From Lineus longissimus (Eukaryota; Nemertea; Pilidiophora; Heteronemertea; Lineidae): a stretch of DNA of 64,000 nucleotides. How positions within the stretch are numbered: position 1 is the first letter of the stretch; each line of letters starts with the position of its first letter. Below the pieces are notes generated by a model, which was given only the letters and a program-made list of their open reading frames with translations, was not told the DNA's origin and made no database searches. Made by a program: the position numbers and the translations under genes. Shown piece by piece: positions 1-64,000 of this stretch. The stretch covers positions 17,982,599-18,046,598 of the forward strand of contig NC_088309.1 in NCBI RefSeq assembly GCF_910592395.1. The letters are read 5' to 3'.

Positions 1-34
1 TGATAGCCACTCCCAGGGCATCAAAGGGTCGTAG

Positions 35-198
35 TACAGTAGAACCTCTCTATTAAGGACACCCACGGGACTGACAAGTGCTGTCCTTAATAGAGAGGTG
101 TCCTGATTAGAGAGGTCAACTTGAATGGAAACAACCAATTTGGGACCAAAACTAGTGTCCTTAATAGAGAGGTGTCCGCTAACAGAGGTTCCACTGTA
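35..198 (+). repeat. MITE family A, copy 1
   Basis: Short non-coding element with inverted ends: it begins TACAGTAGAACCTCTC and ends GGTTCCACTGTA, and carries internal inverted copies of CTATTAAGGACACC. Near-identical copies lie at 5550-5716, 17508-17672, 48809-48988 and, reversed, 20059-20240. The TA at each edge is consistent with a TA target site. It is probably a non-autonomous Tc1/mariner-type element; no transposase is seen. Confidence 0.75.
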
Positions 199-1251
199 AC
201 ATCAAATTGGGTATTTGCCAATTTTCACTAGGGTTTGTATCAAAATGACATCAAAACTCTGAACATAGACGTCACAAGTCAGTCTGCTTCATGTAGTGGG
301 AGCCATAGTTTTGCTGGTACTCCGAGCAGGCTCAATCTTTTTGCCAACAAAAGAACTGGACACAACAAAACCATTTACAAACATGATACACGAATTTATT
401 TCAAAAATATCATTCGGACTGAATATTACACATACAAGTCAGCAATCGGTCAATAAAAAAAGCTTGCAACAATTCGGTGAACACAGTAGGATATGATATT
501 CATACAGATTAGCAAGTCTCGTACCTGGTATTTGGTCAAAAAACGTGTTTAGTTGCAATACTCAAGTTACCACTTATCATCACGTCCGAGTTCTCAAAGT
601 CATGAGACTGGCCACAGGTGGAGTCACTAGGCAATAAACCATACTGGAACCTAACTGTAGTGGCACGCAAAACACCAGGCCTGACAGTGCAACACTCCTT
701 AGAGAATAATTTCACTAGGCTAGAGGGACTGCAGAGGAACAAACTACAAAATGTACATCAATATTTTTTCCACAAGATTTGATAACATTTTCGGTCAGCT
801 TTTTACTATTTTACTCCAACTATATATATAACAGCCAAGCTGTAAATATGTGCATTAGGTAAATTACCAAATGTAACTTCAAACATACCATGACATAATC
901 AATGAACATTTCGCAAATTACATGTACCATTTTCGTACATGGACTTGCCATATCATCATTATAACAAAACTGTAAAAAATTGCCTGCAAATAGCCATGAC
1001 ACACGATGTATTAGTTGAGCTACAACAATCTCCAAGGGCAGGAAAATATCGAATCCAAGACATAGGCTAAACTAACAATCAAACAGGAACTGTAAGGAAC
1101 ATACACAGTTTGTTACTTTACACTGGTGAATGGAGCGAAATTATCATAATCATAAAATATTTCAAACGCAATGAGAAATGAAAATTCATTCTGCTGAAAA
1201 TTTGCAAACATGTTGAAGCGTGGGGCAACCAGAAAAGCAACAAGGGAAAGT
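199..1251. other. No gene seen
   Basis: A+T-rich sequence with only short ORFs lacking splice context or recognisable protein. I looked on the minus strand for the missing C-terminal MORF4L1 exon (MRG-domain end) and did not find it. Confidence 0.4.
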
Positions 1252-1492
1252 TTAAAAGTCTACGTCACTCGTTAAATATTTGAAATTTGAAATTGAATTA
1301 AAAACATTTGAAATTGTTTAAATAAGTACCGAGTGCAAATTTAAACAAAGTTGTCATGTAGACAGACATGCAAATACTATAAACATAAAGTTCAGCCAAT
1401 TCGTATGCATAATAAAGGCAAAACGGCATTGTGTATAACTGCATTTCTATTTTCCTGGACCACCAGTAATAACAAACGGCGTACCCCTTTAA
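1252..1492. repeat. MITE family B, copy 1 (TTAA-flanked)
   Basis: Starts TTAAAAGTCTACGTCACTCG and ends GGCGTACCCCTTTAA. The ends are imperfect inverted repeats around TTAA. Related copies with the shared core CATTTCTATTTTCCTGGACC occur near 11035-11237, 22895-23051, 35735-35820, 42521-42757 and 45356-45596. TTAA edges suggest a piggyBac-type non-autonomous element; this is an inference from the ends only. Confidence 0.65.
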
Positions 1493-2149
1493 TGAACAGA
1501 CCTCCAGGGAAATCTCGTTTTCAGATTTTATGTTCCGCATTAACCCAGGGCGTTTCCTTGCTGCAATGACAATAGAGGAAAACAAAAGTTGCCTGAAGCA
1601 GTTATTTGGTAACTGAAATTACCCAATGCTGGGTAGGCATCATATCATTTTACGACACTTCCGTTTTCATGTAGGCGGAGCCAGTAACAGGTATATGAAT
1701 TTCCAAATACGTGCTAGGGATAAAAGCGTAGTTTTCATGTGGTACAACTGCAGCAGGAAAACACAATAGTGGAATCAGGCCTTTAGTTGGAGCTGGTTTC
1801 AATTTGGGACATGGTGCATCATTCTTCATTGCAATCACATGCGAATATATTTACATGGACACTGACGTTAAAACTACAAATTTTACAAGAAAGCTGGTTT
1901 CTGCACATTGTTCCACAATTGAATCAAAGACGGACTTTATTGCCAAAAGGTGGCAGTAGTAGTCAGCAGTCCAATACAAAACAGAAGGTTTTGCGGATGA
2001 AATTGACATGGGCTTGACCTGTTCTACAGTCCAGTTGATGCAAAATCGATCCTTGATCGAACAGAACAAGCGAAAAACAACTCCGATGTCAATTTCTTCC
2101 CCACATAACAGTCTTTGATCAAGTCCACAATGTGCTTTTCCATTGCTTC
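1493..2149. other. No gene seen
   Basis: Unique-looking sequence between MITE B and the 46-bp minisatellite. A 115-codon minus-strand ORF (1851-2198) overlaps it but shows no family resemblance and runs into the repeat, so I do not call it a gene. Confidence 0.4.
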
Positions 2150-2715
2150 CTTTGAATGTGAAAGCAAAGTCCACGATTGGCTTTTGCGGTGTTTCCATTG
2201 AATACGAAAGAAAAGTCTGTGATCAGCTTTTACAATGGTTTGATTTGAATAAGAAAGAAAAGTCTGTGATCAGCTTTTACAATGCTTTCATTGAATACGA
2301 AAGAAAAGTCTGTGATCAGCTTTTACAATGCTTTCATTGAATGTAAAAGGAAAGTCCACGATTAGCTTTTACAATGCTTTCATTGAATACGAAAGGAAAG
2401 TCCACGATCAGCTTTACAATGCTTTCATTGAATGTGAAAGGAAAGTCCACAGTCAGCTTTTACAATGCTTTCAATGAATGTGAAAGGAAAGTCCACGATC
2501 AGCTTTTACAATGCTTTTATTGAATGTGAAAGGAAAGTCCACGATCAGCTTATACAATGCTTCCATTGAATACGAAAGGAAAGTCCACAATCAGCTTTTA
2601 CAATGCTTTCATTGAATGCGAAAGGAAAGTCCACGATCAGCTTTTACAATGCTTTCAATGAATGTGAAAGGAAAGTCCACGGTCAGCTTTTACAATAATT
2701 TCATTGAATGTCAAA
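2150..2715. repeat. 46-47 bp minisatellite
   Basis: About twelve head-to-tail units built on GAAAGGAAAGTCCACGATCA followed by GCTTTTACAATGCTTTCATT. Units differ by substitutions (AAGTCTGTG versus AAGTCCACG) and 1-2 base length changes. The unit length breaks the reading frame from unit to unit, so it is not coding. Confidence 0.9.
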
Positions 2716-3945
2716 CAAGCACAGTGCAGAAAACCTACTCTAATCATGCAAAGAATTTCGGAAGAATTTTGAATTCTTCTGTAACACCCATTGTTTATAC
2801 CTTGGCGCATGATCAGCAAATGGCTTTCCGATGGTATTCCGGAGAGGCAACAACATAGTCATTAAGACTGAACAGTGAGGAGGCGTTTTTTTGCATGTAC
2901 CTAGAAAAGAGAAGCAATCAATCAATGGACAATTTTTAGAGAAAATCGGGAACCTCACTATTGGCAAATATGAATAAGCTGGCCTTGAAGCAGAAGTCAA
3001 GTCACATGATGGCTGTTATGGGCCCATTTATGTTGGTCTGACTATTCCCTACAAAGAAAGCCCCACTGGCTCATGGAGGCTGCCCTTTACATTGTGTGAC
3101 ATTAACAGATGGTCTTTTACACGTAACTGCCTCCCATGTGGCAGGTTGAGGTTGTTGGTGCAGTGCCCTGCCATCAGCAAAACAATTAATTTCATTTTTG
3201 ATTTAACGTGGTTTGGTGTCATGTATACCAGCATGACCAATACCCTTTTATTGGCAACGAGACGTTTGCCCCTTGAATTTGAAAAATCATCTCTTTCTTG
3301 GAGAAAAATCTGAACCCCACTGATTCAGTTTATATCATTGAGACTGAGTATGGTATACCTACTTGAGAAAATCTTGCACATGGGAGAGCAAGAGTTGAAC
3401 ACTTTTTTCGTCCAGCCTTGTGTAAGCCAGCATGCCACCGAGTTTGACTGGAAGAAAAATGAGACAGATGATAAACTAAGCAAACTAGATTTTTACAAGC
3501 TGAAATCAGTCAAATGCCGAATTTAGAAGCTTTGCCAATCGCACAATTTCAACCCAAATCATGCCGTCTTGGTCCTCAAGGTTATGAGATGGCTGCGTCG
3601 ATGAGCAATACTGGAAAGTCTCACCATTCAATAATACCAATGGATAGTTTTCAACTCTAAAACACCCTGATTACAATGCACTACAGTCTACAGTGTACAA
3701 TGCACTACGCGCCTAGCTTTGACGGCCAGGTGGATCTTTCGTTTTGCCAAAAACCTCTGCTGCTGCACGCTGCCTGTTTCGGCCTATATTTTAGCTCCAC
3801 CCTCATTGTGTTAGCCGGACAACCAATACCTCCAGTATAGTATCAATATGATGAACTGATCCCATTGTAGGATTTATAGGCGATGAAACCGTTTCCAGAT
3901 AATGCATGTGGCTCTACAGAAGTACCGTAAGGTGTTTTAGCTTAC
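2716..3945. other. Probable last visible MORF4L1 intron sequence
   Basis: No exon with MRG-domain similarity is visible on the minus strand, although the exon ending at 3946 has a good donor and the family needs roughly 55 more residues. This stretch is therefore most likely intronic, with the remaining exon(s) left of the window. Confidence 0.45.
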
Positions 3946-6900
3946 CAAACAACCGTAATAAATGCATTGCTCCATATATTTTTGAAACAGGTGTGTCCTT
4001 CTGATCAAGCAAAACCTGTAAAGAAAAGAACGGTAATCATATAACGACAAAGCAGTCAGCTGAATTTTCATGTAGTTTATACTGTCCTTTCCTGTTCTCA
4101 CACACGTTAGATGGCTAGATGAAGTGGAGCAAGATGGTACGGCAGCTGGTCTTGGGGAAGACTGGATGGAAACAACCAGTGAACCTACTATGACAAATTT
4201 TTTTAAAAGAATCCAGGCCCGAAGGTAAAGGCAAGGAGCATTCTTCTTACCTCACCATACTGCGGTCTTTCAAATTTATAAAGAAGTTGCGTCCCTAAAC
4301 TGACATTGAAGTATTCTTTGATGCCTTGTGTGACCTCTGTTATTGCATCTCTGAAATTAGAAGGATAAGACATAAGATTAGCGGATTGAATACTCGAGTG
4401 AAGTATGTTCGGAGAGAGTCCGACCAGAAAACCTGAGCACATAAGGTGGAAAAATGCAACATATTTGTCTCTTCAGTAAGATTTCTAACTGAATTCCTCA
4501 TAAAGGATCCATGCAAGGATACAATTTAAGGTGTCATTAACGTCAGGCCATTGTATGTTGAACATGATTATTTTTTAGGCAGTTTTGCAAATTATCTTCA
4601 GTTTGTGCCTGGTGACGTCAGTGGCATCAGATGGTCAGGCACTCTTCTATATTTAGCACAGTGAGTTGATGTGATCTATTTTCATCTAATAACTTTGTCC
4701 TATTATTAAGGCAGAATTGATCCAGCGATCAGGAAATCGATTATCTCAACAAAGCAGGTGATTTGGTACATTCAGCTGAAATATTACCCTACACTCAATT
4801 CTGACCCCAGACACAAAATATATTTTGGATAATTTCTGCAATAAGGGGACCATCCTGAAATGCATACCAGTGAAAATAATTCTGGTGCAATCTGTTTTGG
4901 GTCTATATTCTAAAAGGCCTTAGTCACAGTATATCATTGTTTCTAATACAAAATACATTACGCCTCGTTTTGATCGGAGCGGTCTTGGTATCGTAACCAA
5001 TGACCGCCTGGGTAGGTATAAAATTGACGTCATCTTCACAAGCAACAATATGGCGGAGTTCCGGACACCAGGTTGGATCATTCTTTGACGAAAACGGAAC
5101 ATATATACCTTTCAAATCGTATTTAATTTGTTTAATTTTGAAACCTTTTAGAATAGAAATTAATACCTCGCTGTCGGTCATTGGTTGTATAATCAAGACC
5201 GCTCGGGTAGACCTCAAATTACGTCCAAAACCCTCGGCGAAGCGCCTCGGGTTTTGGACTGCATTTTCGGTCTACCCGAGCGGTCTTGATTATACAACCA
5301 ATGACCGCCAGCTCGGTATTAATTCCTTAAACCCAACATTGACTTGACTACAATTGTAATGATGACCTTTGTGAAAATCACTTACTTATTTGGATTATTC
5401 GACTTGGTGAGTTTGTATTTGACGTAATCGTCAAGGATAGTCTCCACTGTCCTTTTACATGGCAATGCAATTAACTGAAGTAGAGAAGTACACAGTGAGA
5501 AAGGTTGACCGAGAACTTGCTTATGTAGAAGATAGAAATCAACGAAACCTACAGTAGGACCTCTCTATTAAGGACACCCTTGGGACTGACGAATGCTGTC
5601 CTTAATAGAGAGGTGTCCTGGTTAGAGAGGTCAAATTGAATGGAAACAACCAATTTGGGACCAAAACTAGTATTCTTAATAGAGAGGTTTCTGCTATAAG
5701 GAGAGGTTCCACTGTATTTATCTGATTTGTCAAGCTGGGCTAAAATCATGAGAGTGGAAGCAAACATTGAAGCGTAAAATTTCATTTTCACAAATGTAAT
5801 GTCAACTGCAAACCTCGAGACACAAAACTTTTGAACTGCAATGCAAATCACTTAATTTCGGCAGCAAATGCAATATTAAGTATACTGCCAATTTTGAATG
5901 AGTGAATTTGAAATTTTTTTTAGCTCATCATGTTCATGAGCATATCCCAGTTCACAGTGATACGGGAATGAGATTAAAAGTTAAAGTGTTTTAAGCTATG
6001 TGTATTAAAACATGAGTTATGAAGTCATGTGACAGTACCATTAGTCATGCTATCTTACCTGTTTCTGTCTGGTGACCATGTCCCAGTCGTCAACCAACCA
6101 AGGTCGCAACTCATCTGGGATCTTCACCCGCACTTCAATTTTTGTCAAAAACGATTCCTCCTGAAAAATAAGATAAACGGGCTTATTTAGAAATTGATGA
6201 ACACTCACTAACAACAAAAGATCTCAGAGTGATATCCTGTACTGCACAGAGACATTCTACCAAGACATCATATAACAACACAAAAATTCCATCTGGGATG
6301 ATCCTTTAGAAAAGACTTCACTCACAATGTCATGCTTCATGGAGACGCTTTTTTAACTTCAGTGTAAAGATTGGAAATCAATATTATAAATCTCTCAAAA
6401 TTTGTGGAAGTCATGGTCTAATCTAACACTTGTCAAAGTGTATAAATATATTTTCTCGTATCGGGACTAGAAACTTGCACAACCTACATGTGTGTATTGT
6501 CAAGCAACTTTAGGCAGTGCGCAGTCAAGAAGGAGGTAATGCACTATCCCAGCAAGAAAGCCATGTTCAAGTTTGTGAAGTAGCAGATGCATTCATCCAC
6601 CAAGAAAGCCATGTTCAAGTTGGTGAAGTAGCAGATGCATTCATTTACCAAGAAAGCCATGTTCAAGTTGGTGAAGTAGCAGATGCATTCATTTACCAAG
6701 AAAGCCATGTTCAAGTTGGTGAAGTAGCAGATGCATTCATCCACCAAGAAAACCATGTTCAAGTTGGTGAAGTAGCAGATGCATTCATCCACCAAGAAAG
6801 CCATGTTCGAGTTGGTGAAGTAGCAGATGCATTCATCCACCAAGAAAGCCATGTTCAAGTTTGTAAAGTAGCAGATGCATTCATCCACCAAGAAAGCCAT

Positions 6901-9900
6901 GTTCAAGTTTGTAAAGTAGCAGATGCATTCATCCACCAAGAAAGCCATGTTCAAGTTGGTGAAGTAGCAGATGCATTCATCCACCAAGAAAACCATGTTC
7001 AAGTTTGTAAAGTAGCAGATGCATTCATCCACCAAGAAAACCATGTTCAAGTTTGTAAAGTAGCAGATGCATTCATCCACCAAGAAAGCCATGTTCAAGT
7101 TGGTGAAGTAGCAGATGCATTCATCCACCAAGAAAGCCATGTTCAAGTTGGTGAAATAGCAGATGCATTCATCCAGTAAGAAAGCCATGTTCAAGTTGGT
7201 GAAGTAGCAGATGCATTCATTTACCAAGAAAACCATGTTCAAGTTAGTGAAGTAGCAGATGCATTCATCCACCAAGAAAGCCATGCTCAAGTTGGTGAAG
7301 TGGCAGATGCATTCACTGAATGCACCTCCTCTGCAATGGGGTATTCAATTGCAAGACACAGTTGGCATGAGGCAATGACACTAAGACAACCAAGGACTCA
7401 CTGCGAGGTATTTATTTTTATTCTTAAAGGGCTCAAAGTGAATCTTTGCCATCAACTTGAAACCTAGCGATCTTCGCTTGCAACACCAATGCCTGCTCCC
7501 TTGATTGTGATACCACGGACCACTGCCATCAAAACGTCGCTTAACATATTTCCCTTGATGTCCCATGACCCAATACAAGGCCTTTTAGAAAACACCATGA
7601 AGACATGCTGTGCACGACCAGGGAAACATCCTGACAATATCAGGCCATTTCCATTGATACATACTTACTCCCTCAATGCATAAGGAGAGGTCGTGTTGTT
7701 GGCCCTGTTTGCAAGAGGATGCCAGGGAAAGGATAAGGGAAGGGGCTAGTATGTCAAACAGACAGGGATTTTATTAAGGAAGTGCAGGGTGGTTGTGTCC
7801 TGGGTATGGTTCCGATATTGTTAGTAGTCACAAGCTAGATTCACTCTGATAAAATCATCAGATGAGTTGGTGAGGGATCACCAGGATGCAACAATGGAAT
7901 TCTTTAGAGATATTTACCATGTCCACAGCCAAGTGCAGTGATGCTATTGGACATCCCAAGGAGTCAGAATGGCAATTTCAGGGCTTTCAATTACATAGTT
8001 AATACAATAGTGACATTGAACACCGCAAATGCCCAAATTGGATGGGAAGCGTTAAAATTACATAAGAAACATCAACTTTGGGAAATCACCCCAGCTGAAC
8101 CATTTTTGGACCGGTGAATATTCAAACATCATCCTCAATTTATTTTTACCATCACAAGGGTAGATAAAACAAATTTAGGATGTGATACAATTAAAGAGGC
8201 CTAGTGCCGCAATTTAAAGAAGAATCCAAATTTTGAAATACAGGTTGTGCCCAAATTCAAGTACATGTAATTGAAAGCCTTGAGTAGTAACTCATGTTGT
8301 TAGTCAGAAGAAAATAACCACAGGTAAAGGGGAAGGTCGTTCATGTTCATCGTACTAAATATTGGTTCAGGAAAAAAGAAATACACAATGGTCAATGCCG
8401 TGGTGAAACTTGATTAACAGTCCAAGTCACAAATGACATCCGTCATGCTTTGCGTCAGTGACGCACTTGACTCTATGTTTCACATATATTACGTGAAGGG
8501 TAGTGCATTAGTAACGCACGTGCCTATGACGCGATTTACGGGATGTCAATTGTGACTCGCTCTACCAAAACTAGGCGCTTGTCGCATCTGAACTTGACAG
8601 GTTGATACGGACTTGTTGTTCATTTCCCTATTGTAGACCTTTTGTGAATAGAGAAATGAACAACAAGTCCGTATCAACCTGTCAAGTTCAGATGCGACAA
8701 GCGCCTAGTTTTTTAGAGCGGATCACAATTGTGAATTTGATTGTATCTGTCTCACAACGGCATTGTTGACCTTTATATTCAGTGCATATTTTACACAATT
8801 AGGAATTTTCAAATGTGTGGTCAATTTTCAATCATATGAATGAACAGAGGAGGCCTTTTCAGTGAGAGGAGGTAATTAGGTGAAAAGATGTAGAACAGAA
8901 TCCATTCCATCAGAGAAGGCAGTTGTGGCAATGCAATCAGTTAAAGAGAAGGAAAGTATCATAAACGGTCATATTAACCTAGTACAGAGGAAAAATAGCA
9001 AGCAACCAAATTCAAAATGCGGAGACCAACTACTGGCTGTTCAAACCATCTGATCTATCACAATTTGTCATCCCAGATTTCTCTTTCTTTCATCATTTTT
9101 GTCTTTGCGAAACGACTTTTATTTGGCAGCTTCTGACCAAGAATTTTTTGCGAACGTTGTAATTACGTATTTATAAAAGTACATGTAGCTCCCAGCGTTT
9201 GGTGAGGTTACTAATACCTCCTGTACAGTACCAATACCCGCCAGATAACGGCTGGAGAACCAAGGTTGTGCATGCCTATCCAATATAGGGGACCTATTCC
9301 AGAAATTCATGAAATGGAAGAGAAATCGGAGAGTTGAAAAATCAGATCAAACTGAATGGTTGGAAAAAAGCCAGCAGCTGTAGAATGAGAGAGTGCTAAT
9401 AGACAGTGTATTTCTTGCCACCTTATCAAGTATGCACCTACCACCTTTAAAAGTCGAGGATTAGGAATACTAGCAGTGCTAGATTGACTAGACTGACTGG
9501 CCACTTGTGGCTGCAACCATAAAGTATTGAATTAAGCAGAAGTGGAGAGGGATGGCACATGTAGGTGTGTGCAAGCATATACAAATAAGCATTTTTTACA
9601 AAAAGGTTTTCAACATACCGTACATACATAAATATGTTTGTGAACGGTATTTTAGACGGTAACATATCTACATATATGGTATTATTTCAGTATGAGAGTA
9701 CAGTGTCACGCCGAATGCTGAAATCTACATCTGTGAATATAGCTTTTTTGTTTAGTGTAAGAACCTTGTAATACTGGTGAATTGAAAACAAATCATTTAA
9801 AACCTAATTAAACTGACACAATACATGCTTGTATATTGTTTGTTTACGACAATCATGCTTTTTTAACTAACTACTAAAATATCACAACAGATATCACAAC

Positions 9901-12900
9901 CAAAATATTCTCTAGACACAAAATAACTCACTCTAGCACAATAAAATATAATGGCTGAAAAACCTCCGTATTTGTCAAAGGTACATCAAGCGAGACAATT
10001 GAACAAAGCCAACACAAACATAGGTTGGATAATTCTCCAATGCCACTTAAACTCACCGATTCCACTGTTGGGTCTCCTCTCCTCTTCTTTCTCTGTGGTT
10101 CTGCCGACGTGGACCCAGCGTCTGATTTGTCCACCACAGAACTTGCGGTCGAGGACTGGGAAGAAGTCATGGTCGGTGTAACAAGGGCAATGGGTATTGT
10201 CGGTGTCCCTTAAGTAAGAAGAAGTAAGGAGCGTTACAGAGTGAGATTAGAGCAAGGAAGGTTCACAAAGAATATGACCCTTTTGTCATAACAAGAGGCA
10301 GAGAATTGTGAATTCGTGTTGACAAACTTGCCAATCAATGCGAATTCGTTAACACTGTCACAGTGTCTGTGTTTTTCCACAAGCGCTGAACTGGGCATAG
10401 GGTTGTCCACTATCTTCAATATATTACACTGGATGCAACAGCTCGTGAAAAGGAACTTGGAACTTTGGAACTAAATGCGATTAATGTGTGATTTGTATTA
10501 TTATTTGCGACACTATCATCAAACTATTCCCTGACGAATTCATTGTGACTTTTTTTATGACTGACCAGATCGCGAAGATTTTGATCCTGCACCTGAAGGT
10601 CTTCTCTCTGGTGTTGATGAGGAGGCTGCTGCTGCAACCGCTGTCAAAAAAATACAACAAAAATTTACCAAGTATATTGATTTGAGTGATTTTGGTCCAA
10701 TATTACAGTGGAACTTCTCCATAAACTAAGGACATTCCTGGAAATGACAACTGCTGTTCGTAATAGTGAGGTGCCCTGAATGTAGAGGTGAAATAAGTAG
10801 AATTGATTTGAGACATTGGGTGATATGAATAAAGACTAGCAAATGCTTTTATCTAAAACTCCATGTACATTTACACCAGATCTTTCTTTACAAAATTGAA
10901 GTAAAAGCATTTGCTGGACTTTATTCATATCAGCCATTGTGTCCAGCTAACACTAACAGTGGTTTATACAAAGGAAAGTTCTACTGCAGCAGTTTTGTCC
11001 ACAATTTGACCTCTTTAATCAGGACACCTTTAAGGCTTAATTTGTAATTTATTTGAATATTTCTACATGTGTAAATAGGTACTAAATATAAATCAAATTA
11101 AATTAAAAATAAACAAATACTTTTGACACCAAGTTTCAGCCAATTCACATGCATAATAACTGCACTACAGCATTGTGTAAAACTGCATTTCTATTTTCCT
11201 GGACCACCAGTCATTACGAATGGTGTACCCCTTTAAGGAAGAGCACTTGTCAGTCCCGAGGGTGTATTTAGAGAGGCTCTACTTTACATACCTTTCTTGG
11301 CATCCTTCCTTCCCTCCACGGTAGGCGTTGACGCACGACTTGTTTTTGCCGATTCATCCTTCTTGGCTGTATTACCAAAGAGAAAGAACCCGTATCAACT
11401 AATATTTATTAATGCTACCACAGGACGCCAATTGAAAAGTGGTAAAAAATATGACATGGCAAGCAGAAACCATAGCCTTAGCCTGTTCGTATATTTGAAC
11501 AAAGATATGAGAACAATCAACCTCAACCCCAGGTACTAAATACTTTGGTAAAATACAGTAACATTTGCATATATTTGACTTGCATAAATGAAATAATGGC
11601 AAATGGACAGGGCCTTCCAAGTTCCAACTCAGCCAGCCCTCTCCACGGGCCGTTTTAACTCAGTTTGTAATGATGCGTGAAACGGATGCTGTACAATGGC
11701 GAAAAAATTCTGAGCCAGTCTAGTCTGATCTATGCAAGGTTTGCTGTACTGTAAAAAATATTGCGTGGAAATGGGAGGTGTTTAAAACAGCTATTACCAA
11801 TAGTGGGGGTGCCTCTCTTCGGTTCTCGTTTGCTTTCTACAGTAGGTGTTGATGAGCGACTGGTCTTCTGAGATTCATTCTTTGCAGCTGAATTCAAGAT
11901 CAATTATAGCATATAAAACAATTTAGGCCCCTAGGCCTCATTGGAAAAGAAGGAACTATTTTCACTGAAGCCTAAATCTCTAACTTACAGACAGACTGAC
12001 AGCCACACAATTCATCTTAAAGCTCAACTGGTGCTTTGATATCACATATATGTATTGAGAGGCTTGATATTATAATATAACACACAAATGGGATGTCTAC
12101 ATGTCTTATTATAGATGTATTAGTGTGTTTTAGAAATTATATGAACATGTCACCTTTTCGTGCCTTGCTATCTGCAGTCGGTGTTGAGGCGCGGCTGGTC
12201 TTCTCAGAATCTGCCTTCTTGGCTGCAGCAGCTGCTGCTTTAGTCTTCTTCATCTTACTCCTGGAATCACATCAATGTCAGATTATTACCATGATCGTAA
12301 CAAATTTGTAACATCTGCCCTAGTATAGCTAATTTAAGTTTTAAACCCTGGCATGGCACGTAATTTGGAATAAAATCTGCCAAATTAGTAGGAGCCATTC
12401 TCTTGCCAGCCTTGTACATCAGCAGCAATAAACTGAATCCAACTCTTGACTGGCAGCCAATGTAATTCCCGAAGCACTGGGGTTATATGGTCTTCCCGAC
12501 CCGTAAAGCATAATCATGCAACCAGCACAAAACTGAACAAGCTGTGACTTGCGTAGAAACGGATTGTGAATTCCATCAAAAAATATGGCCAGGTGAAATA
12601 AACAGTAGTGAAGAAGACCCAATAAGGGTTTCACGTTACAAATCATTCAGTCAAGGTCAGTATTGCCAACAAAGACCAAATGTGAAATAAGGAACAGCTA
12701 CAGATCCCCAAAACAGACCAGTACACGGTATAAACCACTTTATATCATACTCACGCATGGGCTTTGAGTAGTTCTTTTTGCTTGAGGTAGCTGGCTTCAA
12801 TGGCTTTGAGTACCCTGGTTTCTGGCACCCATTCATCCCAACTGAAATATAGAAGTTCTTCTTTGATGAAAAGATTCCATTAATAGCTTGCTCTTCGTTC

Positions 12901-15460
12901 AATAATCACTTAAAATGCATCTGTAAAATTTCCATGACTATGTCTTTTAAAGAAACGGTTTAAATCTATTGAGAAGGAAATTCTGTAAGTAATAATGAAG
13001 AGGAATTCTAGCCCTGATGGAGTCCCAAACTGATGAAAATGTTCTGACGTAACCGACGTGAACGGCCCTGACGCGGACTGTCATAACCTGGGGTAAACCA
13101 GGCTTTCCATTTGTACGTTCTTGAACTTACTTTTTATTCCAACCATTGTAGTGAATAAAATACCGCACAACCTTGTCTTTCACTTCAGATTTTACGCACT
13201 GAAATACACAAAAGTTCAACAATTCAGAAGTTGAAAACATGCGGGGAGACTGGCCTCCTTAGCTCTTGGAGGCAACCAGCCAAGGAGAGAAAACTGGGAA
13301 ATTTCAAACCGGGTAGTCTGGGCTCGTCAGCCCGGAAATGACAACCAAACCAGGAGAGGAAACCTCCAAAGTAAAACCTGCCTGAAGACGGAGTGCGCCG
13401 GCCATACTGGCGTGTAACCGGTAACCGGGTGCACACGCAAACAACAACCAACAACCATGTCATAATTACCTACCACAGGTTTTTATTATTGAAGGAAGGT
13501 TAATGGCAAGAAATCAGCTGTTTCTTAATTATGCTTTCTCGAATTCAACACAAACCAAATCAAATTCAAGTCCAGGTAGTCTGCAGTTAAGAAGATGTGA
13601 AACTATTTAATTTGAACCATAGTGCAGTCATTTACCGTATTTTCCGGCGTATGACCCGCGGCTTTTTGCCCTCAAACAGGCCCAAAAAGTGGGGGTGCGG
13701 GTAATACAAAGGTGCGGGTCTTGCGTGGATTCTGAGAGGGATAAGCCCCAACCCCAAAGAAAAAACTGGTTACTTGATAAGGATTTATGTCCATCGTTTT
13801 CGCATTGTTTTCAACCAATATTTCCGCCATGATCGCATAGTTTGTGATGTCTCCGCTAGGGAAAATAGTTACGGCCATGCTGGAATTGATCCACTTTGGT
13901 TTAAGGAATTAATACCGAGCTGGCGGTCATTGGTTGTATAATCAAGACCGCTCGGGTAGACCGAAAATGCAGTCCAAAACCCGAGGCGCTTCGCCGAGGG
14001 TTTTGGACGTAATTTGAGGTCTACCCGAGCGGTCTTGATTATACAACCAATGACCGACAGCGAGGTATTAATTTCTATTCTAAAAGGTTTCAAAATTAAA
14101 CAAATTAAATACGATTTGAAAGGTATATATGTTCCGTTTTCGTCAAAGAATGATCCAGCCTGGTGTCCGGAACTCCGCCATATTGTTGCTTGTGAAGATG
14201 ACGTCACGCAGCAAGGGAATTCCCAGTCTGCTAGCTCGATTTCTACCATTTCCTCGTCTTTGACCTCTTCTGAATCCTGACTGACGACCTCGAAAGAGTC
14301 CTCGGGTATCCTCCCTACTTCACAAATCCCAATATATCGGGGAATACTTCAAAATCTCGTGTTCTTGACATTGTTTTGTGGGGCTGAGTCGTTGCTTCTT
14401 GGTGAAAATAATTCGTCTGCTAAAATTCAGAATTTTATACCTACCCAGGCGGTCATTGGTTACGATACCAAGACCGCTCCGATCAAAACGAGGCGTAATG
14501 TATTTTGTATTAGAAACAATGATATACTGTGACTAAGGCCTTTTAGAATAACAATTAAAAAAAACATGGCGGTTCTAGGATGTCAACATCAATGAATGGC
14601 TTACTATTTTTGGAGAATGCGGGTCTTGGAGCAGTGCGGGTCATAATCAGGTGCGGGTCTTGCGTGGCTTTAGGTAATGGTCAACGGGGGTGCGGGTCAT
14701 AGGGCAGTGCGGGGGATAATCCGGAAAATACGGTATGTCACGTTGGTTCCTCTATCCTCCCTGCATTCCAAAAAACACACTACTCTCAATTCTACACACC
14801 TTTGCTTCATACAGAAGAGGCCCATGAAAACAGAGCACCTTTTCACCTGCAAAAGCAACGAAGAAATTTTATTCAGGGTTTACACATAGTACTGGATAAG
14901 AACAACTATATTGTCAACCTCGGTACAGTGTAACCACCATCATTGTTTGCGCGTAACTGACATGACCTCTAATGCTATCTTCTTCAAAGAAAACACTGTA
15001 TTGCGCTCAACAGCCAACCTTGTGTTGTGTTCACCCAATTTCAATACGAGCAATTCATAATGCACGATTTAATTAAGCGCAATGCAGACGCAGTGTTTTC
15101 TTTGAAGGAGATGTGTCAGTTAATAAGCGCAAACCAAACCATCATCATATCTGGAACTGGAGTGCCGATTGGCCAAGGCTAGGCGTACTAACTAACTCAT
15201 GAACTGGAAGGAAAGATGTACATTTTGGACACATTGTGAAAAGTACAACCCGCCACCACCAGATGACAGCACCAAAAACGCATGCTTCTTATCAAGATAT
15301 CTCAAAGACCAAACATTGAATTTCCGTGAAACTTCGCCTGAATAATTCATGAACTATGTGGTTTCATTCCAACGTATTATCTATCTTGACAAACGACGAA
15401 TAAAAGTAGAAATTGACTTCATTGTTCCTCACCCTCCTGAAATTTTGGTTTGGGCGCCAT
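3946..15460 (-). CDS. MORF4L1: MORF4L1/MRG15-like chromatin protein, 3' partial
   Basis: Chromo-domain plus MRG-domain protein. The family reads methylated H3K36 and serves in NuA4 and Sin3 complexes. Exons (minus strand): 15433-15460, 14800-14846, 13131-13198, 12755-12841, 12154-12260, 11798-11887, 11292-11366, 10566-10640, 10057-10208, 6059-6160, 5386-5474, 4251-4350, 3946-4015; all phases agree and give 363 codons. Start [10 protein letters not shown]. The chromo domain (about residues 10-70) shows [26 protein letters not shown] and VPETRVLK, including the aromatic-cage positions. A Lys/Ser/Thr-rich linker contains [13 protein letters not shown]. The MRG domain shows [37 protein letters not shown] and [10 protein letters not shown]. 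About 55 C-terminal residues, including the usual PEYHRKA end, are not in the window. The linker comes from serially similar exons, unusual for the family. MRPL18 diverges from its promoter. Orthology is confident; small linker exons are less certain. Confidence 0.93.
4906..5330 (-). repeat. MITE family C, copy 1 (internally deleted)
   Basis: Reverse-strand copy of the element at 13901-14550 and 32912-33530. It lies in the MORF4L1 intron between the exons ending at 5386 and starting at 4350. The part around 5170-5325 is a long inverted repeat: arms containing CGGTCATTGGTTGTATAATC and its complement flank an inner CCAAAACCCTCGGCG hairpin. Compared with the other copies about 220 bp of the interior is missing. 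Confidence 0.8.
5550..5716 (+). repeat. MITE family A, copy 2
   Basis: Begins TACAGTAGGACCTCTC and ends GGTTCCACTGTA, with the same internal CTTAATAGAGAGGTGTCC blocks as copy 1. It lies in a MORF4L1 intron just upstream of the exon at 5386-5474. Confidence 0.75.
6547..7315. repeat. 48-bp minisatellite open on both strands
   Basis: About sixteen units of 48 bp (CAAGAAAGCCATGTTCAAGT... GCAGATGCATTCATCCAC) in a MORF4L1 intron. Because 48 is a multiple of three, long ORFs run through it on both strands (6517-7179 plus, 6544-7290 minus). The plus frame would encode [16 protein letters not shown] repeats. Differences between units (AGC/AAC, GGT/TGT, GAA/AAA, CAC/TAC) nearly all change the amino acid, so I see no sign of selection on a protein. 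I call it a minisatellite, not a gene. Confidence 0.9.
7316..8546. other. Intronic sequence of MORF4L1, no feature recognised
   Basis: Lies between the 48-bp minisatellite and the long hairpin, inside the large intron between the exons at 10057-10208 and 6059-6160. No exon-like reading frame with splice sites and family similarity was seen. Confidence 0.45.
8547..8733. repeat. Foldback element with near-perfect long hairpin
   Basis: Left arm AAAACTAGGCGCTTGTCGCA... to GACTTGTTGTTCATTTC (8567-8629) is repeated in exact reverse complement to the right, ending TGCGACAAGCGCCTAGTTTT near 8710, around a loop of about 30 bases. Outside the perfect part, CAATTGTGA and GCTCTA match imperfectly, extending the arms to about 85-90 bp. 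A diverged relative is at 61490-61687. It is in a MORF4L1 intron. Confidence 0.85.
9445..9510 (-). CDS. Candidate optional MORF4L1 linker exon
   Basis: Minus-strand acceptor GGTTGCAG, then 22 open codons ([19 protein letters not shown]...), then donor AAAG/GTGG. Both ends are phase 0, matching the junction between the MORF4L1 exons at 10057-10208 and 6059-6160, so inclusion would keep the frame. Its SSQSSTAS core recurs in the preceding exon ([10 protein letters not shown]). It may be a cassette exon or a decayed duplicate. No transcript evidence is available here. Confidence 0.35.
10704..11286. repeat. Degenerate MITE A broken by nested insertions
   Basis: The left end TTACAGTGGAACTTCTCC near 10704 and right end GTATTTAGAGAGGCTCTACT near 11265-11286 are degenerate family A ends, separated by extra sequence. 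Inside are an inverted repeat (GATATGAATAAAGACTAGCA at about 10831 paired with TTTATTCATATC at about 10931, a roughly 30-bp stem with a 40-base loop) and a family B fragment ending GTACCCCTTTAA at about 11235. It lies in the MORF4L1 intron between the exons at 11292 and 10640. Confidence 0.6.
13635..14733. mobile_element. MITE family D with CCGTATTTTCCGG inverted ends
   Basis: Ends are CCGTATTTTCCGG (13635) and CCGGAAAATACGG (14733), flanked by TA on both sides (13633-13634, 14734-14735), a TA target-site duplication typical of Tc1/mariner/pogo elements. Subterminal repeats are GTGCGGGTAATA and GTGCGGGTCTTGCGTGG. The interior is interrupted by a family C element (13901-14550). No transposase ORF remains. 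It lies in a MORF4L1 intron. Confidence 0.8.
13901..14550 (+). mobile_element. MITE family C, copy 2, nested in MITE D
   Basis: Starts TTAAGGAATTAATACCGAGC and ends CTAAGGCCTTTTAGAATA. The left 170 bp is a long hairpin (GGCGGTCATTGGTTGTATAA and its complement around an inner CCAAAACCCGAGGCGCTTCG stem). The right end again carries GGCGGTCATTGGTTACGATA. Nearly identical to 32912-33530. ORFs of 88 and 126 codons overlapping it are repeat-derived. Confidence 0.85.
14945..15135. repeat. Small foldback element
   Basis: TTTGCGCGTAACTGACATGA and TTCAAAGAAAACACTG on the left are matched in inverted order by CAGTGTTTTCTTTGAAGGAG and GTGTCAGTTAATAAGCGCAA on the right. The structure is an imperfect foldback of about 190 bp in the first intron of MORF4L1. 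Confidence 0.65.
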
Positions 15461-15552
15461 TTTGAAATCGGTGGGGGATAGTGCGGTTCCGGAGGAATTT
15501 GACAAAAGTTCACGACAACGATCAGAGAAATTCTGCTAAAAAGCATGTGAAA
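15461..15552. promoter_or_regulatory. Divergent MORF4L1-MRPL18 promoter
   Basis: Only 92 bp separate the MORF4L1 start codon (minus, 15458-15460) from the MRPL18 start codon (plus, 15553). The interval must hold both 5' UTRs and the shared core promoter, or the transcripts overlap. No TATA box is seen. Bidirectional use is inferred from the spacing alone. Confidence 0.7.
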
Positions 15553-17966
15553 ATGGCTCACAAAGTCTTCTCTAGAGCGGTTAGAACGCCACCATTCCGA
15601 TTTCTCAATGGAAGGCGTACATCAAATGTAGACATTCAAACTGGATCTTCGACAGGTCGTTATTTTATTCATATTTGCATAAAATACAGCTCTGTTTTTC
15701 TAGACATGTTCACCTATAGTGACCTAGGCCTACTCTTGTCTTCAACCTCTGGTGGTTGTGACTTGTCTCTCCGACTCTCTTCAATAATGGCAACACCAGT
15801 TTTAGGTTACGTCACAAAGGTTTTCGTCTGTGCGAGACTCTGTCATGACCAGAATTTCTCTTTTACATAAGGTATATTTTAGTCCTGTCCTCAATGTGTT
15901 GTAAAACATGTTTGATGTTGTTGGAAGAAAATTTAATCGTATTTTTTCTGCAGGTTGCTTCTTGCGATGGAATTCCACTGGAAATACTGATTCAGCGGCA
16001 AATAATGAAAATGACAATGTCAGTAAAAGCTTTGTCAATAGAAATCCAAGGTAAATTGAATCGTTGTGTTATCATTTTCTAGATGGCCATGAGCCCGGAT
16101 CATGGGATCACATTACATATATCTCAAAGAATTGAATCAATAATGTTAATACGTCAGCATCTTGACCACCAAGGGTTTTACATTTACCCCGGCTTCATTT
16201 AAGACCATGAGGTTCAGAAAAATCGTTTGTCAGAATACTCATTCAATAATTGTATTTGTATTAAGCTGAGGACTACATTTCTATCATAATGGGTGCATTT
16301 TCTGGCGTACAATAAATAGGTCTAACACTTCACCCTTTCTTCATGTATATATACGGTTAGTTCTAAAAGTTGCAAGAAATATAATTCAAATTTTCTAAGC
16401 CTTCTGTCTTCTTTCAGGAATCTTGAATTCATGGGTATAGCAAATAAAACAGACGGATGGTGGCTACAATATCCAAGGAGAGATTACTGGCACAAGTAAG
16501 TTTAACAAGTGTGGAAAACAGGATAATGAGTGTGCCGTTTGTAATTTCTGGTAGTTCAGGAAAATAGAAATGCAGCGGCTAATGTTTTCACTGTGCCACA
16601 CCCACAGCCCTCTGATGATCTCTGGGGCATTGTTGAAACACTGAAATTAGTGAAAATTGTTCATACCCTGTCCTAGGTATTGTGCCTGGTTTCACTTTCT
16701 GGCTAGTTTTCTAAAGAAACACTGCACTCATTCAGAATTCACTACTTTGACATTGTATTCATGAACACTTTTCCAGACTATGCTTCAAGATTACAAATAG
16801 AAACACAATCGCTTATGTCCAACATGCAAATGGCAAAATTGTGATATCAGCCTCGACAGAAGAATGGGCAATTAGGAAACATTTATACAGGTATGCATGA
16901 TAACCAAATGCTGAGTGGGAAAACTAAGAGATATTATGCATAATTTGCTGAAAGAGGGTAACCGTCAATGCAGCTGTCCAAAGAGAATCTGGATGATGTG
17001 AAGCACTGGACTGGAAGGAAGACCAATGACTTGATCCACCTTGCTGAGGACAGAACAGTATGGTGCCACATTGTTGATAGCACAGGGTCGCCCAAATGGC
17101 TGCAAGGCTGCGGGACATGATGATGATGATGATATTGAAAGATCTGTCTCACCCATCAGCGAAATAAACAGTCTTATTTTTAAATATCAAGCTTCAGAAA
17201 GAAAAGTTATGAAGCAGCTATGAGTATGTATCTCCATCGGTCATAGCGACTTTAAAATATATCTATCATTTCCAGTGCAACTGATGTGGCTGCTGCTGAG
17301 AATATAGGCCGGGTGTTAGCCCAGCGATGTCTGGAGAGTGGGATCACAGAGATGTTATTCGATACTTTAGAAACCCCCGTCGAGAGTGAATCCGTAAGTA
17401 GGGCCTTTATCATGTCTCGCATATATTTGATTTCCTGAGTAAACAACAAAATAGCGACCTGTATAAGAAACTAAGAGTACACCATACTCACTTTTGCAGT
17501 TTCTGTATTCAGTGGAACCTCTTGATATATGGGACACCCTCGGGATTGATAAGAAGTGTCCTTACCAGAGAGGTGTCCTGATTAGAGAGATCAAATTGAA
17601 TGGTTACAACAACTTTTGGCCCAAAACTAGTGTCCTCAATAATAGAGAGGTGTCCGCTAAGCAAGACCACCATACCATTGATAAATTTAGCTGTTCGTGT
17701 TTATTTTTGCCCAGTTTCTAACCCTCAGTCATGCTAGCTCTTATACATTTCAGGCATCTCTTTTTCAAAAGGCTTTAACCGATGTTGGGATCTCGTTAGA
17801 GGAAAAAGAAATGGTGCAAAAGGAACGTGATATTGGAACAGACTACGAAAGACAAGCTGAATTAGGTGTCGAACCTACGAAAAGACAGTGGAAAAAACGA
17901 GCTCGCAATTACTATGAGGAGCGAAGAAATCAAACGAAAAGAGTACCAGCACTGCCTTTTGAATAG
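15553..17966 (+). CDS. MRPL18: Mitochondrial large-subunit ribosomal protein L18 (uL18m)
   Basis: Component of the mitoribosomal large subunit; the family binds 5S-type RNA. Exons: 15553-15655, 15954-16050, 16418-16495, 16777-16890, 17276-17393, 17754-17966; phases agree and give 240 residues, somewhat longer than human (180). The N-terminus MAHKVFSRAVRTPPFRFLNG is basic, as for a mitochondrial presequence, followed by an Asn/Ser-rich segment. The conserved core includes NPRNLEFMGIA, YPRRDYWHKL, GKIVISASTEEWAIRKHLY and ENIGRVLAQRCLESGI; the C-terminal tail is Lys/Arg-rich. The ATG at 15553 was chosen because an upstream in-frame start would be GTG. A MITE sits in the fifth intron. AATAAA occurs at 18188. 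The gene is divergent from MORF4L1. Confidence 0.95.
17508..17672 (+). repeat. MITE family A, copy 3
   Basis: TTCAGTGGAACCTCTTGATA through AGAGAGGTGTCCGCTAAGC, diverged from the other copies (AAGAAGTGTCCTTACCAGAG). It lies in the intron between the fifth and sixth MRPL18 exons; the right terminal repeat has decayed. Confidence 0.65.
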
Positions 17967-18187
17967 AACTAACTGTGTTTGTGTGTGCGGACTTTGTGAA
18001 AATGATGATGCCTCGGGAGTGACCCAAAAAAGTAACTGGTCGTGCATGTAAAGTTTACATTGTTGCCAATGGTGCAGTTTTTGTGTCGCACATTTGTGTG
18101 TCACACATTTGTCACAGGAAGGACAAGTCAATTGACTATGATTACTTGTTATGTAGTAGGGGTAGCCATAGCACACAGGTTCAAGGT

Positions 18188-18193
18188 AATAAA
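18188..18193 (+). promoter_or_regulatory. MRPL18 polyadenylation signal
   Basis: AATAAA about 220 bases after the MRPL18 stop codon. It is the first canonical hexamer downstream; a second lies near 18500. Confidence 0.5.
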
Positions 18194-20058
18194 TTTCATT
18201 TCATGATAACTTTTTGAGGTTGGACCATTTTCTGGCCGAGTTGAATTTAGACCTTCCTTGATAACAGGTGGTCAGTTGACTTTTCATTCCTGTAGTATGA
18301 TAAGTTAGTGTACAGTCATCCACTGTCAATTAGTCTGGCAGGAGAGCCAAGGACTTGAAGTTAGGAAAGATTACATGTAAGCAATTCACCACCAAGTTTG
18401 AACTGGTTTGGAGACATTCTGTGTCATCTGTGAGTGGAGAGCGTCTCTGTCAAGACTGGTATCAGTCAAACCAGCATCCAATTGAAAAATCTCAGTTTTC
18501 TAAATAAAATACATTAGATTACATTGTTTTGTCTCATTTTGTTTCTGAGTATCAAAGGCAATCAGTGGTACTGTTCACACACTTCTTAGACAAATGAGAA
18601 CTGGCACATTCAACTAGCCAATGGTGTGAAACAAGGCTAGGGGACAAAACGACCCAACTGATAGAGGTTTAATCGTGTGAATGACGTGTACAGTCATAAA
18701 TAAATTGGGTGTCTACTGCGAGATAGCACTGGAGTGCGTCAAGTCCTGTGTGACCCATTAGTCCTGTCCTCCCCACAACATCATTTAGCCAGTGAAAATT
18801 TGAAAAGCAGATTGTGTGGCTGTAAAGTTGCAAAAGGCTTTCTATTGATATTGCAGGGCGACTTATAAATGATTTGTTATTGTATGAGACAACAACTGAG
18901 GAGAGTTTCTGAGTAGTAGACACCACTGAAAAGGACGAAGTCCTATCAGTTGATATCCTTAACCTCGGGCCAACACTAGGCACTACTGAGCAACGGGAGT
19001 CCCACGACTGACTCTGGTATTCGAGGATGATCAGTTGAAGGCTATGGGAGCATTTTTTATCACTTTGTATTCAGACCATCCAGAGGACTATTCTGTGGAT
19101 TGTCATATACCTGGCAAATCTTAAAAGCGAGCAGTTAGATGAAATCATATTCAGTAATGATGATCGGACTGTCCATGATCTATGTCACAACTAGGGCAAG
19201 TGATAGTACACGTACTGGCATCATTCCGACTTGCCCAGGCTTGATGAAGCTTCCCTTAGCCCCGTCGGTAGAGATTGCCTTGTAATCCAGAGGTCCTAGG
19301 TTCAAACTGCAGTTGGACTGTGTTTTTCCTCCGTTGCCTGTCCTTGTAGCAAGGACATGATAAGTACATCCCTGGATACTTTCACACCAACTTGACAAAC
19401 TGAACAAGTGAATTAAAGCAAATATTGTTTTGCTAATGAAAGGGTTCCAAGACCCAGGGGAGACAGTCCAGTGAAAGGTCCTACTGCAAGATCGGTATCC
19501 AACGCCTTTGGTCTCTCATGACAGGCCATGAAGCATGATTGAAATATAGGTAGGACTTTAAATACTCTCCAGGCGGGGGACTTAATTTCCAGTGCACAAT
19601 ATAGGTATTAGAATAAATAGGAGGAGGTTCCAGTGATAATGGAGATATAATGTGTGATGGAAGATGATGGCACATTTCCGCCCTGATGTGGAAGATCGGA
19701 ATGCAAGACAAAAACTACTTGTGTATCACGTACATTGTTTTTAATAAAAACAAAACTAACAAAATAAAGTTCACATCCGCAGAAAACTTGACCTTTCCTC
19801 TGGCCACATCAACCCTGTCGGGGGTGTATGCCCTTTGAGAGGCTGAATACTTGGAATTCTGACTCAATGGTGGAATCGATTCAGAAATTCCCAAAACATT
19901 TGGCAGCGGGTAGTTGAATTGAACAGGATAGCAAAGTTTAGTAAAAAGACTTTATCCATCTTCTCCTTGGTTCTCTGGTGATAGATTACGAGCAGTTCCC
20001 AGTCCATGGGATAAGTAGAGTTGTCGGGAGCTTGACAGAACAGATGTAAACACAGTAG
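18194..20058. other. MRPL18-RAD51C intergenic interval with a tRNA-like fragment
   Basis: No convincing gene. A 104-codon minus ORF at 18669-18983 has no recognisable motif. At about 19251-19316 the sequence TTAGCCCCGTCGGTAGAG followed by GGTTCAAACTGC resembles tRNA A and B boxes without a closed cloverleaf, probably the head of a decayed tRNA-derived SINE. Confidence 0.4.
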
Positions 20059-20240
20059 TACAGTAGAACCTCCCTTAGCAGACACCTCTCTATTAAGGAC
20101 ACCCTTTCTGTTAAGGACACTAGTTTTGGTCCCAAATTGGGTGTTTCCATTCAATTTGACCTCTCTAATCAGGACACCTCTCTATCAAGGACAGCACTTG
20201 TCAGTCCCGATGGTGTCCTAAATAGAGAGGTTCTACTGTA
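20059..20240 (-). repeat. MITE family A, copy 5 (reverse orientation)
   Basis: Starts TACAGTAGAACCTCCCTTAG and ends GAGAGGTTCTACTGTA. The internal GGTCCCAAATTGGGTG block is reversed relative to the other copies. It lies downstream of RAD51C. Confidence 0.75.
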
Positions 20241-20434
20241 GTTCCTGACAGCAAATGACGAGTCTCAATGGGTCCATTCTGAAGGGGAGGAATTCATGGC
20301 CCTCACAGCTGTGTCCAAGGGCATGAATGATAATGTGATCATCAGATAACGTGATGTCTCATCTAATCGACAAATGCACCTCCCAAACTGACAAATAAAC
20401 CTATTAAAATTATATTGCTACACACTTCAACAGA

Positions 20435-23400
20435 TCAAGAGTCTTCAGTTCTTAGTCTTTTTCTCGACGGTTCACCAGTCCTACTTTCACCCATTTGATC
20501 GTTCCCTTGGATGACAGTCTGGGCGCTCACATCTCGGACTCCTCCAGTCTGTAATAAAGTTAGAGACTTATTGTAAAGATGGAACGGACGTAACAGTACT
20601 AGCCTGGTTATATAAATGACTGCTGTTGGAAGGTGAACGAGAAGTCTTCCTTCAGAAAGAAAGTTTTTCAAATAGGATTTTTTCTTCGAGACATTCCAGA
20701 AATATCCAGGTCAATTAGATGACCTCTTCTTTTGGCCCTTTCACGCTTATCTGGTGCAAGTAGTAAGGTAAAGGGGAACTAAAGGCAGGAGCCAGAGTGT
20801 CAAATTTGTAGTCTTCTGGTGACTAATATGCACAGTAAGGGGCCTGGCATGCCTTGGTTGAGTTTGATTCAGCAGTGATTACATTTCTCATACAAGGATG
20901 AATAGTTTCCATGTACTGTGAGACAAGAGAGACCCCTATCAGTGACTTCACATAATATAATCTGGCCTACCAGGCTCCTACCCCGAGTGTCCCTTTAAGG
21001 ACATGCATTGCCACTGGACTCACAGATTCTGCCTGTTAAAGAGAGGTTATTTAGATAATATTTGGTGTCCTTTACGCAGAGGTGGACACTTACACAGGTT
21101 ACAATGTACTTTCCTCCCCTAAAGTCATTTTGACCCTCAACGTATTGGCAATGCTCAGCTTCCAGACAACGCGCAGAGGCAATACCGCTGGAAGGGAAGG
21201 TCAGTATGCCATGCCTAAAGTGTACATATAACTTTCCAATCAAAAAAGAAAATTGTCTCACCGTAATTTGGTACGGAACTGTGGCTTCTTGTCTTGATGG
21301 TGACTTGTAGAGTGTTGCAAATCTCTGGTTGTTCTTCCAATGCAGTATAACGCGGATGGTGCAGGCATGGCCCCAGCTTTCTCCAAGAGCTGGGATGAGA
21401 TAAGACTGGTTCAGCTGGTCAGAATGAATCTTTGTCGTCATTTGATTTGTTAGCACCACCTGAAATTGACAAGACAAAACGAGAGTCACTGTCAAGTGTG
21501 CGTGCAAAGCAAGGGCAAAATATACTACACGGTATGCACCCTTCACACCAGCAACAGCAAGACAAAACAAAATCAGAGTAAACCAAAGACAAAGGCTCCC
21601 CTTTACTCAGAAGATGGTAGTATATTTTGCCCGTTCATCATTGTCAAAGACACAGATCACTATAGTGCATTGCTTACTTTGATTACATGTATTTCCTCTA
21701 AACAAGCAGCAAGAACACTTTTGTAACAGGCATACTTGGCTATGTGTACTTACTGCCAATTTATTCTGTGTAGCCATCTTGATAAAACTTTGCGACATGC
21801 CGTTTAATAATCTTGTCCTTAGCGAGTAATCGTCAAAATCGTGTCGGAAATGGAAAGCTATGCTGTCAACTATTATCACCTTGACCTGAAAAAATCCAAG
21901 TACGCAGTTTCGTTATTTATTTTCGATTATTCTTGTCATTATGACGAAAATAGTGGTATCCTCGGTGGATCACTGCATTTCTTACATGTCTCAACAGAGC
22001 ACCTTCAAACAGTTCGACTCTCATCTAAAACAATCAACTGTTGGGATAATCTGGACATAACATCTTCCATAACAGCTCAACTAGAAACTGCAGTGATAAG
22101 TATAAGCACCAACAGCTTACCTGAGAATGTTCGGAGAGGAAGTCTGGCAACGTGTGCACAACAGCGAGGAGTTCTACGTAGTCATGGCAACGGAAATAAA
22201 ATATTTTTGATAGAATATCTTCCATGGTAAATTTTTCCAATGCATCTTCTTGTTCTGAAAATGTTTAGTTGAGACGAAATCAAAAGAAGGAAATTTTGGA
22301 GCATTTTTTATTTGAAATGTTTTACTGCTGGCCCGAATGCTCTGAAATTTGGAGGACAGCTCAGTCATGTTGGATAAGGCACATATTGAGTTTTGCGATA
22401 AAACTATGTGCAAAGACCTTTCCAAAAGTTATTTAATTATTATATCCCTTTTGACTGAAGCAACACACCATGTTGTCTTTTTTGAGAATGAAATGCCACC
22501 TTCGTACAAAACAAAACAATGACGATGCAATAGGCCTACCTTTGTTTTTTTCAAGCGTAGAAATATGCTGGCAATGCTTCACTGTAGCTTTGGCTATATC
22601 TGCCAGTCTCTCAACAATAAAACTCCCCTCCGTATCAATATAGACTGCCTCGCCACCAATGCCTCCAAATGCTTCTGGTATCTGGACATCCACTGACAAC
22701 TGCATACTGCAATGCAAAAAAAGTTGATCTTTGAAATGACTTTAGATCCAGAGAGATGTCATACTGAAAACCCTGTGGAGAACCCAGGCAGAAGGTTTCA
22801 GATTGGATTCCCAGCACTAATGATCTGTAGCAGCCCTATCTGCTTTCACTTCCCAAAATAACTTTAACATAGACAAACCCTAGGCCTATGCAGCTTAAAA
22901 GTCTACGCCGTTCGTTATTGAAATTTGTCATTGAACTCGAAACTTCTCAAATGCGTCATGAATATAAATTTCAGCAAATTCGAATGCATGACTGCACTAG
23001 GCATTGTGTATAACTGCATTTCTACTTTCTTGGACCAGCAGTAATCATTAAGAGATTAGGACAAATAAGTGATAACAGGACAGCCTCTATATCATAAACC
23101 TGAAAGAAAAGGCTAACCAAATTTGTGTCTTTCCAACCCCGGGAGCACCGCACAGCTCAGTAATCTTTGTAACAGGCACACCGCCACCCAAGAGCTCATC
23201 GAGCTTCTCTGAGAATGTCACAATATTTTGTTGAAACTGCTCATCTTGAAGCATTTCAAATGCTGTCATCGATTGGGGAACATCTCCATTCGGTTTCTCT
23301 CTAACCAGCTGAATAATTTCTAATGCCTCATCTTTTGAAATCTTCAATTCTGAAAGTTAAAAGTAGATTGGCTTGATATATAAAAGATGGTCACAATTTA

Positions 23401-23920
23401 TCTTATGTCCCTTTTTGTAACCAACATTGATTGAAATACTGGTACATAAAGACAAATTTTGATAATTAGACTGAGAGACAAAGCAAATACAGTACTGTAA
23501 CCCCTTGTACAGTTCAAGCTAGTACATGTATCATTGTATGTCTATTAAAAATACTTGAATTGAATATGTTCATGAATTTCAAAAAAGAAAAGTTCATGCA
23601 ATTATCTTTGACTTCTCAACTAACTGAGAATCGATCACTGGCGAGTGGCAATATGGTGATTTCCAAAAGCAAAAGGTGGGTTAGTTCCAGTAGATTGTTC
23701 AATCAAAAGAGCTAAATTTTGCATACCTGGATTGCTTATCAGAAAAGACCCAATCAGAAGGTCTATTGGAAATATACGAATTGATGACCAATTATTTACC
23801 TTTGCTCAGCTCCACTGGTTTAACATCTTTGAGATCCTCAACTGTTGTGAATCCGGCACTTGTCAATTTCATACGAAAAGCAGGCGGGAAGGGAAAGGTG
23901 CTCAGTTCTCGATGCTGCAT
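20435..23920 (-). CDS. RAD51C: RAD51C homologous-recombination paralog
   Basis: RecA-family ATPase. The family acts in the BCDX2 and CX3 complexes at RAD51 filaments and in crossover resolution. Exons (minus): 23800-23920, 23118-23349, 22540-22706, 22121-22254, 21754-21885, 21262-21459, 20435-20548; phases agree and give 365 residues (human 376). An N-terminal helical segment ([23 protein letters not shown]) is followed by [20 protein letters not shown] (Walker A, about 108-115), [32 protein letters not shown] (Walker B), [19 protein letters not shown] and [10 protein letters not shown]. The tail ends in a basic RKRLR, as in the human nuclear signal. The start at 23920 aligns with the second Met region of human RAD51C; a short extra 5' exon cannot be excluded because CAG/GTT precedes it. 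Confidence 0.95.
22895..23051. repeat. MITE family B, copy in RAD51C intron 2
   Basis: TTAAAAGTCTACGCCGTTCG at the left and the family core AACTGCATTTCTACTTTCTT at the right. The right terminus has lost the ACCCCTTTAA end. It lies about 70 bp downstream (transcriptionally) of the second RAD51C exon. Confidence 0.55.
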
Positions 23921-24431
23921 AACCTGGAATACATTGTGAATGAAGGGACATAAGAAGGGTTACACTACAGTATACCACAGGCCACTTAAGCTTAGGCTAG
24001 ATAGGGCCTAGGTATCATTGAGCTGAGGGCTGCAGGCCCGAGTGAGGTCTGAAGGACCAATCTGTGACTCTCAATTCCTGGCCTGCGGCCCTCGATATTA
24101 CCTGAGCTTCGGTGGCTGTATGGAAAGCCAACATATCTTATGCTAACTTGGCAAAGGTTCCAACAAAATCATTGATTCATGGCAGACGAGTTCACTTCCA
24201 GGTGTTCACTGTCCATATAAGCATCTGGTAATCAAATGCATACACAACGCATGCCTGCTCGTGTATCGGCCATGAAGTGACAGTGTCCTAATTTCGGACA
24301 AGCATATAGGGATGACAAATCTCTGAGCAAAAGAATGTATAAGTTTTAGTAATTTTCTGTTGGCACATTTGACATTAAACAATCGTACACCATAATCCTC
24401 ATCTTAAAATTGAAAGTCTTCCCCTCCTTCT

Positions 24432-25283
24432 TTAAAGCACAATTCTTGGACTGAACTTGGACTGAACTTTTATTGTCTCGATTTCTTCTTCCAGCAGAAG
24501 TATTTTATTTTGATAATCAGTCTCCATGGTTTTGATTTTTTCTGCATTGTTCTTTTGAACGATTTTTTGATTTAACTTAAGTTTCACAATCTCCTTTTTA
24601 CGAGCCTTATTGAGTTTGTTCAGCTTGTTAATTTCATCCTGTAATTCAGCCTCTTTCTGTCCCCTCAACTCCTGTATGGTTGCATCTTTTCGTTCAATAG
24701 CTGCATCCCGGCGTTTCAAAGTTTCTGTCAGTTTTTTATGTTCTGGATGCTTGTAAGTTTTTCGTCCCTTCTTCTTGCTTTGGTTAGAGAGAGCACTTTT
24801 CTTTTGAAGACACTTATGGAGTGTTTTCCGAAGGAGTTTACAATTTCTGCAAGTTCTACGCGTTTTCACAGGTGACAAAGTTACTGGGTCTGGAACAGGG
24901 TTTGGTGTAGCTGTTGGTTTGGATTTTGGTGTTCCCGAGATAATGATAAAATATTCTGCACAGTAGTTCGTGAATTGGATCAATCGCTTATCATCTGTCA
25001 GTGTTCTGTACTTATCCAAAGTCTTTGTAACTTTCTGAATAGAATAGGTTGTAAGTCCTTCAGAACTATCCAAAGTTGTCAGTTTCTCCAAGACGGATTT
25101 AACATTTCGGCCATTCGTTACAAACAGATAGAGAATATGTCCATTTTTCAGTTCTGCTAACAAGCCTGGAACCACATTATAAGTATCTGTTAAGTGCTGT
25201 GAAGCAATTCCTGGCTTGGATGGTGGTATGGGGGGACTGCCAAACTCCAGACGACGACGTTTCCTCCCACTTTTAGACGGCAT
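24432..25283 (-). CDS. Unrecognised intronless 283-residue basic coiled-coil protein
   Basis: I do not recognise this protein. It is a single open frame of 283 codons starting MPSKSGRKRRRLEFGSPPIP, a plausible nuclear-localisation start. Residues about 30-115 look folded (VVPGLLAELKNGHILYLF, LIQFTNYCAEYFIIISG). A Pro/Thr linker follows, then CRNCKLLRKTLHKC, a short Cys/His-containing basic stretch, and a Lys/Glu-rich predicted coiled coil over about 180-275 (DAAIERKDATIQELRG, MKTMETDYQ-like heptads). The lack of introns, unlike every neighbour, suggests a retrocopy or a mobile-element ORF; a single-exon host gene is also possible. A perfect donor (CTCAG/GTAAGC) lies 26 bases before the ATG. 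RAD51C starts about 510 bp downstream on the same strand. Confidence 0.6.
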   Translation of the reverse strand: MPSKSGRKRRRLEFGSPPIPPSKPGIASQHLTDTYNVVPGLLAELKNGHILYLFVTNGRNVKSVLEKLTTLDSSEGLTTYSIQKVTKTLDKYRTLTDDKRLIQFTNYCAEYFIIISGTPKSKPTATPNPVPDPVTLSPVKTRRTCRNCKLLRKTLHKCLQKKSALSNQSKKKGRKTYKHPEHKKLTETLKRRDAAIERKDATIQELRGQKEAELQDEINKLNKLNKARKKEIVKLKLNQKIVQKNNAEKIKTMETDYQNKILLLEEEIETIKVQSKFSPRIVL

Positions 25284-25595
25284 TTCTTCTAGTAGTTGGT
25301 AGGCTTACCTGAGAATTGACAGAAATGAAAATTTGCCAATAATAAGAAGCTTTGTAGACTGAATGAAGATTGAAGAAAGAAAGTGAATTAATTATTAAAA
25401 AAGAATTAGTAAATTGATAATTTGATAGACATTATCCCTAAAAGTAACAATAAAAAGCAATAAAACAATTAACAATTATTTTTTTATAACTGTGTGTCAA
25501 TTTCATAACGGCATCTGGGGGAAATGGCCATAAAAAAACATTTTAAAGACCGACCCCGGGTATAAAAGGCTCTTCACCTGTCACTGATCCAGTGC

Positions 25596-25739
25596 TCAAC
25601 TGATATCATTGCTCCCAGGACCTCCAACGGTCAAGATTAAAATATCCCACATAACTTTGTTATCAGGCCTCAGAATTTCCTGGAAACTGTCAGTCAAATC
25701 TATGAATGCCTCAGCAACAACATTCTTAAAGTTCAAGTC
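25596..25739 (-). other. Possible terminal coding exon, unassigned
   Basis: Minus-strand acceptor-like GGGAGATAG followed by 47 open codons and TGA; the frame reads FKNVVAEAFIDLTDSFQEI then LRPDNKVMWDILILTVGGPG, which has protein-like composition. It matches no family I know and no upstream exon was found. On the opposite strand a TATAAAAG box lies just beyond (25561-25568). It could belong with the 283-codon ORF as remains of a mobile element. Confidence 0.2.
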
Positions 25740-26010
25740 CTATCTCCCAGCCAATAAAGAGAAATTAGAAGATTTCAGGGCCTGCCCCTCTATTTTTTGA
25801 ATATGATTGGCACTATGGAGGCGGGGCAAGTAGATGGCCAGAACGAATCAGGGGCAATGTCAGTATGATGCAGCCTGGCTAGGTAACATCAGAGGGAAAG
25901 CTATATAGGCCACATGCTGTGAGCACTCAAGTTTATCACTGCATATGTCAAGTGCAATTAGTTTATTGAAGCATAGGTTTGGCCGGGTATTGTAGTCTGG
26001 TAGAATTAGA

Positions 26011-27019
26011 ATTCTCTGAATAAAATATTGAAATATTGCAGGATTAGGTTTACATGTAGATTTATTTTCAAATATTACTGCACACCAAAATAGTATATCG
26101 TACATTTTATTTCAACAATGCAGGAGAAAAAGCATTTTCTAAATATCAGAAAATGAAGGATACCTCAGACATTGAATTGTTTGTTGTGTTTCATTCGACT
26201 TTATCAATCAAAGCACAATTTATAGTTTCCCTTGGTTTCTTCTAGACAAGGTTAATCCACAAAGTAAAATAACACATTGATTTATACTAGTATTCCTAAA
26301 ATCCGGCAGGTCTATAGGCCTTCATTGACTAATTTGGATTGTGAGTCATGCAGAAATTTAGGTTTGCTCACATGTTCTTAGCTTTTCATTTCATAAATAT
26401 TTCTTTGTTTGCTAATGAGTACCTGCATGATCACTTTGAATATTAGGTGGCAAAAGAAAACTTGAAATGATTTTAAAAAATGTCTCTTTTAATTCTTTTT
26501 TCTCAAACATCCCAAATTGGAGTACATAAACCCGAAATCTAATTTTGGTAAAGCACCAAGATATGGAACTGAAGCAACCTTTTGAGATTGTTTACACTCA
26601 TCACACTTCAGTTGTCAAGCCACATTAGCCTTATCTTGCCAGCATGGGGCCAGAGCTCAGGCAGCCTGCATCTCGCAAATGTGGGCAGGCCATAGGTAAA
26701 TTGCTCTCCACCCGGTGTTTGGTATCTGGAAAAGGTCGGTCTTTAAATAGGTAAAATATCAACCATAAACAAAAGCACGTGCTTGCTTGTTTACAAATAT
26801 TGATGACGCTATCCAATCAGAAAGGTCTATTGTGGTCACGTGACCCAATTTGGCACTTCGCGCTTGCAGCCTAGAAATTCATACCAAATATATCGGAGAG
26901 CATCGGCAATTTAAATGACTCCAACGACATAAACCTCATGAAATATAAACTTAATATGTCTTTTCTCATCATTAATCATCATAACTTGGCAGAACATACA
27001 TTAGATGGCAAGATATTTA
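26011..27019 (+). repeat. 1-kb tandem duplication, copy 1 (uninterrupted)
   Basis: This 1009-bp block recurs from 27029 with an offset of 1018 bp and no difference noticed in the parts compared by eye. Both copies contain the same 61-codon ORF (26631-26816 and 27649-27834). Copy 1 is intact across the point (AAACTTAATATGTCTTTT, 26949-26966) where copy 2 is interrupted, and so preserves the empty site. Confidence 0.9.
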
Positions 27020-27028
27020 TTTTATTTT

Positions 27029-30000
27029 ATTCTCTGAATAAAATATTGAAATATTGCAGGATTAGGTTTACATGTAGATTTATTTTCAAATATTACTGCA
27101 CACCAAAATAGTATATCGTACATTTTATTTCAACAATGCAGGAGAAAAAGCATTTTCTAAATATCAGAAAATGAAGGATACCTCAGACATTGAATTGTTT
27201 GTTGTGTTTCATTCGACTTTATCAATCAAAGCACAATTTATAGTTTCCCTTGGTTTCTTCTAGACAAGGTTAATCCACAAAGTAAAATAACACATTGATT
27301 TATACTAGTATTCCTAAAATCCGGCAGGTCTATAGGCCTTCATTGACTAATTTGGATTGTGAGTCATGCAGAAATTTAGGTTTGCTCACATGTTCTTAGC
27401 TTTTCATTTCATAAATATTTCTTTGTTTGCTAATGAGTACCTGCATGATCACTTTGAATATTAGGTGGCAAAAGAAAACTTGAAATGATTTTAAAAAATG
27501 TCTCTTTTAATTCTTTTTTCTCAAACATCCCAAATTGGAGTACATAAACCCGAAATCTAATTTTGGTAAAGCACCAAGATATGGAACTGAAGCAACCTTT
27601 TGAGATTGTTTACACTCATCACACTTCAGTTGTCAAGCCACATTAGCCTTATCTTGCCAGCATGGGGCCAGAGCTCAGGCAGCCTGCATCTCGCAAATGT
27701 GGGCAGGCCATAGGTAAATTGCTCTCCACCCGGTGTTTGGTATCTGGAAAAGGTCGGTCTTTAAATAGGTAAAATATCAACCATAAACAAAAGCACGTGC
27801 TTGCTTGTTTACAAATATTGATGACGCTATCCAATCAGAAAGGTCTATTGTGGTCACGTGACCCAATTTGGCACTTCGCGCTTGCAGCCTAGAAATTCAT
27901 ACCAAATATATCGGAGAGCATCGGCAATTTAAATGACTCCAACGACATAAACCTCATGAAATATAAACTTAATAGGGAGCTCTTAAGCGAGCTTTATGGT
28001 TAAGGGTCGAATGTGTGTGTGTATACCGTCAACAAAAAAAACTTGACCCGGTTGACCGGAACCAGAAAACCTCTACACCCAGGTGACATTTTTGCACGCG
28101 AATCGTATACGCTAATGCACAGCAATTTACCTGGGGAGAGATTTTCTTTTTCCAAACAATTCAGCGGGACGCTACGATGTTTACGCAGAGAAGCCGCTGT
28201 TCGGTTGAAGATTTCGTCAAAACAGGGCCGAATCAAAGTGTAACGATACCCTGGGGCGAATCGAAATGCATTAAACAACAAGCTGCATCGCTGCCAGAGA
28301 TTAGTTTTCTCTTTCCGCGACGAAATCGTGCTTTGAACTGGCAAAATTCCGCAAAAGATTTTCCGTCTGCTAACTTTTCCGTAGTTTCAAGCGCACCAAC
28401 ATGATCGGTCCGGGGCTGCCCGTTTCGACGACGATTTCGTCAATATCATGGGGTGTGACAATATGTCAACGGTCTGGTTCCATTAATAATGCAATAATCT
28501 TGAAAGTACATTGGTCTCAATGTCTATTTCCCCGTTTCCATGTCAAAATCCTACCGTGAAACCTGAAACCACTCGTCCACAACACTGGCCATTTTAATTT
28601 TCCGTAGAAAGCGCATGCGCACTTAACTCAAACGCACGCGCTACCCTCAGGTCTCACAAGCCGGTGCGGAGGCCAGGCCTACCTGCCTCCAAAAATGACG
28701 CGACGTCATTTCATGCATACCCCTGTTCCAGCGGCTGTAGACTTGGCAGTACGTTACTCTCACACAAACCAATACATTTCTGAATAGCATGTCTCTTGTA
28801 TTGTAGAATACATCTGACCAAGTTTGACCAAGTGATCAGGCGTTAATCTTGAAGTTATAAGGCATAGAGGTGAATTTTTTTCAAATTTGCGTTATACAGG
28901 GTGTCTCATGCATTGTGCTACATCAGTCTATGCATGACTGTATGTCTAGGCGACGTTGGTCTTTTTGAATTAGACTATAAATCTTAATTACACTTGGGTC
29001 TTGGGATCATTATGCTTATCTCCGGGCAAAAATACCTATCCTTCTCCTGTTGTGTTTAGTTTCCCACATTCTCCCCACTTATTTTCTATACTGCGACAGC
29101 GTCTATTGGGTCAACTGCCATGATGGCATCATCCTAACTATATCCCCCCTCTCCCACCCACCAACTACTCGCCATCAATCATTGACATTGTGTGCTAGCC
29201 AACTGCTTCTTCGGTAAACTGCCATGATGGCATCATCCTAACTATATAACCCCCCCCCCCCCACCGAGTCTTCTCGCTCACCAGCCCTATTAACGAAGAG
29301 CTCCCTATCAAGGCCTGAGCCTTCCTCATATTAGGGAGCTCTTGAGCGAGCTTTATGGTTAAGGGTCGAATGTGTGTGTGTATACCGTCAACGAAAAAAA
29401 CTTGACCCGGTTGACCGGAACCAGAAAACCTCTGCACCCAGGTGACATTTTTGCACGCGAATCGTATACGCTAATGCACAGCAATTTACCTGGGGAGAGA
29501 TTTTCTTTTTCCAAACAATTCAGCGGGACGCTACGATGTTTACGCAGAGAAGCCGCTGTTCGGTTGAAGATTTCGTCAAAACAGGGCCGAATCAAAGTGT
29601 AACGATACCCTGGGGCGAATCGAAATGCATTAAACAACAGGCTGCATCGCTGCCAGAGATTATTTTTCTCTTTCAGCGACGAAATCGTGCTTTGAACTGG
29701 CAAAATTCCGCAAAAGATTTTCCGTCTGCTAACTTTTCCGTAGTTTCAAGCGCACCAACATGATCGGTCCGGGGCTGCCCGTTTCCGACGACGATTTCGT
29801 CAATATCATGGGGTGTGACAATATGTCAACGGTCTGGTTCCATTAATAATGCAATAATCTTGAAAGTACATTGGTCTCAATGTCTATTTCCCCGTTTCCA
29901 TGTCAAAATCCTACCGTGAAACCTGAAACCACTCGTCCACAACACTGGCCATTTTAATTTTCCGTAGAAAGCGCATGCGCACTTAACTCAAACGCACGCG

Positions 30001-30755
30001 CTACCCTCAGGTCTCACAAGCCGGTGCGGAGGCCAGGCCTACCTGCCTCCAAAAATGACGCGACGTCATTTCATGCATACCCCTGTTCCAGCGGCTGTAG
30101 ACTTGGCAGTACGTTACTCTCACACAAACCAATACATTTCTGAATAGCATGTCTCTTGTTTTGTAGAATACATCTGACCAAGTTTGACCAAGTGATCAGG
30201 TGTTAATCTTGAAGTTATAAGGCATAGAGGTGAAATTTTTTCAAATTTGCGTTATACAGGGTGTCTCATGCATTGTGCTACATCAGTCTATGCATGAATG
30301 TATGTCTAGGCGACGTTGGTCTTTTTGAATTAGAATATAAATCTTAATTACACTTGGGTCTTGGGATCATTATGCTTATCTCCGGGCAAAAATACCTATC
30401 CTTCTCCTGTTGTGTTTAGTTTCCCACATTCTCCCCACTTATTTCTATACTGCGACAGCATCTATTGGGTCAACTGCCATGATGGCATCATCCTAACTAT
30501 ATCCCCCCTCTCCCACCCACCAACTACTCGCCATCAATCATTGACATTGTGTGCTAGCCAACTGCTTCTTCGGTAAACTGCCATGATGGCATCATCCTAA
30601 CTATATAACCCCCCCCCCCCCACCGAGTCTTCTCGCTCACCAGCCCTATTAATGAAGAGCTCCCTATCAAGGCCTGAGCCTTCCTCATATTATGTCTTTT
30701 CTCATCATTAATCATCATAACTTGGCAGAACATACATTAGATGGCAAGATATTTA
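27029..30755 (+). repeat. 1-kb tandem duplication, copy 2 (split by insertion)
   Basis: 27029-27974 matches copy 1 up to CTTAATA. The match resumes at 30693 (TGTCTTTTCTCATCATTAAT) and ends at 30755. The intervening 2.7 kb is the dimeric element. The 9 bases between the two copies (27020-27028) are T/A only. Confidence 0.88.
27975..30690 (+). mobile_element. Tandem dimer of a 1.36-kb TA-flanked element
   Basis: Two 1357-bp units (27975-29331 and 29334-30690) differ by scattered substitutions and a few 1-base indels. Each starts GGGAGCTCTT and has AAGAGCTCCC near its right end, followed by about 24 more bases (TCAAGGCCTGAGCCTTCCTC...). TA precedes unit 1, separates the units and follows unit 2, while the empty site in copy 1 has one TA. 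Each unit carries a C-homopolymer near its right end. The 114-codon minus ORF in each unit (28000-28344, 29359-29703) matches no transposase I recognise. Probably non-autonomous. Confidence 0.8.
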
Positions 30756-31373
30756 GTGGTCGGAATGAGGTAAAATCACGGCTGATCGTCGTCAACTTTT
30801 CAAAATGGCCACCGATTAGCGGGTGAAAAACAATTTTGTTCCCACTTCTAAACTAGTTTGTCGCCGCTAGATTTTGTTCATTTTTGGATATGATTTGTAC
30901 TGATATGTATATAACATTTTGATATCAATGAAAAATATTTTGGAACTTACCTTTAGGTCGATTTTGGTCACTTTTAACGAGCAAATTCGGAAAATCGATC
31001 TCATTTCAAAACGGCAATTCGTATACAGAAAATTCCAAAACGAGGGCAAAGAGCTAGACACAGTGCGAAAGAGAGGCTCACAATCGAGCCGTAGATTCAC
31101 ATTCTCATTAGGGAGTGTGTTTTTTTATTTTTGCGCGGCCAAGCCCTAACCGTAGTTCCTAAATCATTGATTTCTCGGTCCTTACAGTATGTCAGCGTTG
31201 ATTCAGCAGTTGTTTTGGCAAAGACATGTTTTTTTGGAGTTTCTGAAACCTAGAGCGCTACTCAATAGGCGACTAACAACAAGAAACTACGCATTTATAC
31301 TGTTGTTGCCGACGTATGTGTACACTGAACTTGGGATGTGCGTCGGCCCCGTGTTGAATTGCCGTCCAGTGAC
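30756..31373. other. No gene seen
   Basis: Sequence between the duplicated block and the 927-bp TIR element. Short ORFs on both strands (30867-31100, 30919-31149) overlap antiparallel and show no family motif. Confidence 0.4.
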
Positions 31374-32300
31374 ATACCGCGGTGACGTCACGGCTTTTCC
31401 AAGATGGCGCTGCATAATGTAAACAAACTCGATCCACGGCCAAGGGAAAATCAAGTCATCAAAAAAGTTAGATTTTTCGCATCAAATCAGAGTTATTAGT
31501 ACTTTTCTGCTATGAAATAAGTCTTCAGACAATAAGCTATCATTTGAATAATGAAAAGTGCTGTTTTGATGGGGAAAAATAGGGTTTTTAAAACCAAATA
31601 GCCGGGCACCGATCTTCCAAAATTAGCGATGGTTTAAAACAGTCTCCCAGATATGGGGCAATCTCTTCATTATCATAATGGGATTTGGAGGCATGTTTAC
31701 AGATTTTACAAGTTTGAGACCTGTTGGACCTAAAACTCGCATAGATCCCCATAGATCCCCTCTATTTGTCGAGTTAGCGCCCCTGTAAGATCATGCATTT
31801 TCGGACACTAGAACGAAATCTTCCTGCGGATATCGCGGTTTCGGTGATGATTTAAGGAGAAATTGACTGTTCTTAGAGTTGTATGGGACAGAAATGAGTT
31901 CATACTTCATGAATACATGAATATATTATGATATGGGCGGGCTTCTAAGTCAAAACAATAACAAACTCAACTGCATCTCTACTGTATATTGCGTAGTGCA
32001 TTGCCTAGTGTATTTCGTAGTGTATTTTAGCGGAGACATTATTTCCGCACTTTGGCCACGCCAAACGTCTTTTTTATTCGTGGAAGTTAATCTGCTCTGT
32101 AAATATTATTTTACACAGGAAGAATCCATACTAGGTATTGCAATATTTCATGTCTATTGGTGTTTTTGTGTACAGGAGCGCACCAGACAGTGAGACGTGG
32201 AGATGTGTTCAGTGCTGCTGCTGTCAGTAGACTGAATCTGATTGGCCATAGCGATCACTAATATGGGTCGGGATCACGTGATGTGACGTCACCGCGGTAT
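31374..32300. mobile_element. 927-bp element with 18-bp perfect terminal inverted repeats
   Basis: ATACCGCGGTGACGTCAC at 31374-31391 is matched exactly in inverted orientation by GTGACGTCACCGCGGTAT at 32283-32300. The interior has no long ORF. The repeat contains TGACGTCA, a perfect CRE-type palindrome. No clear target-site duplication was identified, so class assignment is open. Confidence 0.7.
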
Positions 32301-32632
32301 CCTCCTTGTGACAGTTGGTGCGTTTTTCGCTGATTTGTGCAAAATTCAACATATCTCAAAAGTTCAATTGTTGACCCTCGATTTCTTTTGATTTTTGATT
32401 TTTGTGTAGCGTAAACAACTGTCTTTCATGGGAGAATGGTCTCTGTAAGAATTATTCAGGAAGAAATGTATAATATTTGGGTTTTTTCGTGATTGTCCGG
32501 CCCAATTGGCAATATTGCCATTTGGGATGGTGAACAGAGCTAGGAGCAAATGCGACGCTTATGATTTATTTAAAGAAATAAAATGCCCGATTTAACATCC
32601 TGCAGAATCAGGGAGTCGGGCGTTTCCAGTGA

Positions 32633-33582
32633 TATACGACACAAATGGGTTGTCCTCATGCATTCACTTTGGAAACGCATTTTACTATATCCCCCCTCTC
32701 CCACCCACCAACTACTCACCATCAATCATTGACATTGTGTGCTAGCCAACTGCTTCTTCGGTCAACTGTCATGATGGCATCATCCTAACTATATACCCCC
32801 CCCCCCCCACCACCACCACCACCACCACCCCCACCACCACCACCCGAGTCTTCTCGCTCACCAGCCCTATTAACGAAGAGCTCCCTATCAAGGCCTGAGC
32901 CTTCCTCATATTTAAGGAATTAATACCGAGCTGGCGGTCATTGGTTGTATAATCAAGACCGCTCGGGTAGACCGAAAATGCAGTCCAAAACCCGAGGCGC
33001 TTCGCCGAGGGTTTTGGACGTAATTTGAGGTCTACCCGAGCGGTCTTGATTATACAACCAATGACCGACAGCGAGGTATTAATTTCTATTCTAAAAGGTT
33101 TCAAAATTAAACAAATTAAATACGATTTGAAAGGTATATATGTTCCGTTTTTGTCAAAGAATGATCCAGCCTGGTGTCCGGAACTCCGCCATATTGTTGC
33201 TTGTGAAGATGACGTCACGCAGCAAGGGAATTCCAAGTCTGCTAGCTCGATTTCTGAATCCTGACTGACGACCTCGAAAGAGTCCTCGGGTATCCTCCCT
33301 ACTTCACAAATCCCAATATCGGGGAATACTTCAAAATCTCGTGTTCTTGACATTGTTTTGTGGGGCTGAGTCGTTGCTTCTTGGTGAAAATAATTCGTCT
33401 GCTAAAATTCAGAATTTTATACCTACCCAGGCGGTCATTGGTTACGATACCAAGACCGCTCCGATCAAAACGAGGCGTAATGTATTTTGTATTAGAAACA
33501 ATGATATACTGTGACTAAGGCCTTTTAGAATATACGACACAAATGGGTTGTCCTCATGCATTCACTTTGGAAACGCATTTTA
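32633..33582 (+). mobile_element. Composite insertion between 52-bp direct repeats
   Basis: A 52-bp sequence (TATACGACACAAATGGGTTG... GGAAACGCATTTTA) occurs at 32633-32684 and again at 33531-33582. Between them are a right-end fragment of the 1.36-kb element (32685-32911, with a C-run expanded into CCA repeats and ending GAGCCTTCCTCATAT) joined directly to a full MITE C (32912-33530). Both parts occur elsewhere in the window in other contexts. Confidence 0.8.
32912..33530 (+). mobile_element. MITE family C, copy 3
   Basis: Nearly identical to 13901-14550 from TTAAGGAATTAATACCGAGC to GGCCTTTTAGAA, lacking about 24 bp in the middle (ACCATTTCCTCGTCTTTGAC region). It contains the same long hairpin at its left end. 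Confidence 0.85.
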
Positions 33583-34962
33583 AAATAGATGTTACGTCCT
33601 GTTAATGGGGCACGTCATCATCGCGTACATTTCGGAAAAACTCCCTGACGAGACCTAAAAACGGACGCCGCAGACAGATTCTATCGGCGGCTTGGCCGCG
33701 AGAGCGCTTATCTGCAGCAGTGACAGTGTATTGCCTATTGGGGCTTATCGGCGAACCTAAAGCATATACATTGCATGGTTGCCGCTCTTATTCATGCTGC
33801 ATCAACAAAGAAATCAGTCAGATCTTTTAGAATCATAAGAATGTATATCTAGGTTGTGTAAGTATCAATTGTAAACAATCAAAACGACCCTATTACCTCT
33901 TTTTGTCAAAGAATTTTCTCTGAATGTTTCAAATTTGCCCCCATTTTTTATGTTACATCTACGACTACGGCACAGCCAATTCGTTAAATTTACTGAATCT
34001 TCCAGTGCGATTCATGTTGTTGCTTTTTTTGATTAGGATAAACCACATTCTATCATTTTAAATAATTTAATTGTGCTCTTTATTCCAATTAAATCATAAA
34101 TTGCCTGTTGACTGTGACTGCTAATGAAGTCGAGGTTGCATGTGCTGGTTACATCCTTCAATAATAAGACAAATGGTAACCAAGAACGCTATATTTTTCA
34201 GAAACTTTCGTTTTACAACATAAAATAAGACCACAGGGTAGCTATAGTATTTGTATATGTTACAGTTTGATTGCAGCTTTACTGTAAAAACTTCTGTGAT
34301 CATGTTAAGCACTGAAAAGTGCCACTTAAGTGTGTTTACATTACAATCCTGCAATGAATGAATAGCAATGGTGAATGACCACAATGTCACAATGTGAATG
34401 TCATTGTCATCATCATTCACTCATTTTAGTCACTCATTCATTATTCATGTCATTATTCATTTATTGTCAAATGACCTGGGGGAATCTGATGATTGATGTA
34501 ATGATGATGCAGTCGGTGATGATGATCCCCTGCATGCATGCCTGCCCGGTGCTGTGCCCGCGGGCCCCCTTGCCCTGGCTTCTTCTGTATTCACCATGTT
34601 CACCGTCTGGGCGTCCATCACTTGATCCATGAGGCATGACCATCCATGGCCAATTGTCTCACACATGCATGATCAGCAGTCGATCATCGATCATGCGTGC
34701 ATGCATGAACTTCCAACTCAAAATTGGGCCAACAATGAAACTGGGGAACATTCTCATGATCTTCGACCCACAATCACGTGCGTTACCGTTACAAAGTTTA
34801 TGACCAAGCCTTAAGACGTTATGAAGTTTGCTCAACACTATGCTGCAACTCTCAATACTTTGTTTCGATGTCACTTACAGTAACAAAGATGTTAGTTCCT
34901 TGTCCTTATTCTTGTTTCTTTTCTTCTTTAACTTTATCCCTTAGACATAGACAGAGTTTGGA
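33583..34962. other. FAM227B upstream region
   Basis: No coding exon recognised. Around 34370-34720 the sequence is low-complexity (ATGATG, CATTCATT and TGCATGCATG runs). A possible acceptor (TTATCCCTTAG, ending 34944) just before the first FAM227B start suggests a non-coding 5' exon may lie in this stretch. Confidence 0.4.
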
Positions 34963-37900
34963 ATGATGGCCATGAAGAATGATAATCCAGGGTTGGAGGC
35001 AAAGATTGCGGCACTCATGGAGAAAAACGAGAAGAAGAAAAACAATGAAAAAAACCCAGAAAAAATAGATAAAGATGATAAAACTGATAAAGATGCTTCC
35101 ATCACAACCTATGAGGATTACTGCAGGGTGGAAAAATTGGTAATTCTTCATGTCAAACAAAAAAATTAATAACTTTACTGCTTTACAAAAAAAAAATAAT
35201 GTGGGAAACTATTATTTGTGTACCAGTATTCTAAATACCTGAGGGGTATGTGTCCTCCATCATTCAGTATCTTGAATGTTTTAGTTTTATCAACATCCCA
35301 GAATGTATCACTTGGATTTGATGAGAATACCCCTTTGCTACCACTCAAGACAAGTCACTTAGCCTTGAGCTGATTGAAAATTATATTAGAATATTCTTTT
35401 ACAGGACGAATGGCCTTATAGATTGACATCAGAAGGGCCTTTGGGAATTGACGAAAATGCAATGGGGTTCGGAACGAAAGACGATATTGTCAATATCATC
35501 AAGGAAGCAGCACGTATCCTTTTCCCTACACTCCAGGCAGTGCTGAAAATTAAATGTGTATTTGTTTCTTGCTCTGCCACAAATTGCGCAGTATTTTGTA
35601 GAGAGAGGTCTGATTGGCCATGCTCAAGTGTCACTCATTGTAAAATATATAAATACTGAGATAATTGCTTTATAAGGGATGCATTGATTGGTGCATGTGA
35701 CATCAATTGTATCACACACCATTGCTAACTGCATGATACTGCACTATAGCAATAGCATTGTGTAAAACTGCATTTCTATTTTCCTGACCCACGATTAAAT
35801 ACAAACGGCCTACCCCTTTCGAGAAAAAAAGCATTCTTTAAACCCAAATTGGTATTGAAAAGGACCAAAATATTTGATCTTAATGATGGTCAACTGCTCA
35901 ATATATCATGATTAGTTTACCAAGAGTAGCATAACAAATATTTGTCATTTTGCTCTTGGTTTTATATGTAACTTTACATGTTGGTCCAAGGTGGTTGAAT
36001 GTTCATTTAGTTTAAGGTAATCAGGATAGTTTTCATCCTTAACTTTGATTAGCATTGGACTTGGAAGCTCTTGATAGCCTAGAGAATAAGCTTACCACTT
36101 TGGAGCGGATTTTGAAGTCGTATGCTGATAAACTTGTGACGGATGAGCACCGAGAATCGCCGAGTGAATTACAGAAATGGTTGCATTCACCAAGGAAGTG
36201 TAAGCTGTTTCATTTGATTTTGTTTTTGATTTTGTTGGAGGACAAGGTGTTGACCAGTTAGCGTTGGCGGTTGTCACTTGGCGTAAATATTTAGCAAATT
36301 GAAATCAGACCTCTACTTCAAGTACAAGTATAACAAATCATCAATCATTATCCAACTCCCAATAGAGATCATATAGGCATCCTAGAGTCTGCACCAGCAA
36401 GCCCTGTCCTATGTACCCAGTCTCAACTCACACCTAGTCTTGTTTTATGCCTAGCTTTCCAGGCCCACAGCCCTTCTCCTGGTTCCCTTTGGTCTACCTT
36501 CTCCTGGTTCCTTTTCCTTGCAGTATCCAATGCACATATCAAAGGGGAAGTCTGGATTTCTCCATCCTCAAGATATGATCCGACCAAATCCGTCTTTTTG
36601 GTTTCACTTCAGTGACAATGTTGCAGACTGTGGTCCTTCTGGTAACCTCCTCGTTTGTGATGTCCTGTTGCCAGCGCTAACCCAGGTTGCACCTCAGATA
36701 TCAGCCTTCAAAATGATACCACCAGATCGTATTTTCTGATGTAAGGTTGTGGGGGTTTTCTCATACCTTTTGCTTGGATATGTCTCTGATCTCTGCATGA
36801 GGTTGTTTTACTTCTCCATTGCAGCTGTCGATGAATCTGAGGGGGCCAAGTCTCACGGAGGTAAAGCGGTCAGGAAGAACACCTTCTCAGAGTCAGTTGC
36901 AGAGATGCGGAAAAGGAGCCTAGATTTCTGCTCATTTCCTGGATTCAGAAAAGGAGAGCTGACCGAATTGCCAAGTCAGTTGGAGAGCCCACAGATTCTG
37001 CATCGGGTCACCAAAACACAAGATTTCAATGTTAGTTATATGATTTTTGTTGTTTATTTTATTAGTGGCGCTGAAATGGTGATATCCAAAGTAGGCCTAC
37101 GCATAAACTGATTTTGTGCTTGCACTATCGTTAATAATATACCTCGAAATTTAGTGCATGTGATGTCATCATTGTCCAAGTTATACCTGATGGACACAGT
37201 TATTTCAGTAAAATTTACCAATGGGCTCAAATTTTAGGCGACATTTATCTTGTGATGCAGAACATTTCCCCAGGCACCTTTTAGGGCAGGTGGCTCGGTA
37301 AGTTGGAAGGCCTTCCTTGAATTCCCTTTCTCAGTCAGTTGGGGAACTGATTCTCCGAGTTGTACTGTACATTGTTTTAGAGACCAGGTTCTCCATTCAT
37401 ATTTACAATTTGGGATTGTTTTGTTTTTCTTTTAGCCTGGTTTCAAGAAGTTTTGGCAGAAGATCTTCCTGTCCGAAGCATCGGTTGCCATAATGCAAGA
37501 TTTCTTCTGGTGGTTTTTCCTGGACAATTACGAGGTAAGCAGGCACTGAATCTTTCCCAAAGCAGGCCATAGATGATAATGTTTGTGAGACGTAAGTCTC
37601 TTCCCACAACACAAAATTATGAAAGATTAGGATAAATTCACAAGGCATCTCATCTGAAGATTCTTCTCTTCGGCATGTTGTATTAGACAATTTTCAGGAG
37701 ACGCAACACCCTGAGTGTGGGTTTAACCATGGATGATGCTAAATCAATGCATTATTTTATTATTAACACAAAGAGTAATCGAAATGATTCTGCTATTGGA
37801 TTGGAAGGTGATCACTTAAAGATGTTTCATCTTGCCATGTGTTTCATTTTCATTGTTTTGTGATATGTTGATGCTTTCACCTTCAGACAAACAGGAAGGA

Positions 37901-40900
37901 TGAACAGACACTGCTATTCGACCGCATTGCAGACAGTTTTTGTGCCCTCTTCAACAGTATCAATCCAGAAATCAAAGACAAATTCTTCCAGGTAAGAAAT
38001 ACAGGCCAGAGTATATGTCACAAACGACTGGTAGATTTCACAAACTACTGCTGGTAGATGTCACTAAACTACTGGTAGATGTCACAAACTGCTGGTTGAT
38101 GTCACACACTGGTACTAGTGGTAGCTGTCACAAACTGCTGGTTGATGTCACACACTGGTACTAGTGGTAGATGTCACAAACTGCTGGTTGATGTCACACA
38201 CTGGTACTAGTGGTAGCTGTCACAAACTGCTGGTTGATGTCACACACTGGTACTAGTGGTAGATGTCACAAACTGCTGGTTGATGTCACACACTGGTACT
38301 AGTGGTAGATGTCACAAACTGCTGGTTGATGTCACACACTGGTACTAGTGGTAGATGTCACAAACTGCTGGTTGATGTCGCACACTGGTACTAGTGGTAG
38401 TCTTAACGAACTTTGGTAGTCATGTCTTTGTCACAAACTTAGATATCATAAGCTATCAGTGGATGTCGCAATTACTATACACTAGTAGATGTCAGAGTAC
38501 TCACTAGTATGTGACATAAACTACTAGTAGACGTCACAATACTGGTAGATGTCATAACTTATGTCATATTCATGGTAGATGTTGGGCTGTGCAACATGCT
38601 TGTGGTTGAATTATTGGAACTTTAAATGCTGACTCAGTACTTTCAAGCAGATAATCCCTCCATCTAGAGATAAGCATAATTCTAATAAAGAATTCACTCG
38701 AATTATTTGTAGGTTTATGACAACTGTCTGGCACAAGCTATCTTTGCGGCATACTATGAAGCTTTCTCAGAGTCTCAAAAGCAGTTTGACGACGACTTCA
38801 AGGCCAAACTAATCAATACAACGAGCCAATGGATATCTGGTGTAAGGCCTGCACCCCGCGTTTACAAATCCTGGAACATCAAACGATTGACGAGAAAATC
38901 ACTAAAGCCGGGAGATGATACAAAGAATAACATGTCTAAGATGGTGTCTGCTCTTAGTCAAGATGGAGGTGAGATTCTATCACGTAGACAAGATCAAAGC
39001 GCCACACGGATTTAAATTGTTGCAACGTACCTGCGATTATGATTTGAATGATCACCGCTGTTTAATCTTTGTGTCCTTGAGCAATTCACTCGACCCTAAA
39101 TTGCTTTGTTTTTCAAACGAGACATAAGTAGATGTTCCTTTTACCCAGTGTCTTTGCCAGAGCAGTAAAAAAAAAAAACCCAGTGAAAAACATGAGTAGA
39201 GCTTGTGATGCTCTCTCCCTCTCGTCACACTAGGCCAGTAAACCCAATTGGTACCTAACCATAGTGGCACCCTAAAATGCTCATCCTGCTTTGGAGGAGG
39301 AATACTCCCTGGAGAACGTCTCCAAATGCGTAGCAAACGCTTAGAAAATAGGAGAAAATTCATCCGTTGTTGTTTTTTCTGAGAAAAACTTAAAATTTGG
39401 TTTATAATTCCGAAGCTGCACTTCTTAGTCTTGTGTTTATTTTCGAAAACTATTTTGTTTCATTTCCAGTCAAAATAGACCTTGACATTGACTCCTTTGA
39501 AAAAATGGTCAACAAACTAGGCGACACTGGTCCAGGTGTTACAAACTCTCGCCAAAATACCGCTGACCTAGGTTCCACTAGGCCTGTGACTGTGTCAGGG
39601 CCTGCAGCATTGCCATCACAGTCCATACAGCCGTTGAATGTTTCAAGACAGGCACAGTGTGGTTCCCCTAGAAAAGTAGGGAAAGAGGTAGGATTTCTCT
39701 GAACACATTATTTGCATTTGCCATTGTATGGGTCTATTCACCTACATGTAAATGTGTTGCTATAGGGCAGGAAAGGGTTATGAATTTCTTCTCTACCTCA
39801 AACAGAATCTTTTTATTTGTTCCTTTATTTTGACAGTTATTCAAAAGAATGAATGAAAGATGTAAGCTCATGGAAGTTCTATTCAAACAGTGATTCAGGC
39901 CACGAATTAAAAAAATAATTAGAGGGGACCCATTTCATTTGGCCCTTGGATTCAGGAAAATATGGAAAAAAAGATTTGAGAGGGCACAATTGCCATTTCC
40001 AAGGGCACAGAATGCCATGGCAGCAGATGGCCTAGTGGTTAAATTCGAGCCCGGTGATGAGACCCTCGTCGATAAGGCCCTTAATTGACATTCAGCAATT
40101 TCCATTTTGACCTATCAAAGAGTTAAAATTCATAAATAGATTTGCTCACTCATGCATTTCATCAACTTTTTCAATTTCAGTCTCATCAAGCTGGTCCAGG
40201 GCCCAAGTTCGAACGTGTGCTCTTCGATACGTTGGGTAGAAGTCCCCTGATTGCTCACTACTTGCACAGAAGACAGCTTCAAGACATCAAAAGACCAGAG
40301 CTAAAAGTCAAAAGAACTGAAGTGGTTTCAGTTCAATATCCTTTCAGTGATTCTTTAGAAGAATTCTTGTTTTTGCTTTGTCCATGTGATTGTTAGTTAT
40401 ATCCTCATGTCGTCACCATTGGGCACCAAGCTATTGTTGGCCGATAGGGACTGTGTGTTTAACCAGGGAAAAGGAGTCCATGGCAGGCTCTTTGTGTCTC
40501 ATTCATGGGGGTCTTTAGCGTGGGTCATCCTTAAAAGTGTACACTACCATCCATTCACAGGCACCAATAACAAGTCATAAAAAAAAAGAAATATTAGTGG
40601 TCATAAACGAAATAAGGAGGCACTATTGCACAGTTTCTGGACATTGCACGACATCTGTATCATAAGAAAAGAGATTTTTTGTCCAATATTACAAGGGTTC
40701 AAAGGTTACCTCAGGGAGGGACATAAAGTTAAATGAGTAGTAATAGTTATGAGTAATTTTCCTTAACTGTTTAGCACGCAGGATGCACCAACATACCGTG
40801 ACCTTATAAACAATAGGATGGCAATGTCACAAACACTGTCAAAGGAATATCAGAGGTATGTGGGGTAGTCGTCTTCAAGTTCAGTGCGAAAGAAACATTG

Positions 40901-42137
40901 GCATTGGCTTAAGCTCTATCTGGCCCCAGCCACCTCCCATACCAAGTGCAGGCAACATTAAGTCCCGAATGGAACTAAAATAGAACCTTTCTATGAAGGA
41001 TTTCCCTGGGATAGACAAACGCCATGATTACAAAGGTATAATTGAATCAAAAACTTAACACCGGAGGGTGATCAGAGTTCTGAATAAAGATTGTGTTCTG
41101 TTAACAGAGGTTTGGCTTAGGGAGGTTCCACTGTTAAATGATTTGAAATTTGTCTTGAGAAAGTTCCAACTAGCACTGATATTCAAACCTTTTGATTAGC
41201 AAACATTAGAAAGGGGTGTGGTTAAAAGTTCATTTTTATTTTATGCACAAATTTTACAAACCTAGGAACTGTATCGTCCCATTATCTTTGCAGAATCTGC
41301 GACCAGACAAACCAAGAGATACTGAGAATTGAGAGGAAGAAGATCGACACCAACCGAGAAATTGACGCCCTTCAAAAGGAGATTCTATTCAATAGAAATC
41401 CTGTTGACCTGAAGATAATGAGTGAAAAAATCTTGGAAATGAGAGTAAGTTGGCCAGGGAGCCTCATAACCTAGCGGTTAACATTGCTGGCTGCCACGCA
41501 TTAGGGCCCGGGTTCGATCTCGTTGAGAACCCAGGTATTTCTGGATGAACCGTTGTGCCTTTCAAGGAACTTAAATTCCTGGCTCTTCACTGTCCTTCAA
41601 ATGAGAAGTCGACGGAGTCACTTCGCCAAGAAACCCCATTGGCGCCTAAACCATAAAACGCTTATCCCACATAGGAGAACAAATCCTCCCTGGAGAAAAT
41701 CACCTCAAAGTGCAGAGTGAATGCTTAAGAAGAAGAAGAAGAAGAAGAGTAAACAAATTGAAGATGCAAAAAGGGTGTAATGCACCCCTTTCACAGGTCA
41801 TTCTTAACAGCATCCACCAGGTTTAAAGTCAAGTTTTGAATCATAACAATAAAAGTTTATAAGACGTAGTATTTAAGAGGTGCTGCTGCAATGCAGAAAA
41901 CGGAACCTAAAACAGCGCGATGAATCAGATTGAAATGTTATGTAACAAATACCATGGAGTGTTTCATGCCAGCCATGATGGTGGTTGATGGTCTGATTTA
42001 GATTGTTTGATGCAACACATTGAAATATGATAAATTGTCTTATTTTTGGGTTTCAGGAAAGAAACACCCCTACAGCAGGCATAAACGTAGGAGATTTAAG
42101 GATACAGTGTGACGACTCTTCCGAAGACAGTGACTGA
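34963..42137 (+). CDS. FAM227B: FAM227B-like protein
   Basis: FAM227-family protein; its molecular function is not established as far as I know. Exons: 34963-35139, 35405-35513, 36053-36199, 36825-37030, 37436-37534, 37887-37991, 38713-38968, 39470-39687, 40181-about 40321, 40782-40855, 41294-41444, 42057-42137; about 587 residues (human about 508). All phases agree except the donor after 40321, where three weak in-frame sites lie within 9 bases. The family hallmark KKFWQKIFLSEASVAIMQDF followed by FWWFFLDNY is at about 218-245. A Lys/Glu-rich N-terminus precedes DEWPYRLTSEGPLGID and LEALDSLENKLTTLERIL. Later come FDTLGRSPLIAHYLHRRQL, APTYRDLINNRMA, a basic helix (LRIERKKIDTNREIDALQKE) and an acidic end (DDSSEDSD). 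It is convergent with GALK2, as in human, which supports B rather than A. An upstream exon is possible. Confidence 0.88.
38020..38400 (+). repeat. 46-bp minisatellite in FAM227B intron
   Basis: About seven units of GTAGATGTCACAAACTGCTG then GTTGATGTCACACACTGGTA then CTAGTG begin just after the donor of the exon ending 37991. Degenerate GTAGATGTCA blocks continue to about 38590. Confidence 0.9.
41457..41750 (+). mobile_element. tRNA-derived SINE
   Basis: The head has A-box-like CATAACCTAGCGGTTAACAT and B-box GGGTTCGATCTC. The body ends in an (AAG)n tail at about 41727-41750. A reverse-strand relative at 52300-52597 shares the head and the GAACCCAGG and CTGGATGAACCG blocks. It sits in the FAM227B intron after the exon ending 41444. 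Confidence 0.75.
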
Positions 42138-42457
42138 GGCCAGAGTAGTGGAATTGGGATAATAGCTCATCAGTGAGAAATCGATAGTCAAGAGCTAATT
42201 AGTTTTGTGATTGCTAATCTTTCATATGGCTAGTTTCTCCATTTGAGGGGTGATATCTCATCAAAGAAAAATCTGAGGGAGATCAGACACTACCTTGTTT
42301 TGTGAAAAACTAATTATTTTATGAAAAACTAATTAGTTTTCTGATTGCTAACCTTTCATTTGATTAGTTTCTCCTTTTGAGAAATTTAAGCTCAACTTAA
42401 AAATGAGATTGTTAAATGAATTGTACTCAATGTGTATATAATTGTAAAAAGTTCTAT

Positions 42458-42463
42458 ATTAAA
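42458..42463 (+). promoter_or_regulatory. FAM227B polyadenylation signal candidate
   Basis: ATTAAA about 320 bases after the stop codon in an A/T-rich stretch; a further AATA-rich run follows. It is a common variant hexamer. Confidence 0.4.
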
Positions 42464-42520
42464 CAAAATGGATAAAACAATATTAATATACTCTCTTTAT
42501 TCTTTTGAAAGGTGGCATCG

Positions 42521-42757
42521 TTAAAGGCCTATGCCATTCGTTAAAAATTTCAAATTTGTAATTGAATTTGAAAATTTCCAATTGCGTAAATACATGCTGA
42601 ATATAAACTTCAGCATTGCCGTTGTGTAGACTGATATACAAATACTATACATACCAAGTTTCAGCTAATTTGTATGCATAACTGCACTACAGCATTGTGT
42701 ATGCATGCATTTCTATTTTCCTGGACCACCAGTAATTACGAACGGCGTACCCCTTCA
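42521..42757. repeat. MITE family B, copy downstream of FAM227B
   Basis: Starts TTAAAGGCCTATGCCATTCG and ends AACGGCGTACCCCTTCAA. The ends are inverted repeats, with one base changed in the right TTAA. Confidence 0.7.
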
Positions 42758-43707
42758 ACTTCCAAATTCCTCCGGGCAGTACAGTCATGCATGGCATTGA
42801 TCACAGCTGGGTTCTGGTCTGGTCTTTCCCACATCACTCGGGAGACAATGTTATACTTTAACCAACTAACTGAAACCCCCACTGCATATGACTGTCTTAG
42901 GCATGTCATTTTTTCTTAATGTTTTAAAACCACTGATTTTGACTGAAAGACCACTGCAAAGCACTGCCACCTGCATATCATTATGAACGACATATTTCAA
43001 AAACACTGCCTATGACTGAAAGACCACTGATTTCCACTTCTCCAACTCTGATCGAAACCCGTGGCATTTTCAACATGACTGAAAACCACTGCTTTATGAC
43101 TGTTGAGATTAAGACTGGATGGCAGTGTAAAGCAGTGGTAATTGCAGTCAAATTCAGTGTTAAATATCACCCACAATCCAACCTGAGACAGGAATCTAGT
43201 AAGTTTGAATTTGATAGTCAAACATTCAAGAAATCGTTGCAGCTCATCATATACATCGGCTATTCAGCCCATTTGATGCAAATGTGGAATTACAGACCCA
43301 ACTCTTGCTCTGTTGCTTCAAACCAAGAAGAATATGGGCCAAAGGAGGCCACACAGACCACAAAACTTGTGCCCTTTATGGCAAACCTCTATGAGAGGGG
43401 GGCATTTTTTGCCGGAAATGGTCTACATCTTGTATACATTTCATAATGCATAACGCTTAAGAAGGTCTTGAAGTTTAAGACGCTAAGAGGAGATAGTGTG
43501 GTTCAGAAAAATGTTCCCTCAACAATATGCTGTCCATAAAAGTCCAATCCTTGCATACCATCCGGACGCCGAACCATGTGACATGACCGTTTTCATTTCA
43601 TAACACAATGTCCAGAACATTGCCCACTTCTGTTACTGGAAGACTCACGTACCTGTCTTAACACCTGGCAGTGGTCTGTGTGTTGCAGTACCGACCAGAA
43701 TGCTCTG
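42758..43707. other. Intergenic, one uncertain ORF
   Basis: A 144-codon plus-strand ORF (43012-43446) overlaps tandem GACTGAAAGACCACTG and CATGACTGAAAACCACTG blocks at its start and shows no conserved motif. I do not treat it as a gene. Confidence 0.35.
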
Positions 43708-44745
43708 CCATATAAAAGGCTGCCTTGTCTTTAAAATGCCTCTTCATAATGGGGCTGAATGGGCCTCTGGGTAGTTCAAGATGGTCTCATCATAAAAAGG
43801 CCCTCTTGTCTTCAAGATGCCTCTTTATAATGGGGCTGAATGAGCCTCAGGGCAGTTCGAGAGAGCCTCTTCATAAAAGACTGTCTTGTTTTCAAAATGC
43901 CTCTTCACAAGCCTCAGGGTAGTTCAAGAAGGCCTCCTCATAAAAAGGTAGCCGGTCTTCAAAATGCCTCTTCATAATGGGGCTGAACATGCTGAAATAG
44001 CTTCTGGATAGTTCAAGATGGCCTCATAAAAAGGCTGTCTGTCTTCAAAATGCCTCTTCATAATAGAGCTGAATGGGCCTCTGGGTACTACAAGATGGCC
44101 TCCTCATAAAAGGCAGCCTGTCTTCAAAAGGCCTCTTCATATGGGGTTGAATGGGTCTCTGGGTATTTCAAGAAGGGCTCCTTATAAAAAGGCAGCCTGT
44201 CTTCAAAAGGCCACTTCATATGGGGCTGAATGGGTCTCTGGGTATTTCAAAAAGGCCTTCTCATAAAAAGGCAGCCTGTCTTCAAAATGCCTCTTCATAT
44301 GGGGCTGAATGGGTCTCTGGGTATTTCAAGAAGGCCTCCTCATAAAAAGGCAGCCTGTCTTCAAAAGGCCTCTTCATAATGGGGCTGAATGGGTCTCTGG
44401 GTATTTCAAGAAGGCCTCCTCATAAAAAGGCAACCGCTGTCTTCAAAAGGCCTCTTCACGATGGAGCTGAATTAACCTCTAGGAAGTTCAAGATGGCCTC
44501 TTCATAAAAATGCAGCCGTGGCCTGTCTTCAAAATGGCTTTTCATAATAGGGCTGAATGAGCCTCTGGGTATTTCAAGAAGGTCTCTTCATGAAACGGCT
44601 GTCATGTCTTCAAAATCCTCTTCATATGGGGCTGAATGGTTCTGGGTAGTTCAAGAAGGCCTCCTCATGAAAAGGCTGTCTGCCTTCAAAATGCCTCTTC
44701 CATGTCTTCATAATGGGGCTGATTGGGCCTTCGGGAAAATAAGTG
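43708..44745 (+). repeat. About 80-bp minisatellite between FAM227B and GALK2
   Basis: About a dozen imperfect units containing CTTCAAAATGCCTCTTCATA, ATGGGGCTGAATGGGCCTCT, GGGTAGTTCAAGATGGCCTC and CTCATAAAAAGGCAGCCTGT. Units vary by indels, so no frame persists. Confidence 0.9.
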
Positions 44746-45355
44746 AAAAGAGAGTATTGTATTTTTACATTGTTTTATTTCTATAAGAATAATCAAATAA
44801 TAAAAGTCCCATGTGGATGCGATTACACTATATAGATAAAAGATAGTGACTTTAAGTACATGAGGGATTTGATACATGTCGTCTTACGTCTTCATATGAA
44901 CACTCTTCAACAGAAATCACTGCTGCTTCAACATATAAGGTCATTTTAATCTTTTATACAATGATATGACCCTGGTAACAAATGACATATACATATACAA
45001 TAATACTTTACTTGGGTTGTGGAATGATAAAGGAAAATCAATGCTTTTTTAATGAACAATGGAAGTTAATTTATTTGGGTCTGCGCTAGACTATGATTTC
45101 ATCGGAGCTTCACCTGAGACAAAGAAATGAGCCAAAAGATGTAAGTACGGTAGTAGACAGCGGTCCAAACAATAAAAACAATAAAGGACCTTTTGTTGGT
45201 GAAATTGACATGGGGTTGAAATCTGTTGTATATTGAACTGCTACCTGCTGGTAATAAAGTTTCCGCCCCAGTAAGATTAAGAAGTTTTTCTCTCAGTTCG
45301 ACTAACTTCCAGCTGGTCAACACATTAAAAGAACCAGTTGCCAAAGCTGCCCACC

Positions 45356-45596
45356 TTAAAGGTCTATGCCTTTTGTTAAAAGTTTGAAATTTGTATAATT
45401 GAATTTGAAATGTTTTACTTGCATACGTTCATACAGAATATAAATTTCAACATTGCCATTGTGCAGACAGATACAAATACTGTATTTACACAGTTTCAGC
45501 TAAGTTGCATGCATAATAACTGGACTATGGCATTGTGTATAACTGCATTTCCATTTTCCTGACCCACTATAACTTACGCACAGCATACCCCTTTAA
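45356..45596. repeat. MITE family B, copy upstream of MITE E
   Basis: TTAAAGGTCTATGCCTTTTG at the left and GCATACCCCTTTAA at the right. Complete TTAA on both edges. Confidence 0.7.
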
Positions 45597-45794
45597 AATA
45601 CCCAAAGAGGTAAAATCAACCAAAGGTCACCAAACATTTTAGTCTTACGCAATATAGTTATCCAAGTTCTCACAGTAATGCTAGAGCATTTTCATAGAAA
45701 TTATTTTTTACCTAATTGCAGTTTTTCGATAAAATTAGTAGAAACTAAAATCAAATGGTAATGGTTGGCAGGCATGAGTTTCATACTTAGTCAT

Positions 45795-46211
45795 CTATAG
45801 TCAGCTTCAGAAGTAAATGTCACTGTCCTTTTGGGCCACAGTGCAAAAACTACTGGGCTGATTTCTTAAACGTGTGGTTTTTCTTAAATCTAACTTTGGA
45901 CTCAACACAATTTCCAGGTTGAAGACCTGCAAATCAAGTAAAACTGTTTTTTCTTAATTGGGGACCTTAAAAGATTTTCGGGGTCTGGAAAGGGACTGCT
46001 TTTTTCTAATGGACTGTTTTAAATGAAACTTAATCAATTCGAAGATATACATGAAGAAAATAACCTGAGGATCTCATGAAAACTCAGCAGAGGAGAAAAT
46101 GTCAAAATTAATGCACCACATCAATGTATAGGAATACATACAAATAGGCCCAGTAGATTTTACACTGCAGCCCAAAAGGACAGTGACATTTACTTCTGAA
46201 GCTGACTATAG
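45795..46211. mobile_element. MITE family E with about 65-bp inverted ends
   Basis: CTATAGTCAGCTTCAGAAGT and AATGTCACTGTCCTTTTGGG at 45795-45860 are repeated inverted at 46146-46211 with few differences. The 290-bp centre has no ORF. It lies about 180 bp beyond the GALK2 stop codon, so it may fall in the 3' UTR. Confidence 0.8.
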
Positions 46212-46393
46212 GTAAAGAATAAAAAAACCCAAGACATCCAGCAGTGATTTCATCAAAATATTAACTAGGTACTGACAACAATGTGACTAAATTTTGAACT
46301 GGGATAAGTAATTAAATCAGAATAAGTACTTGAATAAAACTACTAGAATTTGAGAGTTCTGTTTAAAAACTGGGTCCTTGATTTGCAGAGTGT

Positions 46394-49300
46394 TCAGTAG
46401 TCGTAATAAATGGCTGCTCCGCCTCCTGGTTGCGTTGCAAATAGGGCCGTGTCCACCTTCGCTGCTCTTTCGGCATCATTGCTGTAATAGTTTTCACTCA
46501 AGGATGCGATAAACTGTTCGACTTGATCTGCGGGCACCATGGAGACAGCACAACCGCCCCAACCGGCTCCGGTCAATCTAGATCCGAGTGAACCGGATTT
46601 TCTGAAAAGGAAATGAACATAGGACATGAATCCGCAAGTTTAAAATCCAAGTGAACGAAAATTCGGAAAAAGGAAATGAACATAGGACATGAATCCGGAA
46701 GTTAAAGATCCAAGTGAACAAAAATTCTGAAAAAGGAAATGAACATAGGACATGAATCCACAAGTTAAAGATCCAAGTGAACGAAAATTCTGAAAAGGGA
46801 ATGAACATAGGACATGAATCCGCAAGTTAAAGATCCAAGTGAACAAAAATTCTGAAAAGGAAATGAACATAGGACATGAATCCGCAAGTTAAAGATCCAA
46901 GTGAACAAAAATTCTGAAAAGGAAATAAACATAGGACATGAATCCGCAAGTTAAAGATCCAAGTGAACAAAAATTCTGAAAAGGAAATGAACATAGGACA
47001 TGAATCTGGAAGTTAAAGATCCAAGTGAACCAGATTTTCTGAAAAGGAAATGAACATAGGACATGAATCCGCAAGTTAAAGATCCAAGTGAACAAAAATT
47101 CTGAAAAGGAAATGAACATAGGACATGAATCTGGAAGTTAAAGATCCAAGTGAACCAGATTTTCTGAAAAGGAAATGAACATAGGACATGAATCTGGAAG
47201 TTAAAGATCCAAGTGAACCAGATTTTCTGAAAAGGAAATGAACATAGGACATGAATCTGGAAGTTAAAGATCCAAGTGAACCAGATTTTCTGAAAAGGAA
47301 ATGTACATAGAACATGAATCCACATGTTAGGACATTTTATTTGTTGATCAATAACAAAACCTACATTACATTCTGTCATCTAAGTTCTTTGCATTTCTCT
47401 TTGTATAACAGGTATAAATTTTTAAGTGAAGTCAGCTCAGTTCAGCTCTGGTCAGTGCACATCTTGAATGGACTGCATGGTTAAGCCCTTTCCCTGGCCA
47501 GGGGAAAAATGGCAAATGACACTTTTTGAAATGTTTTGGCGAAATTCATGGTCATAACACATTTTTTTGTGACTTCGGGCAGGAGGGGAGCGGGGGATAT
47601 TTGCCTCACCTAACCCTTGAGAACCATGAGTCTTATCCCGCCAAGAACAAACCAACTTACATGCATATATCAACCAAGGCGTCGAGATCTGCGCAGCTGC
47701 ATTCATACATGTCCCTGCAACTTGCATGACTCTCAGACATCAGATCTCCCAGGGTCACAGTGGCACCTTCAGGCTTCTTGGTGCAAATCTCCTTGAACTT
47801 CAATACTCTGTTGGCTTCGCCGTAGACATGCGTGGCACGTTGGAATAACTTGAACGATTGCACTGAAACGAAGATGTTTAGACTCAATATTGTTTGGATT
47901 TGACCTTGGGCATGGTGGCCATAATAAGCAGTGCCATATCTGGCAACAATTCTTATTCATCTCCTTTTGCTCTTGTAAGCGTGTTTTTGGCTCCATATGG
48001 AGTTATTGGCCTATTGACTCCATATTTGGCAGGAGAGAAGGAGTCCACCACAAGCTACGGACTCTCCCATCTCACAGTATGTCAAAACAAATCATGCTTG
48101 TATGAGGGATATATCAAGTGGTGAATCAAACATGACCCTGTGCCCTCACTGTGCATTTTAGGCACCCGAAGATGGCCAATTTTACCCCTGCCTATTGTCT
48201 CCTTTTAAAACTGATAAAAGTCACATCGCTTACCATGTAGTGTATTTTCACTCAGGCTAGTACTCGCTAACTCATCAGCTGTTACTCCAAGCTCCAGGCA
48301 GACTTCATCTTTGGTGTACGGTTCCTCATGAAGGTGCTGCCTCACCTCTTGCAACATCCCATCAAGTTTTAAACCCAAGGCATTTTGGACGGAACCAAGT
48401 TTCTTGAATCCTCGCCAGTAAAGCCCTTTCTTTTTGGCAAGAATCTAAATGACCAAAAAAGACAACTTAGAGATGTGACTTCTAAACAGCTGCTTCAATT
48501 TGTTCCCTACCTTTTATTGTTGTCCTAAGTTTACACATGACACATTTGCATTTTACCAACTTTGAACTTGTTTTAAAGTTCAAACAAAACAGAATTTAAT
48601 GAGTGCCTCTATGTACGTAGAATAAAATTATGCGCTGTAAAGTTCTGATATAAGTTTAAAATATGTAAGTTTTATGTGTCTGCAACAGTTAGTAATAGCA
48701 CATTTTTTAAAGACTGTAGGTAAATTGGTGGAAATCTAGCCCTTTCATTGAGATTCACAGTTTTTGAATCTGTGAATAGAGGACAATGGCATGTAACTTA
48801 ATATCATTTGCAGTAGAACCTCTCTATTAAAAACCCTTGGGACTGACAAGTGCTGTGCTTAATAGAGAGGTGTACTGATTAGAGAGGTCAAATTGAAAGA
48901 CAACAACCAATTTGGGTCCAAAACTAGTGTTCTTTATGGAGAGAGTGTCCTTAATAGAGAGGTCTCTGCTAAAGGAGGTTCCACTGTAATTGTTCACCTA
49001 CCTGTGCTGCCAGTCTGCATTCAACTACTCTGGTGTTGAAGTCAGAAGTTGCAGCTTTGTTCAGTTCAACACAGCTGTTACTGACAACAAATACGACACC
49101 GTCGGGTAAGGCAACATCCTTAGCTTTCAAAGGGTTGAATTCGATGTATTTGGCCTGAAAATCAATATAAAGGTTGTTTTTTTCCAATACAATTTTTTTT
49201 CAGGAGATCCGCTTTAACCACTGCCACCTCTTCTTCTTTCTTTGTAACACCGGGCCAGCAATGACTGATTTTCCAGGAAGAGGACGCCACAGATATACTC

Positions 49301-52300
49301 CCGAAAATGCGCAGAGACAGTTTGTGGACATGGGAATTAGCATGAAGTGGTTTGGCACCAATGTAGCCCAGAGATTCAGATTCAGTTTGTGGACATGGGA
49401 ATGAGCATGAAGTGGTTTGGCACCAATGTAGCCCAGAGATTCAGATTCACTTTGTGGACATGGGAATGAGCATGAAGTGGTTTGGCACCAATGTAGCCCA
49501 GAGATTCAGATTCAGTTTCTGGACATGGGAATGAGCATGAAGTGGTTTGGCACCAATGTAGCCCAGAGATTCAGATTCAGTTTGTGGACATGGGAATGAG
49601 CATGAAGTGGTTTGGCACCAATGTAGCCCAGAGATTCAGATTCAGTTTGTGGACATGGGAATTAGCATGAAGTGGTTTGGCACCAATGTAGCCCAGAGAT
49701 TCAGTTTCAGCCATGGGAAATTGCATAAAATTGCACAAGGCCTTATATGTAGCCCAGTGATTTAATTTAGCTGATTGTCAAGCTATTGCCACTGCTCCCT
49801 GTCACTAGGGTATAACATTGTAGTGACAGAGGTGTGACATTCATTTTGTCTGAACTTTGATGTCATTTTCACATATACTCTAATGAAAATCAGCATGATA
49901 TCTGATTTCAAGGTGGAGAAATACTACAGTACTTACAGTGCCAGGCTGGCCAAGGAAGGATATAGCTTGGTCCATTCCTCCTCCGATTGTCCCAATGTAA
50001 TGTTCACACAAAGAACATACATCAGCAATCTCAAGCTGAAAGTGTATAATGAATACATTTATTACAGTCAAGACTAAGGTAGATTTCACTTATATCTATT
50101 GGGCTCCTACTAAAATTTAACCCAAGCAATTTTCTGAAGCTGCAGACTTACTATTATTAACCCTTCTGCTGCACAACCTTAATTTTTTTCCCTGATGTGA
50201 TCATGCTGAGGTCAAAATTAGCAAATAATTTATGTCAATTTATTTGTGTTAGTTTTATATTAAAAACACTCAGGGAATATTAAGGGCTAACTCCCCAATC
50301 AGCGTATATCTGCATATAAGTCTAAAACAAGTAGCTAATATAGCAGGGCCAGGTCCCCTATCGGCGTACAGCTGTACGGTAGCCATTTTGATTTTTTTAC
50401 ATCAGCGATCAGCGTACATCCACAGCGAAAATGTTAATAATTCCTTGACAACAACTCACTAATCTAGCACACAAATGTCATGAAACGATCAGGAAATGTG
50501 GAAATGTCGTGCTTATTTCGTTTATGACCATCAGATTTTATATTAATGACTTTAAACTTGCTGCTGGACGCTGGTGGGGGCTGTTTAGGATGACCCAATT
50601 CCCAATTTCGATTCATATGAAGTAGATGTAATCAGAAACTATCAAATTACAAAGTGTTTACGTACCTTTGACAGCTGCTTGCCATTGGCATAGACGGCCG
50701 CAAGACTGGAGGCGCACACTAGAGCACTAGACGAGGACAGTCCAGCACTTCTTGGTACATTGCCATCAAGAACGAGATTCATTCCTTGTGGATTCTCTAG
50801 TTTGAAATGTTCAATAATGCCCTTCAAGCCACAAAGAAAGTAATGGTACCAAAGAGGTCTGGACTTGTCAATTTCAAAGTCGTTGACTTCGCAGGTAAAA
50901 TCCCTGAAACAGAAGACACATTCTGTGTGGAAATCTAAGTGAATCTGGATGCAGAATGTTTCTTTATTTCAGTACATGATAATCCACCTTGAACTTTGTA
51001 TCGGCAGTTATGTTGATTTCACCAAAGACTTTGTGACAATTAGGTGTTGCCAAGACAAAACAAGTGCATGAAGGCAAAATAATAATGTTATGGCAAAACA
51101 ACTGAAAAATCGTAAGCCAGAAAAATATTCAGGCAGATTATCATGATTAAATACAATCTCATCAGGTGTGTGAAACAAAATATTTCATTAAAATTGTTTA
51201 ATTCTTTGGTATGGTATTTCTAACAAAGCAATAGTGTCAAGGCTTTCATGAGTCACATAAGATGACCGATAGTAAAAAGATAGAAGGTTCCTTACTCAAA
51301 GTTTCCATCAGAATTTGCAAGTCGTATGACACCATCATTATTCGGAGAAACTGCTATTACAATATCTTGCTCCAGAGCCATTGGAAGGACTCCATATCCA
51401 CAATAGTCAATGTGTTCTCCTGAAAAAATTAGGCGAAATATATAGAAAATTCTCAAAAGTCAAGGCAAAACAAAAGCGAGGAATAATTTTCAAAACACCA
51501 AATGAATATGAAATTAAAAGTGCTATATTAAAAATAGTACTTCCATTTACTTATTTATTTGTCAAGTGGACATGCTAATAACTCTGAAAAGCCATTTGAT
51601 TAGCCAATTTTTAAAAGTTTTTGCAGCAAACATCCCTCAGTGGCTGATCAAAGACTTTCTAACATTGAACAATCAGTCAAACTTTCCAGCATTTTTGTAT
51701 ATTTCCAGATAAGATTGTTAATCCTAGTATTGACCGACATGAATGAGAAATGCCAAAAGTAAAAAAAGAAAAATTGTCATTAAGTTTTGAATATATAGTA
51801 AGTAGGAATTCCACAAAGTAATGAATTGACACAGGCTTTGACATTAGTTTCTTACTTTGTGACATTTTACTCATTCTTACTCTGATTTGATAGGTTCTTT
51901 ATTCATCGTCATTAAATGCGACACCCGTGGTATTGAAATACAAGTGCCAAGGTAACAATTACCAATTAGATTCACTCTTCCTGGTGCTCTTGCATAGAAG
52001 TCTGGGGCAGTTCCATATTTCTGTTCAAACAGTTCCTTCAGCTTCGCATACCTGAAGAAGAGACGATTCAAAGCAAATTAACCAAGCAGAAGATAAGCCA
52101 TTGATGAAGAGCTATCCACCATCACAATAGATAGACTGCTGGGCAAGGGCTATTTAAATGAGAGACACTTGAGATCCTACTCATTTAAACGTATTCGGTA
52201 AGGAAAGAATTCTAGGCTCATTGATCATTCCACACAATCAAAGTGACTACGAAGCCCAAAAAATGTCAGGCCTTGACCAACCCATGTATTGTAGGTAGGT

Positions 52301-52949
52301 ATACTTCTTACTTTCTTCCATTTCTTTCTTCCATATACTGAGACGCAGTCATCATTGACTATTATGCCCAGGGCCTTTCGACCAAGGAGGGGGAGTCCAC
52401 GCGAGCTACTCATGTTTCTCACTTGGTGGGGGTCTTTAACCTGCCCTGGTATAGACACCAGATACAAGGATTCAATACACACCGGTTCATCCAGAATACA
52501 AATCCTGGGTTCTCCCTGGGATCGAACCCGGGCCCTATTGTGCGGTAGCTAGCTCACACTTCACAGTGTTAACCACTAGGCTATGAGGCACACCTCTCTA
52601 TACGATAGCTATTTTCAAAGTAAACATTACAAGTAAATTATTCACACCATCCACCCACAGGAATTTGTGAAGGACTCTATCATTCGTTGGACTACCTTTC
52701 CGTTTACACCAGCACCCATGCACTATGTCGAGTATGACTATGACTATGTTATGTACACGATGTACAGCTAATTAGCGAAAACAGAAAGATCGTCCCTTGA
52801 ATCATTCATAGACAGAGCACTTCACAAATGCAAAATGGGAAATGCCTGGCCCTGTGCATTGAGGTAACAAAATACCTGTCTTTTTGTGAAAGAGGAACCG
52901 CAACAACCGGTGGCTGTACGTCTACCATTTTGGCCAAGTCTAAAGTCAT
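46394..52949 (-). CDS. GALK2: N-acetylgalactosamine kinase (GALK2), GHMP kinase
   Basis: Cytosolic GHMP kinase that phosphorylates GalNAc at C1 (weakly galactose), a salvage route to UDP-GalNAc. Exons (minus): 52876-52949, 51963-52051, 51296-51419, 50666-50903, 49937-50035, 49002-49154, 48234-48444, 47661-47862, 46394-46601; phases agree and give 465 residues (human 458). The galactokinase signature [20 protein letters not shown] is at about 45-64, the ATP-loop [14 protein letters not shown] at 145-158, then [15 protein letters not shown] and [20 protein letters not shown], and the C-terminal motif [20 protein letters not shown] at about 404-423. All catalytic motifs are intact. Two minisatellites lie in its introns, one copying the last splice acceptor. 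It is convergent with FAM227B and divergent from MRPS30. Assignment over GALK1 rests on the overall match and human-like synteny. Confidence 0.95.
46602..47335 (-). repeat. 62-63 bp minisatellite duplicating the GALK2 exon 9 acceptor
   Basis: Eleven imperfect units upstream (transcriptionally) of the last exon. Read on the gene strand, units carry TTCATTTCCTTTTCAG followed by AAAATCTGGTTCACTTGG, closely matching the true exon junction (TTTTCAG/AAAATCCGGTTCACTCGG). Ten of the eleven keep the CAG; the one next to the exon (about 46663) has lost it. A second unit type reads AGAATTTTTGTTCACTTGG. The 63-bp unit equals 21 codons and reads [20 protein letters not shown] in the exon 9 frame. Confidence 0.9.
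48809..48988 (+). repeat. MITE family A, copy 4, in GALK2 intron
   Basis: Starts TGCAGTAGAACCTCTCTATT and ends GAGGTTCCACTGTA, with the internal CAAAACTAGTGTTC block. It ends 13 bp from the donor side of the exon at 49002-49154. Confidence 0.75.
49321..49725 (+). repeat. 65-bp minisatellite in GALK2 intron
   Basis: Six near-identical units of TTTGTGGACATGGGAATGAG, CATGAAGTGGTTTGGCACCA, ATGTAGCCCAGAGATTCAGA, TTCAG, starting at 49321, 49386, 49451, 49516, 49581 and 49646, followed by a degenerate remnant. The high similarity suggests recent homogenisation. Confidence 0.9.
52300..52597 (-). mobile_element. tRNA-derived SINE, reverse strand, in GALK2 intron 1
   Basis: Read on the minus strand it begins GTGCCTCATAGCCTAGTGGT (A box), then CCCGGGTTCGATCCCAGG (B box), GAACCCAGG and TTCTGGATGAACCGG, and ends with a GAAAGAAATGGAAGAAAG tail. 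It is the same family as 41457-41750. Confidence 0.75.
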
Positions 52950-53176
52950 GTGGCGCGGCGTAAAATAATCTCTAAATATTTTCGGACTATTTCAGAATTT
53001 ACAACTAATCGACAAATAAACAATATTTTGTTGTGTAAACCATAACACGTTTTTAACATTCGATGGAAACGAAATCAAGCATTTGAATCAAATTAGCTTT
53101 TGAAAAACAGTACACCGTGTCGGAAGCCAGGTTCAATTCCTGATTCCAGATTTTCTCTCAACCTTCATTTGGGAAA
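52950..53176. promoter_or_regulatory. Divergent GALK2-MRPS30 promoter
   Basis: 227 bp separate the GALK2 ATG (minus, 52947-52949) from the MRPS30 ATG (plus, 53177). A CCATTTTGGCC-type motif lies within GALK2 exon 1 and no clear TATA box is seen. Shared promoter use is inferred from spacing. Confidence 0.65.
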
Positions 53177-55753
53177 ATGGCAGCGACCGTGAACATGCTT
53201 TGCCGGTTTCCAAAGCGATTTCCCTTCAAATTCTATCGATTTTCACCACCAAAAAACAACAACTTTCGATGTAGCTCAACTTTAACCAATCAAGGGCAGT
53301 CAGAGTATTCTTTAGAGCCTGAATATCCCCCTGTCACCCCTCGATGGCCCCCTGGAAAGTGGGGTGAAATGAAAGAGAAAATAGCTTGGGAATTTTATGA
53401 AGAAACTGTGAAACTCCAAGACACAGAAGTCCTGCACGAAAAATTAGATGCACTTAGGAATCATGAAAAAATCTACTCTATTGTAAAACCAGATGACTCT
53501 ACCCCAAGGATACTAGATTTTCAACAGAATGTAACAAAAACTGCCATAGTTGAAGGCTTGCCTCCGATGTATGAAAATATCGTGGTTGACGAAGAGTTCG
53601 AGATTTTGAAGCCTCTTATCCTTGATGGGTTGGTGAGAGACTATCGTGCACAGTTTGTAAAAGATATCCATGGCAAAAAGGCGCATTTACAGGAACCTAA
53701 ATATAGCAAGAGACTTGTACACTCACTTACGGACATGTTACTTGCAACTCTTGCTGGGAGCCATGATCATTTATTGAGGTCACAGATTGATAGAGATGGG
53801 AGGATCGAGTGTTTCTGGTCAAAGTTGTTGGAGAAAGATCTATGTCCGGACAATCCGTCTCAACAACACCCGGGACTTGGTAAACACCGCCACTTGCGGT
53901 TGCAGCTAAATCACGTCAGTGATTTGATGATGCGAACTGAACAGCCACTACCAGAGGTATGTCGGAGGCCAACCAAATTTAATTTCACGGTTCTTGTCGA
54001 CCACTTTCAGGAAATGGGAGGGGGTTCCCTTCGTCTTCCTTTTCATGACTATCCTGGTGGAAATAACAAATTCATTGAAATTAGTTCAGCAGATAGAAAA
54101 CAGACAATGCATCGTGCAGACAACCACAAGTTGAAGAAATTTGTCCTCTGCTTGATTACATGAAATAAATCGGCTCTTTTACATTATCTGTATTTGCCTA
54201 CATAAAAATGATTTGCTCTAGTTCATAATTTCAGTTTCTTCCAAGAGATGATGTGTTGTGTACCAGTGCAGACGTCCCCGATTATGACTACCACCCTCGG
54301 GCTGCAAATGCAGCATTTGCGAGGATAAAGCCAAGTGTTGTTGCTGGTGGGTACCCGGTATTTGTTTTTTGTCCCCATCAGTAATCACATCGACTCATGT
54401 GTGGGAAACAACAAGACTGCTATGATTTCAGTTCACTTCTTCTTATAATGAGCCTCGATTTTACGTTGTACTAAAGGGTGAAGCAATTTAGGGTTGAGTA
54501 TCTTGCTCAAGTCATCAATATGAAACAGCAATGATTTGATAGTGATAATGTGCCCAGTGCTCTAACCACTATGCCATTGGTCTCCCTAATTTGTTTGGGA
54601 TCAGAGTCTGGCTAATACGACATCTACCACTACCAGTCTAACTTTTGAAGAAGAATGATGGAACCATTTAAAACGTCGAGGTGATGGTTAACATTTATTG
54701 TGTAAAAACTACCTCGATATCCTTACATATTTCACGATCGGATGAAGTTCTTGCAGATGTTTTCGATTTGTTTTGCAGGTTACAAGACCAAGGATCAATT
54801 TGTGGATGGCGCTCCGTGTGAATTTGGTCACGTCTCGTTCCATACCTGTAACGAAGTGGCACATAATCGAGAACGTCTCAAACAGAACATTGATAGGGAA
54901 TTTGTGAGGAGCCTTGGCGTCTTGACATCGTTTGGATGGACGGCTGCTCAGGCTTACAACCAAGGTGAATTTATCAATGTCAAGTTACCAGCATAAGACC
55001 AGCTGTGTTTCCAAAAAAATGTTTTGATGAAAGACTGACCGTTTCCTGTTACCAGACACCAGGTGGAAAGCATTTGAGATTTCCATCCGCCTGCCAAAAT
55101 CAGGATGGCAGATAGTATCATTTCGTTTAGGCAGTCGCTAAAGACCTGGCTGTTTGATAGACATTTTGAGGGGTTGGCGCTTTGAACATATTTGCACACT
55201 GAAGAATCACCCGAAATAATGATTTCGTTATTCTTTTTTAGGCTTTGACTGGTTGAACGATGTGACCTACCCGTTTACGACGCAGACTGTCGTCACAGAT
55301 GGAAAAAACATTACTTTCTTTGCTTACCAGCTCAACACCTTGCTGCTGTGGAAGAGCAATGATGTAAATCCTCTCAGGAACATCATGTGGACTTCTCCCG
55401 AAATGCAGCTGTATGAAGCCATCGAAGGAGACCAGGTCATCGGATTCAATGACGAGGCCCTAAAAACTCTCATAAAGATTTTCAAAAATGCACCTGTCGA
55501 CCGAGGGGTCGATTTGAGACCCTACCTGTCCAAGGATTACGAACCCTTGAAGGCTGTGCCTTATATGAATATCAAAGGTGAGCCGGTCATCGAGAGACCT
55601 CACCCGCCGAGGTTGTTCGCCGAGAGTAAGAAGAAGCCTCTCGCCATTTCGCCGATTGTGACGACACAGGAGAAGATTCAGAAGATGTGGGAGAAGGGAA
55701 ATAGACACTGGAATGAGGAGAAACAAAGATTTGATATTGTTGAGAGGAAATAG
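53177..55753 (+). CDS. MRPS30: Mitochondrial ribosomal protein S30 (mL65)
   Basis: Mitoribosomal protein, historically S30 but located on the large subunit as mL65. Exons: 53177-53956, 54235-54346, 54779-54964, 55242-55753; phases agree and give 529 residues (human 439). The N-terminus MAATVNMLCRFPKRFPFKFY is basic and hydrophobic, as for mitochondrial import. Conserved parts include YPPVTPRWPPGKWGEMKEKI, VEGLPPMYENIVVDEEFEIL, FGHVSFHTCNEVAHNRERLK, FGWTAAQAYNQGF, YPFTTQTVVTDGKNITFFAY, QLNTLLLWKSNDVNPLRNIM and YEAIEGDQVIGFNDEALKTL. The tail after about residue 470 (ERPHPPRLFAESKKKPLAIS) extends past the human protein. Divergent from GALK2. Confidence 0.95.
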
Positions 55754-56329
55754 AGTCTTAGAAAGTGGATGTTATGTTGGGTGTAACAGTTTTCTCTTTA
55801 ACATGGAATTATCTTTACCTTAAAAGGGGGACTGTAGACAAAAGCTACCGGTTTCAGTTTGTTGGCTTCAATATGCACAGATAGGGAACTGGGTCTGGTT
55901 TAACTTGTGATAAAAATGTTTCCCATATTAGAGAGATAGGAGTTTGGAAGTAAAGAGTGTCCCATGAGCTAAAGATGGCTGGCCTTTTCATCGGGGGTGA
56001 CAGTATGATAAACAAACTTTACGTACTGTGAAGTGCCAGAGACCACTATCTGCAACATAATGTAACTTATCTGGACCACTTGGCTCCTGCCTATGGTCTC
56101 CCTTTAATGCCCAATGTTACTGTAGTCCCAAGAATCATGAAATCATTCATCTCCAGCTCACTTTTATCTCAAACTGGTTTCTTAAAAACACTTGATGCCA
56201 GTATCTGTTGAGGTGGGAAGGTATGAAGTCTTAGGGTGTCTTCAGTTTGCAAACCAGTGGTTTGTGTGAATAAATTTGGTATGAAAAGAAAAGCACCTCT
56301 CCAAATGTTGTTTCAGTGGACAAACCTGT
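55754..56329. other. MRPS30 3' flank
   Basis: Probable 3' UTR and intergenic sequence. GTGAATAAATTTGG near 56267 contains AATAAA and could serve as a distant polyadenylation signal. No gene seen. Confidence 0.4.
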
Positions 56330-56935
56330 CTTGTCACATCCTTCCCAATGTTGACCAAGGACATAGTCATCTTCACTCCTGCTGCTTCCAATCTTGACCA
56401 AGGACAAAGTCATCGTTATTCCTGCTGCTCACGTCTTGGTAAACGACCCAACTCCATCAAGACTGTCACATCCCTCTTCCCAATCTTTACCGAGGAGAAA
56501 TTCTGCTAATATCTTGAGATAAGACCAACCCCAACAAAATTGTCATATCCTTCCCATTCCAGACCAAGTACAAAGACCTGGAGTCACTGTTGCCTATGTC
56601 TTTGTAAACGACCAATCCCATCCAGATTGTGACATCCCTCTTCCAAATTTTGACCGAGGACAAAGCCTTCTGATGTCTTGATACTAAGACCAACCCTGAC
56701 AAGATCGTCACATTCTTCCCAATCTTGATCAAGTACAAAGTCGTAGTTGCCACTGCTGCTCGTGTCTTGCTAAATGACCAATGCCACCAAAATTGGTGTA
56801 TCCCCCTTCCCAATCTTGACCGAGGACAAAGCCTGCTTATGTCTTGGGTCAAGACCAACCTCAACCAGATTGTTACATCCTTCCCAAGAGAGATGTGACA
56901 CTCCCACTCAGACTGTATTGTCATTAGAGTAACGA
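56330..56935 (+). repeat. Degenerate about 90-bp tandem repeat
   Basis: Recurring CCCAATCTTGACCGAGGACA, AAGCCTGCTTATGTCTTG, AAGACCAACCCCAACAAAAT and TTGTCACATCCTTCCC blocks, roughly six units. A further copy of AAGACCAACCCAGATGGTCA in the same orientation occurs at about 60697, beyond the inverted satellite. A 157-codon minus ORF here is repeat-derived. Confidence 0.75.
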
Positions 56936-59900
56936 GTTCATCTTCCAAATACAGAGTCACAACAAGACTGTATTGAAACCATGGTCAGGGGGGGGGGGGT
57001 GAGACAAGTGCACTTGGACCTGAAACTGAAATAGGCCTTGTCGCCTCCACCCTTCTGCCAAGACATGGAGATTGTCATAACGAGGAGACTAAATGCCATC
57101 ACGGCGAGAACGATATGACAACAGAACTGAGAGGGATGAGACAGTCTTAACGAGGCCAATCTTGTCTTGACACCGCCATTGTCTCTCAAACTTGATGAGC
57201 AGGACAAGGCAGGCACAACCAGATCGATTCCTACTTGGTACCTTTCAGTGTGTTGCCAACATGGTACAACAGATGTGCCAACATGGTACAACAGATGTGA
57301 CAGTCACAACCAAACTGAACAGCAATGTGGGAACGATACAGAGACAACCAGACGAGACAAAATTTGGCCTGGAACTTCCACCGTCTTGCCAACACAGAGA
57401 GAAATGAGAGAGTCACAACCAGACTGTATTGCAACCACGGTGAGGGGGTGAGACAGGTACAACTAGACCAGTCGAATTGAGCCTGGCACCTCCACCGTCT
57501 TGCTGAAACGGGAGAGAGATAGGACCGCCAAAACGAGGAGACTAAATTCGGCCAGGTATGTCAGGCACCGTCTTGCCATCACGGTGAGAACGATGTTGCA
57601 GCCAGAACCAAGAGGGATGCGACAGACTTTACCCTGATACCGCCATTGTCTCGCTAGTTCGATGAGCGGGACAAGGCGGGCACAAGCAGATCGATTCCCA
57701 CCCGGTACCTTCATCGTGTTGCCAACATTGTGCGACAGATGTGACAGTCACAACTAAACTGTATTGCCATGAGGGGAACGATACAGGGACAACCGAACCA
57801 AAAATGTTTGGCCTGGAACATCCATCGTCGTGACAACACAGGAAGAGCGATGAGACAATTTTAACAAGACTGTATTGCAACCACGGTGAGGGGGTGACAC
57901 TGGTACAACTGGACCAGTCGAAAGTTTGCTTGGCACCTCCACCGCCTTGCCAAGACAAGGAGAGAGATACGACTATCATATCGCGGGGACAAAATTGGCC
58001 TGGTAGGTCGGCCACCGTCCTGCCAACACGATGAGAACGATATAACATGCAGCCAGGACCGAACCAATCTGGTCTGACACCTCCACTGCCCTTCCAAAAC
58101 CGTGAGAAAGACCAGACCGAAATTGTTCTTGTAAATGGTCTTGAAATACGTGAGAGAGATAAGACAGTCACGGCAACCTGCCGAAATGGGTATTGCCAAA
58201 CCGTCTTGGAATACGGTGAGAAAGATGATACAGTCACAACCAGACTGAATTCTCCGTCTTGCCAAGAAGACTGCAAAAATGAGACAGTCTCAACTAGACG
58301 GAAATGATATTTGCACCTCCGCTGTCTTGTCAAAACGGTGAAAGAGATGAGATAGCTAACTCCAGAACGACTTGGGACTGCTAGTTCAAACGTCTTGCCA
58401 ATATGGTGGGTGAGAAAAAGGTCACAAACAGACCGTCTCGCAAATACTGTGAGGGAGATGAGACAGTCATGACCGGTCTGTATTGTAATAAGGGTAACGA
58501 GACCGGGAAAATCGGACCACACAAAATTTGGCTTGGCACCTTCAACGTCTTTAAGAAGGAGAGAGAAGACAGTCACAACCAGACAGGATCGGACCTGTCG
58601 GCACAGGTAAACTTCAATTGTCTGGCCAACACGGTCAGAGAGAGGAGAAAGCCACAACAAGACCTAATTAGGCTAGATACCTGCACTGTATTGCCAGCAC
58701 AAGGAGAGAGGGAGCAAGTCACGACCAGACCATCTTGCAGGCATGGTAAGAAAGATGTAATAATTGAAACCAGATTGTATTGCAAACACGGTGAGAGAGA
58801 GGTGGGACAGTCACAACCAGACCGTCGTGGCTACGATGAGAATGAAAAGACAAACCGAATCAAGCCAAGCACTATACACCGCCTTTCCAACACTGAGAAA
58901 GGGATGAGACAGTAACTACTAGACGGAGTCGGAGCAGGAACCTCCATGATCGTGGATCGGGGAGGAGCCTTTCGCGGTCTGACTGTCTTGTACCCTGCCT
59001 GTGTTTGCAAGACGGTGTGGTTATGGCTGTGATGTCGCACTCGCCATGTCAGCAAGACGTTGGAAACAGCAGGCCTGGTTAGAACTGGTGTTGGCTACCC
59101 CATCTCTCTCACTGTGTCAGCAAGACAGTGGAGCTAGTGACAAGGCCAAATTTGTTCTGGTTTGGGCTGTCGCATCACACCCAACGAATTGGCGTGGAGA
59201 TCCCAGGTCGAATTCGGCCTGGTTGCGACTGAGTAGCCCTCTCGCCACGTTTGAAGGACGGTGGAAGTACCAGACCAGATTCGTTCGGTTTGGGCTATCA
59301 CATCTTTCTCACAGTGTTGGTAAGGACGGTGGACGACGTACCGGGCCCAATTTGGTCTGGCTGAAAAATGTGCAATCATATTTTGTGTTTTATCCCATCC
59401 ATGGGCTGTTAACTTCCATACTCCTCACATTTTTCAGAAGACGGTTGATGTACCAAGCCAGAGTCGGTCTGGTTGTCTGTCACATTCCTCTCCCTGTTTT
59501 GGTTAGACGTTGGAGGTACCAGGGCCGATTTGGTCTGGTTGTGACTGTCTCATCTATTTCACCGTGTTGGCAATACGACTGAAGTGTACAGGTACCAGAC
59601 CCGATTAGATCTGGTTGTGGTTGTCTCATCTATCTTACCGTAATGCCAAGACGGGTGAAGTATGCTGGGTGCCAGGCCCGATTCTGTCTAGATGTGACTG
59701 TCTTGTCTCTCTCACCTTGTTGAAGACGGTGGAGGTGCCAAGCCAAATTTGGACTGGTAATGACTGTCTCATCTCCTTCACAGTGTTTGCAAGTCGGTCT
59801 GTTTGTGACCATTTTTTCTCACCCGCCATGTTGGCAAGACGTTCGAACTGTCAGTCCCGATTCGTCCTGGAGTGAGCTACCTAATTTCCTTCACTGTGTC

Positions 59901-60560
59901 GGCAAGACAGCGGGATGCAAATCCGATTCCGGTCTTTTAGTGACAGTCTTTCGAATCCTGTTGGCAAGACGGTGGAGGTACATGGTCGAATTCAGTCTGG
60001 TTGTGACTGTATCCTCTTTCTGACCGTATTTCAAGATGATTTGCAGGAACAATTTCGGTCTGGTCTTTCTCACGGCGGTGGAAGTGTTCGACCAGATTCG
60101 TTCGGTTCTGGCTGTATCTTGTTCTCAATGTGTTGGCGTTGGCCGACATACCAGGCCTAATTTGGTCTCCTCCTACTGACTGTCTTACCTTTCTCCTTGT
60201 CTTCGAAAGGGGGTGGAGATTCTAGGCCCAATTTCGACTGGGCTGGTTGTACCTGTCTCGTCCTCATCGTGTTTGCAATGAGGTCTTGTTGCGACTCTCT
60301 CATCTCTCCCCTGTTTTGGCTAGACAGTGGATGTTTCAGGTCTTATTGTGTCTGTTCCAGTAGTCCCCGGTCTCGTCCCCCTCACCGCCATCGTGCTGAG
60401 GTTATCACATCTCTTTCACTTATTGGCAAGAGAGTGGAGGTGCAAAGCCCATTGCGTCTAATTGTGGTTGTTTAATCTTTCCGATCGCGTTGGCAAGATG
60501 GTGGTTGTGCATGGTCTAATTCGATCCGGCTGTGACTGTATCTAACAACCCTTTAGATTT
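56936..60560. repeat. Large inverted satellite (imperfect palindrome)
   Basis: From about 57000 to 58915 diverged units of about 65-100 bp carry GAGAGAGATGAGACAGTCAC, AACCAGACTGTATTGCAA and CACCTCCACCGTCTTGCCAA. From about 58980 to 60540 the same motifs appear reversed (GTTGGCAAGACGGTGGAGGT, TCTGGTTGTGACTGTCTCAT). The switch is near 58950. Long ORFs (343 codons minus at 57629-58660; 193 plus at 59001-59582) run through the arrays without a fixed repeat register and match no protein I know, so I treat them as non-coding. Confidence 0.8.
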
Positions 60561-61489
60561 AACTTTTTTTCTGTCAGCAGCTTGGGCTGTTCTACCTGAC
60601 GGCCAGATTTGAAGTGCCTAGGTCTTACGGTTACAAAATGCCCAATTTGTCCACGAATGGATGGAAGGATGGAGCTAAGTCTACTTATGTTTTGGCACAA
60701 GACCAACCCAGATGGTCACATCCTTCACAATCTCGTCCAAGGACAATATCCTAGTGCATGGATTATTAGGGTGGGGGTAGGTGGGGGTGGGTGGTGGTAG
60801 GTGGGGGTAGGTGAGATTTAGAAGGACAGGCTTACAAAAAATTTAAAACTTCTTGATAATGATCAATGTTTATTTCATATTATGCAATCCCCCTTGGTGG
60901 TACACACATGTACATAGTATACATATTTATAAGTTCTTTACACTGAATAAAAAGAAAGTGAGATGGAAAGAGGCATAATTTACAGAGGGGCATGCATTAT
61001 ATATGATAACATGGGAAGAAGGACCATATAAACTTAACAGAATATGCGTTCACACACCATAAATCCCTTATTTCTACGGCTCAAATTTTAGTGAAAATGT
61101 CCTTCTGATTTCACCATCAATAGACAATCCGTTTCAGGACTCAATCATTGGATATTAGACCGAAAATCTCCACAGTTCTTGCTTTTCGAAATCCTTGAAT
61201 ATAGACCTCCACTTGCGACATAGATTTGTTTATTTGTCAATGATTAACTCTTTCACTATCACAGGGTTTAGCCAGTGTACTGTACCCCTGGCCCGCATCC
61301 GGTATCGACCAGGCGCCCTGGCTGATCCCAACCTGGCTCAGGAAATGTTTGAATATAAAATAGCTAGCATTACTGAATCTTAAGGACGAGGTCTTCACTG
61401 AATCGAGTGCAGTGCTGCCATCTTGTTTTTTCGGGTGTAACCAACCAAAAACTTAAAGGGACTGTGGTGACCGATAGACCTTAGGGAAA
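60561..61489. other. No gene seen; G-rich tract
   Basis: 60768-60815 is a run of GTGGGGGTAGGTGGGGGT, with several G-triplets that could form a G-quadruplex on the plus strand. The rest is A+T-rich unique sequence with no supported gene. Confidence 0.45.
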
Positions 61490-61687
61490 ATAGTGACCCG
61501 TCACAGCAAAACCAGGCGCATGTCGCTCTGAGCTTGGCAGGTTGAGACGGACTGGTTGTTCATTTCACTACAGTCTACCTTTTGTGAAATCAGAGTACAT
61601 CAATTTCTTCCGTTATCTCCTGGTGTCATTTAGGCTCACCTTCCGTGCGATAAGCGCCTGGTTTTGCTAGGACGAGTCACAATTTAG
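61490..61687. repeat. Diverged foldback element related to 8547-8733
   Basis: AGCAAAACCAGGCGCATGTC and GACGGACTGGTTGTTCATTT match the left arm at 8567, and AAGCGCCTGGTTTTGCTAGG with GAGTCACAATT matches the right end. The inner part of the right arm has been replaced, so only the outer 25-30 bp can pair. Confidence 0.65.
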
Positions 61688-61718
61688 CATCACGGATTAC
61701 TGCAGGCTAATAGCACAC

Positions 61719-61796
61719 ACCGAGTACGGACCCGGTAAATACCGAGTACGGACCCGGTAAATACAGAGTACGGACCCGGTAAATACCGGGTACGGC
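61719..61796 (+). repeat. 22-bp tandem repeat
   Basis: Three and a half units of ACCGAGTACGGACCCGGTAA plus AT. Each unit contains the half-palindrome CGGACCCGGTAAATACCGGG-like core. Confidence 0.85.
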
Positions 61797-61919
61797 AGGA
61801 AAAGAGTAAATGGCTGTAATCTCACCACCACAGACCATTGAAAATTGCTGTTACAGATTTGTGGTTCTCTTCTATTAACACAACCTGAGCAAATATTTGC
61901 ATTGTGTGCAAAACTCATA

Positions 61920-63202
61920 ACAAGAGGCCCAAGGGCCTGGCGCTCAGCTGAGTTAATATCATTAATATCTTCCCGGTGTTTAGTTCATTATGCATGAAAA
62001 TGGCATGCTCCATGGTATTTGATATCCTTTTGCGTTCACTACGGTACCAATGTTTTTGGTTGACATAATTATGCCACTGTTCATTCCTCAATCCTGACCA
62101 TAATTCGGGTGAAATCATCGTATGAAAATATTTACCGAAACATGAAGTTTATGCTATGAATGAAATGGCCAGGGCCATTGTGCTCACCTCATGCTGTAGG
62201 AAAGATGGATAAAGAGCATGGTATTGTGTCATGTAGTGTTAAGTTTGATGTAGGTCCAAGCAATTACAATTTCCCCAAAATGGCCAATTTACAGTACATT
62301 CGACCTCTGTGACCTTGAAAAGTAGGTCAAATCAAAGAAGACCCGGGTGACACATTGAATGGTTGTTAGAATTAGATGTACCTATGATATAAAATTGGTG
62401 CCAATCGGGCAAGTCATTAATAATAGGAATAATGGCATTTTGAAGAATTTAGGATTTGGCCCCCTCCCTGGAGGCCAATCGGCAAATCAGATCGCACCAA
62501 ACTTCGGTACCTGAGATCACCTGACCAAGGGGTACATGTGTACTTAATTTGTGATCAATAGTCATTGCAGTTAAGAAACGTGCCATAGTTACGGCCTGAC
62601 GGCGAATTTACGCCATTTGACCTCTGTGACCTTGACAAGAAGGTCAAATTAAAAACCTGTGTGACATATACTGTATGGTGGTTAGATGTACCCATGATAT
62701 CAAATTGGTGGCAATCGGGCAAGAAGTTAAGGAATAATCACATTTTTAAGGTTTTTGGATTTTGCCCCCTGGTGGTCAAGTGGTGAATCATATTGGACCA
62801 AACTTCGGTCCCTGAGATCACCTGACTAAGGGGTAAATGTGTACCAAATTTGGTATCAATAGTCATTGCAGTTTAGAAACGTGCCATTGTTACATCCTAA
62901 CGGCCAATTTACATCATTTGACCTCTGTGACCTTGAAAAGGAGGTCAAATCAAAAACCCGGAGGATATATGATGCACCTTTGCTAGAAGTACCTACCATA
63001 TTTTTTTCAAAATTTCCCGACTACTATTGAGGGAGATATTGCATATTTTCACTTTTAACGTTTGGCCCCCTGGTGGCCAAACCATGAAACGAATCGGACT
63101 GAAACTTGGTCTCCAAGGTGTCATTACATAAGGGTACATGTGTACCAAGTTTCAACTCAATAGCTCTAACAGTTACGAAACGTGCCCTGCTAACGGACGA
63201 CG

Positions 63203-63237
<35 letters not shown>

Positions 63238-63290
63238 ACGACGGACGCCACGGTATGGGATAAGCTCACCTCTGCTAAGAGGTGAGCTAA
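61920..63290. repeat. Composite interspersed repeat with three internal about 300-bp units
   Basis: Begins ACAAGAGGCCCAAGGGCCTG and ends with inverted GCTCACCTCTGCTAAGAGGT plus GAGCTAA after a GAC-triplet run (63185-63240). Internally, GACCTCTGTGACCTTGA recurs at 62302, 62629 and 62920, along with CCCCCTGGTGG and TGAGATCACCTGAC blocks. Similar ends and CGTC-rich tracts are, to my knowledge, frequent in mollusc genomes. No ORF. Confidence 0.75.
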
Positions 63291-64000
63291 TGAGGATACT
63301 CATTGTCATAGCCTCGTTTACAAGTACGAAGTATTTTCCCGCGAATATTAAAAACTGCTTGGCTCCTTGCCAGTTAAATAACATGTGACTATACACAAAA
63401 TAGAAAACTTTGATGGAAATTGTAAATCATTTTTTTATCTATCAGGGGAAACAAGCTGATGATGATCAAATAAATCATTCATGAGAAATCGTTTTGTTGC
63501 TGAAGCTTGCATGACAAAGTTAATGCTAAACCTTTTCTTGTGCTCTACTGCGCCACCGTAGTTTTCTATTTAGACCAGCGATGACGTCATTTCTGGTGAT
63601 TCCCTACGTTGTCCAATGAGCGCTTTTTAAAATGTGCCATTTGGTATTGTACAGTATGCAATGTATTTTTTCAGCGCTGCCAGTTGCCGAACAGAATGCC
63701 GTAGTTCCCTCAATTTCCAATCAATTTTTATGGGAGTGACATTATTGTATTGCTGAGAATGTCTCCTTTTTACTCATGAAAGAATCTTAGAACTAAAATT
63801 TAATAGGCGAACAGAATCATGCCGATTCACTGCACATAGGCCTACTGTGGGAATTCTCCACTTCAAAATACATCGGCGATGTCATCGCGAACAGAGCATG
63901 CACTTCCGATATCGTTTTCACAGAAATGTGGCCAAATTTTCAAGAACTAATTTCTGAAAGTAGTCCCTGAAGACCTTATGACTACCACTGAAACAAACTG
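63291..64000. other. No gene seen
   Basis: Right edge of the window. No splice-supported reading frame, RNA gene or repeat recognised on either strand. Confidence 0.4.

Follow-up and report, generated by a model that had tools for sequence, protein, structure and literature searches.

A mirage in a nemertean: a minisatellite made of copies of the last splice acceptor of GALK2 in Lineus longissimus

Introduction

Minisatellites that lie across an exon-intron boundary have been described in lancelets under the name of mirages (PMC3087553, PMC3902484). The cases named there are Adh3, the globin genes BflGb6 and BflGb9, TnC and PGBD5; PGBD5 was added by PMC3902484, which cites Adh and TnC. In BflGb6, the 3' end of an intron is repeated together with the start of exon 2; two haplotypes hold 6 and 3 units, and the data suggest that regular splicing is undisturbed (PMC3087553). 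Lancelet mirages occur at both kinds of exon-intron boundary and are backed by RT-PCR and length polymorphism.

Two human systems are also close. The IFI6 gene (6-16/G1P3) holds minisatellite repeats that offer several splice sites; these are donor copies and are used for different mRNAs (PMC4526556, citing Turri 1995). In genes of segmental duplications, minisatellites at boundaries can change splicing, and their repeats, which may stay in the mRNA, have been connected with new introns in paralogues (PMC2812944).

Here we describe an array that closes the last intron of the GALK2 gene of Lineus longissimus. Like the lancelet mirages, it consists of tandem boundary-spanning units, many of which keep the splice signals, and like BflGb6 it lies on the acceptor side and joins the 3' end of the intron to the start of the exon. 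It differs in belonging to the phylum Nemertea and to another gene, and in having 11 units instead of the 6 and 3 of the BflGb6 haplotypes. It is described here from its sequence; its copies are acceptors, not donors as in IFI6, and they break the reading frame, unlike the human repeats that may stay in the mRNA. A literature search returned no case named mirage outside the lancelets among the matches listed. As far as this search goes, the GALK2 array is a known kind of structure in a new phylum.

Results

We analysed 64,000 nucleotides of chromosome 2 of the nemertean Lineus longissimus (C2:17982599-18046598, assembly tnLinLong1.1), called the window in the following; coordinates are window positions unless another stretch is named. 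A manual model of GALK2 on the minus strand has 9 coding exons between 52928 and 46394 that encode 458 amino acids, and all of its introns are GT-AG. In all 458 residues the model protein agrees with a public L. longissimus N-acetylgalactosamine kinase-like protein. Exon 8 (47661..47862) ends at the donor at 47660, intron 8 (46602..47660) has 1059 nt and runs from GT to CAG, and exon 9 (46394..46601) is the last coding exon, with a phase-2 acceptor at 46601 and 208 nt including the stop codon. The public protein, which may itself be a computed model, fits the acceptor at 46601. A gene for the mitochondrial ribosomal protein S30 (PDCD9 family) adjoins GALK2 on the plus strand (53165-55753), and a weak Rad51 match below the cut-off lies farther away on the minus strand (20995-21606). 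The window contains no Rfam family at the gathering score and no tRNA, and it gave no match to a phage collection.

When the window was searched with TRF, a 63-bp array was found at 46600-47329. Read on the minus strand, TRF and unit alignment resolve it into 11 head-to-tail decoy units of 62 or 63 bp (46632..47319), followed by the true boundary. The first bases of units 0 to 10 are at 47319, 47256, 47193, 47130, 47068, 47005, 46943, 46881, 46819, 46757 and 46694. The true boundary is in register with the units (46569..46631) and comprises 30 nt of the intron and 33 nt of exon 9. Each unit contains a pyrimidine tract, a CAG in 10 of the 11 and a stretch that resembles the start of exon 9. The units fall into two types. 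Type A (units 0, 1, 2 and 4) has 63 bp and the exon-like part AAAATCTGGTTCACTTGG, and type B (the other seven) has 62-63 bp and carries AATTTT[TC]GTTCACTTGG. At the far edge the array is bordered by a distal flank (47320..47332, minus strand, TCCTAACATGTGG), which resembles the unit tails at 6 to 9 of 13 positions.

The ten CAG decoys have their first exonic bases between 47289 and 46726, which places them 688 to 125 nt ahead of the real acceptor. This count leaves out two TCG matches of the search expression that are not acceptors (46781 and 46655) and the unit nearest the exon (46663), where the former CAG is now CCG (46664..46666). The ten decoy acceptors and the lost CAG of the nearest one had both been noted in the first-pass annotation. 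Units 1, 2 and 4 are mutually identical, as are units 3, 5 and 7, and these identical runs show recent homogenisation. The edges are less uniform; the most divergent is unit 10, next to the exon, and at the opposite end unit 0 is not identical to unit 1.

The first-pass annotation had proposed that the units are copies of the last GALK2 acceptor with about 22 bases of the start of exon 9. That they are copies of this acceptor was borne out by alignment. When the first 22 nt of exon 9 were compared with the units without gaps, 20 of 22 positions matched in 4 units, 16 in 6 units and 15 in 1 unit; the high matches are the type A units, the matches of 15-16 the type B units. Elsewhere in the window the best match to these 22 nt is 15/22, so that the single nearest unit cannot be told apart by this measure alone. 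Type A differs from exon 9 at two positions, both C to T at a CpG of the exon and both silent. On the intron side, the last 30 nt matched all 11 units at 27-30 positions.

We then aligned 60 nt around each GALK2 junction locally to the rest of the window, with 10 shuffles per junction as the null, which reached 32 at most for any junction. The exon 9 acceptor scored 94 against a null maximum of 27. The other 15 junctions scored 21-30, and only the donors of exon 1 (29) and exon 6 (30) exceeded their own null maximum, by 2. Of the 16 junctions, only the exon 9 acceptor is copied within the window. A second minisatellite of the gene, 65 bp x 6 in intron 5 (49318..49710, minus strand), served as an internal control and is not copied from any GALK2 splice junction. 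A dispersed repeat was rejected as the source of the array, since the array with its flanks gave one genome match among the best candidates scored. Elsewhere in the window, one open frame is present in three copies (4924-5347, 13869-14348 and 32769-33401), reversed on the other strand, and is a dispersed repeat, and two near-identical segments (28000-28404 and 29359-29763) lie about 1.36 kb apart.

Tandem repeats are prone to misassembly, and generic acceptors resemble each other. Yet the HiFi reads behind the assembly come from DNA that was sheared to 12-20 kb, far longer than the 730 bp of the array (PMC8593623, which also names the alternate haplotype assembly, GCA_910592375.1). Exonic bases are part of the copies, and none of the 15 remaining GALK2 junctions matches. 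An assembly artefact or a chance likeness is thus highly improbable.

The copied codons encode KSGSLGS. In 14 aligned animal GALK2 proteins they sit in the largely conserved stretch [SA]G[SA]xGSRLTGAG, in which two glycines and the next arginine are invariant. Since these codons lie in a largely conserved stretch, the exon predates the array and is its source, in agreement with the earlier view that the array derives from the exon boundary. The array is a head-to-tail minisatellite, its unit spans the exon-intron boundary with exonic bases, and its units are homogenised and its edges less so, as in mirages. It is a real mirage, made of copies of GALK2's own boundary of intron 8 and exon 9.

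The consequences of decoy use were followed in silico by joining exons 1-8 to each of the 10 CAG decoys. The predicted products have 397-460 amino acids, and none of the ten contains LTGAGWGG: every decoy leads to a stop before this motif, either by a frameshift or by the TAA in the unit adjoining exon 9 (46640..46642, minus strand). This TAA lies in the reading frame of exon 9, which opens at 46639, so that in-frame inclusion from any upstream decoy is blocked. The first-pass annotation had suggested that the exon 9 frame runs on through the adjacent units and that decoys could insert blocks of 21 residues next to LTGAGWGG. The 63 bp of the type A units, three distal ones of which are open in one frame, would fit such blocks, but the 62-bp units shift the frame and no CAG decoy reaches exon 9 in frame. 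The insertion is excluded for the haplotype examined, and we give it practically no credence.

The real acceptor was also compared with the decoys in its splice signals. Over 23 nt (20 of the intron and 3 of the exon), decoys 1, 2 and 4 do not differ from it. All decoys are closer to the exon 8 donor than the real site; decoy 0 lies 371 nt from it, the real site 1059 nt. Decoy 0 is also preceded at 37 nt by CTAAC in the distal flank, the best branch-site-like motif among the decoys; it resembles the branch-point consensus, and we presume that it could act as a branch point. Because decoy 0 combines the shortest distance with the best such motif, it should be preferred if only proximity or strength counted. 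Should the decoys indeed be unused, no simple rule of strength or proximity would explain it.

The AG-free stretch is 123 nt ahead of the real acceptor and 28-69 nt ahead of the decoys, a difference that is due to the loss of the AG in the nearest unit. Selection had been considered as the cause of this loss. With 3-6 changes at random positions of the nearest unit, the AG would be struck in 9-18% of cases; the loss is compatible with chance and selection finds no support. An RNA structure that loops out the decoys was also considered and rejected, as the fold did not surpass those of shuffled sequences (z 0.23; 12 of 20 shuffles were at least as stable).

The close likeness of three decoys to the real site and the shorter distance of all ten to the donor could also mean that a regulated share of splicing goes to the decoys as a dose control, yielding proteins that lack the C-terminal GHMP part at a level that changes with array length. 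Decoy 0 would then produce a protein of 460 amino acids with a repeat tail. There are precedents in the repeat units that serve as splice donors in human IFI6 (PMC4526556) and in an intronic VNTR reported to affect ABCA7 splicing (PMC5954066). However, when the decoy tail was searched, no protein carrying it was found among the 7994 candidates scored, which were those sharing most words, and there was one unrelated weak match (E=0.5). In addition, a product without LTGAGWGG would be expected to be inactive, and lancelet mirages are said not to interfere with splicing (PMC3087553). We therefore regard dose control as unlikely.

The copied AGs could also serve recursive (stepwise) splicing or the birth of an intron, each of them rebuilding a donor. 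New introns have been proposed to arise by tandem duplication of AG|GT (PMC3087553). The array, however, is without GTRAG and also without an AGGT whose duplication could supply the two ends of an intron; intron 8 has two AGGT (47611 and 47362), both outside the array. This makes either role very improbable.

Repeated splice sites were then sought at other loci of the genome. We selected by hand 92 loci from protein-family profile matches, consisting of a kinase set of 40 loci with short matches, picked from 140 matches and including 5 loci with two or three matches, and a myosin set of 52 of the 88 myosin-head matches. A repeat had to touch the profile match within 20 nt and was sought in up to +-400 bp; since profile edges are not exact exon ends, cases may be missed. 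Of the controls, GALK2 exon 9 was found and GALK2 exon 8 gave none. The survey yielded two clear cases (L064 and L036) and a borderline one (L065).

L064 (C10:23201-28900) is a full donor mirage, with a 72-bp unit x 6 on the minus strand at C10:26781-27212. The end of a myosin exon, for which myosin VIIa is the closest solved structure, is copied (ATCTCATCCAG) together with the donor GTAAGG. The array offers five decoy donors that do not differ from the real one between -11 and +6, and all five would lead to a stop. At L036 (C4:2876954-2878023, locus positions 668-856, minus strand), a kinase exon acceptor, TATTTTACAG, is repeated at steps of 23-30 bp; CAG is retained in six decoys and is CAT in one further copy. 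Splicing to one of the six would stay in frame and add 25 codons. The copies share only about two exonic bases, and L036 therefore falls outside the strict definition of a mirage. At L065 (C2:28771701-28777000), a 61-bp array (C2:28773274-28773693) starts at intron position +4 of a myosin exon, and its copies are without the donor GT.

Some touching repeats were left uncounted: a 21-bp array about 24 nt into the L064 intron, a 25-nt pair in L067 and a two-copy pair of 70% in L072. In L024, L026 and L056 repeats lie near the exon match and do not touch it. L022 (C1:7148501-7150300, locus positions 613-1062) has two tandem kinase exons that match the same part of the profile and look like mutually exclusive exons. 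In GALK2, L064 and L036 alike the true site is the exon-proximal copy; since coding continuity demands this, the agreement of the three genes is not independent evidence.

Finally, we asked how densely arrays are spread around GALK2. Tandem arrays with a period of at least 20 and at least 2.5 copies cover 4.9% of the 257 kb around the window, and at window positions 1-57402, 7.3% lies in arrays of period 20 or more, with units of 46, 48, 63, 65 and 79 bp. With a coverage of 4.9%, arrays that land on junctions need no special cause. For the roughly 184 junctions surveyed, 8.9 array cases are expected by area and 2 were observed (3 with L065), with a binomial P for so few of 0.006 (0.02 with the borderline case), where the expected count rests on the coverage of one region and on hand-chosen loci. 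Junctions are not enriched for arrays, and arrays are perhaps depleted there.

The 31 arrays of the 257 kb were screened by splice motifs and open frames, a crude approach made without annotation, and GALK2 was the clear case among them. At 38011, 59514, 117401 and 206635 (positions of the joined stretch), open frames of 40-80 codons lie beside a donor- or acceptor-like motif; at 38011 the donor falls 19 nt outside the array. When the regions at 117401, 214617 and 243630/243943 were read by eye, no convincing exon with a copied boundary was seen. Beside the 136-bp array at 117401-118080, an 80-codon open frame (L008 655-897, minus strand) runs up to a donor-like site in the array's edge. Neither a Pfam family nor a solved structure matched this frame at E 0.1, and it is a weak candidate.

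Discussion

We consider it very probable that the GALK2 array is a mirage of 11 boundary copies that likely grew passively from one short duplication and that splicing likely ignores in favour of the exon-proximal copy. The founder would have been a duplication of about 63 bp that reached from a CTAAC-like branch site, at about -42, to position +21 or so in exon 9, probably joined at 2-3 nt of shared sequence; these breakpoints are inferred from the weak similarity of unit tails and distal flank. Unequal exchange or slippage may then have amplified the unit, which would explain why identical units, both of type A and of type B, occur in runs. The true site would win if recognition acts on exon 9 as a whole, including the downstream signals that belong to it, and not by pairing across the intron with the nearest acceptor. 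If the true site is chosen by exon recognition, copies on the intron side would be nearly harmless and could therefore persist.

Two full mirages and one repeated acceptor in a nemertean, at both kinds of splice site, suggest that any minisatellite-rich genome may make them. It is possible, though we put it somewhat below even, that splice sites swallowed by minisatellites are common throughout the L. longissimus genome, affecting donors and acceptors on the order of 1% of junctions, and that the spliceosome, faced with up to a dozen near-identical sites, systematically picks the one closest to the exon. If this were true, the genome would offer a series of natural minigenes in which exon definition is seen to prevail over the strength of splice sites and over their proximity across the intron. 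Mirages such as those of GALK2, with three decoys that equal the real site over 23 nt, and of L064, with five decoy donors that equal the real one from -11 to +6, are natural tests of how the spliceosome chooses among many near-identical sites.
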